Below, piece by piece: positions 1-64,000 of a DNA stretch of 64,000 bases. The notes beneath the pieces were generated by a model. It saw nothing but the letters and a program-made list of their open reading frames with translations. It was not told where the DNA came from and ran no database searches. The first letter of the stretch is position 1; every line of letters begins with the position of its first letter. A program made the translations under genes and the position numbers. This DNA is from Actinacidiphila acididurans (GTDB taxonomy: Bacteria > Actinomycetota > Actinomycetes > Streptomycetales > Streptomycetaceae): assembly GCF_016918855.1 (NCBI RefSeq), contig NZ_JADKYB010000034.1, forward strand, positions 1 to 64,000. The letters run 5' to 3'.

Positions 1-58
1 CATGATCGGCCAGCTCTACCACTGCCTCCACAGCGGGCAGCTCTTCGACGAGCAGCAT
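1..58 (-). CDS. Partial CDS (N-terminus only), runs off left edge
   Basis: An ATG at 58 on the minus strand is preceded by a strong ribosome binding site (GGAGGTGA, 5 nt upstream). The frame stays open to the window edge and gives 19 residues beginning MLLVEELPAVEAVVELAD. This is too short to assign a family. It is separated from the kinase gene that ends at 292 by about 230 bp in which I see no other gene, so it probably has its own promoter. Confidence 0.5.
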   Translation of the reverse strand, partial: MLLVEELPAVEAVVELADH

Positions 59-291
59 GCTTTCACCTCCCCATCAGCAGATCTGGCCGCTGCGGCTTGA
101 CTTCTTAGTCACGTGAGATGTCTTTCGTGTGCTGTCCCTGCGATGTCGTCTGCCGCTCGCCGCACGACTGGCGGTGAGGGGTTACGGGGGCGCGGTCCAT
201 GGGTTGCGCGCCACGAGTGCCAGGGCTCGTGCCGGGTGCCACTCCGAGTGCCGGCGCGGCCCGTCGTACTCACCGGCCGGACCCCGAGGGC

Positions 292-1200
292 TCACCTCCC
301 GGAGCGCACCCGTTCCCGGTGCCGGGCCGCGGCCAGCGCGACCGCCCCGGCCACCGGGGGCACGTCCAGGACCCGCAGTGTCAGGTCGGGCCAGGTGCCG
401 GCCAGCCGGGCCCGCAGCCGGTCCGTGAGCAGTGGCTGGGCCACCGCGACGGCGCCGGCGGCCACGACGGTGGTCCCGACCGCACCGCGCGCCCGCAAGC
501 GGGCGACCAGCGCGGCCAAGTGGTCCGCGGCGTCGTCCACGACCGCGAGGGCGGACGGCGAGCCCGCGGCGGCGGCACGGAAGACCGCGGGTGCCGCCGG
601 GCCCCAGACCTCGGGGGTGGGCGAGTCGTTGACGGCGCGGGCGAGCCCCGGGGCGTCGGCCACGCCGTAGTGGGCGAGCAGCGCGGACAGCAGGCCGTCA
701 TCGGGACGACCCGCGTCGTGGCCGGCCAGGGCGGCTTTCGTCGCCTCCCGGACGATCGCGGGCGCGCTGCCCTCGTCGCCGAGCACCCAGCCCCAGCCGC
801 CGGCGAACAGGACGGTGCCCCGGGCGTCGGCGGCCACCGCGATGGACCCGGTACCGGCGATCAGGCCGATCCCGCTGTCCAGGCCGGCCGCCGGGACCAG
901 GAGCGCGGCGTCGTTGACGACCGTAGCGGGGACCGACAGCGCCTCGACGGCCGCGGACAGCCGCCGGCAGTGCTCCTGGGTGTCGCAGCCCTGCGCGCCG
1001 ACGCCGAGGGCGGCGATCGCGTCGCCCTCGGGCAGGACCGGGCCGATCCGGTGCAGCAGCCAGCGCGCGGCCTCCTCGACCGGAGCGGCGTCCCAGCCGG
1101 TGGCCGGGACCTCGGTGTCGGCGCGGATCGAGCCGTCCGGTGCCGTGACCCGGATCGCCAGCTTGGTGCCACCGATGTCGGCGCCGACGAGGACGTTCAT
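292..1200 (-). CDS. BadF/BadG-type sugar kinase (N-acetylglucosamine kinase-like)
   Basis: The 302-residue product fits the ASKHA sugar kinases of the BadF/BadG/BcrA/BcrD and GlcNAc-kinase group. Phosphate-1 motif DIGGTK is at residues 8-13, followed by VNDAALL and a phosphate-2 type segment GLIAGTGS, then GGWGWVLGDEGS, which is typical of this family rather than of ROK kinases (no CxCGxxGC zinc motif). It should phosphorylate a sugar or amino sugar with ATP in the cytoplasm. The ATG overlaps the stop of the SIS gene by 4 bp (ATGA), so it is the last gene of a translationally coupled operon. The family is fairly sure; the substrate is unknown. Confidence 0.85.
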   Translation of the reverse strand: MNVLVGADIGGTKLAIRVTAPDGSIRADTEVPATGWDAAPVEEAARWLLHRIGPVLPEGDAIAALGVGAQGCDTQEHCRRLSAAVEALSVPATVVNDAALLVPAAGLDSGIGLIAGTGSIAVAADARGTVLFAGGWGWVLGDEGSAPAIVREATKAALAGHDAGRPDDGLLSALLAHYGVADAPGLARAVNDSPTPEVWGPAAPAVFRAAAAGSPSALAVVDDAADHLAALVARLRARGAVGTTVVAAGAVAVAQPLLTDRLRARLAGTWPDLTLRVLDVPPVAGAVALAAARHRERVRSGR

Positions 1201-2216
1201 GCCGCCGGCCCCTCGGTCACCTTGATGTCGGAGTTGTGGAACACGAATTCCTCGATGTCCACACCGCGGACCTCCGCGACCGCCTCCACCAGGATCTGTA
1301 CCACCAGGATCTCCAGGACGGCGCGCTGGGCGGCCGGCAGGCGCGGCACCCGTACCGGGTGCAGCGCGGGCGCCGCGGCGGGCGGGTCCGCAGTGACCAG
1401 GATCACCGGATGCCCGGCGCCGGCCAGCGCGGCGGCCACGCCGTGTTCGCGCTCGTCGCCGAAGACGACGTGCACGCCGCCGCCGGCCGACTCCATGGCG
1501 CCGTGCAGGTACTGGCGGGTACTCATCCCGGTCGAGGGCAGGCGCGCGACCTCGCGGAACAGCAGGGCGCCGGCCTCCGCCGAGCCGACCGCGGGACCGG
1601 CGCCGACGAAGTCCGCGAAGGTGGCCGCGGCGAACAGCGGCGCGAGCGCCCGTACCTGTTCGCGCAGGTCCTTCTCGGTGGCGGCGAACAGGGAACCCAG
1701 GGCTGTCCAGCCCTCGTCGACGGCTCCGCCGTCCCAGGCGTCGGCGAGCAGGCCCAGCGCGGCCACGGTGGCGGTGTAGCCGATGGTGGAGGCGTAGCTG
1801 TCGGGGATGCTGCCCATGCCGAGCACATGGGTGGCCGTGTCGGCGATCGGCGAGGGGGCCATGTTGACCACGGCGTGCCGCAGCTCCGGCGGAACCGACC
1901 GGAGGACGGCCAGTGTCTCGGCGCTGCGGCCGCTCTGCGACACGCCGAACACCGGATGGCGGCTGCCGGGGAACGGCAGCGGGTGGTCGCCGGCCCCGAG
2001 CCGCCAGGAGTGCACGCCCCGGGCGCGCAACGACCACACCGGGGCGCACGCGGCGGCCAGGCTGGCGCCGATGCCCACGAATACCGGTCCCGGTCCGGAC
2101 AGCAGGCCGGCGGACGCGAGGGAGGCGACCGAGGGGGTCATCCGGGCGATCGCTGCCTCCAGTTGCTCGGCCTGGGTGGTGCGGGCGGCCGCGAAGGGAA
2201 GGTATCCGTCGCTCAT
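1197..2216 (-). CDS. SIS-domain sugar isomerase/deaminase-like protein
   Basis: The 339-residue protein has two sugar-isomerase (SIS) halves like the isomerase part of GlmS and the AgaS/FrlB proteins, with no glutaminase domain. The phosphosugar-binding loop SQSGRS is at residues 93-98, after the glycine-rich strand end VFVGIGAS. Such proteins add or remove the amine of amino-sugar phosphates or cleave fructosamine-6-phosphates. It overlaps both neighbours by 4 bp (ATGA at 2213-2216 and 1197-1200). A BadF-type kinase downstream and a TIM epimerase and oxidoreductase upstream suggest action on a phosphorylated amino-sugar or Amadori-type intermediate; this is inference. Confidence 0.83.
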   Translation of the reverse strand: MSDGYLPFAAARTTQAEQLEAAIARMTPSVASLASAGLLSGPGPVFVGIGASLAAACAPVWSLRARGVHSWRLGAGDHPLPFPGSRHPVFGVSQSGRSAETLAVLRSVPPELRHAVVNMAPSPIADTATHVLGMGSIPDSYASTIGYTATVAALGLLADAWDGGAVDEGWTALGSLFAATEKDLREQVRALAPLFAAATFADFVGAGPAVGSAEAGALLFREVARLPSTGMSTRQYLHGAMESAGGGVHVVFGDEREHGVAAALAGAGHPVILVTADPPAAAPALHPVRVPRLPAAQRAVLEILVVQILVEAVAEVRGVDIEEFVFHNSDIKVTEGPAA

Positions 2217-3331
2217 CTCTGCTCCGTTCCGTCGTGGGTGCGTGCGTTCGGGTCCCACCGCGGTGGGACCGGCGGCACCTCGGGTGCGCTGCTCGCCACT
2301 CGGACCGGTGATCCGAGCTGCGCGGACTCCTCGACGGCGAGCATGATGTCGAGTACGTGGTAAGCCAGTTCGCCGCTCGCGCGGGGGCGGCGGCCGGCGC
2401 GGATCGCACGGGCCAGCTCCAGTACGCCCACCCCGCGGCCGCTGCGGACGCCCTCGGCCGGCACGGTCGTCCAGGGGGAGTCGGGCGCGGTGCCGGTCAG
2501 CAGCCGGGTGTCGCCGTCGAAGCCGCTGACGGGGACCTCCATGACGCCGCCGCTGCCGGTGATCTCGAACAACTGGCGGCGCAGCGGGGAGTCGAAGCTG
2601 TAGACGGACGTGCCGGTGACGCCGGAGGCGAAGGTCGTCACCACGCTGAGGTGGGTCGGCACCTCGACCGGGAAGGCGGTGCCGGCGTCCGGGCCCGCCC
2701 GCACGACGCGCTCGGCGCGGGGGCTCCGGCCGGCCGCGCTGACCGAGACGACCGGCCCGAGCATCTGGACCAGGGCGGTCAGGTAGTAGGGGCCGATGTC
2801 GAACAGCGGTCCGGCGCCCTTGGCGAACAGGAACTGCGGCCGCGGGTGCCACAGATCGGGCCCGGGCCCCTGCATCAGGGTCAGGACGGTGTGCGGGGTG
2901 CCGACGGCGCCACCGGCCAGCAGTCGGTGGGCGGTCTGCACGCCGGGGCCGAGGACGGTGTCGGGCGCGTTGCCCACCACGACGCCCGCGGCGTCCGCGG
3001 CGTCCAGGACGGCGCGGGCGCCGGCCCGGTCCAGGGCCAGCGGCTTCTCGCCCCATACGTGCTTTCCGGCCGCGATGGCGGCCAGCGCCACGTCGGCGTG
3101 CGCGGCGGGCACGGTCAGGTTCACCACCAGGTCCACGTCGTCGCGGGCCAGGACCTGTTCCGTACTCCCCCACGCGGGCACGCCGTGGGTCTGCGCGCGG
3201 GCGCGGGCGCGCTCGGGCAGGAGGTCGGCCACGGCGGTGACGGCGAGGTCGGGGTAGCCGGTCAGTGCGGTCAGGTACTGGTCGCTGATGTCGCCGGCGC
3301 CGATCACCGCCACCCGGGTCGGCCCGTTCAT
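2213..3331 (-). CDS. Gfo/Idh/MocA-family NAD(P)-dependent oxidoreductase (1)
   Basis: The 372-residue protein begins with a Rossmann fold (VAVIGAGDIS, residues 8-16) and carries the family catalytic Lys motif GEKPLA at 94-99 and a later FDIGPYYLTAL segment typical of the C-terminal domain. These enzymes oxidise or reduce sugars, inositols and their glycosides, often at C3. It is one of three non-identical paralogues in this regulon (others at 7100 and 17499). It is coupled by ATGA overlaps to the TIM epimerase upstream and the SIS gene downstream. Confidence 0.88.
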   Translation of the reverse strand: MNGPTRVAVIGAGDISDQYLTALTGYPDLAVTAVADLLPERARARAQTHGVPAWGSTEQVLARDDVDLVVNLTVPAAHADVALAAIAAGKHVWGEKPLALDRAGARAVLDAADAAGVVVGNAPDTVLGPGVQTAHRLLAGGAVGTPHTVLTLMQGPGPDLWHPRPQFLFAKGAGPLFDIGPYYLTALVQMLGPVVSVSAAGRSPRAERVVRAGPDAGTAFPVEVPTHLSVVTTFASGVTGTSVYSFDSPLRRQLFEITGSGGVMEVPVSGFDGDTRLLTGTAPDSPWTTVPAEGVRSGRGVGVLELARAIRAGRRPRASGELAYHVLDIMLAVEESAQLGSPVRVASSAPEVPPVPPRWDPNARTHDGTEQR

Positions 3332-4077
3332 GCGGCGGCTCCCGCGAGGAAGTAGGCGGCGTTGCGCTCCACCAGGGGCCAGACGTCGCTGTGGTGGGCG
3401 ACGACCTCGACGACCGGCAGTTCCAGGGCGGGGGCCAGGGCCAGCACCTCGTCCATCCGGCCGGTGGCGTCCACGCCGCGCACGGGCCGGTCGTTGCCGG
3501 GTTCCCGGTCGTGGACCACGTGCAGGTGCCGGACCCGGTCGCCGAGCCGCGGCAGCAGGTCGAACACGTCGGCGCCGCCCACGCCGGCCCAGTAGACGTC
3601 GACCTCCAGGACGACCGCCGGGTCGAGCAGGGAGGTCAGCAGGTCGTAGACCGGGGCCCCGTCCACCTCCTGCGAGAACTCGAAGTCGTGGTTGTGGTAG
3701 CCGATCCGGATGCCGTGTGCGGCGGCGGTCGCGGCGGCGGCGTTGAGGGCGTCGGCCAGGCGTGCGACGCCGGCCCGGTCGGTGAGGCCGGCGGGGTCGG
3801 CATAGGGGGTGATGACGGTGCCGATGCCGAGCGTCCCGGCGGCGTCGACGATCTCGGCCGGGTCGTGGCGCAGCACCGAGGCGTGGGCGGTGGCCGCGCG
3901 CAGCCCGGCGTTCGCCAGTGCCGCACCGAGCCGGGCGGTGTCACCGAGGATGTCGTACGGTTCCGCGTGCGTGAAGCCCACTGCGGCCAGCCGGGTGAGG
4001 GTGCGGTCGAGGTCGTCGGGTCCGATGTCGTCGCGCACGCTGTAGAGCTGGATGCCCAGCGTCGGCGTGGTCCTCAT
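3328..4077 (-). CDS. Sugar phosphate isomerase/epimerase, TIM barrel (1)
   Basis: The 249-residue protein is a xylose-isomerase-like TIM barrel. It starts GIQLYSVRDD and carries strand-end metal and sugar-binding motifs YHNHDFEF, LEVDVYWAGVGGAD and LHVVHDRE. The family includes IolE/IolI-like enzymes, FrlC epimerases and 3-keto-glycoside lyases or epimerases. A paralogue with the same YHNH...YWA..GGAD pattern lies at 9268. The gene overlaps the copper amine oxidase gene upstream and the oxidoreductase downstream by 4 bp each, implying coordinated stoichiometry. Confidence 0.88.
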   Translation of the reverse strand: MRTTPTLGIQLYSVRDDIGPDDLDRTLTRLAAVGFTHAEPYDILGDTARLGAALANAGLRAATAHASVLRHDPAEIVDAAGTLGIGTVITPYADPAGLTDRAGVARLADALNAAAATAAAHGIRIGYHNHDFEFSQEVDGAPVYDLLTSLLDPAVVLEVDVYWAGVGGADVFDLLPRLGDRVRHLHVVHDREPGNDRPVRGVDATGRMDEVLALAPALELPVVEVVAHHSDVWPLVERNAAYFLAGAAA

Positions 4078-6128
4078 GCGCCCGCTCCCGTCCGGTCGCC
4101 GTCGCCGTGCCCGTGCTCCTGATGGCCGCCGGCAGGTCCGTGGGGCTCGTGGTGCTCGTGGTGGCCGCCGGGGTGGCAGTGGCCGGGTGCCGGCGCCGGG
4201 ATGTCCAGGGTCGGGTTGCGGTCGAAGAAGCCGTAGGGCCGCAGGGCGAAGCCGGCGGTGTCGACCGGCATGACCGGCCAGTCCTCGGGCCGGGGGAAGT
4301 GGGTGAGGCCGAAGGTGTGCCACAGCACGATGTCGGTGTCCTCCACCGGGCGGTCGGCGGCGGTCCACTGCGGCAGTCCGGCGCCGCCTTTGTGCATGTT
4401 GACCAGGTCGCCGGCCGGGTACAGCTCGTCCGGCGCGTAGGGCGTCACCCACAGGTGGCGGGTGGCGTACGTGGCCCGGCGGTGGATGTCGGAGTCGGGG
4501 TCGGCCAGCAGCACCGGCCGGCCCTCGGGGTGCAGCACGTAGCCGACGGGGGTGCCGAGCCGGTTGCGTACCGAGGGGTTGCTGACCAGCCAGGCCCGGT
4601 TGCGGGCGTTGTCGGCCAGGCGCTGCGCGCCGGACTCGGTGCGCAGCCGGGTGACGGTCTGGGTGAAGCCGGTGCCGGTGGGGTTGCGCGGCCCGCGCGG
4701 GACGAGCGCCGACTCGACCTCGTCCACGGCGTTGTCGGTTCCGTCGACCGCCATGTCCAGGCGGGCGCTGAACAGGTGCTGGTGGTAGGGGGCGCCCAGG
4801 CCCGGGGCGAGTTCGGAGGCGAAGGCGTAGCCGGGACCGGGGTAGGCGGAGGTGAAGACCACTCCGGTGGCCTTGACCTCCAGTTCTATGCTGCCGTCCA
4901 GCGAGAAGTACCAGTAGAAGCCGTAGTCGTAGTTGCCGACGGTGACGAAGAAGGACACCACCAGGCGGCGGTTGCGCCTGGACTGGGAGGAGCCGTTCCA
5001 GGCGTCGGAGTGCTTCCAGAGGATGCCGGTGTCCTCCTCGTGGACGCAGATGGCCTGGGGGACGGTCCGTACGCCGCCTTGCGCGTCGGCCAGCACCGCG
5101 TCGAGGTAGGTGATGTCGCCGACGCAGTCGCAGCCCAGTTCAAGGGAGTTGGCGAAGCCGCCGAGCAGGTACTCGCCGCAGTCGAAGAAGTTCTGGAACC
5201 AGCGCTGCGGGCTCGGGTCGCCGTAGGGGACCACCATCTCGGCGAGCGAGGCGCGGTAGAGCACCGGACGGCGTCGGCCGCCGTCGTCGATGCCGATGTC
5301 GCGCAGCACCAGGCCCTCGCGCTGGTCGAAGCAGATCTGGAGGGACCAGCCGAGCCATTCGAGCACGCCGTCGGAGTCGATGGTGAAGCTGGGGCCTTCC
5401 GGCTGGGTGATCTCGATGGGCTTGATCCCGGCCCGGGGCGGGCGGCCCACCCATGCGGGGTCGTGGTAGTTGCCGTCCTCCGGCGGCACCGGCAGCTCCG
5501 CGAGATCCAGGACCTCGAGCACCTCGCGGGTGACCACGTCCACCACGACGGTGACGCCGTCCACCGGGTGGGCCCAGCCCAGGTCGTCCGGGGTGCGCTG
5601 GAGGAAGGTGAAGCAGCGCTGGAGGCGGCGGCCCGCCTCGTCGGTGCCGGCGACGCCGGCCGACAGCGGGTTGACGCGCAGCCGGTCGATGTCGGTCAGG
5701 CCGCGTTTGCGCATCGCCGCCAGCCACCGCTCGTCGCGGTGCACCACCTCCTCCACCAGCGCGAACTCCTCCAGCACCACGGGGACATGGCCGTCGGTGG
5801 CGACATCGAGCAGGCGGGCCGAGACGACGCGGTCCTCCTCGGGGCAGACCACGGCGTCGTGCGAGCGGCCGGTGCGCAGGTCGATCAGCATCACGCGGAA
5901 CCGGCGGGGTGCGATCGTGCCGGCGAGCAGTTCCCGCTTGTCCTGTTCGGCCAGTCCGAAGTAGGAGACGTGGGTGTCGGGGCCCAGCAGGCCCTCCCGG
6001 CTCAGGACGGTCCGGCAGGCGGTGATCTCGTCGGGGCGCGGGGAGGCGAGGGCGGCGGCCAGTGCGGCGCTGCCGTACGCGCCGGCCGGGGCACCGGCGG
6101 GTGCGGGTGGGGGTGTTGCGTGGGTCAC
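4074..6128 (-). CDS. Copper amine oxidase (TPQ primary amine oxidase) with His-rich tail
   Basis: The 684-residue protein is a full-length copper amine oxidase converting primary amines, O2 and water to aldehyde, H2O2 and ammonia. The topaquinone precursor is Tyr400 in TVGNYDY; the likely catalytic base is Asp316 in FDCGEY; copper ligands are His449 and His451 (YHQHLF) and His610 (LTHFPRPEDW). No signal peptide is visible, so it is probably cytoplasmic. Residues 650-674 form an unusual tail with ten histidines. It heads a run of 4-bp-overlapping sugar genes, which is an uncommon context and suggests the amine lies on, or is released from, a sugar-derived substrate. An alternative is a tyramine/histamine oxidase merely co-located. 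Confidence 0.95.
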   Translation of the reverse strand: MTHATPPPAPAGAPAGAYGSAALAAALASPRPDEITACRTVLSREGLLGPDTHVSYFGLAEQDKRELLAGTIAPRRFRVMLIDLRTGRSHDAVVCPEEDRVVSARLLDVATDGHVPVVLEEFALVEEVVHRDERWLAAMRKRGLTDIDRLRVNPLSAGVAGTDEAGRRLQRCFTFLQRTPDDLGWAHPVDGVTVVVDVVTREVLEVLDLAELPVPPEDGNYHDPAWVGRPPRAGIKPIEITQPEGPSFTIDSDGVLEWLGWSLQICFDQREGLVLRDIGIDDGGRRRPVLYRASLAEMVVPYGDPSPQRWFQNFFDCGEYLLGGFANSLELGCDCVGDITYLDAVLADAQGGVRTVPQAICVHEEDTGILWKHSDAWNGSSQSRRNRRLVVSFFVTVGNYDYGFYWYFSLDGSIELEVKATGVVFTSAYPGPGYAFASELAPGLGAPYHQHLFSARLDMAVDGTDNAVDEVESALVPRGPRNPTGTGFTQTVTRLRTESGAQRLADNARNRAWLVSNPSVRNRLGTPVGYVLHPEGRPVLLADPDSDIHRRATYATRHLWVTPYAPDELYPAGDLVNMHKGGAGLPQWTAADRPVEDTDIVLWHTFGLTHFPRPEDWPVMPVDTAGFALRPYGFFDRNPTLDIPAPAPGHCHPGGHHEHHEPHGPAGGHQEHGHGDGDRTGAGA

Positions 6129-6149
6129 GGGGGCTCCGCTTCTGCGAAG

Positions 6150-6180
6150 GGGACGCGCGCGAACGGGACGCGCGCGCGAA
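6150..6180. repeat. Direct repeat between regulator and amine oxidase genes
   Basis: GGGACGCGCGCGAA occurs at 6150-6163 and, with two extra bases (GGGACGCGCGCGCGAA), at 6165-6180, in the roughly 100-bp gap between the GntR gene and the copper amine oxidase start. It could be a regulatory element or simple GC slippage; nothing else was seen in the gap. Confidence 0.4.
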
Positions 6181-6230
6181 GGGCTCGTCGGAACATGGGC
6201 GGCGGGACATCCGGGCCGCGGGATGTCAGG

Positions 6231-7103
6231 TCATCCGCCCGCGCCCCGGATGAAGGAGGTGCGCAGCCGGTACCGGTCGCCGGCGTAGCGGATGGACGAG
6301 GAGAGCAGCGGGCGCTGCGCGCGGTCACGGACGATCTGCCGCATGTCGAGGACCGGGGTGCCCGCCGCGATGGCCAGGTGTCCGGCGAGCGCCGCGTCGG
6401 CGGGGCGCGCCTCGATGGTCGTGTCAGCCTGGGCGAGTTCGTGACCGAGGCCGGACAGGGTCTCGTAGAGCGAGCGAACGGTGAAGTCCACCTCGTCGAA
6501 GCCGACGGCGATGTCCGCCGGGACGAGGGAGTGGTCGACGGCGATCGGGACTGCGTCGAGCATCCGTACCCGCTCCAGGCGGTACAGCGGGGTGCCGGGG
6601 GCGATCTGGAACTCCTCCGCCTCGTCGAAGCTGGCCGGGGCGCATTCGCGGCGCAGGATCCGGGAGGTCGCGACCAGGCCCATCCGGCGGGCCGTCTCGG
6701 AAAAGGACTCCAGGGTGTTGGGCCACTCCTTGCGCTCCGCGGGGGCGACGTACCAGCCGCGGCCCTGGGCGGCCCGCAGCACGCCTTCCTCCACCAGGGC
6801 GGTGAGCGCCTTGCGCAGGGTGACGCGGGAGATGCCGAGCATCCGGCACAGTTCGCGTTCGGGGGGCAGCCGGGATCCCGGCTTGACCTCGCCGAGTTCG
6901 ATGCGGTGCTGCAGGGCGGCCTTGGCCTGCCGCCACAGCGGCTCGGGGTAGCCGCCGGCCAGCGCGGCGGCCCCGGTGCGCCCGGCAGCGGCGTCCGGGT
7001 GCCCGCCCGGAAGCACGGCGGGCAGCGTTCCCGGGCGCGACGGCGGCGGTGCCTCGGCGACCGGGTACGGCCCGTCGGCCGGGGTCAGGTGATCGGTGCT
7101 CAT
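6231..7103 (-). CDS. GntR/HutC-family regulator with UTRA effector domain (1)
   Basis: The 290-residue protein has a poorly conserved N-terminal extension, a winged HTH at roughly residues 50-120 (GYPEPLWRQ, RLPPERELCRMLGISRVTLR) and a C-terminal UTRA ligand-binding domain (PGTPLYRLERVRM to YAGDRYRLRTSF). It is clearly paralogous to the regulator at 19843: both share ERELC.xLGISRVTLRKAL and SFSETA.RMGL. UTRA regulators such as DasR and FrlR sense phosphorylated sugars or amino sugars. Its start overlaps the upstream oxidoreductase by 4 bp, so it is expressed inside the operon it probably controls. Confidence 0.9.
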   Translation of the reverse strand: MSTDHLTPADGPYPVAEAPPPSRPGTLPAVLPGGHPDAAAGRTGAAALAGGYPEPLWRQAKAALQHRIELGEVKPGSRLPPERELCRMLGISRVTLRKALTALVEEGVLRAAQGRGWYVAPAERKEWPNTLESFSETARRMGLVATSRILRRECAPASFDEAEEFQIAPGTPLYRLERVRMLDAVPIAVDHSLVPADIAVGFDEVDFTVRSLYETLSGLGHELAQADTTIEARPADAALAGHLAIAAGTPVLDMRQIVRDRAQRPLLSSSIRYAGDRYRLRTSFIRGAGG

Positions 7104-8140
7104 GCTGCGGCCTGGACCCTCTCCCACGTGCCGGAGCGCATCGAGGCGTAGCAGGCGTCCAGCACGGTGTTCACCACCACGCCGTCCTCGAAGGTCTCCC
7201 GCGGTGTCTCGCCGCGCGCGAAGCAGTCGACGAAGTGCCGCATCTGCTGGCTGAATCCGTAGGCCCTGGCCTCCTCCGGCACGGGGTAGACCCAGCCGGT
7301 GTCGGCGTCGGCCTTTTCCACCAGGTAGCCGGCCGGGTGCTCGATGAAGCCCCACACAGGTGTCGCGGAGGTGTCCGTCACCAGCCGGCCGGCGCTGCCG
7401 ACCAGTTCGTGCCGCAGTTGCATGCCGCCCTTCTCGATCCAGGACGACTCGACGGTGGCGAGCTGGCCGCCGGCGAACCGCAGCAGGGCGATGGCGGTGT
7501 CCTCGCCGGTGGTGCGGTCGGCGTGGGCGAGGGTCGCGCCCCACGCGAAGACCTCGGTGACCGGATTGTCCTTGCCGAAGAAGTGCCGGGCGGACTCCAC
7601 CGTGTGGCAGCCCATGTCCAGGAGCGCGCCGCCGCCGGCGGTGTCGGTGTCCCAGAAGTGCGGGGCGTGCGGTCCGGAATGGGCCTCGCGGGCCCGCATG
7701 GTGAGCAGGTCGCCGATCGCGCCGGCGGTGACCATTTCGTGGGCCTTGGCGATGTTCGGGGAGAAGACCGAGCTCTCGGCGTATCCGTGCCAGACGCCGG
7801 CCGCCCGGACCACGTCCAGGATCGCCCGTGCCTCCGCGCCGGTGCGGGCCAGCGGCTTGGTGCACACCACGCCCTTGCCGGCCGCGGCCACCGCCCGCAC
7901 CGCCGCCAGGTGCGCCTCGTTCGGCACCGCCACCACCACCAGGTCGACGGCCGGGTCGGCGCACAGCGCCGCCATGTCGTCGTAGGCGTGTGCCTCGGGT
8001 GCCCATTTCGCGGCCAGCGCGGTGGCGCGGGCGAGGTCGCGCGAACAGGTGGCGACCAGCCTTCCGTTGCGTACGTCCTGGAGCGCGTCCGCGTACGTGT
8101 CGCCGATGAACCCCGAACCGATGAGACCGACGCCGATCAC
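7100..8140 (-). CDS. Gfo/Idh/MocA-family oxidoreductase (2)
   Basis: The 346-residue product starts at GTG 8140, chosen because GAGGGAAGAGG lies just upstream and the Rossmann motif begins at once (VGLIGSGFIG). The catalytic Lys is in CTKPLA (residues 93-98), a Thr replacing the usual Glu of EKP, and the C-terminal half carries LLDMGCHTVE. A longer open frame reaches 8266 but would run through the operator-like sequence. It is the first gene of leftward unit B, behind operator motif 8263-8284. Confidence 0.88.
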   Translation of the reverse strand: MIGVGLIGSGFIGDTYADALQDVRNGRLVATCSRDLARATALAAKWAPEAHAYDDMAALCADPAVDLVVVAVPNEAHLAAVRAVAAAGKGVVCTKPLARTGAEARAILDVVRAAGVWHGYAESSVFSPNIAKAHEMVTAGAIGDLLTMRAREAHSGPHAPHFWDTDTAGGGALLDMGCHTVESARHFFGKDNPVTEVFAWGATLAHADRTTGEDTAIALLRFAGGQLATVESSWIEKGGMQLRHELVGSAGRLVTDTSATPVWGFIEHPAGYLVEKADADTGWVYPVPEEARAYGFSQQMRHFVDCFARGETPRETFEDGVVVNTVLDACYASMRSGTWERVQAAA

Positions 8141-8262
8141 GCGATCCTCTTCCCTCGTTGCCTCGGTGGCGGGTCGCTGCCCGCCCGGCCTTCCTGTGAG
8201 CCTTGCTGAGCCACGTGGTCTGCGCAGGGTATGCCGCACAGCATTCCACATGTGCTCCAATA

Positions 8263-8284
8263 GCATACCACTACTAGACCACTC
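8263..8284. promoter_or_regulatory. Putative GntR operator upstream of unit B
   Basis: The sequence contains GCATACCACT at 8263-8272 and a second ACCACT at 8278-8283, 11 bp apart (about one helical turn). The segment around CTAGACCACT matches half of a DasR-type AGTGGTCTAGACCACT palindrome. The same 10-mer occurs at 18640 and, with one change, at 18796, always upstream of a gene of this regulon. Two GntR/UTRA regulators are encoded nearby. The match is seen directly; binding is inferred. Confidence 0.6.
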
Positions 8285-8299
8285 ATATGCCGAGCCCCT

Positions 8300-9271
8300 T
8301 CACTCCCCCACCAGGGCGTCGAAGGCGCGGGAGAGTTCCTCGTCGGCCGTCTTCAGCTCCGGGTGGGCGTCGTAGTGGGCCAGCGCCTCCCGGGCGCCCT
8401 GCGAGAAGGACACCCGCGGCGCGAAACCCGGTACCAGGGACCGCAGTTTGGAGGTGTCGAAGAGCATCGAGTGCCGGAAGTCGTGTTCCAGTACGTCCGC
8501 CCAGCCGGGCACGTGGACGGCGATGGACTCGCTGGACCGGTGTCGCAGGACCGGGTCGCGCACGCCGGCCGCGGCGGCCAGCGTCAGGTGGATCTGATCC
8601 CAGGTGAGGATGTCGCCGCTGACCACGTTGACGCTCTCGCCGATCGCGTGGTCCAGGCCGAGCAGCGGCACGAACGCCCGCGCGAAGTCAGAGACGTGGG
8701 TGAGCGACCACAGCGACGTGCCGTCGCCGTGCACCACCACCGGCCGTCCGGCGCGCATCCGGTCCACCGCCGTCCAGCCCGCGAGCACCGGGATCACCGT
8801 GCGGTCGTAGGTGTGGAACGGCCGCACGGTCGTCAGCGGGAAGCCCGAGGTGCGGTGGGCGTCCTCCAGCAGCAGTTCGCAGGCGATCTTGTCCCGCGCG
8901 TAGCCGAAGACCGGTTGCCGGCGCGGACTGGACTCGGTGATCGGCAGGTTGGGCACCGGGCGGCCGAAGACCGAGCAGGTGCTGATGAAGACGTACTGAC
9001 CGGCCCGGCCGGCGAACAGCGCCGGGTGCGCGCGCACGTCGTCGGGGGTGAAGCCGACCCAGTTGACCACCGCGTCGAACTCCTCGTCGCCCATGACCCG
9101 CGCCAGCGCCTCGGGGTCGCGTACGTCGGCCCGCCACTGCCGTACGCCGCCGGCGACCGGGCGGGAGGGCTGCGAGCGGGTCACGACGGTCACCTCGGCC
9201 CCCGCGGCGACGGCGCCGGCCGCGGCCGCCGAGCCGATCATCCCGGCGCCGCCGAGGAACAGCACCCTCAT
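8300..9271 (-). CDS. NAD-dependent epimerase/dehydratase (extended SDR)
   Basis: The 323-residue protein opens with a Rossmann motif LFLGGAGMIGSAA (residues 4-16). STCSVFG precedes a YARDK segment giving the catalytic Tyr-x-x-x-Lys of extended SDRs (UDP-galactose epimerase-like). The pattern FHTYDR and LSHVSDFARA-type segments resemble reductases or epimerases acting on nucleotide-linked or free sugars. It overlaps the TIM epimerase gene by 4 bp and is the last gene of leftward unit A. Confidence 0.85.
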   Translation of the reverse strand: MRVLFLGGAGMIGSAAAAGAVAAGAEVTVVTRSQPSRPVAGGVRQWRADVRDPEALARVMGDEEFDAVVNWVGFTPDDVRAHPALFAGRAGQYVFISTCSVFGRPVPNLPITESSPRRQPVFGYARDKIACELLLEDAHRTSGFPLTTVRPFHTYDRTVIPVLAGWTAVDRMRAGRPVVVHGDGTSLWSLTHVSDFARAFVPLLGLDHAIGESVNVVSGDILTWDQIHLTLAAAAGVRDPVLRHRSSESIAVHVPGWADVLEHDFRHSMLFDTSKLRSLVPGFAPRVSFSQGAREALAHYDAHPELKTADEELSRAFDALVGE

Positions 9272-10059
9272 GACAGCTCCTCGGCCGGCGCCGGGACGTG
9301 CGCGCCGCGGGACAGCCCGCGGCCGGTCAGGTGGCGGTAGGAGCGGCGCAGGGCCTCGAAGGTGTCGATGTGCAGCCGTTCCAGCTCCACGATGTGCCAG
9401 CGCAGGCCGGACGGCGCGGTGAGGGTGCGGTCCCAGTCGATGCGGCCCTCGCCGATCGGCACCATCACGTCGTCCTCGTAACTGACCGCGGGACCGTCCT
9501 TGACATGCACCAGGCGTGCCCGACCGCCGAGCGAGGACAGCACCTCGGCCGGGTCCGCGCCGCCCATCACCGCCCAGTACGCGTCGAGTTCGACCAGCAC
9601 GCGGTCGTCCAGCAGCTCCAGCAGCAGGTCGTAGGCCCGTCGGCCGCCGAAGACCTGGGAGAACTCGGCGAAGTGGTTGTGGTAGGCGACGCGCATGCCG
9701 CGCCCGGCCGCGCGCTCCGCCGCCTCGTTGACCCGCTCGACACCGCGGCGCACCGCGTCGGGCGAGTCGAACTCCTCGCGTTCCATGCTCCACACGAGGA
9801 TCCCGGCGCCCAGTTCCTCGTTGGTGTCCAGCAGCGCCTCGCCGTCCCGGCCGGCCGGGAACGGGGTGTGCGCGCTGGTCAGGGTGAGCCCGGCCGCGGA
9901 AATGGCGTCCCGGACCCGGGCCGGCCCGAAGTGCTCGACCAGGCCGTAGGTCTCGACCCCGAGGTAACCGAGGTCCGCCAGCCGGGCCAGGGTGCCCTCC
10001 AGGTCGGCCCGTGCCTGGTCCAGCACGGTGTACGTCATGACGCCGAGGCCGGCTGTCAT
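9268..10059 (-). CDS. Sugar phosphate isomerase/epimerase, TIM barrel (2)
   Basis: The 263-residue xylose-isomerase-like TIM barrel carries YHNHFAEF, VELDAYWAVMGGAD and LVHVKDG, the same active-site pattern as the paralogue at 3328. Start ATG 10059 was preferred over an in-frame ATG at 10110 because GGAGGAGG sits 5 nt upstream of it. Beside ThuA-like and Gfo/Idh/MocA enzymes it may epimerise or beta-eliminate a 3-keto-sugar or glycoside; this is inference from known 3-keto-glycoside pathways. Confidence 0.87.
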   Translation of the reverse strand: MTAGLGVMTYTVLDQARADLEGTLARLADLGYLGVETYGLVEHFGPARVRDAISAAGLTLTSAHTPFPAGRDGEALLDTNEELGAGILVWSMEREEFDSPDAVRRGVERVNEAAERAAGRGMRVAYHNHFAEFSQVFGGRRAYDLLLELLDDRVLVELDAYWAVMGGADPAEVLSSLGGRARLVHVKDGPAVSYEDDVMVPIGEGRIDWDRTLTAPSGLRWHIVELERLHIDTFEALRRSYRHLTGRGLSRGAHVPAPAEELS

Positions 10060-10102
10060 GTCTCCTCCTCCGTCCGGGCCCGCGGGTCCGGTGTTCGTCG
10101 GG

Positions 10103-10777
10103 TCAGTCACGGCCGGCCGCCCACAGCAGCGCCTGCCGGACCAGGGCGCGCACCGGGGGCTCGCCCCAGGAACGCATGTCGTGGCCCAGCGCGAGGTACA
10201 CCACCCGCCCGGCGCCGGCCTCGCGGGCGTACAGCACCGGGATGACGGCGCCGTCCGCCCGGTGCCGTTGCGCGAGCACCGTCACGTTGTCGTCGGCCAG
10301 CTCGAACTCGTAGTACTCGTCGAAGAGTTCGAAGTCGGACAGGCCCCGGGTGACCGGGTGGTCCGCGACGATCTCGATGGTGTGGCGGCCCTCGTGGTGG
10401 CCCGGCCCGTGCGACAGGTAGCGGTTGCCGAGCAGCTCGAACAGCGGCCGGTCGGCCGGGTCGAGGCCGTCGCCCCGCCAGCCCATGATGTTGGCGCCGT
10501 GCACCCCCACGAGCCCCTTGCCGGCCCGCACCGCGTCGGCCAGCGCCTGCTGCTGCTCGGTCGCGAAGTGCCCGCCGGCGGTGTAGAAGAGGTACACGTC
10601 CGCCTCGGCGGTCTCCGGCCGCGGGTCGACGAAGCGGCTGGTGCCCATGGCCTTGCGGGTGGCGAATCCGGCCTCGATCCCGAGCTGCTGGAAGACCCCG
10701 GCGGCGGCGAGCAGATCGTGGTGGATGTCGTCGCCGTTCACAACGACCATGGCTCTCGGTGTCGGAAGGTGGGGCAT
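10103..10777 (-). CDS. ThuA-like (trehalose-utilisation family) protein (1)
   Basis: The 224-residue protein belongs to the ThuA/class I amidotransferase-like fold: NGDDIHHDL near the N-terminus, VHGANIMGW, NRYLSHGPGHHEGRH, and a C-terminal LGHDMRSWGEPPVRALVRQALLWAAG. ThuA proteins process 3-oxo-sugars in disaccharide catabolism. ATG 10777 is chosen because AGGAGA precedes it; a GTG 12 nt upstream is less likely. A paralogue with the same C-terminal GHDMR.WGEP signature lies at 16787. Confidence 0.85.
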   Translation of the reverse strand: MPHLPTPRAMVVVNGDDIHHDLLAAAGVFQQLGIEAGFATRKAMGTSRFVDPRPETAEADVYLFYTAGGHFATEQQQALADAVRAGKGLVGVHGANIMGWRGDGLDPADRPLFELLGNRYLSHGPGHHEGRHTIEIVADHPVTRGLSDFELFDEYYEFELADDNVTVLAQRHRADGAVIPVLYAREAGAGRVVYLALGHDMRSWGEPPVRALVRQALLWAAGRD

Positions 10778-10871
10778 GGCTCTCCTCACGGGAACGTGAC
10801 GGGCAAGTGGTGCGGGACGCGGTAAGGGTCGGCCGGCCCGGGACGGCCCGGGCGGGCTCCGGCGCCGCGGC

Positions 10872-12545
10872 TCAGACCGGCTTCAGCCGCAGCGCGACCA
10901 CCGGGTTGGGCACCGGACTGAAGTAGGGGTCCTGCGGCGTGGGGAAGCCGGTCGCCTTCGCCGTGCTCCAGTTGCCGTAGCTGCCCCAGTAGAACATCGG
11001 TATCCAGGGCAGGTTCTCGACGAAGATCTTCTCGATGCCGTCCAGGATCTGCTGCCGCTGTGCGTCCGTGGTCGCGTTCGGGTACTCCTTGAACAGCCCC
11101 GCGGCCTCGTCGTTGCGGAACCGCTCGATGTTCTGGAACGTCGGCGTCGCCTTGCCGATCGGGTAGTACAGGTTGGGGTTGATCGTGTCGTTGTAGTACG
11201 AGAAGGCGCGCGGCGCGGAGTTGACCGGGTAGCCCATCGTGGAGTCGAAGTCGCCCTTGCCGGTGCGGGTGTTGATGTCCGACACCGTGGTGGTGTCGAT
11301 GGTGAGCTTGATGCCGATGTCCTTGAGCTGGGAGACCAGCACCTGCACGCGGGAGGCGATGTCGGTGTACGCCGCCGGGAAGGTGATGGAGAACTCCAGG
11401 CGCTTGCCGCCCTTGTGGTAGTAGCCGTCGCCGCCCTTGGCGTATCCGGCGTCCACCAGGGTCTGGTGTGCCTTGGCGACGTCCTGGACGAAGTCGACGC
11501 CCTTGTACTGCGGGGCGACCGACGCGGCGTAGGCGGGCATCGGCAGCCCGGTGACGCTGGTGGCGGGCGGCGAGGCGCTGGCCGCGCCGACCTGCTTGCG
11601 GTTGACGCCGAGGCTGATCGCCTGGCGCACCGCGAGGTCGCTCAGCGGCCAGCGCTCCAGGTTGGGGATGAGCCCGTCGGTGCCGGCCAGCGGCGCCCAG
11701 TAGTTGTTGTGCTTGCTGCGGCTGAGGTAGGTCCGGTCCGCGTTCGCGATGTACGTGCCGCCCCAGTCCGCGATCCCCTGCACGAGCGCGTTGGTCATGC
11801 TCTCGTTGTCCTTGTACGCCACGAACCGCAGCGCCTTGATCTGCGCCTTCGGCTGCCAGTAGGCCTCGTTGCGGACCAGGGTGAAGCTCTGCGCGGAGAA
11901 CTGGTCGAGCTTGAACGGCCCGGTGCCGACCGGGTCGGCGTCGGTGTACTTCGTCGGGTCGGCGACCTTGGACCAGATGTGCCGGGAGACGATCGGAGCC
12001 GACACCACATTGGTGAAGAACTGCTCCGAGGGCACGGGGAAGGTGAACACCACCCGGTCCGGGCCCGGCGAGGTGACCGAGGTGAAGTCGACGCCGAGCA
12101 GGTTCAGCCCGGGGTACTTCTTCAGCATGGTGTACGTGAACACCACGTCGTCGGCGGAGAAGGGCTCGCCGTCGGTCCACTTCACGCCGGACTGGAGGTC
12201 CAGGGTGAGGGTCTTGTTGCCGTTCGACCAGTTCCAGGACCGGGCCAGCCAGGGGATGTCGTGGCCGATGTTGACGGTGTTGATCTGCACCAGCGGCTCG
12301 TAGATGAAGCCGCCCGATCCCTGCGAGGTGTACGTCAGCCCCTGGGCGGTGTTGGCCAGGAACGGGTTGAAGACCTTGGTGAGGTTGTCGGACTGGGCCG
12401 CCACCGTCAGCATGCCCTTGCCGCCGGAGGCGCCGCCGGACGGCTGACAGGCGGACAGGGCGAGGGCGCCGGCGCCGGCCAGCGCGCCCGCGAGAAGACC
12501 GCGTCTCGTGATGCCGGACGCGAGGGGCGACTGCGAAGTGGTCAC
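10872..12545 (-). CDS. ABC transporter substrate-binding lipoprotein, family 5 (Dpp/Opp type)
   Basis: The 557-residue family-5 binding protein starts at GTG 12545 with AAGGAG 9 nt upstream. The N-terminus has a twin-arginine motif ([10 protein letters not shown]) and a lipobox LSAC, so it should be exported through Tat and lipid-anchored outside the membrane. Characteristic segments are [16 protein letters not shown] and GTGPFKL. Family 5 proteins bind peptides but also oligosaccharides and other solutes. In this context a glycoside, amino sugar or glycated compound is plausible. It works with the permeases and ATPases at 12628-16783. Confidence 0.92.
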
Positions 12546-12627
12546 GTGCGTCTGCTCCTTGGGAGTGGGGACAGCGGAATGGCGTAGGTGGGGAGGGGAG
12601 GGGCCGGCGACGGCCGCCCGTCGCTGG

Positions 12628-13764
12628 TCAGGACGCGCCGGGAGCGGGGGCGTCGGAGGCGGTGGTCCCGGGGGCGGTGGTCCCGGGGGCGGCGCCCGGG
12701 GACGCGGCGTCCTGCGCGTAGAGCCAGCACCGGGCGGTGTGGCCGGGAGAGATCTCGAAGGGCTCCGGGGCCTGTTCGGCGCAGCGCGCCATCGCGTACG
12801 GGCAGCGCGGGTGGAACCGGCAGCCGGACGGCGGGTCGATGAGGCTGGGCGGCTGCCCGATGTCACGGACCCGTTCGGCCGTCCGGGCCGGGTCGGGCGC
12901 GGAGGAGATCAGCAACTGGGTGTAAGGGTGGGCGGCCTGCTGGGTCACCGCCTCCGACGGGCCGCTCTCCACGAGCTGTCCCGCGTACATCACCGCGGTG
13001 TCGGTGGCGAAGTAGCGGGCGGACGCGATGTCGTGGGTGACGTAGAGCATCGCGGCGTTGCGCTCCTCGGTGAGGCGGCGCAGCAGGTTCAGCACGCCCA
13101 GCCGGATGGAGACGTCGAGGCTGGAGACCGGTTCGTCGGCGAGGAAGACGTCCGGGTCGGCGGCCAGCGCCCGGGCGATCGACAACCGCTGCAACTGCCC
13201 GCCGGACAGTTCGTGCGGGTACTTCGCGGTGAACTGGCGCGGTGGCACCAGGTTGATCTGTGTGAGCAGGTCGTCGATGACGGCGTCACGGTCCTTGCCG
13301 CGGCTGCCGGGGTGGTGCAGCGCGACGGCGCGGTTGAGGGTGCCGGCGATGGTGGCCACCGGGTTGAAGGAGGCGAAGGGGTCCTGGAGGATCAACTGCA
13401 CCTTGCGGACGTGCTCGCGAAAGGCCCGCCCGCGCAGCGCGTGGACGCTCTGTCCGTGCAGCCGCACCTCCCCGCCGGTGAGCGGGTAGAGCTGGGCGAG
13501 CAGCCGGGCCAGGGTGGACTTGCCGGAGCCGGACTCGCCGACCAGGGCGGTGATCCGGCCCGCGTACAGGCTCAGGGTCACGTCCTCCACGGCGTGCACC
13601 ACCCGGCGGGGGGTCCCGCGCCGGGGCAGGCCGCCGCGCACCGGGAAGTGCTTGGTCACATGGACGGCCTCCAGCACGGGCCGCGGGTCCGCGGAGCCGG
13701 TTCCGGCCGCGGCTTCCGGGCGGGCGCCGCCGGCCGGCGTGGGCACCGTGGTCTCACCGCTCAT
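12628..13764 (-). CDS. ABC transporter ATPase, DppF/OppF-like
   Basis: The 378-residue ATPase has Walker [10 protein letters not shown], a Q-loop [12 protein letters not shown], signature LSGGQLQR, and Walker [13 protein letters not shown]. It also has the C-terminal oligopeptide-transporter Cys cluster ([14 protein letters not shown]) usual in Dpp/Opp ATPases. The C-terminus is a low-complexity Ala/Pro/Thr tail. The ATG overlaps the preceding fusion gene by 4 bp. It is the second nucleotide-binding subunit of the importer. Confidence 0.93.
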
Positions 13765-15806
13765 CGGGTCTCACCTGTCGCCAGTTCGTTCGTGGTGGTC
13801 TCGGGCACGGAGTGCAGCAGGCAGGCCGCGAGCGTGCCGCGCGCGCCGGGCTCGCCCACCTGGAGCAGTTCGGGCACCTTCGTGGCGCAGGCGTCGAAGG
13901 CGTGCGGGCAGCGGGTGCGGAAGGCGCAGCCGCTGGGCAGCCGGCGCAGGTCGGGCGGGGAGCCGACGATGCCGGTCAGCTCCCGCTTCGGGCCGCCCAG
14001 GGTGGGGAAGGAGCCGAGCAGGCCCTGGCTGTAGGGGTGCTGCGGGTGGCGGTAGAAGTCCTCGGCCGGCGCCATCTCGACGACCTTGCCGCCGTACATC
14101 ACCGCGATGGTGTCGGACAGTTCGATCAGCAGCGACAGGTCGTGGGTGATGAAGACCACCGAGAAGCCGAGCCGGTCCTTCAGCTCCATGATCTTCTCGA
14201 TGATCTGGCGCTGGATGACCACGTCGAGGGCGGTGGTCGGCTCGTCCATCACGATGATCTCGGGGTCCAGGGCGAGCCCGATGGCGATCATCGCGCGCTG
14301 GCGCATCCCGCCGGACAGTTCGTGCGGGTAGGAGCTCGCGCGGTCCGCCGGGATGCCGACGATGTCGAGCAGTTCGAGCACGCGGGCGGCGCGTTCGGGC
14401 GCGGCCATCCGCGGCCGGTGGGCCACGATCACGTCCTCGATCTGGGCGCCGATCCGCAGCACGGGGTTGAGCGCGTGCATGGCCGACTGGAAGACGATCG
14501 ACAGTTCCTCCCAGCGGAACTCCCGCAGTTCGGCTTCGTCCATGGCCAGCACGTCCACGCCGCGCCCGTCCGGCGCGGTGTAGCGGATCTCGCCCCGGGC
14601 GATCTCGGCCGGCGGCTTGTGCAGGCGGGTGATGGCGTAGGCGAGGGTGGACTTGCCGGAGCCGGACTCACCGGCGATGCCCAGGACCTCGCCGCGGCGC
14701 AGGGCGAAGGACACGTCGCTGACCGCCCGGGTCCGGCCGCCCTCGCTCACGTACTCCACCCGCAGGTCCCGGACCTGGAGCACCACGTCGGTGCTGTCCT
14801 GGGTGAAGGGTGCCGGGGCCGGCCGCGGGACCGGGGCGGTGCGGTGCCGCCTCCCGCGGGGACGGCCGGCCCGCACCTGGCCGCGCTGGGCCTTCTTGGT
14901 GCCGATGCCGGCCTGCCGCAGCCGCGGGTTGATGAACTCGTCGATGCCGAAGTTGACCAGGGACAGCGCCGTGCCCAGCACCGCGATGGCCAGTCCGGCC
15001 GGCACGAACCACCACCACGCACCGGTCAGCAGGGCGCTGCCGGTCTGCGCCCAGTACAGGATCGTGCCCCAGGACCACTGCGTGACGTCGGCGAGGCCGA
15101 GGAAGGCCAGGCTGGCCTGGGTGAGGATGGCCGCGGTCACGGTCCCCAGGAAGGAGGCGGCGATCACCGCGACCTGGTTGGGCAGGATGTCCTTGACGAT
15201 GATCCGCCAGGTCGGCTCGCCGGTGGCGCGGGCGGCCTCCACGAAGTCGCGTTTGCGCAACGACAGGGTCTGCGCGCGCAGCACCCGCGCGCCCCAGGCC
15301 CAGCCGGTGACGGTGATGACCAGGATGATGCCGAGCGAGCCGCTGTGCGGCAGGTAGGCGGCCAGGATGATGGTCAGCGGCAGGCTGGGCAGCACCAGGA
15401 ACACGTTGGCGAGCAGCGACAGCACCTCGTCGCCGATGCCGCCGACGTAGCCGGCGGTGACGCCGACCACCACCGACAGCACGGTGGTCAGCACCGCGGC
15501 GCCGATGCCGACGAACATCGAGGCCCGGGCGCCGTAGAGCATCTGCGACAGCACGTCCTGGCCGTTCTGGGTGGTGCCCAGCCAGTGAGCGGCGGACGGC
15601 CCGGCGAGCGTGGTGTCGCTGACCGCCGAGGGGTCGTACGGTGATATCCACGGCGCGATGATCGCCAGCACCACGAAGATCAGCACGATGATCACACCGC
15701 TGAGGGTCAGCGGCGAGCGCAACAGGCGCAGCCAGAGGCGGGCGGGTCCGGCGGAGGACTCGGCGGGCGCGTCGGCCTCGGCCAGGGCAGCGGCTTGCAG
15801 GGCCAT
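13761..15806 (-). CDS. Fused ABC permease-ATPase (DppC-DppD)
   Basis: The single 681-residue frame joins an inner-membrane permease to an ATPase. Residues about 30-300 have several hydrophobic segments ([18 protein letters not shown] first) and the EAA-type loop [12 protein letters not shown] basic, Pro-rich linker of about 30 residues follows, then an ATPase with Walker [18 protein letters not shown], Walker [13 protein letters not shown] and a Cys-rich C-terminus. GGGAG-like ribosome binding sequence precedes ATG 15806. Dipeptide-type permease/ATP-binding fusions are known in actinomycetes, so this is unlikely to be an assembly error. Confidence 0.92.
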
Positions 15807-15808
15807 GA

Positions 15809-16783
15809 TCAGCTCTCCCTTGTCCTGGGATCGAGGAAGACGTACGCGAGGTCGGCGACCAGGTTCGCCAGCAGGACCAGCACCGTGATGAGCAGGAAGA
15901 TCGCCGACATCAGCGGGTAGTCGGCCGACTGCGCGGCCTTGAACAGCACCGAGCCGATCCCGGGATAGTTGAAGACGACCTCGGTGACGATGGAGCCGCC
16001 GATGACGAAGCCCAGCGACATCGCGAAGCCCGACAGCGAGGGCAGCATCGCGTTGCGGGCCGCGTAGGTGTACATCACCCGGCGCCGGGACAGGCCCTTG
16101 GCCTCGGCGAGCCGGACGTAGTCCTCGCTGAGCGTGGTGACCATCATGTTCCGCATGCCGATCAGCCAGCCGCCGATGGAGGCCACGGTGATCGTCGCGG
16201 CCGGCAGCACCGCGTAGTTCAGCGCGCTGGTGATGAAGCCGGCGTTCAGCCCGATGTGCTGGTCCAGCGCGTAACCGCCGGACAGCGGGAACCACTTGAA
16301 GGTGATCGCGAACAGGTAGACCATGATGATCGCGAACCAGAAGTACGGGATGGACGACAGGAACGTCGTGACCGGGACCAGCGAGTCCAGCCAGCTCCCG
16401 CGCTTCCAGCCGGCCAGCATGCCCAGCGCGGTGCCGATGACGAAGCCGAGCACCGTGCAGATGGTGACCAGGATCAGGGTCCAGTACATGGACTGCCCGA
16501 GCACCGTGCTGACCTTCGACGGGTAGTACGCGTACGAGGTGCCGAAGTTTCCGGTGAACACGCTGTGCCAGTAACTGAGGTACTGCTGCCAGAGGTTCTG
16601 GTCCGACTGGCCGAACAGCACCCGCAGGGCGTGCACGGCGGACGGGCTGAGCTTGCCGTGGAACTGGTTGATCAGGTTGTCCGCCGGATTGCCCGGCATG
16701 ATCCGCGGGATGAGGAAGTTGAGGCTGATGGCCGCCCACGCGGTGAGCAGGTAGAAGAAGACCTTCCGCAGGATGGTGCGCAC
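15809..16783 (-). CDS. ABC transporter permease, DppB-like
   Basis: The 324-residue permease starts at GTG 16783 with GAAGGGAA just upstream. It has the DppB/OppB N-terminal membrane segment, the conserved MPGNPAD after the first helix, about six membrane segments, and an EAA loop with RLAEAKGLSRRRVMYTYAARNA, ending DPRTRES. It lies 2 bp from the fusion gene and 3 bp from the ThuA-like gene upstream, so all are co-transcribed. Confidence 0.93.
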   Translation of the reverse strand: MRTILRKVFFYLLTAWAAISLNFLIPRIMPGNPADNLINQFHGKLSPSAVHALRVLFGQSDQNLWQQYLSYWHSVFTGNFGTSYAYYPSKVSTVLGQSMYWTLILVTICTVLGFVIGTALGMLAGWKRGSWLDSLVPVTTFLSSIPYFWFAIIMVYLFAITFKWFPLSGGYALDQHIGLNAGFITSALNYAVLPAATITVASIGGWLIGMRNMMVTTLSEDYVRLAEAKGLSRRRVMYTYAARNAMLPSLSGFAMSLGFVIGGSIVTEVVFNYPGIGSVLFKAAQSADYPLMSAIFLLITVLVLLANLVADLAYVFLDPRTRES

Positions 16784-16786
16784 CGG

Positions 16787-17521
16787 TCAGTTCCCTTCGC
16801 GGTCCGGACGGGACGCCCAGCGAGCGGCGCGGCGTACCAGCCGGCGCACCGCGGGCTCGCCCCACACCCGCATGTCGTGGCCGAACTGGAGGTAGCAGAC
16901 CCGGCCCAGTCCGTACCGGCGGACGTGAACGAGCGGTTCGGCGCCGTCGCCGGTCTCGCGCCAGGCCAGCACCCGCACGTCGTCGGCGGTGCGCAGCCGG
17001 TAGTGCTCGTGGGTCACCTCGAAGGACGCGATGCCCGAGGTCAGTTCGTGGTCCGGGTCGAGCCGCACCTCGAACCGGCTCTCGTGCGGCCGCGGACCGT
17101 GCGAGAGGTAGTGGCCGCCGAGCAGCCCGGCCAGCAGCCGGTCACCTTCGTCCCACTGCTCCGGCGGGGAGGCCGGCACCGTCGTGGAATGCAGTGCGAC
17201 CAGGCCGCAGCCGCCCCGCACGGCCTGCGCGAGGGCCTGGCGCTGCCCGGTGGTGAACCGGCCCAGGGCGGTGTACAGAACCACCACGTCCGCCTCGTCC
17301 GCGCCGTCCAGCGGGGCGGTGCCGAGCCCGGTCCGGGTCGCGAAGCCTTCGTCGGTCAGCGCGTCCTGCAATGCGCCCGCCGCGGTGAACAGGTCCTCGT
17401 ACACATCGTCGCCGCTGATCAGGGCGAGTGCGGTGGGCCCGGCGCGCCGGGCCTCCCGGGCCCGGCGGGGCTGGATTGTCTGCATGCGGTGGCTCGATTC
17501 AGTAGGTGGAGCGCAATTCAC
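16787..17521 (-). CDS. ThuA-like protein (2)
   Basis: The product is 244 residues if read from GTG 17521, which has GGAG 8 nt upstream and overlaps the oxidoreductase gene by 23 bp. ATG 17485 (232 residues) is an alternative that better matches the length of the paralogue at 10103. Family features are ISGDDVYEDL, GGHYLSHGPRPHESR and GHDMRVWGEPAVRRLVRRAARWA. It is the second ThuA-like enzyme in the regulon and directly precedes the permease gene. Start choice is uncertain; family is fairly sure. Confidence 0.82.
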   Translation of the reverse strand: MNCAPPTESSHRMQTIQPRRAREARRAGPTALALISGDDVYEDLFTAAGALQDALTDEGFATRTGLGTAPLDGADEADVVVLYTALGRFTTGQRQALAQAVRGGCGLVALHSTTVPASPPEQWDEGDRLLAGLLGGHYLSHGPRPHESRFEVRLDPDHELTSGIASFEVTHEHYRLRTADDVRVLAWRETGDGAEPLVHVRRYGLGRVCYLQFGHDMRVWGEPAVRRLVRRAARWASRPDREGN

Positions 17522-18602
17522 CGGACGGGCTCCAGAAGCCCGCTGCGCGCCCGCTGGTCAGGGCGTTGTCCATCCGGTCCAGGGGCAGCGGCACCCGCCG
17601 CCGGGACCGGCTGCTCTCGTAGGTGGCGAAGATCAGCTCCGCGCCCCGCAGCCCTTGGTCGGCGTGCAGGGCGGGACGGCGGCCGGTGCGCAGCGACGCG
17701 GTCAGGTCGCGAAGGGCCTCGGCGGTGCCGGCGGTGATCGCCGGGTCCACGCCGCGGTCCCAGTGCGCGGGATCGGTGTCGAAGGGTGAGCGGTACTCCA
17801 GGTCGTCCTTGCCGAAGCGCCGCAGTACGGCTCCGGCGCCGCGGACGACGGCCCGGCCGCGAGTGCCCTGGACGATCAGCCCGAGGCCGTTCTCCGGGTT
17901 GAGCACGGGGGTGTGCGGTTCGCGGCCGGTCAGGACGGTGGCCTGCACGCCGTCAGGCCAGCCGATCCGGGTGAGCGAGGCGGTCTCGGTGAAGACGCCG
18001 TAGACGTAGCGGTTGACGGAGACGTCGATCTGGCCCATCACCCATGCCGGGGCGGCGTCCCCCCGGTGGAAGAGGATCAGGTCGACGATGTGGGTCCCCC
18101 AGTCGAAGAGGTTGGGGCAGTAGCCCTCGATCGTGACGACCTCGCCGATCTCGCCCTGCGCGATCCACTCCCGGGCCTGCCGTTGCACCGGATCGAAGCG
18201 GCGCTGGAGGTTGAAGGTCAGCACCACCCCGGCTGCCGCGGCGCCCGCGACCATCTGCCCGGCCTCGCCGTAGTTCAGCGCGATCGGCTTCTCGCAGTGC
18301 ACCGCGCGGGCGCCGGCCCCGACCGCCGCCGCGACCGCCTCGGCGTGCGAGTCCGGGGGCGTGCAGACGCTGACCAGGTCCGGCCGGGTGGCCGCGAGCA
18401 GTTCGCGGACATCGCGGTGGACCGCTGGAATACCCAGTTCGGTGGCCAGGGCGCGGGCCCGGTCCGCCGCCACGTCCGCCACGCCGGCCAGCCGCACCCC
18501 GGCGGTGGCCGCGTAGCCGAGTGCGTGCACCCTGCCCTGCGAGCCGGCCCCGATGACCACCGCCGAGAACTGCGGATCGGCGTGCCGTGCGGAGTGCTCC
18601 AT
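17499..18602 (-). CDS. Gfo/Idh/MocA-family oxidoreductase (3)
   Basis: The 367-residue protein has an N-terminal Rossmann motif VVIGAGSQGRVHA, catalytic CEKPIALN, and LFDWGTHIVDLILF, the Asp-x-x-x-His arrangement of the family. GGGGAGG precedes ATG 18602. It is the first gene of unit A and lies 38 bp from operator motif 18640-18649. It probably dehydrogenates the imported sugar or cyclitol, feeding the ThuA and TIM enzymes downstream; this is inference from gene order. Confidence 0.9.
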   Translation of the reverse strand: MEHSARHADPQFSAVVIGAGSQGRVHALGYAATAGVRLAGVADVAADRARALATELGIPAVHRDVRELLAATRPDLVSVCTPPDSHAEAVAAAVGAGARAVHCEKPIALNYGEAGQMVAGAAAAGVVLTFNLQRRFDPVQRQAREWIAQGEIGEVVTIEGYCPNLFDWGTHIVDLILFHRGDAAPAWVMGQIDVSVNRYVYGVFTETASLTRIGWPDGVQATVLTGREPHTPVLNPENGLGLIVQGTRGRAVVRGAGAVLRRFGKDDLEYRSPFDTDPAHWDRGVDPAITAGTAEALRDLTASLRTGRRPALHADQGLRGAELIFATYESSRSRRRVPLPLDRMDNALTSGRAAGFWSPSGELRSTY

Positions 18603-18639
18603 GAACTGCCTCCCCTCCAGGACACAGGGTGTGCCAAAT

Positions 18640-18649
18640 GCATACCACT
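18640..18649. promoter_or_regulatory. Putative GntR operator upstream of unit A
   Basis: GCATACCACT here is identical to 8263-8272 upstream of unit B. It lies 38 bp before the ATG of the oxidoreductase at 18602 in the 252-bp divergent gap, a position where a bound repressor would block transcription. Confidence 0.55.
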
Positions 18650-18795
18650 TGGCGACATCTTAATCCGAACGGCGATCCTGTCCAGAGGTGGAGCACAAGC
18701 TAATACGGCGGAAACATGGCCTACGATTGGCGGAGTTAACCGTCAATTGGGGCAGAACGGACGGAAGGATTCAGCCAGAAAGTACTGACCAAGGG

Positions 18796-18814
18796 GCTTA
18801 CCACTTAGAACCAG
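18796..18814. promoter_or_regulatory. Putative GntR operator upstream of the zinc dehydrogenase
   Basis: GCTTACCACT (18796-18805, one change from the other two sites) is followed by TAGAACCAG, giving an imperfect ACCACT...AACCA element about 50 bp before the ATG at 18855. It shares the divergent gap with site 18640, so one regulator could control both directions. Confidence 0.5.
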
Positions 18815-18854
18815 ATGGCTACACTGACCCACACCATGCAGACAGGAGGCAGCC

Positions 18855-19799
18855 ATGAGGTTCAGCCGCGTCGTCGGCCCGCGCCGGTCCGAGGTCGTCA
18901 CCGCGCAGGACCCGGTTCCGGCCGATCACCAGGTGCTGGTGGAGGTGCTCGCCTGCGGGGTGTGCACCTCCGACATCGGCCCGTGGCGCACGCACGACCC
19001 GGCCGCGGAACCGGTCCGGCTCGGGCACGAGATGGTCGGACGGGTGGCCGCGACCGGACGTCACGCCGGGCAGTGGCGGCCCGGTGACCTGGTGACCGGG
19101 CTCGGCGGCGACGGCTTCGCGACAATGGCGTTGATGGACGCCAACGCGGTGCTGCCGGTGCCGCCCGGCGTCGAGCCGGCCCTCGCCATCGGCGAGCCGG
19201 TCGCCGACCTGGAGGAGGCGCTGTCGCGCACCGGCATCCGCCCCGGCGACAAGGTGGCCGTGGTCGGCCTGGGCTTCATGGGGCTCGGCCTGGTCCAACT
19301 GGCCCGGCGGCACGCGCCGGGCCTGCTCATCGGTGTCGACCCCGACCCGGCACGGCGCGAGCGGGCCCTCGCACTGGGGTGCGACCTGGCTTTCGCCCCC
19401 GACGACGTCCCGGTGGAGTTCCGCTCCGACAGCGGCCGCGCCACCGAGGCCCGGCCCTCGATCGTGCTGGAGGCGACCGGGGTGACCCCCGGGCTGAGGA
19501 CGGCCGGTTCCATGGTCCGCCCCTTCGGCACCCTCTGTGTGGTCGGCTACCACCACACCGGCGACGCGATGATGGACATGGACCTGTGGTACAAGGCCGT
19601 CACCGTCGTCAACGGCTTCTGCCCGGACCGCACCCGCCTGGTCGCCGCCATGCGCGACGCCCTCGGGCTGATCGCCGAACGCCGCTTCAGCTACGCGCCG
19701 CTGATCACCCACCGCTTCGGACTCGACCAGGTCGACGAGGCGTTCGGCGCGATGGAGGAGGCGGGACCCGGCTTCGTGAAAGGGGTCGTACTCCTCTGA
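18855..19799 (+). CDS. Zinc-type alcohol/polyol dehydrogenase (MDR family)
   Basis: The 314-residue medium-chain dehydrogenase has Zn-site residues Cys37 (GVCTSD) and His58-Glu59 (LGHEM), and the NAD-binding turn VVGLGFMGLGL. No four-Cys structural zinc lobe is present: the usual segment is shortened to GGDGFATMALM, making the protein shorter than the usual 340-350. AGGAGG is 6 nt before ATG 18855. It is divergent from unit A and shares its operator-like motif, so it probably oxidises a polyol or hydroxysugar in the same pathway. Confidence 0.87.
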   Translation: MRFSRVVGPRRSEVVTAQDPVPADHQVLVEVLACGVCTSDIGPWRTHDPAAEPVRLGHEMVGRVAATGRHAGQWRPGDLVTGLGGDGFATMALMDANAVLPVPPGVEPALAIGEPVADLEEALSRTGIRPGDKVAVVGLGFMGLGLVQLARRHAPGLLIGVDPDPARRERALALGCDLAFAPDDVPVEFRSDSGRATEARPSIVLEATGVTPGLRTAGSMVRPFGTLCVVGYHHTGDAMMDMDLWYKAVTVVNGFCPDRTRLVAAMRDALGLIAERRFSYAPLITHRFGLDQVDEAFGAMEEAGPGFVKGVVLL

Positions 19800-19800
19800 A

Positions 19801-19845
19801 CGGCGCTCCCGGCGCTCCCGGCGGTCACGGCGGTTACGGCGCTCA
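19801..19845. repeat. Imperfect 9-bp tandem repeat, five copies
   Basis: Units are CGGCGCTCC, CGGCGCTCC, CGGCGGTCA, CGGCGGTTA and CGGCGCTCA. They fill the gap between the convergent dehydrogenase and GntR genes and reach the GntR stop. It could act as a spacer; no clear hairpin terminator was seen. Confidence 0.55.
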
Positions 19846-20598
19846 CGGCCGGACGAACGACGTACGCAGCCGGTACCGGTCGCCGGCGTACTGGATCGTG
19901 GAGATGAACAAGGGCTCCTGCTGTGCGTTCAGGGCGACTTGGCGCATGACGAGGACAGGGTCGCCGGGCGCCAGGTCCAGGTGCTCCGCGGCCCGCTCGT
20001 CCGCCTTGGTCGCCTCGATCGTGCTGTCGGCGCGCACCGGTTCCACGCCGGCGGCCGACAGGGTGGCGTACAGCGACCGTTCGCGGAAGTCCATCGTCTC
20101 GATCCCGGGGACGAGCGCCTGGCGGAGCAGGGTCAGGTCCAGCCCTATGGGTACGCGGTCCAGCAGCCGTACCCGCTCCAGGCGGAACAGCGGGGTGCCC
20201 GGGGCGATGGCCAGTTGTTCCGCCTCGTCGATGGTGGCCGGACTGGTGTCGGCCCGCAGTACCAGCGAGTGCGGGGTCAGGCCCATGCGGCTCGCCGTCT
20301 CGCTGAAGGACTCCAGGGTGCTGGGCCACTCCTTCTTGCGCGCGGTTCGGGTGACGTACCATCCGCGCCCGTGCGACGGGCTGAGCACGCCGGCCTCGAC
20401 CAGACTGCCCAGGGCCTTGCGCAGGGTCACCCGGCTGATCCCGAGCCGCTGGCACAGTTCGCGCTCGGGCGGCAGCCGGCTGCCGGGCGCGAGCACCCCG
20501 CTGTCGATCTCGCCCCGGATCACCTGAACCGCCTGGACCCACAAGGGCTCGGGATATCCGGGCAGTACGGCTCCGGAGACCTCGCGTGAGTCGTTCAT
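19843..20598 (-). CDS. GntR/HutC-family regulator with UTRA domain (2)
   Basis: The 251-residue protein has a winged HTH at about residues 15-85 (GYPEPLWVQ, RLPPERELCQRLGISRVTLR) followed by a UTRA domain (PGTPLFRLERVRLL to YAGDRYRLRTSFVRP). It is a close paralogue of the regulator at 6231 but lacks its 35-residue N-terminal extension. It is transcribed toward the dehydrogenase and has no copy of the ACCACT motif in its own upstream gap. Either regulator, or both in competition, may act at the shared operators. Confidence 0.9.
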   Translation of the reverse strand: MNDSREVSGAVLPGYPEPLWVQAVQVIRGEIDSGVLAPGSRLPPERELCQRLGISRVTLRKALGSLVEAGVLSPSHGRGWYVTRTARKKEWPSTLESFSETASRMGLTPHSLVLRADTSPATIDEAEQLAIAPGTPLFRLERVRLLDRVPIGLDLTLLRQALVPGIETMDFRERSLYATLSAAGVEPVRADSTIEATKADERAAEHLDLAPGDPVLVMRQVALNAQQEPLFISTIQYAGDRYRLRTSFVRP

Positions 20599-20714
20599 GC
20601 GGTCAAGCCCCTACGGTGATGTGGGCCCGGTGCGCCCGTGGACACGCGCGGCTCACCTTAGCTTCACCGGAGATCCGCCGCCACCGGCCGCACCGCGCGG
20701 GCGCCGACGGATCG

Positions 20715-21188
20715 TCAGGTCGCACTGCCGCCTTGTTCTTCGGACGGGGGCTGCTGGGCGCCGGCGTCCAGGACATCCATGATCGAAAGCAGTTGCTCGC
20801 GCAACTCGGGGGTGAGCCGGCCCGCCCGCATCGAGATGGAGCGCACCTGGCGATCCGCGAGCGCCGAAGTCCAGGCCGCGGTGTCGTCCGCCGGCTCCGG
20901 CGGTTCCGGGGGAGCCTCGTTGATCAGTGCGGCGACCGAGATCGGCAGTGTCATCGGCCTGGACCGGAAGTAGCCGACGATCGCCGCCAGCACGTTCAGT
21001 GTCGGGTTGGTCTGTGAGCCGTTGCGCAGAGCCGCCAGGTAGCTCCGGGAGATCGTCACATCGTGGCTGGGATCCGCCGAGATCGCCTGGGCGACCTCGA
21101 CCGTCGAGGGCTCCCGAAGGCGCCCGACGGCGTCGGCGGTCGCCGCGTCGGCGAACCAGGCGTTGAGGCGTTCCGCCAGGCTGGCCAT
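20715..21188 (-). CDS. XRE-family HTH regulator
   Basis: The 157-residue protein starts at ATG 21188 behind GGGGAGGGG. SLAERLNAWF is followed by an HTH region (EVAQAISAD, ISRSYLAALRNGSQTNP), the pattern of actinobacterial XRE regulators usually found with ImmA/IrrE proteins. The C-terminal 60 residues are acidic/Pro-rich then helical. It is divergent from the cyclase gene at 21409 and is a good candidate for controlling that cluster and/or the ImmA gene at 29014. Confidence 0.85.
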   Translation of the reverse strand: MASLAERLNAWFADAATADAVGRLREPSTVEVAQAISADPSHDVTISRSYLAALRNGSQTNPTLNVLAAIVGYFRSRPMTLPISVAALINEAPPEPPEPADDTAAWTSALADRQVRSISMRAGRLTPELREQLLSIMDVLDAGAQQPPSEEQGGSAT

Positions 21189-21214
21189 GTCACCCCTCCC
21201 CAGCACTTCACTGA

Positions 21215-21226
21215 CGACTCGAGTCG
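21215..21226. promoter_or_regulatory. Perfect 12-bp palindrome upstream of the XRE gene
   Basis: CGACTCGAGTCG lies 27 bp upstream of the XRE start codon in the divergent gap, a typical place for an autoregulatory operator. No second copy was noticed in the window. Confidence 0.4.
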
Positions 21227-21317
21227 GCGTTCCTCGGCGTTCCCCCGGTTCCGGCGGGCCGTTCCCGCGAGCACGCTCGCACCGGTGGTGTCCGATTTCA
21301 TATTAACACGGCTGCAA

Positions 21318-21345
21318 TCAACACGGGCATGCGTGCCTGTATATT
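21318..21345 (+). promoter_or_regulatory. Candidate promoter for the cyclitol cluster
   Basis: TCAACA (21318-21323) and TATATT (21340-21345) are spaced by 16 bp, an unusually A/T-rich patch here. AACACGG is directly repeated at 21305 and 21320, and GTAGA-GGT-TCTAC (21367-21379) is a small inverted repeat before the start codon. The assignment is by eye only. Confidence 0.35.
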
Positions 21346-21408
21346 GGCACTCACGCCACTCAGGCGGTAGAGGTTCTACTGAGCACGCCTTTGAGCATGG
21401 AGGGGATC

Positions 21409-22653
21409 ATGCGCAGCGGGGTCGGTTTCTCACAGGGCCTGCGCCGGAAGCTCGGCGACGGACCCGCGTGGACTGTTGAGGCTCTTCGTCAGGTGCGTTA
21501 TCAAGTCATCCAGTCCGACAACCTCTTCTCGCCGGACAACCGGCACTTGCTGGACTCGTCCGAGGACACCCCTCTGCGGTCCGGCGACCGGCGGCTGATC
21601 ATCATTGACAGCAACGTCGACAGCCACCACGGCGACCGGATACGCCACTACTTCGACCACCACGGCGTGGCTGTCACGATCGTTCCGTTGCGGGCCGACG
21701 AGCTGGTCAAGGAGTGGGACTCGGTCTCGCGCGTCGTCGACGCGATGAACGAGTTCACGCTCGACCGGCGCCGCGAGCCGGTGCTGGCCATCGGCGGCGG
21801 GGTGCTGACCGACATCGTCGGCTTCGCCGCCAGCCTCTACCGGCGCGGAACCCCGTACGTCCGCATCCCGACCACACTGGTCGGACTGGTCGACGCCGGG
21901 GTCGGCATCAAGACGGGGGTCAACTACGGCGCCGGCAAGAACCGCCTGGGCACGTACGCCCCGGCGACCGTGACGTTCCTGGACCGCTCGTTCCTGCGCA
22001 CACTGGATCTGCGCCACATCAGCAACGGCCTGGCCGAAATCCTCAAGATGGCCCTGATCCGTTCCGAGGACCTGTTCGCCCTGCTGGAGAGCCACGGCAC
22101 CGCCGTCCGCGCCGACCGGTTCCAGGGGAGCACCGGCGAACTGGCCGGCGCGGGGGACGCGATCATCAGCGAGGCCATCCACCTCATGCTGGAGGAACTG
22201 CACCCCAACCTGTGGGAGTCGGTGCTGGAGCGCTCCGTGGACTACGGCCACACGTTCAGCCCGACCATCGAGATGCACACACTGCCCGAGCTGCTGCACG
22301 GCGAGGCCGTGATGATCGACATGGCCGTGACCACGGCGCTGGCGACCCTGCGCGGCGACATGAGCGAGAAGCAGGCCGAGCGGGTCTACACCGTCGCGTC
22401 CACACTCGGTCTTCCGCTCTGGAACGACGCGCTGGCGGTCCCGTCACTGCTGAAGGACGCCCTCCAGGACACGGTGCGCCACCGCGACGGCCAGCAGCGG
22501 CTGCCGCTGCCGCTCGGTATCGGGCGGCACCACTTCGTCAACGACGTCACGGAAACCGAGTTGCGGGAGGCCGTCCGCCTGCTGCGCCGGCAGGTCCAGG
22601 ACCTGTTCCCGGCACACGCCGACCGGTTCGGGCCCCTGCAGGTGGACGCGTGA
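21409..22653 (+). CDS. 2-epi-5-epi-valiolone synthase-like sedoheptulose-7-phosphate cyclase
   Basis: The 414-residue member of the sugar phosphate cyclase superfamily has the NAD-binding GGGVLTDIVG at residues 129-138, RIPTTLVGLVDAG, KTGVNYGAGKNRLGTY, and zinc ligands Glu210 (GLAEILK), His281 and His297 (LLHGEAV). The segment GHTFSP at 280-285 is typical of the C7-cyclitol cyclases and replaces the GHTFGH of dehydroquinate synthases. It should turn sedoheptulose 7-phosphate into a C7 cyclitol, most likely 2-epi-5-epi-valiolone. ATG 21409 has GGAGGGG 3 nt upstream; TTG 21391 is a weaker alternative. Valiolone versus desmethyl-4-deoxygadusol synthase cannot be settled by eye, but the neighbours fit the former. 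Confidence 0.9.
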   Translation: MRSGVGFSQGLRRKLGDGPAWTVEALRQVRYQVIQSDNLFSPDNRHLLDSSEDTPLRSGDRRLIIIDSNVDSHHGDRIRHYFDHHGVAVTIVPLRADELVKEWDSVSRVVDAMNEFTLDRRREPVLAIGGGVLTDIVGFAASLYRRGTPYVRIPTTLVGLVDAGVGIKTGVNYGAGKNRLGTYAPATVTFLDRSFLRTLDLRHISNGLAEILKMALIRSEDLFALLESHGTAVRADRFQGSTGELAGAGDAIISEAIHLMLEELHPNLWESVLERSVDYGHTFSPTIEMHTLPELLHGEAVMIDMAVTTALATLRGDMSEKQAERVYTVASTLGLPLWNDALAVPSLLKDALQDTVRHRDGQQRLPLPLGIGRHHFVNDVTETELREAVRLLRRQVQDLFPAHADRFGPLQVDA

Positions 22654-23462
22654 GTGACGACAACCGCGGAGCCGTCGCCGTCGTCGTCGGCGGGTCGACC
22701 GGCATCGGGCGGGGAATCGCCGACGCCTGGGCGTCGCACGGCATCCGGACGCACGTCTTCAGCCGCAGCCGCCCCACCGGACCGGGCAGTGACCTGCTGA
22801 CCTGGCACGGGCTCGACTTCCGCGACCCGCAGCAGGCCAGGTCCGCCCTGACCGACCGTGTTCCGCAGCGCGTCGACCTGGTGTGCTTCTCCGCCGTCTA
22901 CTACACGTCCAGGCGCGAACCGTTCGTCGAGGTGAGCGAGACCGACTGGCAGGACCAGTTCACGATCAACGTGCATGCGCTGGCCTGGACGCTGAAGGCG
23001 ACCCTGCCCGCCCTGCGCGCGGCCGCGCCCGGCATGTTCCTGAACATCTCCTCGGAGGTCGTCTACAACGCCGGACCGCACCGGGCGGGCTACGCGGCCA
23101 CCAAGGCGGCGGCCGACTCGCTGATCCGGTCGGTCGCGCAGGAGACCGACCCCGCCGAGGTCTCCTTCGTCCAGGCGCTCCCGGCCGGGATGGTCGACAC
23201 CCCCGGGATACGGGCCCGGCGCCGCTCCGGCTTCGACTACGCCGGCTACATGGCCCCGTCGGACTTCGGGCCGCTGGCGCTCGAACTCGCCACGACCCGA
23301 GGCGGGCCCTATGCCGGGCAGGCGCTCGTCGTGCACGAGGACGCGACCTGGTCGTCCGTGGGCGACTCCGTTCCGATATCCCAATCGCGTGCGGCCCAAT
23401 CGCATGCAGCCCAATCGCGTGCGGCCGAAGGCTCCGCAGGAGGCGCCGTGGCCGTGCGCTGA
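22650..23462 (+). CDS. Short-chain dehydrogenase/reductase of the cyclitol cluster
   Basis: The 270-residue SDR starts at GTG 22650, overlapping the cyclase stop by 4 bp. The cofactor motif is GGSTGIG at residues 14-20 and the catalytic set is Ser134/135, Tyr148 and Lys152 (YAATK). A cyclitol oxidoreductase role comparable to AcbN of acarbose biosynthesis is inferred from context. The last 35 residues are a non-conserved extension containing three copies of a QSRAA-like pentapeptide, encoded by a 15-bp tandem repeat. Confidence 0.88.
   Translation: MSDDNRGAVAVVVGGSTGIGRGIADAWASHGIRTHVFSRSRPTGPGSDLLTWHGLDFRDPQQARSALTDRVPQRVDLVCFSAVYYTSRREPFVEVSETDWQDQFTINVHALAWTLKATLPALRAAAPGMFLNISSEVVYNAGPHRAGYAATKAAADSLIRSVAQETDPAEVSFVQALPAGMVDTPGIRARRRSGFDYAGYMAPSDFGPLALELATTRGGPYAGQALVVHEDATWSSVGDSVPISQSRAAQSHAAQSRAAEGSAGGAVAVR
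23381..23425 (+). repeat. 15-bp tandem repeat, three copies, inside SDR coding end
   Basis: CCAATCGCGTGCGGC occurs at 23381 and 23411 identically and at 23396 with two changes. The unit length keeps frame, adding five residues per copy to the SDR C-terminus, so the array could vary between strains without breaking the gene. Confidence 0.75.
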
Positions 23463-23474
23463 GACGCAACAGCG

Positions 23475-23509
23475 GGTGGGACGGCGCCGATGCCACGCGC
23501 CGTCCCACC
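23475..23509 (+). terminator. Strong hairpin between SDR and MFS genes
   Basis: A perfect 13-bp stem (arm GGTGGGACGGCGC, 23475-23487 with 23497-23509) and 9-nt loop sit 12 bp after the SDR stop and 38 bp before the exporter start. No T-run follows, which is usual for actinomycetes. It could terminate or attenuate transcription, setting cyclase/SDR expression above the rest of the cluster. Confidence 0.6.
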
Positions 23510-23547
23510 GACCGACATCACCGAGTTCAAGTCCAAGGAAAATTCCC

Positions 23548-24777
23548 ATGCCGCTAGTCCTGTTCGCACTCATGCTCGGCGTGTTCTGCGTGGGCACCGC
23601 AGAGATCGTGATCTCCGGGTTGCTGCCGCAAGTGGCCGGCGATCTGGCCGTGTCGGTCCCCACGGCGGGTCTGCTGGTGACCGGGTACGCCCTCGGGGTC
23701 ACCGTCGTCGGCCCGTTCGTCACGCTGCTCACCGGGCGCTGGCCGCGCAAGCGGCTGGTGCTGGTGCTGATGGGTGTGTTCGTGCTCGGCAACCTCGCGG
23801 CGGTGTTCGCCCCGGACTACGGCACCTTGATGGCCGCACGGGTGTTCACCTCGCTGAGCCACGGCACGTTCGTCGCGGTCGCCTTCAGCCTGGCCGCACA
23901 ACTGTCGGCCGCCGATCGGCAGGGCTCCGCGATGGCGAAGATCTCCTTGGGCTTCAACCTGGCCAACGCGCTGGGCGGTCCGCTGGGCACCCTCCTCGGC
24001 CAGCACCTGGGGTGGCGTTCGACCTTCGGGGCCATCGTCGCGATCGGGGTGGTCACCATCGGCTTGATCGCGGTGTTCGTGCCCTCGGCGCTGCCGCGCC
24101 CCGAGGGAGCGGCCGCCGGTGCGGTCCGCGGTGAGCTCGGAGTGCTGTCTCAGCGAAACCTGCAGCTCACGGTCGTGGCCACGGTGCTGGCGCAAGGTGC
24201 GGTCTTCACCGCGTCCACCTATGTCGTGCCGCTGCTGACGGACGTGAGCCGGTTCAGCACGGGTGCGGTCTCCGTGCTTCTCGTGGTCTACGGCGTCGGC
24301 GCGGTCATCGGCAACTTCGTCGGCGGCCGGCTCGCCGACGGGCACGTCGTGCGCGGCATCACCATCGTGCTGTCGGCCCTGGTCGTGGTGCTCGCCGTGT
24401 TCTGGGTGACCAGCACCGTGCCCGCGCTGTCCGTCATCACGCTCTTCGCCTTCGGAGCCGTCGGGTTCTCCATCATCCCCTCGCTGCAGGCCCGCATCCA
24501 GGCGGTGGCGCTGGCCGCACCGACCCTGGCGCTGTCGGTCAATGTGTCCGCTTTCAACCTGGGCAACGGTCTGGGCGCCTGGCTGGGCGGTGCGGTGATG
24601 GACCGCGGGTTCGGCGTGCGCGCGGTGACCCTGACGGGTTCCGCGGCGGCCGCGCTGAGCCTCGCCTTCATCGCTCTGTCTTCGCGCATGGACCGTCGCA
24701 GCACCGCCCCCGGCATCGCCGGCGACGAGACCGCGGCCCCCGCCGTGGGCAGTGAAGTGCCCTCCATGGAGCGGTAG
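23548..24777 (+). CDS. MFS exporter (DHA-type) of the cyclitol cluster
   Basis: The 409-residue integral membrane protein has about 12 hydrophobic segments. The first helix is LFALMLGVFCVGTAEIV, the loop after the second is TGRWPRKRLVL, a motif-A-like region of the drug:H+ antiporter class, and GGPLGTLLGQHLGWRSTF resembles AraJ/sugar-efflux members. AAGGAA precedes ATG 23548. It probably exports the pathway product or provides self-resistance. It is the first gene after the internal hairpin and 66 bp before the next dehydrogenase. Confidence 0.88.
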   Translation: MPLVLFALMLGVFCVGTAEIVISGLLPQVAGDLAVSVPTAGLLVTGYALGVTVVGPFVTLLTGRWPRKRLVLVLMGVFVLGNLAAVFAPDYGTLMAARVFTSLSHGTFVAVAFSLAAQLSAADRQGSAMAKISLGFNLANALGGPLGTLLGQHLGWRSTFGAIVAIGVVTIGLIAVFVPSALPRPEGAAAGAVRGELGVLSQRNLQLTVVATVLAQGAVFTASTYVVPLLTDVSRFSTGAVSVLLVVYGVGAVIGNFVGGRLADGHVVRGITIVLSALVVVLAVFWVTSTVPALSVITLFAFGAVGFSIIPSLQARIQAVALAAPTLALSVNVSAFNLGNGLGAWLGGAVMDRGFGVRAVTLTGSAAAALSLAFIALSSRMDRRSTAPGIAGDETAAPAVGSEVPSMER

Positions 24778-24843
24778 CCGAGGCGGCGGCACCGGTACGT
24801 GAACCCTGCACCACTTCGCCCGTGGCCCTGATCAGGAGTTGAC

Positions 24844-25932
24844 ATGCCAGAGTTCCCGTCCACGTACGAAGCGACCACCTTGGTCGGCGGCACCGTACGT
24901 CTTGGCGCGCACCCCTTCCCCGGGGACGCGCTCGGCGAGGACACCGTCGTCATCGAACCGGACTACATGGGGATCTGCCGGGCCGACATCAAGGAGATCG
25001 CCGGCTCCCGCGACATCATGGAGGACCGCGGACCGCTGTTCGGCCACGAGTTCATCGGTTCCGTCGTGTTCTCCGGAGCCCGGACGGGATTCCGGACGGG
25101 TGAGACGGTCACCCTCAATCCGAACATCACGCCGACGCGCACCACCGGTTTTGCCGACTACGTCTTCGTTCACGGAGCAAGGGAGCAACTGGACCAGGCG
25201 GTCGTCCGGGTGCCGGAGCCGGAGATCACGAAGAACGTCTGGATGCCCGAGCCGTTCGCATGCATAGTACATGCAGTCCGGAAGCTGGTCGGGCTCGCGA
25301 ATCTCCCCTCCCTTCAGGGGAAGAGGGTGGGAATCATCGGCGCCGGCTGCTCGGGCCTCCTGTTCGCCATGTACGCCCGGCACCTGGAGGCGTCGGTGTC
25401 GGTGTTCAACCGCGGCGCGATGCGGCGTGACTTCGCGCGGGAACGGCGGATCCTGGCGGAGGAGGAGATATTCCCGCTCGCCGAGGCGGAGTCCCACCGC
25501 AACGGCTTCGACATCGTCATCGTCGCGTCGACCATCGTCACGCCGGACCTCCTGCGAACCGCTGCCGCCATGGCTGCCGACGGAGCCGTGCTCTTCGTCT
25601 ACGGCGGCACACGCAAGGGCGATCGGTTCCCCGGCGGTGACGTCGACGTCGACACCCTGCGCAGGCGCGAGCGGATCGCACCCGCGGAGTACCTGGGGAA
25701 GCGCCTGGCAGTGTCAGGAGCCTACGGATGCCTCAAGGAGGACTACGAGGAAGCCTTCAGGCTGCACGCGGAGCATCCGCATGATTTCCCCCTCGAAAAG
25801 CTGACGTCGACGCAGATCGGCCTCGGCGAATTCCCGGAACTCGCCATGAGCATCGCCGCGGGAACGGCGGACTTTCCCGGAAAGGTCCTGATAAGGACCA
25901 CCGCCGCCGACCCGGATCGGGCACGAAAGTGA
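24844..25932 (+). CDS. MDR-family dehydrogenase lacking the structural-zinc lobe
   Basis: The 362-residue medium-chain dehydrogenase has catalytic-site residues Cys45 (GICRAD) and His68-Glu69 (FGHEF), Glu in MPEPFACIVHA, and a cofactor turn VGIIGAGCSGLL. The four-cysteine lobe of yeast-ADH-like enzymes is absent (NPNITPTRTTGF in its place), as in glucose-dehydrogenase-like relatives. AGGAG lies 5 nt before ATG 24844. It probably oxidises or reduces a cyclitol hydroxyl or ketone. I know of no exact counterpart in the acarbose set, so it may define the product. Confidence 0.83.
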   Translation: MPEFPSTYEATTLVGGTVRLGAHPFPGDALGEDTVVIEPDYMGICRADIKEIAGSRDIMEDRGPLFGHEFIGSVVFSGARTGFRTGETVTLNPNITPTRTTGFADYVFVHGAREQLDQAVVRVPEPEITKNVWMPEPFACIVHAVRKLVGLANLPSLQGKRVGIIGAGCSGLLFAMYARHLEASVSVFNRGAMRRDFARERRILAEEEIFPLAEAESHRNGFDIVIVASTIVTPDLLRTAAAMAADGAVLFVYGGTRKGDRFPGGDVDVDTLRRRERIAPAEYLGKRLAVSGAYGCLKEDYEEAFRLHAEHPHDFPLEKLTSTQIGLGEFPELAMSIAAGTADFPGKVLIRTTAADPDRARK

Positions 25933-25970
25933 TGAACACAAGCCGTGTCGACGCCGCAAGGAGGCGCACT

Positions 25971-27008
25971 ATGACGGCCGCATCACCCGCGTCGGCGGCA
26001 CGCCCCGCGGCGACACTTTCCGCCGATGTCGGCGGGACCTGGGTCCGGCTGCGGACCAGCGAGGGCACCGGGCCGGCCGTCCGCCTGCCGTCCCCGAGCC
26101 TGCTCAACCTGCCGGGCCGCTCCGTCGACGAACTCCGCCGCGACATGGTGGAACTGCTCTGCGGCGCCGCCCCGCCCGCCGCGTGCGCGGCGATCTCCTT
26201 CGGAGCGGCCATCGACCACCTCACCGGCACGGTCTACGGGTCCGCCCCGCTGTGGGGCGCGAGCGCCGAGCCGTACGACCTGGCCGCCGCGCTGCGGCAC
26301 AGACGGCCCGACGTGACGTGGATCCTGGTCAACGATGTCACCGCCGCGCTGGCCGACTTCGTCTCCGCACACGCCCGCGACGGCGTCCGCCGGGTCGGAT
26401 ATCTGACCGTGAGCAGTGGGATCGCCATGCGCACCGCCGACCTGACGCGCAGGCAGATCCCGGTCGACGAATGGGGTCTGCAGGGGGAGGTCGGTCACCT
26501 TCCGCTGATGACACGGACCGCGGAGCTGGCCGGTCTGACCTGCGAATGCGGGGAGCGGGATCACCTGGCCTCGGTCGCCTCCGGGCCCGGGATCGCGCGT
26601 GCCGCCGAGCGGCTCGGGATCACCGCCGGAATCACCGGCGGGGAGGAGGACCCGGAGGGGACCTCGGCTCTGATCCGCTGGCTCCCCGGGGCACTCGACG
26701 CCCGCGACCCGAGGGCGCAGCGGCTCCTGTACTGCTGCGTCGAGCCGATCGCCCACCTGATCCGTACCCTGTGGTGCGTCGATCCCCATCTCGACCTCTT
26801 GGGGCTCGGTGGTGGTGTCGTCACCGGTCTCGGCGACCACTACACGAACGAGCTCCGCCGCCAACTCGCCGCGGCCACCTCCTACGCCGATCGGGGCCGC
26901 TCGCAGCGGTGGCTCGACGATCGGCTGGTCTGCTGCGGTCCCGACGAGGTCGACGGGCTGCGCGGGGCCGAGCTGATCGGCCGGTGGGACCTGGGGATAG
27001 CCTCGTGA
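25971..27008 (+). CDS. ROK-type kinase, probable C7-cyclitol kinase
   Basis: The 345-residue protein of glucokinase/ROK fold has ATP-binding DVGGTW at residues 19-24, Asn121-Asp122 (VNDVTAAL) and EVGH at 173-176. The zinc motif is reduced to CECG at 191-194 without the later Cys pair of canonical ROK proteins. ATG 25971 is chosen for its AAGGAGG site; an in-frame GTG at 25929 overlapping the dehydrogenase stop is possible. AcbM of acarbose biosynthesis is a ROK-like 2-epi-5-epi-valiolone 7-kinase, and this gene sits in the equivalent setting. Substrate assignment is inference. Confidence 0.83.
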   Translation: MTAASPASAARPAATLSADVGGTWVRLRTSEGTGPAVRLPSPSLLNLPGRSVDELRRDMVELLCGAAPPAACAAISFGAAIDHLTGTVYGSAPLWGASAEPYDLAAALRHRRPDVTWILVNDVTAALADFVSAHARDGVRRVGYLTVSSGIAMRTADLTRRQIPVDEWGLQGEVGHLPLMTRTAELAGLTCECGERDHLASVASGPGIARAAERLGITAGITGGEEDPEGTSALIRWLPGALDARDPRAQRLLYCCVEPIAHLIRTLWCVDPHLDLLGLGGGVVTGLGDHYTNELRRQLAAATSYADRGRSQRWLDDRLVCCGPDEVDGLRGAELIGRWDLGIAS

Positions 27009-28093
27009 GCCCGGCCTCGCACCGTGCCCTGGTGCGGCGTCCCGCCGACGCCCGGGGCCGCACCCTGGTGGACGTCGTGCGGGTGCCGACGCCCCGGCTC
27101 GGGCCGGGCGATGTCCTGCTGGCGCCGCTGACCGCCGGTATCTGCGGCACGGACTGGCAGATCCTGCGGGGCCTTCGGGACGACGCCAGCCCCGTGCCGG
27201 GGCACGAAGGACTGGCACGGGTGGTCGACCCCGGCGACAGCGATCTGGCGGAGGGTTCGCTGGTCATGGTGAACCCCACGCACCCGGACGATCCGTCCTT
27301 CCTGCTCGGCCACAATCTGCCCGGTCTCTGGGCCGAGCGCACCCGCATCCCCGCCACGGCGGTACGCGCCGGCCTGGTGCTCCCGGTGCCGGAAGCCGCC
27401 GCCCGGCGGCCCTCGGTGGCGGCCTTGGCAGAACCGCTCGCTTCGGTGCTGTACGGCATGCGGATCGGGCTCGGCGTCGCCGAGCCGGCCTCACTGGTCG
27501 TCTGGGGCGACGGGACCGTCGGACGACTGGCCGCCGAGGTCTGGGCGCGCCACCTCCCCGGACTGCACCGCCTGGTCATCGGACACGGAGCCGGAGCGAT
27601 CGGCCCGGACGATCCCGGACTGGGCGATCGGCTGGCGGAACTGCCGGCACCGGTCGCCGCCGTGATCGCCACACCGCGCACGGGAACCAGCCAGGCATTG
27701 GCCACGGTGGACCGCCACGTGGCGGGTCCGCTGCTGGTCGATGTGCACGCCGGGCTCGCCTCGGGGGAGATCCCCCTGGGCTGCGGTGATGTCGACGTGG
27801 CGGCCGTCCGCGCGGCCAACTGCGGAGGGCTGCCCTGGCCACCGGACGTACGAACCCTTCCTCGTCGACAGGGGCCGCTGCTGCTGTACGGCCACCGCGG
27901 CGTGTCCGGTCGGCACCTGCTCGACGCGGTCGGGCTGCTGATCGAGGACGAGCGGGTGGGCGAAGGGCTGCTGACGCATCGGCTCGACCCACCGGCGGCG
28001 GCCGACCTCATCAACACGGTGCTGACCTCGGCGGGACGCCACGTGGACGGCCGCCGGGTGCTGAAGGCCGCGATCCGGTTCGGAGACGGGTGA
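27005..28093 (+). CDS. Zinc-type dehydrogenase, AcbL-like by context
   Basis: The 362-residue MDR protein starts at GTG 27005, overlapping the kinase stop (GTGA). Zinc-site residues are Cys47 (GICGTD) and His67-Glu68 (PGHEG), with Glu in ALAEPLASVLYG. The Rossmann turn is VVWGDGTVGRLAA, and the structural-zinc cysteines are missing. It is a second, divergent MDR enzyme in the cluster. Translational coupling to the kinase and epimerase indicates a shared phosphorylated-cyclitol pathway. Confidence 0.82.
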   Translation: MSPASHRALVRRPADARGRTLVDVVRVPTPRLGPGDVLLAPLTAGICGTDWQILRGLRDDASPVPGHEGLARVVDPGDSDLAEGSLVMVNPTHPDDPSFLLGHNLPGLWAERTRIPATAVRAGLVLPVPEAAARRPSVAALAEPLASVLYGMRIGLGVAEPASLVVWGDGTVGRLAAEVWARHLPGLHRLVIGHGAGAIGPDDPGLGDRLAELPAPVAAVIATPRTGTSQALATVDRHVAGPLLVDVHAGLASGEIPLGCGDVDVAAVRAANCGGLPWPPDVRTLPRRQGPLLLYGHRGVSGRHLLDAVGLLIEDERVGEGLLTHRLDPPAAADLINTVLTSAGRHVDGRRVLKAAIRFGDG

Positions 28094-28869
28094 TGGAAGC
28101 GATATCCGTCGCCGCCCCGCAGTGGCGCATCAGCACCTGTCGTACGGCCGCCGCCCGGGCCGCGCTCGCGGCGGGAGCCGATGTACTGCACCTGGACTTC
28201 GGCGGCGCCCACCGCGGCCGCATGCTCGACCATCCCGCCGAACTCGCCGCGGCCTGGGCCATCACCCAGGACCTGCCCGTCCCGGTGCTGGCGGTGAACC
28301 ACGTCAACGACATCGGGCTGGCTCTCGATTCCGGCCGGGCCAATCCGGCAGCCCTGGACGTCCTCTGGCGCGCCCTGGACTGCGCCCACCGACTGGGCGC
28401 GGAGGTTCTGCACGTTCCGGGATTCCGGCGAAGCCTTCCGAAGGACGATGCCGTCCGGAGCGGTACGGCCGAGGTCCTGCGCATGCTGGGAGACTGGGTC
28501 TCCCGCATGGGCATGGTGGTGGCCTACGAGTCGCCCCTGTCGGGGCGCGACGCCCTGACCGTCGCGGGGGATGTCGGCAATCCGGCGCTGCGGCTGGTGC
28601 TGGACACCGGGAACCTGCTGGACGCCGGGGAATCGCCCGAGGATTTCGCCGACCTCGTCCAAGCCGCGGGGCTGCTCCTTCCGTGCCTGCACATCAAGGA
28701 ACCGCAGGAGGCAACGGCCCTGCGGCGGGGCACCGTTCTGGACGATCTGCCGGCCCTGCTCCGCCGCACGCGGGCGTCCTCACTCCTCGTGGAGAACGAC
28801 TACCGGCAGCAGCCGGCCCTCCTGCGCGAGGACATCCGGCGGGCCCGCGCGGCGGCGGGCAGCCGGTGA
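28093..28869 (+). CDS. TIM-barrel isomerase/epimerase, AcbO-like by context
   Basis: The 258-residue xylose-isomerase-like TIM barrel has strand ends DVLHLDFGGAH, EVLHVPGF, MVVAYESP, LVLDTGNLLDAG, LHIKEP and LLVENDYR, providing the Glu/Asp/His metal ligands. ATG 28093 overlaps the previous stop by 1 nt (TGATG); an in-frame GTG at 28090 is equally possible. It may epimerise the cyclitol phosphate at C2, as AcbO does in acarbose biosynthesis. It is not a close relative of the two catabolic TIM enzymes at 3328 and 9268. Confidence 0.8.
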   Translation: MEAISVAAPQWRISTCRTAAARAALAAGADVLHLDFGGAHRGRMLDHPAELAAAWAITQDLPVPVLAVNHVNDIGLALDSGRANPAALDVLWRALDCAHRLGAEVLHVPGFRRSLPKDDAVRSGTAEVLRMLGDWVSRMGMVVAYESPLSGRDALTVAGDVGNPALRLVLDTGNLLDAGESPEDFADLVQAAGLLLPCLHIKEPQEATALRRGTVLDDLPALLRRTRASSLLVENDYRQQPALLREDIRRARAAAGSR

Positions 28870-28892
28870 GCGCCTGAAGGCTGTTGCCGACA

Positions 28893-28906
28893 GCCCGGCG
28901 CCGGGC
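28893..28906. terminator. GC-rich palindrome after the cyclitol cluster
   Basis: GCCCGGCGCCGGGC is a perfect 14-bp palindrome 24 bp after the last cluster gene. It has no loop bases of its own, so it is only a weak candidate for the cluster terminator. Confidence 0.3.
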
Positions 28907-28971
28907 GGTGAGGGTGTGTGTCCGCCGCGACCGGGAAACGCTGATCGGCTTATTGGGGGTCAGGTCCGCTG

Positions 28972-28998
28972 TGAGATGATTCCTGTTCTGTCATCTCA
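28972..28998. promoter_or_regulatory. Inverted-repeat operator upstream of the ImmA/IrrE-like gene
   Basis: TGAGATGA and TCATCTCA form perfect 8-bp arms around an 11-bp centre, extendable outward by two more pairs past one mismatch. The element ends 15 bp before GTG 29014, so a bound repressor would block expression. The XRE protein at 20715 is an obvious candidate, but no copy was noticed in its own upstream gap. Confidence 0.5.
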
Positions 28999-29013
28999 GA
29001 GAGGGGGCTGAAG

Positions 29014-29631
29014 GTGGATGCTGCGTCATATCAGGGAGGAAGCTGTGCGGTCGGCACCCGGAGCCACGGGAGCGAGGGGAAGGGTGCGGCGTTGCCGTCC
29101 GACGTGTCCGGCGGGCGCTTTCGGAATGCACTGAAACGCACCACCACAAGGGTGCGCGGTTCTCGTCTGCGTGATGCCCGGCTGCGTGCCCACAGTCGTC
29201 ATTTATTACGGCGACTCGAACCGCCTTTCCCTTTCAGTGTGACGACACTCTGCGAACAGCTCGGGGAACTGCGCGGCAGCCCGGTCCGGCTGCTTCCGTG
29301 GGAGCTGCCCGCCGACGGACCCTTCGGGATGCTGATCTCGCGTGACAACGAGGACGTCATCATCTATCAGGCGAACACGACCAAGGCCCACCAGGCCCAC
29401 ATCATCCTGCACGAGATCGGCCACCTGATCTCGTACGACCTCGCCGGCGAACGCCCGGCAGCGCTGTCCCTGCGGACCTGCTACTCCCCCGCCGAGGAGC
29501 GTGACGCCGAGGTGGTCGCCTCCACGATCATGCGCGTCGCGCTGACCGTGGGGCGCCGGGCCCAACGCGACGGCCTCGAGCAGCCCTGGCGTTCCTCGGT
29601 CTACAACAGCATTGTTTTCGATGGGGGATGA
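29014..29631 (+). CDS. ImmA/IrrE-like zinc metallopeptidase
   Basis: The 205-residue protein has the zinc-protease motif HEIGH at residues 133-137 and an EERDAEVVAS segment at 161-170 likely to give the third ligand. The N-terminal 60 residues are basic and unconserved. The GTG start follows GAGGGGG. ImmA/IrrE peptidases cleave XRE-type repressors. An XRE regulator lies at 20715, separated by the cyclitol cluster, and a MAB_1171c-like gene overlaps the 3' end. This trio is common in streptomycetes. Confidence 0.85.
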   Translation: MDAASYQGGSCAVGTRSHGSEGKGAALPSDVSGGRFRNALKRTTTRVRGSRLRDARLRAHSRHLLRRLEPPFPFSVTTLCEQLGELRGSPVRLLPWELPADGPFGMLISRDNEDVIIYQANTTKAHQAHIILHEIGHLISYDLAGERPAALSLRTCYSPAEERDAEVVASTIMRVALTVGRRAQRDGLEQPWRSSVYNSIVFDGG

Positions 29632-30787
29632 TATCACCGCGGTCACGTGGTTCGCCATTGCCGCCACCCTGCTCGGTGCCTCATGGACTGTTCCCGCACT
29701 GGTCCGCCGAGGCTTTCGGGATTCGATGCGCCTGCATTTGTTCGCCGCACTCTCCCTGATGGGAATCGGAAACTTCCTGAACCTCCCGCCGGTTTCCGGC
29801 GCCGTCGATGCACACGCCTTCATAGGGTGCGCCAAACTGGCGTACAACCTGAGCATCCTGGTGAGTCTGTGCCTGATGACCGCCTTCCTGCGCGAGCGTC
29901 CACTGGACTCCTGGTCGGCGCTGCGCGCCTGGGAGGCATGGCTGTGCGCCGTCTGTCTGGCGGGAATGTTCACCGCGACGGCGCTGATGCCGCCTCACCT
30001 GCGCAACAACACGCTCAATTCGGGACACCTGGGTGATCCGCGCGTCGTCGCGTTCTACAACATCGGCAACGTCTACCTGCTCGCCGGCTACTCCACCTGC
30101 ACCCTGCTGGCCTGGAGGATCGCGAGAAGAGGGCGCCCGCTGCTGCGCAGGGTGTCGCTGACCCCCCTGTCCGGCGGTCTGGCGGTTCTCGCGGCCAGCA
30201 GCGCCTTCCGATTCTTGTGGGTCGACGTTCCCGCGCTGCGGGCGGGGCAGTCCTTCACCTACAACCACGACTTCGTACTGGCGCTCTCCGGAACGGCCGC
30301 CGTGGCAATCGGGACGAGTCTGCCGTGCCTGGTCAGCCTGGCACAGGTCGCGTCGGAGAACCGGGACCACCGGGCCAGGTTCGAAGATCTGGGCGAGTTG
30401 TGGACACGCCTGGTGGCCGCCTATCCCGAACTCGTTCTCGACTGCCGCCCCGAAGGGCCCCGCCGGTTCCCCCCGACACTCAACCACGCTCCCGCCGTCT
30501 ACCGCCGCTACGTCGAATGCCGCGACGGACTGACCCGATTGAGCCCCTACCTGCGGCTCGCCTCCGCGCAATTGCCGGCCGAGGCGTCGCCGGGCGAGCC
30601 GCACACCGCCGCCCGGCTGATCGATCGCGCGCTGAGCCTGTACGGCGATCCATGTCTGCGCGGGGAGTCGTCGAAGGCACCGCCCTGCCCGGTACTCGTG
30701 GCCCGGGACGTCTCGGACTCCTACGACGACGATGTTCTCTTCCTGGCGGCGGTCTCCTCCGAACTGCAAGCGCTCCGGGCGACGTAG
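29621..30787 (+). CDS. MAB_1171c-like putative membrane transporter
   Basis: The 388-residue protein has about seven N-terminal hydrophobic segments in the first 230 residues (ITAVTWFAIAATLLGASW first), then a soluble C-terminal region with WTRLVAAYPEL and YRRYVECRDGL. This matches the actinobacterial MAB_1171c-like family found next to XRE and ImmA genes; function unproven. ATG 29621 lies inside the end of the peptidase gene and has no clear ribosome binding site, so translation is probably coupled. A TTG at 29612 is an alternative. Confidence 0.75.
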   Translation: MGDDITAVTWFAIAATLLGASWTVPALVRRGFRDSMRLHLFAALSLMGIGNFLNLPPVSGAVDAHAFIGCAKLAYNLSILVSLCLMTAFLRERPLDSWSALRAWEAWLCAVCLAGMFTATALMPPHLRNNTLNSGHLGDPRVVAFYNIGNVYLLAGYSTCTLLAWRIARRGRPLLRRVSLTPLSGGLAVLAASSAFRFLWVDVPALRAGQSFTYNHDFVLALSGTAAVAIGTSLPCLVSLAQVASENRDHRARFEDLGELWTRLVAAYPELVLDCRPEGPRRFPPTLNHAPAVYRRYVECRDGLTRLSPYLRLASAQLPAEASPGEPHTAARLIDRALSLYGDPCLRGESSKAPPCPVLVARDVSDSYDDDVLFLAAVSSELQALRAT

Positions 30788-30803
30788 ATTCCCGGGCGGA
30801 GGG

Positions 30804-30932
30804 TCAGCGGGGGACGAGGTGGAAGGAGTACGGCGCGGTGCGGCGCTGGTCGTTCCACACCTCGATCAGGTACCGCTTGCCCGGCTCCGTCTTGAGCGGA
30901 CCGACGTCCCAGCAGGTCCGGTACGGGGTCAT
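30804..30932 (-). CDS. Small 42-residue ORF coupled to the SRAP gene
   Basis: ATG 30932 overlaps the stop of the SRAP gene (TGATG). The product has regular sequence such as PGKRYLIEVWND and TAPYSFHLVP, resembling the end of a beta-sandwich domain, so it may be the surviving 3' end of a larger gene rather than a real small protein. I do not recognise a family. Confidence 0.35.
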   Translation of the reverse strand: MTPYRTCWDVGPLKTEPGKRYLIEVWNDQRRTAPYSFHLVPR

Positions 30933-31696
30933 CAGTTGGTGAAGTGGGGTGGGCCGGGCTCGTCGAGGTCGATCTCGGTGAGCAGGTCGGGGCTGTCGGT
31001 GCCGGGTTTGTTGACGGCGATGGAGACCGGGCGTGCGCCCAGGGGGCGGGCTGCCGGGTCGGCCAGCAGGGCACGGATTTCTTCGGGTTCCTGGAGGGAG
31101 GGGTCGAGCCAGGCGTCGATGTCGCGGGGTGCGATGGTCAGGGGCATGCGCGGGTGGACGCGGCCGGCGGCGTCGGTGGCCTCGGTGGTGATGATCGTGC
31201 ACGTGGTCCACGAGGCGCCCGGTTCGCCGTCGTCCCCCGCGGTGGGGTCGCGCCAGAACTCGTACAGCCCCGCGAACGCCATCACGCCCTGGTCGTCGGG
31301 ATGGATGAAGTAGGGCTGCTTGTAGGCCCTGCGGCCTTCCCGGGCCGGCATCGCCGCCCACTCGTAGAAGCCGTCGGCCGGCAGCAGGCACCGCCGCCGG
31401 GCGAACGCGCGCCGGTAGGCCGGCCTCTGGTCGACGGTCTCGGCCCGGGCGTTGATCATCCGCGAACCGACCGACAGGTCCTTCGCCCAGGAGGGCACCA
31501 GCCCCCAGCGGGCCGCCCGCAGATCGCGCCGCACCTCGCCGCTCGTCCGGTCCGCGCGCTCCATCACGGCCCACACGTCCTGCGTCGGCGCGACGTTCCA
31601 GCTCGGCGGCAGCACCTGCTCGGCCGGCGGCGGCCCGGCGCGGAACAGCGACGTCAGATCCTCGGGCCGGCGGGTGGACACGTAACGACCGCACAT
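30932..31696 (-). CDS. SRAP/YedK-type abasic-site processing protein
   Basis: The 254-residue member of the SOS-response-associated peptidase family (YedK/HMCES) forms a thiazolidine link with abasic sites in single-stranded DNA through Cys2. The start at ATG 31696 is fixed by MCGRYVS, which puts the catalytic Cys at position 2 after Met removal. Further signatures are NARAET, CLLPADGFYEW and HPRMPLTI. An upstream in-frame start would hide Cys2 and is rejected. Confidence 0.93.
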   Translation of the reverse strand: MCGRYVSTRRPEDLTSLFRAGPPPAEQVLPPSWNVAPTQDVWAVMERADRTSGEVRRDLRAARWGLVPSWAKDLSVGSRMINARAETVDQRPAYRRAFARRRCLLPADGFYEWAAMPAREGRRAYKQPYFIHPDDQGVMAFAGLYEFWRDPTAGDDGEPGASWTTCTIITTEATDAAGRVHPRMPLTIAPRDIDAWLDPSLQEPEEIRALLADPAARPLGARPVSIAVNKPGTDSPDLLTEIDLDEPGPPHFTN

Positions 31697-31798
31697 GCCG
31701 CCAGCCTGCCACGACCAGGCCGGCGAGGACGCACACACCACCGGGTGGCCGCCGGCCCGGGCCCCGGCCCGGATCGCCCGAGACGGTGTGGCCGGTTT

Positions 31799-32515
31799 TC
31801 AGCGGGTGCGGCGCGTGGCGTCGCTGTCGTGGCGGAGGCGGTCGGTGTGGTGGGTGAGGTCGTTGATCCGGGCGGCGAGTTCGGGGTGGTCGCCGCGCAG
31901 GTGCGGCTCGGTTTCGGCGAGGGGGGCGAGCAGTGCGGCGGCGTCGTTGTCCGCCAAGGCGTGGGCGAGTCGGCGCAAGGGGGCCCGGGCGGTGTCCTGG
32001 AGATCGGGCAGGGCGGTGACCTGGCCCGCGAGCTGACGCAGTTCGCCGGCGTTGTACCGGGCCCAGACGACGACGGCGCGGTCGGCGGCGCGGCGGTCGC
32101 GGGTGGCCTGCACCCGCTGTTCGCCGGTGCTGTCGGCCGCCCCGGGGCGGAGTCTGAGGTAGCGGCGTTCGGCGGCCTGGCGGCTGGCCACGCCCAGCGG
32201 CTCGGCCAGATCGGCCCAGCTCGCGCCGGCCGCGCGGGCCGCCTCGATCAGTCCCGGCTCCCACCGGGCGAGCTCGTGCCGTACCTGGCGGAGCAGAAGC
32301 AGCAGGGACAGCGCCTGATCAGGGCCGGGCACGACGGCGCCGGAGGGCCCGTCGGCCGCGGCGGTACCGGCGGCACGCACCGCGTCGTCGATGGCGCGCA
32401 GGGCCGCCTCGGCGGCGAGAACGGACGCCGGGGCCAGGTGCCGGGACTGCTCGTCGGCCGATGTCACAGAAGCCCGCCTCGTCACCGCTTCGACGACTTT
32501 TGGTTTGTCATCCAT
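31799..32515 (-). CDS. rheA: RheA-like thermosensory repressor of hsp18
   Basis: The 238-residue protein is divergent from hsp18 and of the size known for RheA of Streptomyces albus (about 231 residues), the repressor that senses temperature directly. A helix-turn-helix-like segment is GASWADLAEPLGVASRQAAERRYL; the rest is Ala/Arg/Leu-rich and helical. The perfect RheA-type operator at 32506-32524 covers its start codon. Assignment rests on gene order, size and operator rather than alignment. Confidence 0.8.
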   Translation of the reverse strand: MDDKPKVVEAVTRRASVTSADEQSRHLAPASVLAAEAALRAIDDAVRAAGTAAADGPSGAVVPGPDQALSLLLLLRQVRHELARWEPGLIEAARAAGASWADLAEPLGVASRQAAERRYLRLRPGAADSTGEQRVQATRDRRAADRAVVVWARYNAGELRQLAGQVTALPDLQDTARAPLRRLAHALADNDAAALLAPLAETEPHLRGDHPELAARINDLTHHTDRLRHDSDATRRTR

Positions 32516-32524
32516 GCGATGACA
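32506..32524. promoter_or_regulatory. RheA operator TGTCATC-N5-GATGACA
   Basis: The perfect 7-5-7 inverted repeat matches the published RheA operator of the S. albus hsp18 system. Here the 5-bp spacer (CATGC) contains the complement of the rheA ATG (32513-32515), so a bound repressor would sit on its own start codon. The hsp18 start lies 69 bp to the right. Confidence 0.85.
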
Positions 32525-32592
32525 TGGTACACAGGAAGCAGGTTCAGCGCATTGGCAGCACTCACTGCCCGTCTTCCTGGAGGTGTTTCCCG

Positions 32593-33027
32593 ATGTTGAT
32601 GCGCACCGATCCGTTCCGCGAGCTCGACCGGCTCGCCCAGCAGGTCCTCGGCGCAACCGGCACCTGGTCGCGGCCGTCCACGATGCCGATGGACGCCTAC
32701 CGCGATGGCGATGTGTACGTGATCGCCCTGGACATCCCCGGAGTGAGCACCGACGCCATCGACATCGACGTCGAGCGGAACATGCTGACGGTCAAGGCCG
32801 AGCGCCGCCCGACGGCCAAGGACGACAACGTCCAGATGGAGCTGTCCGAGCGCCCGCTGGGAGTCTTCTCCCGCCAGTTGATGCTCGCCGACACCCTCGA
32901 CGCCGAGCGCATCGAGGCCGACTACGAGGCAGGGGTGCTGACCCTGCGCATCCCGATCGCGGAGCGCGCGAAGCCTCGCAAGATCACCATCGGCGGATCC
33001 TCGGAGCGCAGGCAGATCAGCGGCTGA
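32593..33027 (+). CDS. hsp18: Small heat-shock protein Hsp18 (Hsp20/alpha-crystallin family)
   Basis: The 144-residue chaperone has an N-terminal DPFRELDRLAQQVLG and an alpha-crystallin domain from about residue 35 (MDAYRDGDVYVIALDIPGV) to 135, with the conserved YEAGVLTLRIP near the end. GGAGG precedes ATG 32593. It holds unfolding proteins during heat stress in the cytoplasm and is regulated by the adjacent operator. Confidence 0.93.
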   Translation: MLMRTDPFRELDRLAQQVLGATGTWSRPSTMPMDAYRDGDVYVIALDIPGVSTDAIDIDVERNMLTVKAERRPTAKDDNVQMELSERPLGVFSRQLMLADTLDAERIEADYEAGVLTLRIPIAERAKPRKITIGGSSERRQISG

Positions 33028-33069
33028 TCCGACTGATCCGACGGTCCGCTTCGGCCCGCAGCAACGGCA

Positions 33070-33103
33070 GCGGGCGGGCACGCCCATCGGCGTACCCGCC
33101 CGC
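33070..33103 (+). terminator. Hairpin terminator after hsp18
   Basis: Arms GCGGGCGGG and CCCGCCCGC (33070-33078, 33095-33103) enclose a further ACGCC/GGCGT stem with a CATC loop, 42 bp after the hsp18 stop. No T-run is present. It overlaps the region just upstream of the DUF2267 gene. Confidence 0.65.
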
Positions 33104-33121
33104 CCGAAGGGGGTGACCATC

Positions 33122-33517
33122 GTGGCCATTCGTGCGGAGGACTTCCTGGAGCGCATCCGGGAACGCGGCCAGTACGACACCCGGCATGAAGCCGAACGTG
33201 CCGCCCGCGTCGTGCTCGCCCTTCTCGGCGCGCACCTGTTCGGCGAGGAGCGGTCCACGCTCGCCGCCCGGCTGCCGGAAACCTTCGCCCTGATTCTGCT
33301 CAACCCTCTGCCCGCGGCCGAACCACTGAGTCCCGAACGGTTCGTCCGCGCCACCGCGGCCTGGATCGAAGGAGCCACGGAGCAGACGGCCACCTGGGAC
33401 ATCGGGGCGGTCCTCAGCGTCGTGGCCGAGTCCGCCGGCGATGACCTCACCCGGCGGCTGCTGCTCCAGCTCCCCGTGGGCTACGACCTTCTTTTCGGCC
33501 GCCCACAGCCGGTCTGA
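33122..33517 (+). CDS. DUF2267 protein (1)
   Basis: The 131-residue helical protein of the DUF2267 family has AEDFLERIRERGQYDT, ARVVLALLGAHLFGEERSTLAARLPE and a C-terminal LPVGYDLLFGRP. These proteins often accompany small heat-shock and redox-stress genes; biochemical function unknown. GTG 33122 has AAGGGGG 8 nt upstream; GTG 33113 is an alternative. It is a divergent duplicate of the gene at 33635. Confidence 0.8.
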   Translation: MAIRAEDFLERIRERGQYDTRHEAERAARVVLALLGAHLFGEERSTLAARLPETFALILLNPLPAAEPLSPERFVRATAAWIEGATEQTATWDIGAVLSVVAESAGDDLTRRLLLQLPVGYDLLFGRPQPV

Positions 33518-33634
33518 CCAGGGCCGCACCGAACACCACCCGGTCCACACCCGGCCTGTCGTCCACCGTCTCGCCGCGCCCGGCGCGGGCGGTGGACGCC
33601 GGGCCCTGTCCATACGAAAGGCACACCACCGGCC

Positions 33635-34075
33635 ATGCTCGACCAGCGCCACCCCGACCGGCCCGAAGTCGCCATGACCTACGACGCCCTGCTGGAAAAG
33701 GTCCGGTACGAGGGCGCCTACCCGACCCGGCAACGTGCCCAGGAGGTCACCCTCCAGGTCCTGGCCGCCCTCGGCCGCCAGATCACCGGCGACGAACGGG
33801 TCGCACTGGCCGCGCGGCTGCCGCTGCAGGCCGCGCAGGAGTTCACCAGGCAGGTCCCCGCCGCCGAGCAGCTGACCGGATGGGGCTTCGTCAAGGACCT
33901 CGCACGGCTGTCCGGCACCACGCCCGCGGTCGCCCGGTGGAACACCGGGACCGTCTTCTCCGTCCTCGCCCGCCTGACCGGGCCGGACCTGCTGGATCAG
34001 ATCCTCGACCAGCTCCCCGAGGGCTACGCCCTGCTGTTCGGACGCGCCGACCTCCGCACCCGCCAAGCGGCCTAG
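33635..34075 (+). CDS. DUF2267 protein (2)
   Basis: The 146-residue relative of the preceding gene has the same order of motifs: YDALLEKVRYEGAYPTR, LAALGRQITGDERVALAARLP, QLPEGYALLFGR. ATG 33674 (MTYDALLEK) is an alternative start, since no strong ribosome binding site precedes 33635. Tandem duplication next to hsp18 suggests a stress-response unit; function unknown. Confidence 0.78.
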   Translation: MLDQRHPDRPEVAMTYDALLEKVRYEGAYPTRQRAQEVTLQVLAALGRQITGDERVALAARLPLQAAQEFTRQVPAAEQLTGWGFVKDLARLSGTTPAVARWNTGTVFSVLARLTGPDLLDQILDQLPEGYALLFGRADLRTRQAA

Positions 34076-34975
34076 ATGTAGTGATCCGCGGGGTTGTCGA
34101 CGCGGGTGATCGGGGGTGACCGGCTGCCCCATCGAGGCCGACCACGCCGTCCTGCGCGCGTAGGCGTGTTCGTCCGTGGATCGCCGGGTCCAGGGTCAAC
34201 TACGGTCCGGTGCAGGACGGCCGCAGCGGCCCCCGCTCTTGTTGCGCTTTTCGCCCGTCGCCTGGTCGGTGCGAGCTGCTCTCCACCCGCGCGAAGCGCG
34301 AGACCACCGTCGTCCATCGTGCTCGAGTTCGGACGGATTTCCACGGGATGCGGCTCCGGAACAGCACGGCCTCCTGAAGAAGTCGACCGTGCCGCCGGCC
34401 GGCACGGTCAGCGGTACCAGAGCGCCCTCGCGCCACCGGTACACGTTCGGCGACAGCGGCGCCGGACCGGCCTCGTACCGCGCGGTGGTGACCAGCACCA
34501 GGTCCTTCAGGACGTCCAGCATCCCGTCACCGGCGATCGGGTGGTACGCCAGCTGGATGCCGAGGGGAACCCGACAAGTGCCCCGTTGGCGGGCAGCGGC
34601 TCGCCGGTCAACTTGCGGTGACGGCGGGATCGGCCGACGGACCGGCCGACGTCGTCCATCGCCTCCCGCCGCCCGCCACCCCGCCCGGCCTACGTCGTGG
34701 CGAGCGGCGGCCGCGTCGGCGTCGTCACCCTGGACCACCGATGGCGGGGGCTGTCCAGGTGAGGGGCGGGCGTGTGGGGCGGACGGATGGGCGGTGGGGG
34801 CATAAGAAGGGGCCTGCGGAGCGGCTTCAAGGGTCACTGCACGGCGTGCCGAGCCGCAGAAGGGGGGTGGAAGCAGCGCTCTCGCGCGCTGCGCCTGCCG
34901 CGCACCCGCGTCGTCGCGGCGCCCGCCGTCCCGGCGGCCTGCCCGGCCACCGGCTGAACGTGAAGGATGTGAACG
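34076..34975. other. Gene-poor, decayed interval
   Basis: Apart from the minus-strand remnant at 34330-34659, no intact gene was found. Codon position bias is irregular. A short plus-strand peptide-like segment near 34690-34762 (YVVASGGRVGVVTLDHRW) may be another fragment. It has the look of an old insertion/deletion site between DUF2267 and YihY genes. Confidence 0.5.
34330..34659 (-). pseudogene. Frameshifted remnant of an unrecognised gene
   Basis: A start with a good ribosome site (GGGAGGCG then ATG 34659) begins MDDVGRSVGRSRRHRKLTG and continues LPANGALVGFPSA. The frame then breaks and coding-like sequence resumes one frame over with YHPIAGDGMLDVLKDLVLV, then YRWREGALVPLTVPAGG. The second part reads like one structured domain. 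I do not recognise the family; a single indel near 34575 would restore it. Confidence 0.45.
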
Positions 34976-35944
34976 ATGGAAGGACACGAGCCGGAGCACA
35001 CGGGAGACGCCGCCCGCGGGGCCGGGCGGGGGCCCCGGAAGCCGTCGGACCTGCCCAGCGGGACGTCACGCGAGATCCTCAAACGCACACTCAAGGAGTA
35101 CAAAGCCGACAACCTGTCCGACCTGGCAGCGGCGCTCACCTACTACGCGATCCTGGCGATCTTTCCCGCGCTGCTGGCCCTCGTGTCGATCGTGGGCCTG
35201 CTGAGCACATCGACCGCCAAGTCCCTGACCGACAACATCACCAGCGTGGCGCCCGGTGCCGTCCGCTCCACCCTGACCAGCATCGTCACCCAGGTGCAGG
35301 CCAGCGGCAACAAGGCCCTGATCCCCCTGATCATCGGTGTGGCGGTCGCGCTGTGGTCGGCATCCGGTTACGTGGCGGCCTTCATGCGGGCCGGCAACAC
35401 CGTCTACGACATCGGCGAGGGCCGCCCGGCGTGGAAGACGCTGCCCATCCGCTTCGGGATCACGGTCCTCCTCGTCGTCGTCCTTGCCGCGATCGCGGTG
35501 GGCGTCGTGTTCACCGGCAGCCTGGCCCGCAGGACAGGGCACATTCTGGGCCTGGGCGACACCGCGGTGACCGTGTGGAACTACGCCAAATGGCCCGTCA
35601 TGATCATCCTGTTCGCGCTGGCCGTGGCAGTACTGCACTGGGCCGCGCCGAACGTCAGACACGGTTTCGCCTGGGTCACCCGCGGCAGCCTGCTGAGCGT
35701 CCTCGTCTGGATCGCCGCGTCCGCGCTCTTCGCCGTCTACGTCGCGAACTTCGGCAGCTACAACAAGACCTACGGCACCTTCGCCGGGATCATCGTCTTC
35801 CTCGTCTGGCTGTGGATCTCCAACATCGCCCTGCTTCTGGGCCTGGAATACAGCGCGGAGTCCGAACGGGCCCGGGCCCACGAAGGCGGCCTCTCCCCGG
35901 GCGAAGAGCCCTACGTCGAGCCACGCGACGACCGCGAGATCTGA
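34976..35944 (+). CDS. YihY/BrkB-family inner-membrane protein
   Basis: The 322-residue membrane protein has a hydrophilic N-terminal 45 residues, then about six hydrophobic segments: LTYYAILAIFPALLALVSI, ALIPLIIGVAVALWSASGY, ITVLLVVVLAAIAVG, MIILFALAVAVLHWAAP, LLSVLVWIAASALFAVYVA and GIIVFLVWLWISNIALLLG. NFGSYNKTYG between the last two is a family hallmark. Transport substrate unknown. ATG 34976 follows GAAGGA. Confidence 0.9.
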   Translation: MEGHEPEHTGDAARGAGRGPRKPSDLPSGTSREILKRTLKEYKADNLSDLAAALTYYAILAIFPALLALVSIVGLLSTSTAKSLTDNITSVAPGAVRSTLTSIVTQVQASGNKALIPLIIGVAVALWSASGYVAAFMRAGNTVYDIGEGRPAWKTLPIRFGITVLLVVVLAAIAVGVVFTGSLARRTGHILGLGDTAVTVWNYAKWPVMIILFALAVAVLHWAAPNVRHGFAWVTRGSLLSVLVWIAASALFAVYVANFGSYNKTYGTFAGIIVFLVWLWISNIALLLGLEYSAESERARAHEGGLSPGEEPYVEPRDDREI

Positions 35945-36064
35945 CAACGTGACACCGCTCGCCCAACGGGGCGGGAGCAACGGAACCGCAAGGCCGACCC
36001 AGGTAGGCGCGCATCGGGCCACGCTTGCCGCCAGCGCCCCCGAAACGAAGGCCGCCAGGCGGCG

Positions 36065-36361
36065 CGCGTCGGCCTGCGGGAGCTGGTCGCCTCGCTCGAC
36101 CCGCTGCCGGCCATGGTGCAAAGCAGGCGCATGGACGTCCTGGCACTGAACAATGCCGCGAAGGTACTGCTCACCGACTTCGATCGGATACCGGCCAGGG
36201 ACCGCACCATCGTCCGCTGGCTCTTCACCGACCCACAGGCCCGCACCCGATATCCCGACTGGGACGATGTCGCCGGCGACACGGTCGCCGCGCTGCGCAG
36301 CGCACGCGACCCCCGCTCGACAGGCCCTGGACAACGACGCGTCAATACACCGCCGACCTAG
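36065..36361 (+). pseudogene. Remnant of an MmyB-type XRE regulator
   Basis: In one frame the sequence reads VGLRELVASLDPLPAMV, then RRMDVLALNNAAKVLLTDF and IVRWLFTDPQARTRYPDW, the hallmark N-terminal half of the MmyB-like ligand-binding domain of actinobacterial XRE regulators. The preceding HTH domain is absent (no HTH-like sequence between 35945 and 36060) and the domain breaks off into unrelated residues before a stop at 36361. It is a fragment truncated at both ends. Confidence 0.7.
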
Positions 36362-36437
36362 ACGCCAGGTGCACGGCGTATCGCGGGACGCGCCCCCCGC
36401 AGGCCAGGCAGGCATCGGACGGGCTCACGGCAGGGCC

Positions 36438-37112
36438 GTGTACCGGGTACAAGCCCTGCTCGATGCGGCGGGCCCAGCGCCGGTCGGCGGCGATCGCAGC
36501 GCACATCGCGCCTGGCCGACGGCCGGTTTCGCCGCACGCGAGGCGTGGCAGAGCGCGACCAAGGACCGGCTCGGCGCGGCGGTGGCCGCGATGGTGGAGC
36601 CGGGCTCGCGCGTGCTGCTGGACGCCGGGACCACCACGGTCCACGTCGCCGGGCACCTGGCCGCCCGGGCGCCGCTCACCGTGGCTGTGGTCAGTCTGCA
36701 GGCGGCCGTCCGGCTGGCCGACCGGCCCGGCATCGACCTGCTGGTCGTGGGCGGCCGGTCCCGTCCCGGCGAGCGCTCGCTGGTCGGGCCGCTCACGCTG
36801 CGCACCCTGGAGGCACTGGCCTTCGACCTGTTCGTGATGTCGATCGGCGGTGTGCACGCCGAGCACGGGTGGTCGGAGTTCTCCCTCGACGACGCCGCCG
36901 TCAAGCAGGCGGGCCTGGCCCAGTCCGGCCGTACGCTCACGGTGGCGGACGCGACCAAGCTGGGTGTACGCGCCTTCAGTCAGGTCGCTCCGCTCGACGC
37001 GGTGCACAGCTTCGTCACCGACCGGGCCGCCGCCGACCCGGCCACCCACCCCGGTGGCCCCCGCACCCTCGACGCCCTGCGCGAGGCGGGGGTCGACACC
37101 GTTCTCGTATGA
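36438..37112 (+). CDS. DeoR-family effector domain lacking its HTH (truncated)
   Basis: From about 36525 the frame encodes the complete DeoR C-terminal sugar-phosphate sensor: VLLDAGTTTVHVAGHLA, LLVVGGRSRPGERSLVG, FDLFVMSIGGVHAEHGW, VKQAGLAQSGRTLTVADATKLG. The usual N-terminal winged HTH is missing; the preceding residues are Ala/Pro-rich and overlap the frame of the MmyB remnant at their upstream end. GTG 36438 is a plausible start but expression is uncertain. It precedes DUF4406 and Nudix genes and probably once regulated them. Confidence 0.6.
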   Translation: MYRVQALLDAAGPAPVGGDRSAHRAWPTAGFAAREAWQSATKDRLGAAVAAMVEPGSRVLLDAGTTTVHVAGHLAARAPLTVAVVSLQAAVRLADRPGIDLLVVGGRSRPGERSLVGPLTLRTLEALAFDLFVMSIGGVHAEHGWSEFSLDDAAVKQAGLAQSGRTLTVADATKLGVRAFSQVAPLDAVHSFVTDRAAADPATHPGGPRTLDALREAGVDTVLV

Positions 37113-37149
37113 CCCGTCACGCTGTTCGTCCCCAGCCCGGAGTGTCCTC

Positions 37150-37527
37150 ATGACCGCAGCCCCCGCCCCGTTGATGATCCTGGTCGCCAGCCCCTACCGG
37201 TCCGGCACCGGTGACGACCCGGCCAAGCTCGACGCGAACGTGCGCGCCATGAACGACGTCGCGCTGACGCTCTTCCGGGCCGGCCACCTGCCCGTCACCG
37301 GAGAGGCCCTGGCGCTGCCGCTTCTGCAAAGCGCGGGCGGCACCCTGCCGGGTACGCCGCTGTTCGAGGAGATCTTCCACCCGGTGGCCGAGCGGCTTCT
37401 CGCCCGCTGCGACGCGGTGCTGCGTATCGGCGGCGCCTCGGCCGGGGCGGACATGATGGTCGAGCGGGCCCGCGCGCAGGGCAAGCAGGTCTACGCCGGC
37501 CTCGCGGACGTCCCGGCCGCCCGATGA
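37150..37527 (+). CDS. DUF4406 nucleoside-2-deoxyribosyltransferase-like protein
   Basis: The 125-residue protein resembles small nucleoside deoxyribosyltransferase-like (DUF4406) proteins: ILVASPYRSGTGDDPAKLDANVRAMN with the N-terminal strand and helix, then FHPVAERLLARCDAVLRIGG and GADMMVERARAQGKQVY. GGAG lies 7 nt before ATG 37150. It overlaps the Nudix gene by 4 bp, suggesting a joint role in nucleotide or sugar-nucleotide turnover. Confidence 0.8.
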   Translation: MTAAPAPLMILVASPYRSGTGDDPAKLDANVRAMNDVALTLFRAGHLPVTGEALALPLLQSAGGTLPGTPLFEEIFHPVAERLLARCDAVLRIGGASAGADMMVERARAQGKQVYAGLADVPAAR

Positions 37528-38204
37528 CCGCCGGCATCGACACCCCCGACCGCCGCGGCCGTACCGGCCTGGACCGCCACGGCCGCGACCTCACCGGCAA
37601 CCCGCGCGTGCGCGTCCAGGACGTCCAGGTGCTGTCGTGCGACTGGTACGTCCTGCGCAGGACCACCTTCGACTACCAGCACAGCGACGGGCACTGGAGC
37701 CGCGAACAACGCGAGACGTACGACCGCGGCGACGGCGCGACCGTCCTCCTCTACGACGAGCAGCGCCGTACGGTCCTGCTGACCCGTCAGTTCCGGCTGC
37801 CCGCCTACGTCAACGGGCACCCCGACGGCATGCTGTTGGAGACGGCGGCCGGCCTGCTCGACGGGGACGACCCCGAAGGGGCGATCCGCCGCGAGGCGGC
37901 CGAGGAGACCGGTCACACCATCGGCCGGGTCCAGCACGTCTTCGACGTCTTCATGAGCCCGGGATCCGTCACCGAACGGCTGCACTTCTTCGCCGCGCCC
38001 TACCGCTCCTCCCCCGCCGCCCCGCACACGGCGGGCCTCGCCGAAGAAGGCGAGGACATCACCGTCGTGGAACTCGGCTTCGCCGCGGCCCTCGACATGG
38101 TCCGCGGCGGCGCGATCGCGGACGCGAAGACGATCATGCTGCTCCAATGGGCCGCCCTCGACGGCCCCTTCCGCCCCACCGGTCCGACGCCCCAGGGGGG
38201 ATGA
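37524..38204 (+). CDS. NudK-like Nudix hydrolase (GDP-mannose pyrophosphatase type)
   Basis: The 226-residue Nudix protein has a Nudix box GLLDGDDPEGAIRREAAEETG, preceded by TVLLTRQFRLPAYVNG and followed by VFMSPGSVTERLHFF, closely following the NudK arrangement. Residues 1-55 form the N-terminal strand domain of this group. It should hydrolyse GDP-mannose or related nucleotide sugars with Mg2+. It is coupled to the DUF4406 gene by ATGA. Confidence 0.88.
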   Translation: MTAGIDTPDRRGRTGLDRHGRDLTGNPRVRVQDVQVLSCDWYVLRRTTFDYQHSDGHWSREQRETYDRGDGATVLLYDEQRRTVLLTRQFRLPAYVNGHPDGMLLETAAGLLDGDDPEGAIRREAAEETGHTIGRVQHVFDVFMSPGSVTERLHFFAAPYRSSPAAPHTAGLAEEGEDITVVELGFAAALDMVRGGAIADAKTIMLLQWAALDGPFRPTGPTPQGG

Positions 38205-38231
38205 CAGCACGTCCACGCAATGGGCTGACGT

Positions 38232-38948
38232 TCAGGCGGCCTTCGCCCGGGCCAGCAGGCCGCGCAGCGCCGACGCCACAGCGGCGGGCTGCTCCTGCAG
38301 CGCCATGTGACCGGCGCCGTCGATGATCGTGCCCACCGCGCCGGGAATGGCCGCCACCAGTTCCCGCCCGTTCTCCACCGGGATGAGCCGGTCCCCCGTC
38401 CCGTGGAGCACGGCGGTCGGACACGTGATCGTCGCCAGCGTCGGCCGGGAGTCCTCCCGGCCGATCGCGGCCTGCTGCTGAGCGCAGAAGGCATCGGCCC
38501 CGACTTCGTGCGCCATTCGACTCCAAAAGGCCGCGATCGCCGCGTCCTCCCGGTTGCTCTCGTCGACCAGCGCGGGGAACGCGCCGACCACGAGATCGTC
38601 GAACCCACCGGCGCGTGTCATCTCGATCTGCCGCCGGCGCCCGTCCGCCTGCTCGGGAGTGTCCGGCCGCGCCGAGGTACTGATCAGCGCCAGGGCCCGG
38701 ACCCGCTCGGGTGCGCGCCGCATCACCTCCAGCGCCACGTAGCCGCCCATGCTCACCCCGACAAGGACGAAACGCCGCGGCGCGGCCGCCAGCAGCCGCT
38801 CGGCCATGCCGCCGATCGAATCGTCACGCCGGGTGTCGGCGATCGTCACCGAACCGGACGACCATGCGTCGGCCAGCACCGGGCCGTAGAGCCTCGGCGA
38901 ACAAGCCAGTCCCGGCACCAGCACCGAGTGCAGCGCATCCTCTGTCAT
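38232..38948 (-). CDS. Alpha/beta hydrolase
   Basis: The 238-residue alpha/beta-fold hydrolase has VPGLACSPRLY oxyanion region, nucleophile elbow GVSMGG, acid Asp in LHGTGDRLIP, and catalytic His in DGAGHMALQE. ATG 38948 has GGAGGTG about 10 nt upstream. It is convergent with the Nudix gene. Substrate unknown; lactone or ester hydrolysis is typical for this subgroup. Confidence 0.88.
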   Translation of the reverse strand: MTEDALHSVLVPGLACSPRLYGPVLADAWSSGSVTIADTRRDDSIGGMAERLLAAAPRRFVLVGVSMGGYVALEVMRRAPERVRALALISTSARPDTPEQADGRRRQIEMTRAGGFDDLVVGAFPALVDESNREDAAIAAFWSRMAHEVGADAFCAQQQAAIGREDSRPTLATITCPTAVLHGTGDRLIPVENGRELVAAIPGAVGTIIDGAGHMALQEQPAAVASALRGLLARAKAA

Positions 38949-39176
38949 CGGACGAACACCTCCACCTTCCGACCGGAAGCGTAACGATCGCGCTCCCCTC
39001 CCCCGGCACCACGTCTCCGGTCGACACCGGGTCGGGAACCGGAACGTTCGGGTCCGGTCGAGCCGCGGCTCGGCACATTCGTGCTGCGCGCTCTCGGGGC
39101 GGGAGAGACGGACAGCGAACCGCGGGCGGGGCTGGTGCGGTGGACGACCCGGGCGCGTCGGGCCGGACCGGCCGGT

Positions 39177-39203
39177 GGCCGGGAGGACGTTCACCTCCCG
39201 GCC
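39177..39203 (-). terminator. Hairpin terminator downstream of the ABM gene
   Basis: GGCCGGGAGG and CCTCCCGGCC pair perfectly (10 bp) around a 7-nt loop, 17 bp beyond the stop of the minus-strand monooxygenase gene. Confidence 0.65.
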
Positions 39204-39219
39204 GCCGGCCGCGCCTTGC

Positions 39220-39549
39220 CTACGCGCCCTTCGGGGCGGCCTGCTGCACCACGTCGAAGGACCACAGCGTGGACCCGCTCGCGGCCGGCTTGGGGGGTTC
39301 GCCGCTCTGCTCGCCGGCGCCCCGGTGGGCCGCCTTCATCGGGCCCTCCAGCCAGGCCTGGAAGGACTCCTCGTCACGCCACCGGGTGTAGACCAGGTAG
39401 TCGTCGGTTCCCTCGACGGGGCGGAGGAGTTCGAACCACTCGAACCCGTCGGAGTTCTCGACGGCGTGGGCACGGGAGGCGAAGCGCTCCTCCAGCGTCT
39501 CCCGCTGCTCGGCGGGGACGGTGAGTACGTTGATCTTGACGACGCTCAT
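39220..39549 (-). CDS. Antibiotic-biosynthesis-monooxygenase (ABM) domain protein
   Basis: The 109-residue dimeric alpha-beta barrel protein of the ABM/DUF family has VVKINVLTVPAEQRETLEERF, DGFEWFELLRP, YLVYTRWRDEESFQAWLEG. Members include quinone-forming monooxygenases and HmoA-like haem-degrading proteins; the specific reaction cannot be read. An SDR gene lies 60 bp upstream on the same strand. Confidence 0.85.
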   Translation of the reverse strand: MSVVKINVLTVPAEQRETLEERFASRAHAVENSDGFEWFELLRPVEGTDDYLVYTRWRDEESFQAWLEGPMKAAHRGAGEQSGEPPKPAASGSTLWSFDVVQQAAPKGA

Positions 39550-39609
39550 GGTCCCATCCTGCCGCAAGGCGGCCGGGGGACGGCGAGCGGCTCGTAGTCC
39601 GGCAGTCGT

Positions 39610-40275
39610 TCAGTCCGGCAGGGGCTCGGCGTAGTGCTGGAATCCGTCGCGGCGGGTGTGGATGTCGTACAGGAGCTGGGCCAGGACGTCGGGGCTGCTG
39701 TGCTCGGTGTCCGGGCTGATCGCGCCGGGGATGATCAGTTGGGCGGCGTGAATGTTCTCCGGAGCGAGAGCGTCGTGCAGCATGCGCGCGTAGGCACTCT
39801 CGGCGGCGAAAGCGATCGAGGTGCCGGCCCGCTGGAGGTTCGGGCGTACGGCGGTGCCGCCGTTGACGAACAGCAGGGTGCCGCGGCCGAGCTCCCGCAT
39901 GCCGGGCAGGACGGCGTTCACGCAGGTGACCGGGCCCTTGACCGAAAAGGACAGGGGGGCGTCCAGGTCGGTGACGGTGGTGTCCAGGACCGGCTTCATG
40001 AAGTCGGCGCGGGGCAGCGGGCTGTACTGGAGGATCTCCACCGGGCCCGCGTCCTCGGCGGCGGTCCGCAGGGCCGTGGCGAGGGAGGCGGGGTCGAGGA
40101 CGTCCGCCGGGTAGCCGCCGGCCCGGATGCCGTCGTTGCCGAGCTCGGCGGCCAGGCTGTCGAGGTGCTGGGCGTTGCGGGAGATGAGCGCGACGCTGTG
40201 GCCGGCGGCGCCGAAGCGACGGGCGGTGGCCAGGCCCAGGCCGGGGCCGGCGCCGACGAGAGCGAATGTGGTCAC
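39610..40275 (-). CDS. Short-chain dehydrogenase
   Basis: The 221-residue SDR starts at GTG 40275 behind AAGGA. The cofactor motif is VGAGPGLGLATA. The active-site Tyr-x-x-x-Lys is not obvious: the region reads SIAFAAESAYARM, with Tyr but no Lys four residues on. The protein may therefore be an atypical SDR. It may be co-transcribed with the ABM gene. Confidence 0.8.
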   Translation of the reverse strand: MTTFALVGAGPGLGLATARRFGAAGHSVALISRNAQHLDSLAAELGNDGIRAGGYPADVLDPASLATALRTAAEDAGPVEILQYSPLPRADFMKPVLDTTVTDLDAPLSFSVKGPVTCVNAVLPGMRELGRGTLLFVNGGTAVRPNLQRAGTSIAFAAESAYARMLHDALAPENIHAAQLIIPGAISPDTEHSSPDVLAQLLYDIHTRRDGFQHYAEPLPD

Positions 40276-40314
40276 GGTGAGTCCTTCGCAAGGGGAGGGT
40301 GTGTGGGGGCGGGG

Positions 40315-40545
40315 CCGCCGCGCAGGCCCACGTCGGAGTGGTCCAGCTCCTGCTCGTCGATCGCGACGTCCTGGGGATGCCGACGAAGCCGACGTTACCG
40401 CCGGGCCGGGCCGCGCGGAGCCTGACGCGCGGCCCGGGCAGTGCAGATGCGCTGCGGCACCGCATCGGCGCCTGTCCCGACGGTGAGCTCCTTGACCGCG
40501 CGACTCCCCCGCCGGTGCGCTCGCCGACGTACTCGTGCCCCTTCG
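40315..40545 (-). pseudogene. Highly decayed zinc-ADH remnant
   Basis: Minus-strand blocks in different frames recall a zinc-dependent alcohol dehydrogenase in the correct order: GHEYVGE (40518-40541), PGGNVGFVGIP (about 40374-40403) and DVAIDEQELDHSDVGL (40321-40372). Between them the sequence is shortened and frameshifted. It fills the gap upstream of the SDR, so no functional gene is expected here. Confidence 0.6.
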
Positions 40546-40730
40546 GGCGCGCCCGGCCGGACCGCGGTACGGCCACAGGTCGGAACCGCGGTCCACCACG
40601 GATGACACCGAGCCCGGCGGCGAGGACGCTGCCCTCCCCCAGCGAGCCCCCGCGTCCCACCCGCCGTCTTCTCCGGTCGGACGGAGTACGGTCTGATGGG
40701 ACGTCAGTGAGCGATGGGTCGGGGGGGCGG

Positions 40731-41198
40731 ATGACGGGCATCGAGATCGCCGTGGGGTGCATGTTCGCCTGGGCGGTCCGCAAGGCGAGGCGGGTGGCCG
40801 GCCGGGCGGATCAAGAGGTCGACCGCACGCTGGACGCCGCGATGGACGACCTCCACGACCTGGTGAGCCGGAAGCTGAGCGAGGAGCCTGCGCTGCGCCG
40901 GCTGACGGAGGAAGCCGAGGCCGGCCGGGACCAGCCCAGCGACCGTACCCAGCAGCGGGTGCAACTCGCCCTGGAGGACGCCGTGGAGCAGGATCCCGGC
41001 TTCGCCGAGGCCCTGGAGCACGCGGTCGGCACGCTGCAGTCCGTCCTCCGCACGGCCGGCGGGCCATCGGTCGGTGACGGCGCAGTGGTCGTCGAGGGCA
41101 ACGTGGACATCCGGGCCGACCACGGCTCCGTGGCCGCCTGGCGGATGGGCACCGTGAACCTGGGAAACCCTCCCCAGCCGGGAACGCCCCAGGGCTGA
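40731..41198 (+). CDS. Small partner protein of the NTPase/Sel1 gene
   Basis: The 155-residue protein starts at ATG 40731 behind a G-rich site. An N-terminal hydrophobic stretch (IEIAVGCMFAWAV) is followed by a helical, charged region (EVDRTLDAAMDDLHDLVSRKL) and a C-terminal Gly/Val stretch GDGAVVVEGNVDIRADHGS, of the kind found in actinobacterial effector-associated proteins. Its last codons contain a -1 slippery heptamer, and the frame it would enter encodes the conserved N-terminal part of the next protein. Function unknown. Confidence 0.75.
   Translation: MTGIEIAVGCMFAWAVRKARRVAGRADQEVDRTLDAAMDDLHDLVSRKLSEEPALRRLTEEAEAGRDQPSDRTQQRVQLALEDAVEQDPGFAEALEHAVGTLQSVLRTAGGPSVGDGAVVVEGNVDIRADHGSVAAWRMGTVNLGNPPQPGTPQG
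41162..41168 (+). other. Candidate -1 programmed frameshift site G GGA AAC
   Basis: The heptamer G-GGA-AAC is in X-XXY-YYZ phase relative to the upstream frame (codons CTG GGA AAC). A -1 slip there enters the frame that stays open without interruption into the NTPase/Sel1 gene. Between the last stop of that frame (41075-41077) and GTG 41423 there is no ATG, GTG or TTG. The pattern is seen directly; functional slippage is inference, and an ancestral indel is the alternative. Confidence 0.45.
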
Positions 41199-41422
41199 AC
41201 GTCCCCGGTACCACATCGGCCCCCGCCCCCGGCAGCTCGATCCGGGGCACGCACGGCGCGATCGTCGCCGGGACCATCGAGAACCTCCACCAGCACTTCC
41301 CCGGGAACAGGAAGACCCACCGACTCGACCTGCCACGACCGGTCGAGGAGTGGACCGCACAGCAGCTGGGCGTCCACCCCGCCATCCACGGCGCCAACAC
41401 CCCTGATCCCGACGGCGCGTTC

Positions 41423-44170
41423 GTGCTCCCGGCGTACCTCGAACGCGACCACGACCGGAGGCTGCGCGATCACCTCCTCGACGCGGCCCGCGGCGAGCGG
41501 ACGACGCTCGTGCTCGTGCGGGGGTCGTCCTGCACTGGCAAGACCCGCACCGCCTTCGAGGCCGTCCGCGTCTGCCTGCCCGACTGGCGGCTGGTCCGCC
41601 CCAAGACCCCCGAGGGGCTCCTGGCCCTGCTCGACGCCGGTCTCCTCCCGCGCACCGTCCTGTGGCTCGACGAAGCCCAGAACCACCTGCGCGGGACCGA
41701 CGGGGAGGAAGCGGCCGCCGCGCTGCACCGCCGGCTGGAGGACCCCGGCCCGGTCGTGATCCTCGGCACGCTCTGGCCCGAGTACCACCGCGACCTCACT
41801 GCCACCCCCCACCGCGGCCGGGCGGCCACGAAGGACCCCCATGTCAACGCCCGCGCCCTGCTGGCCCAAGCCGTGCTCGTCGACGTCCCCGCCTCCTTCG
41901 CCACCGAGTCCCTCAGGGTCCCGCTCGTGCACCGCGACCCCGCACTGGCCACGGCCGCCCTCACCAGCACCGGCGGGAAGATCGCCCAGACCCTCGCGGC
42001 CGGCCCCCAGTTGGTCGACCACTACGAACAGGCCACCGCACCCCACGGCCCGTACGGCCGCGCCGTCATCACCGCGGCCCTGGACGCCCGCCGCCTCGGC
42101 CACGCCTCACCCCTGCCCGCCGCGCTTCTCGAGGCCGCCGCCCCCGGCTACTTGACCGCGGAGCAACGCGCCGCCGCCGATCCCGGCACCTGGTTCGCCC
42201 GCGCACTCGACTACGCGCGGGAAACCGTCAGGGGCGTGGCCGCGGCCCTGGAACCCGTCGCCGACCCGGACGGCATGGGTCCGCTCCCCGGCGTCCACCA
42301 GCTCAGCGACTACCTCCACCACCACGCCCGCACCGCCCGCCGTTACGTGTTCCCACCGGAGTCCTTCTGGATCGCCGTACGGGACCTCGCCGCCGGCGCG
42401 GCAGACCTGTACGGGCTGGCCGACGCGGCCAGGGTGCGGGGCCGTCGCCGCATCGCGGATGAGCTGTACCGGCGGGCCGCCGACGCCGGAGAACCCGAGG
42501 CCCTGGCGGCCCTGGCGAAAAGCCGCGAGGAGGTGGGCGATGGGGAGGGCGCGGAGCGATACGCCCGGCTGACCGCCGACGCCGGAGCACCCGGGTTCCT
42601 GACGGTCCTGGCGCAAAACCGTGCGGAGAGGGGGGATGCGCAGGGCGCGGAACGGCTCTACCGGCTCGCCGCCGACGCCGGAGAGCCCTACGCCCTGCTG
42701 CAGCTTGCCCAGGAGTGTGAGGAGGTGGGCGACGCGGAGGGGGCGGACCGGTTCGCCCGGCGGGCCGCCGACGCCGGCGAGCCCTTTGTGCTGATGGTCC
42801 TGGCGTCGATGGGCTCCCTGCGTACCCGGGCCGGGGACGCGGAGGGCGCGGAGCGGCTGTTCCGGCTGGCCGCCGACGGCGGAGAACCCGGGGCGCTGGC
42901 GGAGATGGCGTGGCTACGTCTGGAGGCCGGGGACACCGAGGGCGCGAGGCAATACGCCCGGCTGACCGCCCGCGCCGACGGACCCTGGGCGCGCATGTCT
43001 CCGTGGTACTACGACGGCGAGTCGGCGGACGGGGAGGAGCAGGCACGATACGCCCGGGAGGCCGCCGATGCCGGAGCGCCCCGGTCCCTGAGGACCAAGG
43101 CGGAGGAGCGCGAGAGAGCCGGGGACCCCGAAGGCGCGGAGCGATTCGCCCGGCTGGCGGCCGACGTGGGAGCCCCCGGGGTCCTGGACGCCCTGGCGAG
43201 CGCGCGCGAGAGGGCCGGGGACACCGAGGGCGCGGAGCTGCTGTGGCAGCGGGCCGCCGAGGCCGGACACCCCGCCGCACAGCAGAAACTGGCCCGGCTG
43301 CGCGCGAATGCCGACGATGCCGAAGCCGCGGAACGATTCTCGTGGGCGCCCTCCGACCCCGCGCACATCCTGGTGGGCCTGACCGCACTCGTGATGGACA
43401 ACGCGGGGCTGCGCGAGCCGGACCTGTCCGACACGTTCCGTGTGCGACAGCTGCACGAGCTGGACCCCGACGTCAGAGACGACGTCCTCTCGACCGAACT
43501 CGCCACCCTCATAGTGGAGTTGGCGGGGCTGCGCGAGTGGGCCCGCGAGGCAGAGCGGGCCGAACGGCTCTGCCGGCTGGCCGCCGACGCCGGAAGCACC
43601 TTTCTGATGAAGTTGGCGACACTTCGCGCCGAGATCGGGGACGCGGCAAGCGCGGAACAGCTGTACCGGCTGGCCGCCGACGCCGGAGAACACCGGGCTC
43701 TGGTACCGCTGGCGCGGCTGCGGGAGAAGGCCGGGGACGCGGCACACGCGGAACAGCTGTATCGGCGGGCCACCGACGCCGGAGAACACCGGGTTCTGGC
43801 GAACCTGGCCGATGAGCGATGGCGGGCGGGAGATACGGCAAGCGCCGAACGGCTGTACCGGCTGATCGCCGACACCGGAGATTCCCATGCTCTGACGATG
43901 CTGATGCACCTGCGCAAACAAGCCGGGGACATGGTGGGCGCGCAACGATTCGCCGAGCAAGCCGGCTCCCTGCTGCTACTGGCGGAGCTGCGGGAGAAGG
44001 CCGGCGACGCGGCACACGCGGAACGGCTGTACCAACTGGCGGCGGACGGCGGCACCACCGAATGGGACGCTCTGGCGCGGCTGCGTGCGAAGGCCGGGGA
44101 CGTAGAAGGCGCGCAACAGCTGCGGCGATTCGGACTGGAGGTTGACGGCTCTCCGGCTCGGCCGTGGTAA
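41423..44170 (+). CDS. P-loop NTPase with about 16 Sel1/TPR-like repeats
   Basis: The 915-residue protein, as read from GTG 41423, has Walker A GSSCTGKT at residues 34-41 and Walker B TVLWLDEAQ. After about residue 330 it carries some 16 helical repeats of about 32 residues of the form DAGEPxALxxLAxxREExGDxEGAERxYRLAA. In-frame sequence upstream of the GTG (41198-41422) is also coding-like (IVAGTIENLHQHFP, VEEWTAQQLGVHPAI) and belongs to this family's N-terminus but has no start codon. The layout resembles STAND-type signalling or conflict NTPases. Function unknown; true N-terminus unresolved. Confidence 0.8.
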   Translation: MLPAYLERDHDRRLRDHLLDAARGERTTLVLVRGSSCTGKTRTAFEAVRVCLPDWRLVRPKTPEGLLALLDAGLLPRTVLWLDEAQNHLRGTDGEEAAAALHRRLEDPGPVVILGTLWPEYHRDLTATPHRGRAATKDPHVNARALLAQAVLVDVPASFATESLRVPLVHRDPALATAALTSTGGKIAQTLAAGPQLVDHYEQATAPHGPYGRAVITAALDARRLGHASPLPAALLEAAAPGYLTAEQRAAADPGTWFARALDYARETVRGVAAALEPVADPDGMGPLPGVHQLSDYLHHHARTARRYVFPPESFWIAVRDLAAGAADLYGLADAARVRGRRRIADELYRRAADAGEPEALAALAKSREEVGDGEGAERYARLTADAGAPGFLTVLAQNRAERGDAQGAERLYRLAADAGEPYALLQLAQECEEVGDAEGADRFARRAADAGEPFVLMVLASMGSLRTRAGDAEGAERLFRLAADGGEPGALAEMAWLRLEAGDTEGARQYARLTARADGPWARMSPWYYDGESADGEEQARYAREAADAGAPRSLRTKAEERERAGDPEGAERFARLAADVGAPGVLDALASARERAGDTEGAELLWQRAAEAGHPAAQQKLARLRANADDAEAAERFSWAPSDPAHILVGLTALVMDNAGLREPDLSDTFRVRQLHELDPDVRDDVLSTELATLIVELAGLREWAREAERAERLCRLAADAGSTFLMKLATLRAEIGDAASAEQLYRLAADAGEHRALVPLARLREKAGDAAHAEQLYRRATDAGEHRVLANLADERWRAGDTASAERLYRLIADTGDSHALTMLMHLRKQAGDMVGAQRFAEQAGSLLLLAELREKAGDAAHAERLYQLAADGGTTEWDALARLRAKAGDVEGAQQLRRFGLEVDGSPARPW

Positions 44171-44249
44171 CGCGGCCGGACGCGGGTGTCGGTGCGGGGT
44201 GCCGGTCAGGGGCGAGCCGCGCTCGGGGTGCCAGGCGCGTACGCACGTA

Positions 44250-44274
44250 CGCCCCGGGCGGGAAGCCCGGGGCG
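44250..44274. terminator. Bidirectional hairpin terminator
   Basis: CGCCCCGGGC and GCCCGGGGCG form a perfect 10-bp stem with loop GGGAA, between the convergent NTPase gene (ends 44170) and the membrane-protein gene (ends 44378). Confidence 0.7.
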
Positions 44275-44377
44275 GACGGAAGGTGATCGCTTTTGACCGG
44301 CCGGCCCTCGAAGGAGTCCGTGGGCGCTCAACCGGACCGCCGTACGGTCGAGCTGCCGCCGGTGACACTGCGATCGG

Positions 44378-45178
44378 TCAGGCGGTCTGCGGGCTCGTAC
44401 CGCCGAGGCCGGTGGCCGGCTTGCGGCTGCCCGCTGCGGCCGGAGTGGCCGGGTTGAGGCGGTAGGCGGCCTCGATCACGGCCCGCTCGCGCCACAGGTG
44501 GTAGACGGCCATGGCGAAGATGTAGGAGCCCATGACGTTGGCGATGAAGTGCCACCACAGGCGGTACGTGGACAGGCCCGGGCCGGGTTGGGTGGCGCCG
44601 AACCAGGTGGACAGGCCGATGGCGCGGTCGGCCCCGAACCAGACGGACAGCGTCAGCGACAGGTGCTCGAGGCCGTGGATGCCCTGCATCCACACGCCCA
44701 TCTTGCCCCAGCGCCGGGTCTGCGTGGCCCGGGAGTGCCGGGTGATGACCATGACCGCGGCCAGGCCGGCCAGGAAGATGAAGTTGCCGACCAGGTGCAG
44801 GATCTCCATGCCCAGCGTCGGGTGGGAGGTGTCGACGCGGCCGAAGCCCTTGGCCAGGCCCGAACCCCACGGGGTCATCCAGGCAGGGTCGTTGGGGTGC
44901 CTGATCCAGTAGCCCGCCTGCGCGACATGCTCCTGGAGGTGGCCGATCTGCCCGACGATCCCGATGGTGATGACCACCGCGCTCGCCGTGAACACCCAGC
45001 GCTTACCGGGGTTGCGGTTGGCATACCAGAGGCCCACCACCGCCGCCCACATGGCCACGGCCCACAGCAGGAGCAGAACGGCTCCGGTGATGTTCAGTCC
45101 TGACGCATGACTGCCCATATGCATACCTGGCATGGCAGGCATGCCCGGCATGTTGGGCATGCTCGGCTCGTGCAACAC
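44378..45178 (-). CDS. DUF6008-like membrane protein with Met-rich N-terminus
   Basis: The 266-residue integral membrane protein begins with a Met/Pro/His-rich segment (PNMPGMPAMPGMHMGSH) and has about six hydrophobic segments. Conserved-looking loops are GHLQEHVAQAGYW, HPTLGMEILHLVGNF, WMQGIHGLEHLSLTLSV and LWWHFIANVMG, rich in His that could bind metal or haem. I match it to the actinobacterial DUF6008 family from memory. GTG 45178 is chosen for its GGGGGAT site; ATG 45160 is the alternative. Metal handling is only a suggestion. Confidence 0.72.
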   Translation of the reverse strand: MLHEPSMPNMPGMPAMPGMHMGSHASGLNITGAVLLLLWAVAMWAAVVGLWYANRNPGKRWVFTASAVVITIGIVGQIGHLQEHVAQAGYWIRHPNDPAWMTPWGSGLAKGFGRVDTSHPTLGMEILHLVGNFIFLAGLAAVMVITRHSRATQTRRWGKMGVWMQGIHGLEHLSLTLSVWFGADRAIGLSTWFGATQPGPGLSTYRLWWHFIANVMGSYIFAMAVYHLWRERAVIEAAYRLNPATPAAAGSRKPATGLGGTSPQTA

Positions 45179-45923
45179 GACGATCCCCCGATCTCGGACG
45201 CGGGCTCTTCCCGGAGATTTCGCCTCCCTCCCGGGCACGGGCGGCAACGGCCGCACCCGCAGGGTGGCGTGACGGCCATCACAGTAGGGGCGGGTTCCAC
45301 TTCACGGTTGCCCGAGATCGCTCTTTCCACAGGCAATATGTCCAAGTCATCTGCCACGGGCATTCTTTCCGCGGCAACTTCCGCTCCGCCGCCGGTCGGC
45401 CCGGAAGCAGCTATTCACGTGCCATCCGGCCGGTCGAGGCGGGGCGGCCGGCCGGGTCGGCCCGGACCGGGACACCGGCAGATCCGGGCCGTTTCCGGTG
45501 GCCGCCACCCCAGCGGCGTCCATACAGGACTCCAGCGTCTGCCGTAGACCTCCTGGTCTCTCCCCAGGCCGGCGACGTCATCACCACCCGCCTTCGTCGG
45601 TCACCTCATGGGACGACGCGGACCGTCAGTTGCCAGCCCTGGGAGAGCGGGCCATGGGGGCCGGGCCGGGTGTCGGCGGTCGCACCGGCGGGAAAGTCGG
45701 ACGCGAGCCGTGCAGCACGTACGGCCGGGACGCGGCGTGGTTGACGTGACCATGTAGACGGTAGGAAGGTGACCGCGTCCTTGCGCACGTCCTGCACCTG
45801 GTTCGGTTCGGCGGGAACCCCCCTGTCCCACGGCAGGACGTGTACGGGCCTCCCCCCTCGCGTCCTCACCCGGCGGCGTACCGATGCCGGACGTGCCCCG
45901 TCCCCTCGGCAGAGGAAGCGAAC
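45179..45923. other. 745-bp divergent intergenic region, no gene recognised
   Basis: This lies between the divergent membrane-protein and Asp-box genes. Open frames here (for example plus-strand 45107-45547 and minus-strand 45606-45869) look like random GC-rich frames without recognisable domains or ribosome sites. TTGACG at 45741 with TAGGAA 15 bp later is a weak promoter candidate for the downstream gene. Confidence 0.5.
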
Positions 45924-47441
45924 ATGCCCCTGGGCTCCTTACTGCGGCGCGTGGTCAGCCCCGGCCTGGTCACCGTCGCTGTGACCGCCGTCGCGCTGGT
46001 CGTCTCCACCGGTGTCGCCGACGCCGCACCCACGCTGACACAGATCAGCTCCGATCCGTACACCAACTCCAGCAGCCAGCACGCCACCGAGGTCGAACCC
46101 GACACCTTCGCCTACGGCTCCACCGTCGTCTCCGCGTTCCAGGTCGGCAGGTTCAGCGACGGCGGCGGAACCGACATCGGCTTCGCCACCTCCAAGGACG
46201 GCGGCGCCACCTGGACCAAGGGCTTCCTGCCCGGGATCACCACGGCCGCGGGCGGCACCTACGCCCGGGTCAGCGACGCGGCGGTGTCCTACGACGCGAA
46301 GCACAACGTCTGGATGATCTCCAGCATCCCGATCACCTCGTCCGTCACCGTGCCGGTCGTCTACACCAGCCGCTCCACCGACGGCGGGCTGACCTGGAGC
46401 AACCCGGTGACCACCGCGACCGGTTCGGATCTGGACAAGAACTGGATCGTCTGCGACAATACCTCGACCAGTGCCTTCTACGGCAACTGCTACACCGAGT
46501 ACGACAGCCCCGCCGACGGCGACCGCCTGAAGATGACCACCTCCTCCGACGGCGGCCTGACCTGGGGCGCGTCGAAGAACACCGGCAACAGCGCCACCGG
46601 CATCGGCGGCCAGCCCGTGGTGCAGCCCAACGGCACAGTGATCGTGCCCGCCGCCAACGCCTCGGAGACAGCGATCCTCGCCTTCCAGTCCACCAACGGC
46701 GGCAGCACCTGGAGTTCGACCACGACCGTCGCCACCGTCAGCACGTACACCGTCCACGGGTCGCTGCGCAGCGGACCGCTGCCCTCCGCGGAGATCGACG
46801 CGTCGGGCAAGGTCTACGTGGTCTGGCAGGACTGCCGTTTCCGCGGCTCCAGGGGCTCGTGCACCTCCAACGACATCGTGATGTCGACCACCACCAACGG
46901 GACCACCTGGTCCTCGGTGGTCCGCATCCCGATCGACGCGACGAGCACCACGGTCGACCACTTCATCCCCGGCCTCGCGGTCGACCCGGCGACGTCCGGC
47001 GCCACCGCCCACCTGGCGCTGGCCTACTACTACCACCCGGTCGCCAACTGCACGACGTCCAGCTGCCAGTTGGACGTCGGATACGTCTCCTCCACGGACG
47101 GCGGCGCCACTTGGACCGCCCCCACCCAGCTGGCCGGACCCATGAGCCACTCGTGGCTGGCCAGCACCACGCAGGGGACCATGGTCGGCGACTACATCTC
47201 GACCTCCTTCTCCGGCGGCACGGCGCACCCCGTCTTCGCCGTGGCCTCGGCCCCCTCCGGCACGGTCTTCAACGAGGCCATGTACACGCCGGCCGCGGGT
47301 CTGGCCGCGGCCGCCGGGACCGTCGCCGCCCCGCCGGCCACCGCACGCCAGAACGCCTTCTCGGCCGTACGGGCCGAGATCGCCTACCGGCAGTGGCTCG
47401 CGAACGGCGGCGCCGAGGGCGGAGGCGAGGACAGCCCCTGA
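45924..47441 (+). CDS. Secreted Asp-box beta-propeller (sialidase-like) protein
   Basis: The 505-residue protein has a Sec signal peptide (LLRRVVSPGLVTVAVTAVALVVS, cleavage near ADA-AP at about 35). Five Asp-box/BNR motifs are clear: SKDGGATW, STDGGLTW, SSDGGLTW, STNGGSTW, STDGGATW, indicating a six-bladed propeller as in exo-sialidases. The sialidase FRIP arginine motif is not evident, so glycan binding or another hydrolase activity is possible. GAGGAAG precedes ATG 45924. It ends with a strong terminator. Confidence 0.87.
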   Translation: MPLGSLLRRVVSPGLVTVAVTAVALVVSTGVADAAPTLTQISSDPYTNSSSQHATEVEPDTFAYGSTVVSAFQVGRFSDGGGTDIGFATSKDGGATWTKGFLPGITTAAGGTYARVSDAAVSYDAKHNVWMISSIPITSSVTVPVVYTSRSTDGGLTWSNPVTTATGSDLDKNWIVCDNTSTSAFYGNCYTEYDSPADGDRLKMTTSSDGGLTWGASKNTGNSATGIGGQPVVQPNGTVIVPAANASETAILAFQSTNGGSTWSSTTTVATVSTYTVHGSLRSGPLPSAEIDASGKVYVVWQDCRFRGSRGSCTSNDIVMSTTTNGTTWSSVVRIPIDATSTTVDHFIPGLAVDPATSGATAHLALAYYYHPVANCTTSSCQLDVGYVSSTDGGATWTAPTQLAGPMSHSWLASTTQGTMVGDYISTSFSGGTAHPVFAVASAPSGTVFNEAMYTPAAGLAAAAGTVAAPPATARQNAFSAVRAEIAYRQWLANGGAEGGGEDSP

Positions 47442-47458
47442 CCCTTGCTCCACAACGA

Positions 47459-47498
47459 CCGGGGCCCGGACGGCGTTCGCACGCCGGCCGGGCCCCGG
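47459..47498 (+). terminator. Strong hairpin terminator after the Asp-box gene
   Basis: Arms CCGGGGCCCGG and CCGGGCCCCGG pair, then after one mismatch CGGCGT pairs with ACGCCG around a TCGC loop, starting 18 bp after the stop codon. Confidence 0.8.
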
Positions 47499-47512
47499 CA
47501 CGGGCAGGATCA

Positions 47513-47607
47513 CGGATCGGCGGATCGGCGGATCGGCGGATCGGCGGATCGGCGGATCGGCGGATCGGCGGATCGGCGGATCGGCGGATCGGCGGATCGG
47601 CGGATCG
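47513..47607. repeat. Tandem octanucleotide array, about 12 x CGGATCGG
   Basis: The 8-bp unit is repeated without a single change for about 11.9 copies between two convergent genes (stops at 47441 and 47653). Each unit contains GATC. The period is not a multiple of 3. There are no spacers, so it is not a CRISPR array. Such perfect arrays are prone to length variation by slippage. Confidence 0.95.
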
Positions 47608-47652
47608 TAAAGCGCCCGTGACGTCACATGCGGCCGGTTGGGTCGGTCGGCG

Positions 47653-49302
47653 TCATGGCGAGCTTTCCTTCGAGGAGCGGGGCGACGTGGGTTCCCGCGA
47701 GGGCGGGGACGCCAGCGCGTGGGTGATGCGTGGCGGTCCGGCCAGCAGGCGCCGCGCCCGCGTCTCGAACTCGTGGTCCAGCCCGGTGTAGCGGTCGTGG
47801 TGCTGGGCCAGGTGTTCGGCCCAGGAAGCGACCGTGAAGGTCTCGACGAAGTGCGCCGGATCGGCGGCGTCCTGGTACAGGCCCCAACTGGTGGCGCCCG
47901 TCCGCCGCCGCGAGCGCTCGACGTGGCTCATGGCCCGGCGGAAGGCCGCGGCGTCGGAGGGTTCGACGGTGTACTCGGCCAGCACCAGGACCGGGCCGCC
48001 AGAGGGGGCCGGCTCTGCCGGGAGTGACGGCTGCGGCCAGGCGTCGGCGGGAGCGGGGTCGGGGGGAATCCGGTCGAGCGGCGGCCACCGGCGGACCGAG
48101 AGCGCGCCGAGCAGCAGGAACCCCGCGGCGCCCGCCATGGCCGGGACGAGTCCGGCCCACGCAGCGACCAGCCCCCAGCCCAGGGCGCCGAGGGCCTGCC
48201 CGCCCTGGAAGACGGCCAGATAGAACGCCAGGCCCCGGGCGCGCACCCAGGACGGCAGCGTGAGCTGCATCGACGCGTTCAGCGTCGACAACGCCACGAT
48301 CCAGACCACACCGGCGCAGACCAGGGCCGCCGCGGCGACGACGGTGCTGCGGGTGACCGCCAGCGTGGCCAGCACCGCGGCGAAGGCGGCGCCGGATCCG
48401 GCGAGCAGGCGGCCCGCGGACTGACCGCGCCGCACTCGCGGCAGAAGCACCGCACCACCCACCGCTCCGAGCCCCACCGCGCCGAGCAGGAGCCCGTACC
48501 CGGACGAGCCGAGGCCGAGGCACTGGCGGGCCACCACCGGCAGCAGCGCCCACATCCCGGCGGCGCCTGGCACGAACAGCGCGGCCCGCAGCAGGATGCG
48601 GCGCACGCGGGGGGCGTGCCGGACGTAGCGGCTGCCGGCGCGCATCGCGGCACTGACGTGTTCGCGCTCCTGGCCGGCGCGAGGCGGCGGCTCGGCGGGG
48701 CGCCATCGCCACAGGACGGCGGCGATCCCCAGAAAGGACAGGGCGTTCAGGGCGAACGTCCATCCGGCGCCGGCGGCCGCGACCAGGACGCCGCCCAGGG
48801 CCGGCCCGATCGCGCGTGCCGTGTTCATGTTGACCGCGCCCAGCGCCGAGGCCTGGGCCAGCAGGTCGCGCGGCACCAGGCCGGGCTGGATCGCCTGCCA
48901 GGCCGGCGCGTTGAGCGCGGAGCCGCAGCCCAGCAGAAAGGTGATCCCCAGCAGCGCGGCGGGCGGCAGGTGCCCGGTGAGCGCGAGGGCGGCCTGGCAT
49001 CCGGCCAGCGCGGCCATCGCGAACTGGGCGCCGATCAGGAGCCTGCGACGGTCGGTCAGGTCGGCGAGGACCCCGGCGGGCAGGGCGAGCAGCAGGATCG
49101 GGGCGCCGGCCGCGACCTGGACCAGGGTGACCGTGAGCGCGCCGTGGCCGACGAGCAGCCACTGCTCGCCGACGGTCTGCATCCAGGTGCCCAGGTTCGA
49201 GGCGAGTTGCGCGATCCACAGCAGCCGGAAGACCCGGCCGGCCAGCGGCGCCCACGCCGAGGTCCCGGGCGCGGCCGAGCGTGGTGCCTCGTCGTCCGGC
49301 AT
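47653..49302 (-). CDS. MFS_3-type exporter with C-terminal ABM-like domain
   Basis: The 549-residue protein has about 12 membrane segments in residues 20-415 (FRLLWIAQLASNLGTWMQTV first, ADLTDRRRLL after the second loop), of the MFS_3/transmembrane secretion effector group related to EntS. Residues about 440-530 form a soluble ferredoxin-like tail (VLVLAEYTVEPSDAAAFRRAM, TGATSWGLYQDAADPAHFVETF), normal for this family. It probably exports a small metabolite. It is divergent from the hydrolase cluster that follows. Confidence 0.88.
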   Translation of the reverse strand: MPDDEAPRSAAPGTSAWAPLAGRVFRLLWIAQLASNLGTWMQTVGEQWLLVGHGALTVTLVQVAAGAPILLLALPAGVLADLTDRRRLLIGAQFAMAALAGCQAALALTGHLPPAALLGITFLLGCGSALNAPAWQAIQPGLVPRDLLAQASALGAVNMNTARAIGPALGGVLVAAAGAGWTFALNALSFLGIAAVLWRWRPAEPPPRAGQEREHVSAAMRAGSRYVRHAPRVRRILLRAALFVPGAAGMWALLPVVARQCLGLGSSGYGLLLGAVGLGAVGGAVLLPRVRRGQSAGRLLAGSGAAFAAVLATLAVTRSTVVAAAALVCAGVVWIVALSTLNASMQLTLPSWVRARGLAFYLAVFQGGQALGALGWGLVAAWAGLVPAMAGAAGFLLLGALSVRRWPPLDRIPPDPAPADAWPQPSLPAEPAPSGGPVLVLAEYTVEPSDAAAFRRAMSHVERSRRRTGATSWGLYQDAADPAHFVETFTVASWAEHLAQHHDRYTGLDHEFETRARRLLAGPPRITHALASPPSREPTSPRSSKESSP

Positions 49303-49589
49303 CGATTGCCTTTCGTCGCTCCGGGTGCGCTCCGGGCGGGTTCGGGCCGGGGGCCCGGCCCTCGTCCAGCGCGGTCGGCGTCACCCCATCACGCCCCGGG
49401 CCGGCTTCACATCGGGGTCGGTCCCCAGCCGTGCGGCGCGACCCGGGGAGCGCCGGCACTGGGGTGTTTCCACGGTTCGAGCGGACGGGACCGGGTGTTG
49501 TGCTGCCGGCAGTGCCCACCGTCGCGCGGAGTTGCGATGACATCCATGCCCGTGGCGGGACTCAGGCCCCCGATCCCGAAAGGCACTCC

Positions 49590-50666
49590 ATGAAACCGAT
49601 GCCCTGGAACACCCCGGCGGACCGCCGGACCCTGCTGCGTACGGCGGCCGCGCTGCCCGCCGCCGCCGTCATGGCCGGCGGTGCCCTGGAGGGCACGGCG
49701 GCCGCGGCCGACGCTCCCGGCCTTCCCGACTTCGCACCGGTGCCGGCCGCCGCGACCGGGCCGGAGCTCAACGACTCGGGCTACTTCGTCGGCCGGATCC
49801 ACGGCAACCTCCACTGGGTCACCGACGGCTTCTACCAGGCGATGTTCCTCAGCACCCGGGAAGGCGTCGTCCTGGTCGACGCGCCGCCGACGATCGGGCA
49901 CAACCTCCTGCGGGCGATCGCCGAGGTGACGCAGGCCAACGGCCGTCCGGCGACGGTCACGCACCTGGTCTACTCGCACTCGCACGCCGACCACGCCGGG
50001 GCCTCGTCGATCCTCGGCAAGGACGTCGTGCGCATCGGCCACGCGGAATGCCGGCGCCTGCTGCTGCGCGCCGACGACCCGAACCGTCCGGCGCCGACCG
50101 TCACCTTCGAGGACCGCTACACCCTCCAGGTCGGCGGCGAGACCCTGGAGCTGGCCTACCACGGCCCCAATCACGCCCCGGACAACATCTTCGTCCACGC
50201 TCCGGAACACAGGACGCTGATGGTCGTCGACATCCTGTACCCGGGCTGGGTGCCGTTCAAGAACCTCGCGGTGTCCCAGGACATCCCGGCCTGGATCCGG
50301 GCGCAGGACATCGCGATGGGCTATCCGTGGCGGACCCTGGTCGGCGGTCATCTCGGCCGGCTCGGCGTGCGCGCGGACGGCGACCTCCAGCGGGCCTACA
50401 TCGCCGACCTCGAAGCCTCCACGCGGGCCTCGATGAACCTGGACCCCACGCCCTACTTCGACACGTACGGCCCGCAGGGCAACTCGTGGGCGATCTTCAA
50501 GACGTACCTTGACGCTGTGGCGGTGCAGGCGGCCGCGCCGGTGGCCGCGAAGTACACCGGGGTCCTCGCCGCCGCGGACGTGTTCACCCTCGACAACGCG
50601 GCGGCCCTGGTCGAGTCCTTCCGCATCGACGCCGGACTGCTCGGCCCGTTCAGCACCCGCCCCTGA
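49590..50666 (+). CDS. Exported metallo-beta-lactamase-fold hydrolase
   Basis: The 358-residue protein has a signal peptide with RR (DRRTLLRTAAALPAAAVMAG), possibly Tat-dependent, cleaved near residue 40. The MBL-fold motif HSHADHAG is at residues 130-137 (metal ligands His130, His132, Asp134, His135), followed by HGPNHAPDN, Asp in MVVDILYPGW and His in VGGHLG. Substrate unknown; the group contains lactonases and beta-lactamase-like enzymes. ATG 49590 follows GAAAGG. It is first of a plus-strand run of hydrolases and an SDR. Confidence 0.88.
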   Translation: MKPMPWNTPADRRTLLRTAAALPAAAVMAGGALEGTAAAADAPGLPDFAPVPAAATGPELNDSGYFVGRIHGNLHWVTDGFYQAMFLSTREGVVLVDAPPTIGHNLLRAIAEVTQANGRPATVTHLVYSHSHADHAGASSILGKDVVRIGHAECRRLLLRADDPNRPAPTVTFEDRYTLQVGGETLELAYHGPNHAPDNIFVHAPEHRTLMVVDILYPGWVPFKNLAVSQDIPAWIRAQDIAMGYPWRTLVGGHLGRLGVRADGDLQRAYIADLEASTRASMNLDPTPYFDTYGPQGNSWAIFKTYLDAVAVQAAAPVAAKYTGVLAAADVFTLDNAAALVESFRIDAGLLGPFSTRP

Positions 50667-50750
50667 GCACCTCTCACCTCCGCCCCAGACCCCCGTACCG
50701 ACATCCGCGAATCATCCGCGGATTCCGCTCCAGAGAAAGGCCCGACGGCC

Positions 50751-51560
50751 ATGACCAGCCCGACCCCCGTCCTCTTCATCCATGGCCTGTGGCTGCACAG
50801 CGCGTCCTGGCAGCCATGGATCGACCTGTTCCAGGGCGAAGGCTTCGCCCCGTCCGCGCCGGGCTGGCCCGGCGACCCCGACACCGTGGAGGAGTCGCGG
50901 CAGAACCCCGAGAGCATCGCCGACCACGGCATCGACGACGTCGTCGAGCACTACGCGGCGATCATCCGCGACATGGACACGCTGCCCATCCTCATCGGCC
51001 ACTCCTTCGGCGGCATGATCGCCCAGAAGCTGCTCGGCCAGGACCTGGCCGCGGCCGCCGTCGCGATCGACGCGGCCCAGATCAAGGGAGTCCTGCCGCT
51101 GCCGCTGTCCGCGCTGCGGTCGACGCTGCCGGTGTTCAAGAACCCGGCGAACAAGCACCGCGCCGTGTCCCTGACCGCCGAGCAGTTCCGCTTCGCCTTC
51201 GGCAACGCCCTGACCGAGGAGGAGTCCGACGCGCTGTACGAGCGGTGGACCATCCCCGCGCCCGGCAAGCCGCTGTTCGAGGCCGCCGCGGCGAACTTCA
51301 ACCCCCACTCGCCGGCGAAGGTCGACACCGCGAACGTCGGGCGCGGTCCGCTGCTGCTGATGTCCGGCGGCAAGGACCACACCGTCCCGGAGACCGTCAC
51401 CCGGGCCACGCTCAAGCAGTACCGGCACTCCGAGGCCGTCACCGACTTCATGACCTTCCCCGACCGGGGGCACTCGCTGACCATCGACGGCGGCTGGCGC
51501 GAGGTCGCGGACGAGGCGCTGGCCTGGCTGCGGCGGCAGAGCCTGGGGACCCCGGCATGA
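50751..51560 (+). CDS. Alpha/beta hydrolase (serine nucleophile)
   Basis: The 269-residue cytoplasmic alpha/beta hydrolase has LFIHGLWLHSASW oxyanion region, nucleophile Ser in GHSFGG, acid Asp in SGGKDHTVP and His in PDRGHSLTID. It overlaps the SDR gene by 4 bp (ATGA), so the two are probably consecutive steps on one small molecule. Substrate unknown. Confidence 0.9.
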   Translation: MTSPTPVLFIHGLWLHSASWQPWIDLFQGEGFAPSAPGWPGDPDTVEESRQNPESIADHGIDDVVEHYAAIIRDMDTLPILIGHSFGGMIAQKLLGQDLAAAAVAIDAAQIKGVLPLPLSALRSTLPVFKNPANKHRAVSLTAEQFRFAFGNALTEEESDALYERWTIPAPGKPLFEAAAANFNPHSPAKVDTANVGRGPLLLMSGGKDHTVPETVTRATLKQYRHSEAVTDFMTFPDRGHSLTIDGGWREVADEALAWLRRQSLGTPA

Positions 51561-52363
51561 CCGCCCCGGTCTTCGACCTCGGCCTGGCCGGCCGGCGGGC
51601 CGTGGTCACCGGCGCCGGCCGGGGCATCGGCCTGGCGGTCACCGAGGGCCTCCTGGCCGCCGGGGCCCGCGTCGTCGCCGGGACCAGGAACCGTACCGAC
51701 GAACTCGACGACCTGGTCGAGCAGGGCGCCGAGCTGACCGTCGTGGAGGTCGACCTGGCCACTCCCGACGGCCCGAGTGCGCTGGTCGCCGCCGCGGCCG
51801 AGCTGCACGGCGGGCTCGACGTCCTGGTGAACAACGTCGGCGCGGTACGGCCGCGGGTCGACGGCTTCCTGGCCACGACCGACGCGGACTGGGACTGGAC
51901 GTTCACGGTCAATTTCATGGCCGCCGTCCGAGCCACTCGCAGCGCGCTGCCGCACCTGATCGCCGCCGGCGACGGCCGCATCGTCACCGTCTCCTCGGTC
52001 AACGCCCGGCTGCCCGACCCGCTGGTCATCGACTACAGCGCCGCCAAGGCGGCCCTGTCCAGCTTCTGCAAGGCGCTGTCCAAGCAGGTGGGTCCGCAGG
52101 GGGTGCGCGTCAACTCGGTGAGCCCGGGCCCGGTGGAGACCTCGCTGTGGAAGGGCGCGGACGGCGTGGCCGCGACCGTCGGCGCGGGCCTGGGCCTCGA
52201 TCCGCACACCGTCGCCGAGACCGCCGCGGCCGACGCGGTCACCGGCCGTTTCAGCCTGCCCTCCGAAGTGGCCGACCTGGTCGTGTTCCTGGCCAGCCGG
52301 CGTTCGGGCAACGTCACCGGCGCCGACTTCCTCATCGACGGCGGCATGACCGACACCCTCTGA
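51557..52363 (+). CDS. Short-chain dehydrogenase/reductase (classical)
   Basis: The 268-residue classical SDR has TGAGRGIG cofactor motif (residues 19-26), NNVG, Ser in VTVSSVNA, catalytic Tyr-x-x-x-Lys YSAAK, SPGPVETSLW, and the terminal GNVTGADFLIDGGMT typical of FabG-like enzymes. It is translationally coupled to the preceding hydrolase. Confidence 0.92.
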   Translation: MTAPVFDLGLAGRRAVVTGAGRGIGLAVTEGLLAAGARVVAGTRNRTDELDDLVEQGAELTVVEVDLATPDGPSALVAAAAELHGGLDVLVNNVGAVRPRVDGFLATTDADWDWTFTVNFMAAVRATRSALPHLIAAGDGRIVTVSSVNARLPDPLVIDYSAAKAALSSFCKALSKQVGPQGVRVNSVSPGPVETSLWKGADGVAATVGAGLGLDPHTVAETAAADAVTGRFSLPSEVADLVVFLASRRSGNVTGADFLIDGGMTDTL

Positions 52364-52424
52364 TCCCCGGGCCCCGCCAGGCCCGCCGGCATGCCGTCAC
52401 CCACCACCGATCCTGGAGCACCCA

Positions 52425-53411
52425 GTGAAACTGCCCCTGCCCAAGAACCGCCGCCTGCTCGGCGTGGCCCTCGCCATGGCCGTCGCCGTGGGCGCGACCA
52501 CGATCACCGCGGCCGCGGCCCCCGCGTCGGCGTCGTCCGCCGGCGAGCGGGTGCCCGCGGGGTTCAGCCAGCACAAGACCCGCGTCGCCGGCATCGGCCT
52601 GCACTACGTCATCGGCGGCCACGGACCGACGCTGCTGCTCATCCACGGCTACCCGCAGACCTGGTACGAGTGGCACGGCATCATGCCCGCGCTGGCCGAG
52701 CACTACACGGTCATCGCCCCCGACCTGCCCGGCGCCGGACAGAGCGATGCCCCGCCCGCCGGCTACGACAAGAAGACGATGGCCACCGAGCTGCACGCGC
52801 TGCTGGCGTCGCTCGGCAAGGACCGCGATGTACGGATCGTCGGCCACGACATCGGCACGATGGTCGGCTACTCCTACGCCGCCCAGTACCCGGCCACCGT
52901 CACCAAGCTCGTGCTGAGCGAGGCGCCGATCCCGGACCTGAGCATCTACACGATCCCCTCGCTGACCGCACAAGGGCCCGGCGTGTGGAACTTCGGGTTC
53001 TTCAACCTGACCGACGGCCTGCCGGAGAACATGATCAAGGGCCGCGAGGTCGCCTGGACCGCCGGCTTCATCGGCGGGTTCGAGGGCGTCAAGGGCGCGG
53101 TGAGCCAGGCCGACATCAAGGTGTTCGCCCACTATCTGCGCGACCCCGCCCATCTGAAGGCCAGCCTGGCCTGGTTCCGCACGTTCCCGCAGGACATCCG
53201 CGACGACGAGCAGTTCCAGAAGACCCCGCTCACCATGCCGGTGCTCGCCATCGGCGCCTCGGGCAGCCTCCGCGAGGCCGAGGGCGACCAGGTCAAGCAG
53301 TACGCCTCCGACGTCACCGGCGTGGTCGTCCCCGACTCCGGCCACTGGATCTACGAAGAACACCCCGAGGAACTGACCGCCATGCTGCTCGACTTCCTCG
53401 GCCGCCCCTGA
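52425..53411 (+). CDS. Secreted epoxide-hydrolase-like alpha/beta hydrolase
   Basis: The 328-residue protein starts at GTG 52425 with GGAG 7 nt upstream. A Sec signal peptide (NRRLLGVALAMAVAVGATTI) ends near residue 35 (ASA). The catalytic domain has HGYPQTWYEW, nucleophile Asp in GHDIGTM (Asp rather than Ser, as in epoxide hydrolases and haloacid dehalogenases), and His in PDSGHWIYEE. It probably hydrolyses an epoxide or haloacid outside the cell. Confidence 0.9.
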   Translation: MKLPLPKNRRLLGVALAMAVAVGATTITAAAAPASASSAGERVPAGFSQHKTRVAGIGLHYVIGGHGPTLLLIHGYPQTWYEWHGIMPALAEHYTVIAPDLPGAGQSDAPPAGYDKKTMATELHALLASLGKDRDVRIVGHDIGTMVGYSYAAQYPATVTKLVLSEAPIPDLSIYTIPSLTAQGPGVWNFGFFNLTDGLPENMIKGREVAWTAGFIGGFEGVKGAVSQADIKVFAHYLRDPAHLKASLAWFRTFPQDIRDDEQFQKTPLTMPVLAIGASGSLREAEGDQVKQYASDVTGVVVPDSGHWIYEEHPEELTAMLLDFLGRP

Positions 53412-53455
53412 ACCGCCCGCCCCTGAACCGCCCGACACGGACGCTGTGACCCATC

Positions 53456-53487
53456 GGCGGGACCGCGCTGCCGCGCGCGGTCCCGCC
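53456..53487. terminator. Bidirectional hairpin terminator
   Basis: A perfect 13-bp stem (GGCGGGACCGCGC with GCGCGGTCCCGCC) and 6-nt loop lie between the convergent epoxide-hydrolase-like gene (ends 53411) and LAL regulator (ends 53503). Confidence 0.8.
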
Positions 53488-53502
53488 GTCCTCGACGGTG
53501 CT

Positions 53503-56277
53503 TCAGCCCTCCTCGTTCAGCACCGAGCGCAGCTGCCGCCGGGAGGTGATGTCGAGCTTCCGGAACACCTTGTTGAGGTGGTACTCGACGGTCGACCGGG
53601 TGATGAACAGCCGGGCCGCTATCTCCGCGTTCGTCGATCCGCCGGCGGCCAGCCCGGCGATCCGCCGCTCCTGCGGCGTCAGGTCGTGCTCGGTCTGCAG
53701 GGTCCGCTTCCGGGCGCGCTCGCCGGTGGCCAGCAGCTCGACCCGGGCGCGTTCGGCGAAGGCGGCCGCGCCCATGCCCGCGAACATCTCGTGCGCGGTC
53801 CGCAGTTCGGCCCGGGCGTCGGCGCGGCGCCTGCGCCGGCGCAGCCACTCGCCGTAGAGCAGGTGCGTACGCGCCAGATCCGTCCGCACCCGCGTGCGGC
53901 CGAGCAGCGCCACGGACTCCGCGTAGAAGGCCTCGGCCTGGTCGTCGTCGGCCATCAGCGCCCGGCTGCGGGCCAGCAGCCCCAGCGCCCACGGCGTACC
54001 GGCCAGCGGCGCGCGGTCCTCCAGCCGCCTCAAGGCCTCCTTCGCCGTGCCGTGGTCGCCGCAGCGCACCGAGGCCTCGACGAGGTCCGGCAGCACGCGC
54101 GGCACGGCTCCGGCGTTGTCGTCGGCGAATGCCACGCGCGCGAAGGCCGCGGCCTCGGCGTAGCGCCCCAGACTGAGTTCCAGCACGGCCAGGCAGTTGC
54201 GGACCCAGTCGCCCAGGCCACCGTTCGCGTAGCGGGTCACCAGGTCGCGGACGAGCACGTCCGCCGCGGCCCGGGCCCGCGCCTCCTGGCCGCTCCACGC
54301 CAGCATCTCGATCCGGAAGGCCAGGCCGGGCGACGGCTGCCCGACGACGGCCGCGAGGTCCTCGGCCTCGTCCAGGCAGGCCGTGGCCGCGGCGAACCGG
54401 CCGGCCCGCAGCTCCCAGGTGGACCGGACCACCAGCGTCGACCGCAGCGCCCCCAGCGCGCCGATGCGGCGCTCGTGCGCCTCGACGAGCCGGGCGGCCT
54501 CCTCGCCGCCGGCGTCGTCCCAGATCTCCTCGGCGGCGTAGAGCGCGAGGGTCGCGGGGCGTAATCCGTGTTCGATCACCTCGCCGTCCCGGCCCATGGC
54601 GGCAAGCGCCGCCCGGAGCACGGGCACCGCCGGTTCGTAGCCGCGCTCCAGGCGCAGGGCGAAGCCCTGAAGGAGGAGATCGGCGCTGGTCGGCGGGGCC
54701 GACCGCATGGCCGGCGAGGCCAGGACCGCCGCGGCGAACTCCTCGCGGACCGTGTCGTGGTCGCCGCACAATGCCGCCAGCAGCCCTTCCAGCAGCATCG
54801 ACCGGGCCAGGGCGGGGTCGGCTGCGGCGACCGTGTCGGCCGCAGCCAGCAGCCGGGACAGGACGCCCCCGATCCGCTCGAAGTAGATGTCGGTCGTCGC
54901 CCTGGCGTGCAGGGCCCGGGCCCGGAGCACCGGGTCGCCGGAGACCAGCAGCGGCTCGGCCTGCTCCAGCATGGCCTGCGCCGTGGCCGGGTCCCCGAGG
55001 ACGAGGTGTGCCCTGACGGCTTCGACGAGCCGGACCGCCCGGTCGGCCACCGACAACTCCGCCGCACGTGCCAGGAACGCGGCCCGCGCGGCGTAGCCGC
55101 CCCTGGCCCGGGCCAGTTCCGACGCCGTGTCGAGTTCGCCGGCCACCTCGTCGTCGAGCCCGATCGTCGCCTCGGCGCGGTGCCAGGCCCGGCGTTCGGG
55201 GCTGTGCACCGGATCGCTGACCGCGGCGAGCGCCGCGTGGACCCGGCGGCGCTCGGCCGCGTCGGCCCCGCGGTACACGGCCGACCGGATGAGCGGGTGC
55301 CGGAACTCGACGCCGCGGCCGTGGGTGAGCACGCCCGCCGATATCGCCGCGTCCGCGGCCTTGGCGGGGACGCCGAGTTCCCCGGCGGCGCGCCACAGGA
55401 GCAGCGCGTCCTGCGGCGGCGCGGCCGACAGCAGCACCAGGAAGGTCCGGGTCTCCTCGGGCAGACCTCGCACCAGTTGCCCGAAGTGGTTCTCCAGCCG
55501 GGCCCCGACCGGGAGCGGCTCGAGCAGCGGAGCCGTCCCCGCCAGGTGGGCCGGGCTGAGCGCGTCGGCGCTCTCGATCAGCGCCAGGGGATTTCCGCCG
55601 GTGTCGGTGACGATGCGCGCGGCCACCGCCGGATCCAGCCGGCCGGCGACGTTGTGCCCGAGCAGCCCGTGCGCGTCGGCGTCGGCCAGGCCGCGGACCG
55701 GCAGGGTGGTGAACCCCTCGAACCCGCCGGATCCCGGGAGGTCCTCACGGCCGGCGACGACGAGGCCGATCCCCTCGGCGCCGAGCCGGCGGCCGACGAA
55801 CGCCAGCGCGTCGCGGGACTCGCGGTCGAGCCACTGCACATCGTCGACCAGGCACAGCAGCGGCTGCTCCACAGCGGCGTCGGCCAGCAGGGTCAGGGCC
55901 GCCATGCCGACCAGGTAGCGGTCGGCCGGCGGCCCGGCGAGCAGCCCGAACGCCGAGGCCAGGGCCTGGTGCTGCGGTGCCGGCAGCGCGTCGAGGCCGC
56001 CCAGGAACGGACGCAGCAGGCAGTGCAGGGCCGCGAAGCCCAGCCGCGCCTCGGACTCGACCCCCGCGGCGCGCACGACGCGCAGGTCCGTCGACGTCTC
56101 GGCCATGTGGTCGAGCAGCCTGGTCTTGCCGATGCCGGCCTCGCCGACGAGGACCAGCGCCGAACTCATGCCCTCGCGGACCCCCGCCACCAAGTCGGCC
56201 AGGACCCGCAGTTCTTCGTGTCGACCGGTAAGCGGGACCCGGCGGGTACGGGTGCCGGCCGGGGAGTATCCAGCCAT
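53503..56277 (-). CDS. LAL-type LuxR transcriptional regulator (1)
   Basis: The 924-residue regulator of the LAL (MalT-like) class has an N-terminal AAA-type ATPase with Walker A GEAGIGKT at about residues 44-51 and Walker B LCLVDDVQWLD, a long TPR-like helical middle, and a C-terminal LuxR HTH (LTPQERRIAGLAAGGSTNAE, RSTVEYHLNKVFRKL). It lies beside a second LAL gene in the same orientation and convergent with the hydrolase/SDR cluster, which it may activate in response to a small ligand. Confidence 0.93.
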   Translation of the reverse strand: MAGYSPAGTRTRRVPLTGRHEELRVLADLVAGVREGMSSALVLVGEAGIGKTRLLDHMAETSTDLRVVRAAGVESEARLGFAALHCLLRPFLGGLDALPAPQHQALASAFGLLAGPPADRYLVGMAALTLLADAAVEQPLLCLVDDVQWLDRESRDALAFVGRRLGAEGIGLVVAGREDLPGSGGFEGFTTLPVRGLADADAHGLLGHNVAGRLDPAVAARIVTDTGGNPLALIESADALSPAHLAGTAPLLEPLPVGARLENHFGQLVRGLPEETRTFLVLLSAAPPQDALLLWRAAGELGVPAKAADAAISAGVLTHGRGVEFRHPLIRSAVYRGADAAERRRVHAALAAVSDPVHSPERRAWHRAEATIGLDDEVAGELDTASELARARGGYAARAAFLARAAELSVADRAVRLVEAVRAHLVLGDPATAQAMLEQAEPLLVSGDPVLRARALHARATTDIYFERIGGVLSRLLAAADTVAAADPALARSMLLEGLLAALCGDHDTVREEFAAAVLASPAMRSAPPTSADLLLQGFALRLERGYEPAVPVLRAALAAMGRDGEVIEHGLRPATLALYAAEEIWDDAGGEEAARLVEAHERRIGALGALRSTLVVRSTWELRAGRFAAATACLDEAEDLAAVVGQPSPGLAFRIEMLAWSGQEARARAAADVLVRDLVTRYANGGLGDWVRNCLAVLELSLGRYAEAAAFARVAFADDNAGAVPRVLPDLVEASVRCGDHGTAKEALRRLEDRAPLAGTPWALGLLARSRALMADDDQAEAFYAESVALLGRTRVRTDLARTHLLYGEWLRRRRRRADARAELRTAHEMFAGMGAAAFAERARVELLATGERARKRTLQTEHDLTPQERRIAGLAAGGSTNAEIAARLFITRSTVEYHLNKVFRKLDITSRRQLRSVLNEEG

Positions 56278-56346
56278 CCCCGCCAGCGAAACACCTGGAC
56301 GCCCGGGGGTCCCTGGGGACGAACCCTAGTCCGGCCGCCGGACCGG

Positions 56347-59178
56347 CTACGGCTGCTGGGCCCGCAGCGCCTCCGCCAGCCGGCGGCGGGACGATATGCC
56401 CAGCTTGGCGTAGATGTTCGACAGGTGGTATTCCACGGTCTTCTGGCTGACGTAGAGCTCTGCCGCGGCCTCCTGGTTCGTCCGCCCGCCGGCGATCAGA
56501 TACGCCACCGACAGCTCCCGCTCGGTGAGGGCGAGCACGCGGCTGGGGGCCTGCGCGGGGGCGGTGAGCCCGATCGCCGCCAGGTCCGCGTCGCAGCGCT
56601 CCAGATACGGTGCCGCCCGCAGTGCGCCGAACCGGTCGTGGGCCGATTTGAACCACCGCGCGGCCTCGCGCCGGGAGCCGGAGTTGGTCGCCACGAGGAG
56701 CCTGCCGTAGCTGTGCTCCAGCATCGCGCGGAACAAAGGAGCGGTGTCACCGCCCTCGTCCGGCGTTTCGGCGACGGCCTGCGCGTAGATCGCCAGCGCG
56801 TCGCGCGGCCGGCCCTGGGCTTCGGCCAGTTGGCCGCTCAGCCGGGCCAGGACGTCCTGCATGTAGCCCGTCCCGTCGTAGCCCTGCCGGAAGTCGTCGA
56901 GCGCGAGGGCGGCGGTCGCCGGCTGTCCCGTTCCGATGAGTGCTTCGACCAGCAGCGACTGCTGCCACAGCCAGAAGGGCTTGAACCGCAGCCGGATCCG
57001 CTCACCGGAGCTGTCGGCCGCGCGGTCGATCAGCGGCTCCAGCGCCCTGAGCATGGTGGCGTGGTCGGCCCGGGCCTGCGCCAGCATCGCCTGGGCCAGC
57101 GCGGCGTAGACGATCTCCGCGGGCGGCGATCCCAGCGCCTCGGTGATCCGGGACAGGGCGTCGACATGGCCCTGGGCGGCGTCCCACTGGCCCCGGCCCG
57201 CCTCGACGCACACGGCCGCGAACCAGGCGGCCGCGTCACCGAGCACATGGTCCTGAACCGCGGCGATCGCCAGCGCCCGGTCCGTCGAGGACTCGCTCGC
57301 GTTCCAGTCGCCCGACAGGTACTCCAGGATCGCCAGCAGCGACAGGGACAGATGGCTGAGTTTCGACCCGGCGCCCCGCTGGTCGCGCTGCGCCACCGTC
57401 GCCAGATCGGCGCGCGCCGCGAGCAGCCGGCCCAGGAACAGCCGCATGACGCCGCGCGTGGCCAGCGTGTCGAGTTGGTGGTCCGCCGCCTGGGCGGCCT
57501 CGGCGGGCAGGTGCGCCACGTCCAGCAACGCGGCGCGCGGCCCCTGGTCCCACATCCGGCCGGTCGCCAGCACCGCGCGGGTGAAGTCGGACGTGGCGGG
57601 GTCGAGGTCGCCGATGGCCAGCGTCTTGCCGGCGATGTCCACGGTCTCGGCGCCGCGGCAGTGCCGGATCGTGATGACGGCCAGGAACGTCCCCGCCAGG
57701 ACCGCGACCCAGCCCGACTCGGGGTCCGCGAGCGCCTCGTGCCAGGCCTCGGTGAGCCGGGCCTCGGCGGCGGTGAACCGGCCGTCCAGCAGGTCCATGA
57801 CGCCGAGGACGCAGGTGCGCAGGGTGCCGGGCGCGCAGTCCTCGACCTGGGTCCTGAGCTTCACCGCCGCCACCGGCTGCATGGTGAGCAGTGACTGGGC
57901 GCAGGCCGTCACCAGGCGCCGTTCCCGGTCCGCGCGATCGCCCGAGAGCGACGACGCCCACATCAGACGCATGGCCGCCAGGGCGTTGCGGCCGATGACG
58001 GCCTCGGCATTCGCGGACTGCTCCAGTTCGGCGGCCAGGCCCGGATCGGCGGACGTGGCCGCGGCGACCCGGTGCGCCCAGGCCGCGGCCGTACCGACCA
58101 CGCCGGCGGCGGCGACATGGAGGGTACGGCGGCGTTCGGGGTCGATCGCGTCGTAGACGGCGTCCCGTTGCAGGGCGTGCACCATGGCGACCGGGCTGTG
58201 GGATTCGGTCGGCCACCATTGCGCGAGTCCGGCCCCCAGCGCCGGTTTCAGCGCCCGGGCCGGGTCCGGGAGCCCGGCGACCTGCGCGACGGTCGCGAGC
58301 GGAAGCCGGGCGTCCAGCACCGCCATCGCCTCGAGGAGGGCCACGGAATCCGGGGGCAGGTGGTCCAGCAGGGTCTTGACGCCGACCCGGAGCGTGCGGG
58401 GAACCGGCCACCGCTGCGCCGCCTCGTCCCGGAGCGTCTGGACCGGCACCTCGGCCAGGACGGTCCGCAGGTAGAGGGGATGGCCCTTCGTATAGCCGTG
58501 CAGCCGCTGGACCAGGCCCGGCGCCAGCCGTACGTCGAGCAGCCGCCGGGCCATCCGCGCCACGTCGTCCTCGTCGAGCCCGCCGATCCCGACCCGCACC
58601 GCCCGGTCCAGGGACCGGACCAGCCGGTCGAGGGTCAGGGCGGTGCTCTCCGCGTCCGACCGGGTCAGCAGCACGGTCAGCACCCGGTCCGCCCACAGCC
58701 GGCGCAGGACGAATCCCAGCACCTGGAGGGACAACGGATCGGCCCAGTGGACGTCGTCGACGAAGACCGCGACCGGGCCCTTGGACTCCTGCAGCGCACC
58801 GAGCAGCAGCAGCAACTGTCCGCCGATGGCGTGCGGCGACACCCCGACCGCGCTCTCCTGGGCCAGCAACGGGAATGGGGCCACCACATCGCGGTCCACC
58901 CGCCGCATCAGCTGGCCGATGACACCGCCGGGGAGGTCGGTCTCCGAAGCATCGCCGGTCGCCCACAGGACCGTGAAGCCCTCCAGCGAGGCCGCCACCT
59001 GGCGCGCGAGAGCGCTCTTGCCGATGCCGGCCTCGCCCTCGACGACCGCCAGCCACGCCTCGCCGTCGCGCACCTTGGCCGCACAGGCCGCAAGCCGCTC
59101 GGACTCGCGCAGCCGCCCGACGAAGACCTCGCCGTGGCCGTCCGCGGTCGCGTCCGCCGCGCTGGTGGCCACGCTCAT
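56347..59178 (-). CDS. LAL-type LuxR transcriptional regulator (2)
   Basis: The 943-residue protein has the same architecture as its neighbour: Walker A GEAGIGKS at about 49-56, Walker [12 protein letters not shown], helical repeats, and a C-terminal LuxR HTH ([36 protein letters not shown]). Overall sequence is divergent from the first, so they are not recent duplicates. It ends 69 bp before the start of the first LAL gene, so the two may be co-transcribed. Confidence 0.93.
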
Positions 59179-59384
59179 GGTTGGAGTCCCCCGGGGATGG
59201 GCGCATCGGTGCAGGCGGGCGCGGGTGCGACCAGGACGATTCTAAGCGTGATCCGGCCTGCCGGGTCCGCGCGCCGTCGCGGAGCGACCGGGGCGCCGCC
59301 GCTCGTGGCGGCGGCAGGCCGTCGCACAAGTGGCCGTCCGCTCCGCGAGGTTCGCCGAGCGAGCCGATCCGTGGCGCAAGGGCA

Positions 59385-59594
59385 TCAGGGCCAGGCGTCG
59401 CTGTCCCCGCCGCGCCACTCCACCAGCCGCGGATCGTCGATGTCCGGGTCCTCCAGGCCGGCGCGGCGCAGGAACTCCTCCACGTCGCCGCGGCGCAGCG
59501 CCCGGCCGACGTCGTGCCCGCGAATGACGACACGACGGCCCCCGCTCGACGCCGGGTGGACCACGACGGGCGGATGGGGCGTATCCGTGTCCAT
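59385..59594 (-). CDS. Small conserved hypothetical protein
   Basis: The 69-residue acidic protein has the pattern VVVHPASSGGRRVVIRG, then DVEEFLRRAGLEDPDIDD and LVEWRGG. It looks like a recurrent short streptomycete protein of unknown function. ATG 59594 lies in a 330-bp gap between the LAL gene and the oxoprolinase gene. Confidence 0.7.
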   Translation of the reverse strand: MDTDTPHPPVVVHPASSGGRRVVIRGHDVGRALRRGDVEEFLRRAGLEDPDIDDPRLVEWRGGDSDAWP

Positions 59595-59712
59595 GACCCC
59601 AGCCTGCGCGGAATCGCCGCCGGCCGCATGTCGGTCGGCCGGCGGGCAGTGCCCACCCCCCGCCGTTCGGCGCAGGCCACGGGTCCGGCGCAGGCCACGG
59701 GGCCGGGCCCGG

Positions 59713-62700
59713 TCAGGCGGGGGGCTCGCCGTATCCGCCGCCGCCGGGCGTCTCGATCACCAGGACGTCGCCGGGGCCGACCTGGACGCTGCCGTCGCCG
59801 TCGAGGGGGGCTACGGTGCCGTCCGCGCGTTCCACCCGGCCCGCGCCGGTGGCCCCGGGGCGGCCGCCCGCCATCCCGTACGGGGGCACGCGGCGGTGGG
59901 AGGCGAGGGTGCTGACCGTCATGGGTTCCAGGAAGCGGATGCGGCGTACGGCGCCGTCGCCGCCGTGCCAGCGGCCCGCGCCACCGCTGCCGCGGCGTAC
60001 CGAGAACTCCTCGACCAGCACGGGGTGGCGGAATTCCAGCACCTCGGGGTCGGTGAGGCGGGAGTTGGTCATGTGGGTCTGCACCACGCTCGCCCCGTCG
60101 AAGTCCGGCCCGGCGCCGGAGCCGGAGGCGACCGTCTCGTAGTACTGGTGCCGCTCGTTGCCGAAGGAGACGTTGTTCATCGTCCCCGAGCCCTCGGCCT
60201 GGACGCCCATCGCGGCGTACAGGGCGCCGATGAGCGACTGGGAGGTCTCCACGTTTCCGGCGACCACTGCGGCGGGAAAGGCGGGGGCGAGCATCGAGCC
60301 GTCGGGGACGAGGATGTGCAGCGGGCGCAGGCAGCCGTCGTTGAGCGGGATGTCGTCGGCGACAAGGGTGCGGAAAACGTAGAGCACCGCGGCGGTCACC
60401 ACCGAGGAGGGGGCGTTGCGGTTGGTGGCGAGCTGCGGTGAGGTGCCGGTGAAGTCCAGGGTGGCGCGGCGGCGGGTGCGGTCCACGGTGACGCGCACCG
60501 TGATCACCGCGCCGGAGTCCGTCTCGTAGCGGCAGGAGCCGTCGCTGAGGGAGTCGATGACGCGGCGTACGGCCTCCTCGGCGTTGTCCTGGACGTGCCG
60601 CATGTACGCCTGCACCACGGCGAGGCCGAAGTGCTCGATCATCCGGCCGACTTCCTCGACGCCTTTGCGGTTGGCGGCGATCTGGGCGCGCAGGTCGGCG
60701 AGGTTGGTGGCCGGGCCGCGGGACGGGTACGGGCCGGATGTCAGCAGGTCGCGCGTCCGCTGCTCGCGGAAGGTGCCGTCCTCGACCAGCGGCCAGGCGT
60801 CGAAGAGGACGCCCTCCTCCTCGATCCTGCGGCTGTGCGCCGGCATGGAGCCTGGGCTGAGCCCGCCGATCTCCGCGTGGTGGCCGCGCGAGGCGACCCA
60901 GAACAGGATCCGGGACTCTTCGCCGGGCGCGGTTGCGCCGAAGACGGGGGTGACGACAGTGATGTCGGGCAGGTGGGTGCCGCCGTGATAAGGATCGTTG
61001 ACGGCATAGGTGTCGCCGGGCCGCATCAACGCGCCCCTGCGGCGGATGACCTCCTTGACGGCGGTGCCCATCGACCCCAGGTGCACCGGGATGTGCGGCG
61101 CGTTGGCGACCAGATTGCCGTCGGGGTCGAACAGGGCGCAGGAGAAGTCCAGCCGTTCCTTGATGTTGACCGACTGGGCGGTGGACTCCAGGCGCGCGCC
61201 CATCTGTTCGGCGATCGACATGAAGAGGTTGTTGAAGATCTCCAGCATGACCGGGTCGGCCTCGGTGCCCAGGCTGCTCCCCCGGCGTTCCACGACGCGC
61301 TCCAGCACCAGGTGGCCGCCGTCGGCCATGGCCGCGCGCCAGCCGTCGTCCACCACGGTGGTGGCGTTGGCCTCGGCGATGACGGCGGGCCCGGTGACGG
61401 TGGCGCCGGGCGGCATCGTCTCCCGGTGCAGCAGCGGGACCTGGTGCCAGGTGCCGCCGGTGTGCATCCGTACGGTGCCGCGCGGCGGCGCGGCGGTACG
61501 GGCGCCGTCGGGGTCGGACGCGGCGGTCGGGGCGCCGGGGGCGGGTTCGGGCTGTTCGGTCAGGCCGGTCGCCTCCACGGACAGCGCCTCCACGACGACG
61601 GGACGGTCCATCAGGAAGGAGTAGCGGGCGCGGTGGTCGGCCTCGAAATCGCGCACCATGGCGTCGGGTTCGGCCAGGGCGACCGGGACGGCGGTGTCGG
61701 TGCCGTCGTACCGCAGCAGGGCCCGGCGTGCGACCCGGACCCGCCCCTCGGGCACGCCCTCGTCGCGCAGTTCGGCGCGGGCGGCGTCCTCCAGCGCTCC
61801 GGCGACCCGGCTCACCTCGGGCATCGTGTGCTGGCCCAGCGGGAGTTCGACGGACCGCTCCCGCATGGCGGTGGTGTCGGCCAGCCCGATGCCGAGCGCG
61901 GAGAGCACCCCGGCCATCGGCGGCACCAGGACGGTACGGATGCCCAGCGAGTCGGCGACGGCGCAGGCGTGCTGGCCGCCGGCGCCGCCGAAGGTGGTCA
62001 GCACGTACTCGGTGACGTCGCGGCCCTTCTGCACGGAGATCCGCTTGACGGCGTTGGCGATGTTGGCGACGGCCACCCCGAGGTAGCCCTCGGCGACCTG
62101 CTCGGGGGTGCGCCGGTCACCGGTCTCCCGCTCGATGCGGGCGGCCAGGCCGGCGAACCGCGCCTGCACCTCGGCGACGTCCAGCGGCAGGTCGCCGTCC
62201 GGGCCGAACACCGCGGGGAAGTGTTCGGCCTGGACGCGGCCGAGCATCACATTGGCGTCGGTGACGGTCAGCGGGCCGCCGGCCCGGTAGCAGGCGGGAC
62301 CGGGGTCGGCGCCGGCCGAGTCGGGGCCGACGCGATAGCGGCTGCCGTCGAAGTGCAGCACCGAGCCGCCGCCGGCCGCCACCGTGTGGATGTCCAGCAT
62401 GGGGGCCCGCAGCCGTACCCCCGCCACCGAAGTGGTGAGCACCCGTTCGTACCCGCCCGCCCAGTGCGAGACGTCGGTCGAGGTGCCGCCCATGTCGAAG
62501 CCGATCACCTTGCCGAAGCCGGCCTGCCGGGACATGCGCACCATGCCGACGATGCCGCCGGCCGGGCCGGACAGCACCGCGTCCTTGCCGCGGAAATGAC
62601 CGGCCTCGGCCAGGCCGCCGTTGGACTGCATGAACATCAGCCGCACCCCGCGCAGCCGGTCCGCGACCCGGCCGACGTAGGAGCGCAGCACCGGTGAGAG

Positions 62701-63345
62701 GTAGGCGTCGACCACGGTGGTGTCCCCGCGCGGCACGATCTTCATCAGCGGGCTGACCTCGCTGGACAGCGACACCTGCGGGAAACCGGTGTGTTCGGCC
62801 AGCGCACCGATCGCGCGCTCGTGCGCCGGGTGCAGGTGGCCGTGCAGGCACACCACCGCCACGGCGCGCACGCCGTCCTCGTACGCGGCCCGCAGGTCGC
62901 CGGCCAGCCGCTCCAGGTCCGGCGGGCGCAGTACGGTGCCGTCGGCGCCGATCCGCTCGTCGACCTCGATCACCCGCTCGTAGACCTGCTCGGGCAGCAC
63001 GATGCGCCGGTCGAAGATGCGCGGCCGGTTCTGGTAGCCGATCCGCAGGGCGTCCCCGAAGCCGCGGGTGACCACCAGGGCCACCCGCTCGCCGGTGCGC
63101 TCCAGCAGGGCGTTGGTGGCGACGGTGGTGCCCATGCGCACGCTGTCCACGAGCCCGGCCGGCACGGGGCCGTCCGCCGGGATTCCCAGCAGAATGCGGA
63201 TGCCGGCCACGGCGGCGTCCTGGTAGTGCGCCGGATTGTCGGAGAGCAGCTTGTGCGTCACCAGACGCCCGTCCGGCCGCCGGGCCACGATGTCGGTGAA
63301 CGTGCCGCCCCGGTCGACCCAGAACTGCCACCGCCGGCCCGTCAT
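59713..63345 (-). CDS. 5-oxoprolinase/hydantoinase, fused HyuA-HyuB type
   Basis: The 1210-residue single polypeptide starts at ATG 63345 (GAGGGC before it). Residues 1 to about 680 are HyuA-like with the ASKHA ATPase motif [25 protein letters not shown] and [11 protein letters not shown]. Residues about 690-1210 are HyuB-like ([44 protein letters not shown]). Length and order match OPLAH-type ATP-dependent 5-oxoprolinases (about 1290 residues in animals), which open 5-oxoproline to glutamate; hydantoin or acetone-carboxylase-like substrates remain possible. Confidence 0.92.
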
Positions 63346-63530
63346 GCCCTCAGTATCGGGCGGGGCGGACCAAACGCGCAAAACGTGACAAGGATCCGGG
63401 CGACAGGGATCAGGACCGGCCACCGATCGGCATTCCGCGCGTCAAGGGCGCGTATGAATCGGTGGATCGGGCCGTCAAGGACGTGTCAGGGGCGGCCGCG
63501 GCGGCGCTGAGGGTGCCTAGCGTCGGCCGG

Positions 63531-64000
63531 GTGGGACGCGATGGCGCGCGGATACGGGTGGCGCGCGGCGGCCGGCGCCCGCGGGCCGCCGAGCCGGCGC
63601 GGGAGACCGTCGTTGCCCGCGGCTGGCCGCACAACCCACGGTTCGCCGCGGGATGCGCGGCGGCGACGTTCGCGGCGCTGCTGCTGATCGACGGGTGCAG
63701 CGGCGGGCTGACCCCGGCGCGGGCCGCGCTGTGGGCGGGCGTGGCGGCGGTCCTGCTGCTGGTGCTGTGGCCCGTACGGGTGACCGCGGGCCCGGGTTGG
63801 CTGGCCGTACGGGGCCTGCTGCGGACCCGGCGGGTGCGTACCGACGCGCTGGCCGGCGCGTGGCGGGTCGGCAACGTGTCGGCCGCCTTGGTGCTCAAGG
63901 ACGTCTACGGCGGCCGGGTCGAACTGGCGCCGGAGATTCTGCTGACCAACCCGCTCGTGTGGCATCTGGTGGACGCCGGGGCGCGCCGCTCGCGGGAGCG
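63531..64000 (+). CDS. Partial PH-like membrane protein, runs off right edge
   Basis: The open frame from GTG 63531 to the window end encodes at least 156 residues. A basic N-terminus is followed by two hydrophobic segments (FAAGCAAATFAALLLI and ALWAGVAAVLLLVLW) and a beta-rich region (GWLAVRGLLRTRRV, SAALVLKDVYGGRVEL) like short bacterial PH-domain membrane proteins. The coding frame is supported by strong third-position G/C bias. It is divergent from the oxoprolinase gene. The C-terminus is outside the window. Confidence 0.7.
   Translation, partial: MGRDGARIRVARGGRRPRAAEPARETVVARGWPHNPRFAAGCAAATFAALLLIDGCSGGLTPARAALWAGVAAVLLLVLWPVRVTAGPGWLAVRGLLRTRRVRTDALAGAWRVGNVSAALVLKDVYGGRVELAPEILLTNPLVWHLVDAGARRSRE

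Follow-up and report, generated by a model that had tools for sequence, protein, structure and literature searches.

Carbasugars are sugar mimics that underlie drugs and crop protectants, and the best-studied carbasugar pathways build them into larger pseudo-oligosaccharides. A gene cluster at positions 21409..28869 of the 64,000-nucleotide stretch of Actinacidiphila acididurans DNA analysed here (the window) raises the question of what its seven genes might make. The reading that we favour, with a probability of roughly 0.6 and from sequence comparison, is that they form a complete operon that would make and export an unconjugated C7 carbasugar, possibly a saturated one if the dehydrogenase MDRa acts like ValN of the validamycin cluster.

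Operon layout and core enzymes

The original prediction of seven co-directional genes of named families with tight junctions was confirmed by the ORFs, Pfam and NCBIfam matches and junction distances. All lie on the + strand and encode, in order, a cyclase, an SDR, an MFS exporter, an MDR dehydrogenase (MDRa), an ROK kinase, a second MDR dehydrogenase (MDRb) and a TIM epimerase. The cyclase/SDR, ROK/MDRb and MDRb/TIM junctions are overlaps of 4 bp (the SDR starting with GTG at 22650, the other two lying at 27005 and 28090), and the SDR/MFS and MFS/MDRa spacings are 85 and 66 bp. The ROK gene overlaps MDRa by 4 bp if GTG 25929 is used and follows it after 38 bp with ATG 25971, which is preceded by AGGAGG and is the likelier start. 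This arrangement is not due to chance, because the five core genes (cyclase, SDR, ROK, MDRb and TIM) co-occur in other loci and all seven families recur in Agrobacterium vitis. The cyclase start, ATG 21409, is backed by a GGAGG...ATGC block and has a TATAnT block upstream, both conserved in the same alignment of seven sequences, which includes the window. The divergent intergenic region (21207..21408, no strand assigned) has one promoter-like site (21318-21345, TATATT), against 0.5 expected from shuffles; the single terminator-like site is fewer than the chance number, and a search of 20000-31000 against Rfam gave no match.

The cyclase (21409..22653, + strand) has as its best PDB match ValA (4p53, 389 bits), followed by a desmethyl-4-deoxygadusol synthase (DDGS; 5tpr, 252 bits) and dehydroquinate synthase (DHQS) chains at no more than 130 bits. 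In a tree built by a quick method from 54 rows, with long branches flagged and cyclase loci L047 and L050 left out, it lies within a clade of 12 (quick support 99), and the DDGS and DHQS rows fall outside the larger ValA-containing group. Cyclases of this kind can be told apart by an active-site fingerprint (PMC4426668). In our alignment the window has D281/H360 at these positions, the PDB DDGS has A/T and the DHQS of the same genome, a separate protein encoded on contig C20, has N/S. The numbering of D281/H360 is the one that we take to be usual for EEVS. An EEVS-type cyclase, as originally proposed, is therefore borne out by the ValA-like PDB match, the tree and these residues; a grouping with DHQS, named beforehand as the outcome that would count against it, did not occur. 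The AcbO-like epimerase in the same operon argues for EEVS over EVS.

The early acarbose route leads from AcbC through AcbM, AcbO, AcbL and AcbN to valienol 7-phosphate (PMC9200736, PMC7081202). The window holds the same five enzyme families as acbC/M/O/L/N of Actinoplanes in one cluster, with the same inferred step order, a match made at the family level and not by protein alignment; the acarbose-like early steps of the original prediction hold at that level, with the cyclase, ROK, TIM, MDRb and SDR corresponding to AcbC, AcbM, AcbO, AcbL and AcbN. The ROK protein (25929..27008, + strand, PF00480), a putative C7-cyclitol kinase, is co-conserved with the cyclase, MDRb and TIM across related loci. 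The remaining three were compared with 12 copies from related clusters termed type 1, with L061, which is the same as L003, left out. The SDR (22650..23462, + strand, PF00106), which would reduce valienone 7-phosphate to valienol 7-phosphate, is 71-74% identical to ten of these copies and 57% to the other two. For MDRb (27005..28093, + strand, PF08240), which would convert 5-epi-valiolone 7-phosphate to valienone 7-phosphate, the figures are 63-72% for ten and 45% for L075 and L076; for TIM (28090..28869, + strand, PF01261), a predicted 2-epimerase of the 7-phosphate, they are 60-64% and 36-39%, respectively. With ROK and TIM as queries, a sequence search of the PDB found no match at E 1e-5, and both MDR proteins gave weak generic matches and nothing better.

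A ValN-related dehydrogenase and the predicted route

MDRa (24844..25932, + strand) had been described as an extra MDR enzyme without an obvious counterpart in known clusters, a view that does not stand. In the tree, MDRa, ValN and ValN-like proteins form a group of 17 rows supported at 100/99 (inner branching unsettled, midpoint root), within which MDRa is a clade of its own with six members (100/100). A VldE match of 1069 bits identifies the ValN reference locus (L105) as a validamycin cluster. MDRa is 65-72% identical to four Streptomycetaceae copies, 60% to the A. vitis copy and 32-36% to ValN. Of 394 Streptomycetaceae genomes, five have a copy that is at least 65% identical, each within a C7-cyclitol cluster. 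Thirteen more distant relatives were found, and in nine of the ten neighbourhoods inspected (G063, G148 and G067 being left out) it comes after genes resembling an aminotransferase and ValL, which is the valL-M-N order.

Compared with the validamycin cluster (valABCD, valKLMN), the window shares an EEVS close to ValA, an ROK-type kinase and the ValN homolog; unlike that cluster, it lacks ValB, ValL and ValM, its MDRa belongs to a separate clade at 32-36% identity, and its epimerase is a TIM protein, whereas ValD is reportedly a VOC protein. The papers assign valM and valN to validamine 7-phosphate and say no more than that on the role of ValN. Work by Xu et al. in 2009 reportedly described ValN as an enone reductase, and its loss is said to leave the ring unsaturated.

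In the pathway that we propose, the EEVS would cyclize sedoheptulose 7-phosphate, after which the ROK kinase would phosphorylate C7, the TIM protein epimerize C2, MDRb form valienone 7-phosphate and the SDR reduce C1; to this point the steps are those by which acarbose biosynthesis reaches valienol 7-phosphate. The ring redox state would then be set by MDRa. Our best guess, and a tentative one, is that MDRa reduces the double bond in the ring of valienone 7-phosphate, which together with the SDR might give a saturated compound of the carba-glucose 6-phosphate type. A general phosphatase would remove the phosphate, and the free carbasugar would leave through the dedicated MFS pump.

Somewhat unlikely, in our estimate, is that MDRa instead works as an alcohol dehydrogenase, oxidizing a ring hydroxyl of valienol or its 7-phosphate to a gabosine-type keto-carbasugar that the MFS protein exports. 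Residues C45, H68-E69, E136 and H143 are invariant in eight aligned rows, and the first three of these positions, the usual zinc site of alcohol and polyol dehydrogenases, also fit alcohol oxidation. Gabosines are natural carbasugars that come from Streptomyces; moreover, another extra MDR (f8) stands beside acyltransferase genes in 11 of 13 type-1 relatives, so an oxidation at a late stage may be widespread among these pathways. However, the valL-M-N-like order around the distant relatives of MDRa speaks for the ValN-like function, as does the fact that ValN serves validamine, a saturated unit, with the ring reportedly left unsaturated on its loss.

Related clusters and the history of the exporter-dehydrogenase pair

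The five core genes occur together in 13 type-1 and four type-2a loci. Type-1 clusters (L003-L005, L060-L067) resemble the window in their core enzymes (60-77% identical in ten compared) and in three flanking families; unlike the window, they have a HAD gene, the different MDR and acyltransferase-3-like genes but no MDRa, and their products are likely to be acylated. The first flanking gene (20715..21206, - strand) encodes a divergent small protein, without Pfam or NCBIfam match, that we name HTH and regard as a probable regulator; its family is present in all 13 type-1 loci, adjoining the cyclase in 12 (L067 excepted), with 67-76% identity in the five measured. Downstream lie an ImmA/IrrE-like protein (29014..29631, + strand), identified by a HEIGH motif with no Pfam or NCBIfam match and grouped in 11 of 13 type-1 loci with a tblastn match in L003, and a MAB_1171c-family membrane protein (29612..30787, + strand; NF042915, 225 bits, cut-off 100), a conserved neighbour found in 13 of 13.

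All seven families of the operon are present in the type-2a loci L068, L071, L073 and L074, together with a MarR-like gene, and on plasmid pRvVAR031a of A. vitis VAR03-1, where they form one compact co-directional stretch behind a divergent LysR gene and are flanked on both sides by transposase ORFs. A. vitis shares with the window the adjacency and relative order of MFS and MDRa, which are not neighbours in type 2a. The A. vitis operon and the type-2a clusters both differ from the window in the sequence of the core enzymes (33-54% identity), in the remaining gene order and in their LysR or MarR-like regulators. A further plasmid record, L117, proved to be a different cluster.

The exporter (23548..24777, + strand, PF07690) is AraJ/Cmx-like and sister to the A. 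vitis protein in a quick tree (support 99; 73.5% identity). Between window and A. vitis the five core enzymes are 33-50% identical, against 74% for MFS and 60% for MDRa, and the window core groups with the acyltransferase-bearing type-1 lineage. Since MFS and MDRa are far closer to A. vitis than the core is, one exporter-dehydrogenase pair has apparently been combined with two different cores. Simple vertical descent of the entire operon along with type-1 clusters is at odds with MFS and MDRa, and transfer of the whole operon from A. vitis or type 2a misfits the core. A core tree in which the window was made to group with A. vitis and all four type-2a rows was rejected (p-AU 0.000258; L061, the same as L003, and L076 left out), the group having been chosen after the identities were seen. 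Neither the seven-gene set in another phylum nor the separate history of MFS and MDRa figured in the original prediction.

Fate of the product

In the acarbose cluster the early genes are joined by conjugating ones, whereas in the window scans of 43 of 54 genes (40 proteins by Pfam and three by NCBIfam only; 11 genes of 76-249 residues left out) revealed no aminotransferase, nucleotidyltransferase, glycosyltransferase or pseudoglycoside synthase, as originally noted, and the cluster adds MDRa and its own MFS. Acyltransferase-3 was likewise not seen among the scanned genes, some of which, such as 41423-44170, have no family match. A search of the same genome with the validamycin versions, following the suggestion that the missing genes might lie elsewhere, gave distant homologs only (33% to ValL, 34% to ValB and 30-40% to ValM); neither among the scanned genes nor in this search did the conjugating set of an acarbose or pseudo-oligosaccharide cluster appear. 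Also upheld is the likely product of the original prediction, a free or phosphorylated C7 carbasugar.

It is unlikely that the operon is instead a supplier of cyclitol building blocks that conjugating genes elsewhere finish to an amino-, acyl- or glyco-cyclitol. Genes of this kind are present in sister lineages of the core: L007 has a TreT-type glycosyltransferase, L069 a GT20 protein along with a nucleotidyltransferase, and L070 a GT5-like protein, also with a nucleotidyltransferase. A glycosyl- or acyltransferase is also near in two of the four type-2a (Streptomycetaceae) relatives, with acyltransferase-3 and another MFS immediately adjacent in L071 and a UDPGT/EryCIII-like glycosyltransferase ∼2.6 kb beyond the MFS of L068, and the 14 distant ValM matches and the 33% ValL match of the own genome point the same way. 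However, no conjugating (amino-, acyl- or glycosyl-) gene was found in the A. vitis stretch between the transposase genes or seen, judging from N-termini, in 20 kb each of L073 and L074; the own-genome ValL and ValB matches are no closer than 33-34%, and the operon has its own exporter. In A. vitis, two acyltransferase-domain genes are located ∼5 kb upstream, outside the transposase genes. In L068, L073 and L074 a transposase-like gene and a FAD-enzyme gene follow the MFS; the FAD-enzyme genes and the glycosyltransferase of L068 lower our confidence in the favoured reading of an unconjugated product.

Still less probable is a product that stays phosphorylated in the cell, as a carba-glucose 6-phosphate analogue serving as signal or antimetabolite, with a protective MFS. 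A HAD gene present in 16 of 25 related loci (L003 and L061 being one cluster) was found by tblastn in none of the six MDRa clusters, nor between 12 and 40 kb of the window (1e-4), and the MFS shows similarity both to a sugar exporter and to drug efflux pumps (NCBIfam Cmx/CmrA, 300 bits, under the cut-off of 400). However, several phosphatases convert valienol 7-phosphate to free valienol in Actinoplanes, so a free cyclitol can arise even where the operon has no phosphatase gene, and the linked sugar-efflux-like pump suggests export. That the cyclase is a DHQS or DDGS and the genes no cyclitol pathway at all has a negligible probability: aroB models are among its NCBIfam matches, but below their cut-offs, and the tree and active-site residues rule out both groups.

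Under the favoured reading of a free, exported carbasugar, the cluster might even be the first gene set recognizable as that of a free, saturated carbahexose of the 5a-carba-glucose type; its product-defining part, an exporter paired with a ValN-type enone reductase, would have been inserted into two EEVS cores that have diverged and would have travelled between Agrobacterium and Actinomycetota. We consider this more specific proposal doubtful. A 'cyclitol antibiotic' obtained from Streptomyces in 1973, to which, to our knowledge, no genes have been assigned, may have been a compound of this kind. Among the literature matches listed (titles and beginnings of abstracts, with most subscription journals outside coverage), none reports the seven genes as a set or the operon of A. 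vitis. If self-contained, the cross-phylum unit would offer a very short path to a free carbasugar, easily moved to a laboratory host, and the exporter-enzyme pair swapped between two cores points to the product-setting genes. The making of free and saturated carbasugars thereby becomes directly testable, and recurrence in distant bacteria makes the product testable too. The A. vitis carrying the operon is a grapevine-associated Agrobacterium.

The seven-gene operon and its cyclase

The window lies on contig C27, which is 71,686 bases long and belongs to a genome of 9.69 Mb. The seven co-directional genes of the original prediction are present on the + strand at 21409-28869 and encode, in order, the cyclase (CYC), an SDR, an MFS exporter, the oxidoreductase MDRa, a ROK kinase, a further MDR enzyme (MDRb) and a TIM epimerase. 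Intergenic gaps are at most 85 bp, and the four tight junctions described earlier correspond to 4 bp overlaps at three and to MDRa/ROK, which overlap or lie 38 bp apart depending on the start chosen. A small divergent gene upstream of CYC (HTH, 20715-21206) has no family match, and ImmA-like and MAB_1171c-family genes follow the operon (29014-30787). These three genes accompany type-1 cyclitol clusters (defined below) in varying positions and suggest an uncharacterised regulatory set. The minus strand at 292-18602 carries a block that may serve amino-sugar catabolism, with genes of the SIS, Gfo/Idh/MocA, TIM, epimerase, copper amine oxidase and ThuA types and an oligopeptide-type ABC transporter; no connection between this block and the operon was seen.

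CYC matched ValA (PDB code 4p53) with 389 bits, compared with 252 for DDGS (PDB code 5tpr) and no more than 130 for DHQS chains. In a 54-row tree (quick method, several long branches flagged), CYC belongs to a clade of 12 (quick-tree support 99) inside the EEVS part, and the DDGS and DHQS rows lie outside that part. At ValA positions 281 and 360, CYC has D and H, while DDGS has A and T. The cyclase is thus valiolone-synthase-like, as predicted, and not a DHQS; a separate DHQS of the same genome is on a different contig. The notion of an active-site fingerprint appears in a passage of PMC4426668.

In the acarbose pathway, AcbC is the cyclase, AcbM the kinase, AcbO the epimerase, AcbL the enzyme converting EV7P to valienone-7P and AcbN the valienone-7P reductase (passages of PMC9200736 and PMC7081202). 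By family match and co-occurrence, the window mirrors these early steps as anticipated, with one gene each of the AcbC, AcbM, AcbO, AcbL and AcbN families (CYC, ROK, TIM, MDRb and SDR, hereafter the core). The gene order of one related locus (L007), ROK-MDRb-SDR-TIM-CYC, is identical to the acbM-L-N-O-C order of the acarbose cluster.

MDRa and ValN

MDRa, previously regarded as an extra enzyme lacking a counterpart, turns out to have one. Among 394 genomes of the family, matches with at least 65% identity were found in five, its own included, all in these cyclitol clusters, and matches at 33-37% in 13 others; a search of 394 class genomes at 1e-30 returned its own genome alone. Nine of the ten distant relatives inspected (out of 13) directly follow an aminotransferase-like gene and a gene for a protein of 478-497 residues. 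In locus L105, this 497-residue protein matches VldE/ValL (1069 bits over 497/497 residues), a class-III aminotransferase gene is adjacent and genes resembling valA, valB, valC and valD are near, so that the MDRa relative there is, judged by its neighbours, ValN. In the tree, the MDRa clade (100/100) forms a joint group with ValN and ValN-like rows (100/99; inner branching unresolved), with MDRb apart. Mutants in valN reportedly make unsaturated 1,1'-bis-valienamine. Passages of the validamycin literature list the genes as valABCD and valKLMN (PMC3424136), tie valM and valN to validamine 7-phosphate (PMC12041759) and describe ValN as a dehydrogenase beside ValM (PMC8382821).

A Streptomyces clavuligerus plasmid (L116, 10942-18924) carries ROK, EEVS, MDRb-like, ValN-like, DegT aminotransferase, HAD and GNAT genes, by gene content a C7-aminocyclitol-like cluster; matches to its cyclase occur in 16 plasmid records of S. 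clavuligerus. In L107 (8707-12942) and L110 (9295-12592), from genomes G178 and G042, an MDRb-like gene adjoins one for a single protein of 716-718 residues, apparently a fusion of ROK kinase and EEVS-like cyclase; L107 also has a ValN-like gene, beside genes resembling peptide-synthetase parts.

Related clusters and a mosaic history

The cyclase search gave five loci in named genomes and matches in 20 of 394 class and two of 35 genus genomes; MDRb was matched in 19 of 394 family genomes (own genome counted throughout the class, genus and family searches). Twenty neighbourhoods were fetched and genes grouped over 26 sequences, the window among them. Type 1 comprises 13 loci (L003-L005, L060-L067, L075 and L076; L003 and L061 are the same cluster) sharing HTH, CYC, SDR, a HAD gene, ROK, MDRb, TIM and acyltransferase-3-like genes; 11 of the 13 contain a different MDR (f8). 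For each of HAD, f8 and acyltransferase-3, the family was confirmed by Pfam in one member. Type 2a (L068, L071, L073 and L074) has the run CYC-ROK-MDRb-SDR-TIM-MDRa and a MarR-like gene, with MFS on the opposite side of the cyclase from this run. In L071 the operon has an acyltransferase-3 gene and another MFS beside it, and in L068 a UDPGT/EryCIII-like glycosyltransferase gene lies 2.6 kb beyond MFS, after transposase-like and FAD-enzyme genes, so type-2a products may be decorated. Transposase-like and FAD-enzyme genes also follow MFS in L073 and L074, and an additional FAD step is possible. No such acyltransferase, glycosyltransferase or FAD-enzyme genes were found close to the operon of the window or to its counterpart in Agrobacterium vitis.

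The A. vitis operon emerged from a protein search of plasmid records, with MDRa at 60% identity in pRvVAR031a of strain VAR03-1. Its annotated order is LysR (divergent), CYC, ROK, MDR, SDR, TIM, MFS and MDR, and the stretch between transposase genes holds the window's seven families and nothing more. The gene table being incomplete, ORFs were listed in addition and named by eye: IS21-type ORFs lie upstream, transposase-like fragments begin directly after MDRa, and resolvase-like and more transposase ORFs lie past Lrp and argininosuccinate synthase genes. These transposase and resolvase-like ORFs on either side (L114, 3936-6340 and 15086-19457) give flanks resembling those of a mobile island. 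Two acyltransferase-domain genes lie about 5 kb upstream, past the IS21 genes. Passages of PMC10811719 attribute most antagonism of VAR03-1 to a tailocin; that paper nowhere mentions 'cyclase', 'secondary metabolite' or the name pRvVAR031a.

Between window and A. vitis, core identities are 47% (CYC), 39% (ROK), 41% (MDRb), 50% (SDR) and 33% (TIM), and those of MFS and MDRa 73.5% and 60%. Against 12 type-1 loci the window core reaches 63-77% (CYC), 57-74% (SDR), 52-69% (ROK), 45-72% (MDRb) and 36-64% (TIM), the lowest values being from L075/L076. In the concatenated core tree the window falls with type-1 loci in a group of 11 (100/100), and A. vitis joins type 2a and L072 in another group (100/100); a single core group of window, A. 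vitis and type 2a was rejected when forced (p-AU 0.000258). In the MFS tree (quick method), window and A. vitis are sisters (support 99), with four type-2a copies next (97); the position of the window MDRa within its clade is unresolved. The site between SDR and ROK that holds the HAD gene in type 1 holds MFS and MDRa in the window; this pair therefore appears to have taken the place of the phosphatase-like gene within a type-1 backbone, which would have recreated the gene content found in the other lineage.

L072 and L109 (genomes G318 and G385) combine core genes with HAD and a beta-lactamase-family protein, which may be an acyltransferase, and have no MDRa; their core is sister to type 2a and the A. 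vitis core.

Predicted product

The arrival of two lineages at the same seven-gene set speaks for a complete set in which MFS and MDRa determine the product, in our reading an exported, unconjugated C7 carbasugar. A search of the six MDRa clusters turned up no HAD gene; in Actinoplanes, free cyclitols are released by several phosphatases (passage of PMC9200736). If it works like ValN, MDRa would reduce valienone 7-phosphate and, with SDR, yield a saturated compound of the carba-glucose 6-phosphate type. Products of this kind are known: 5a-carba-galactopyranose occurs naturally in Streptomyces, and carbasugars have come from S. lincolnensis (passages of PMC8827411 and PMC10717218). If MDRa were instead an alcohol dehydrogenase, a gabosine-like ketone would result; its zinc-site residues do not discriminate between the two activities. 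A split pathway with further genes elsewhere is possible, the genome having 14 distant matches to ValM. The original observation was right and its interpretation as a carbasugar operon mostly so, although it overlooked the relation to ValN, the copy in another phylum and the mosaic history; the pathway is a variant of an already known type.

Two further sets were noted. The Rhizobium rhizogenes plasmid pC6.5b (L115, 11872-15389) carries EEVS, ROK and TIM genes, with glycosyltransferase and transposase genes near. In Rhodococcus erythropolis NBRC 15567 (L006, 10001-20576), an EEVS gene is clustered with genes for SDR, MDRs, a VOC-like protein and, by Pfam, a ketosynthase-III-like protein; L079 has a similar gene set, and both possibly represent acylated cyclitols outside Streptomycetaceae.
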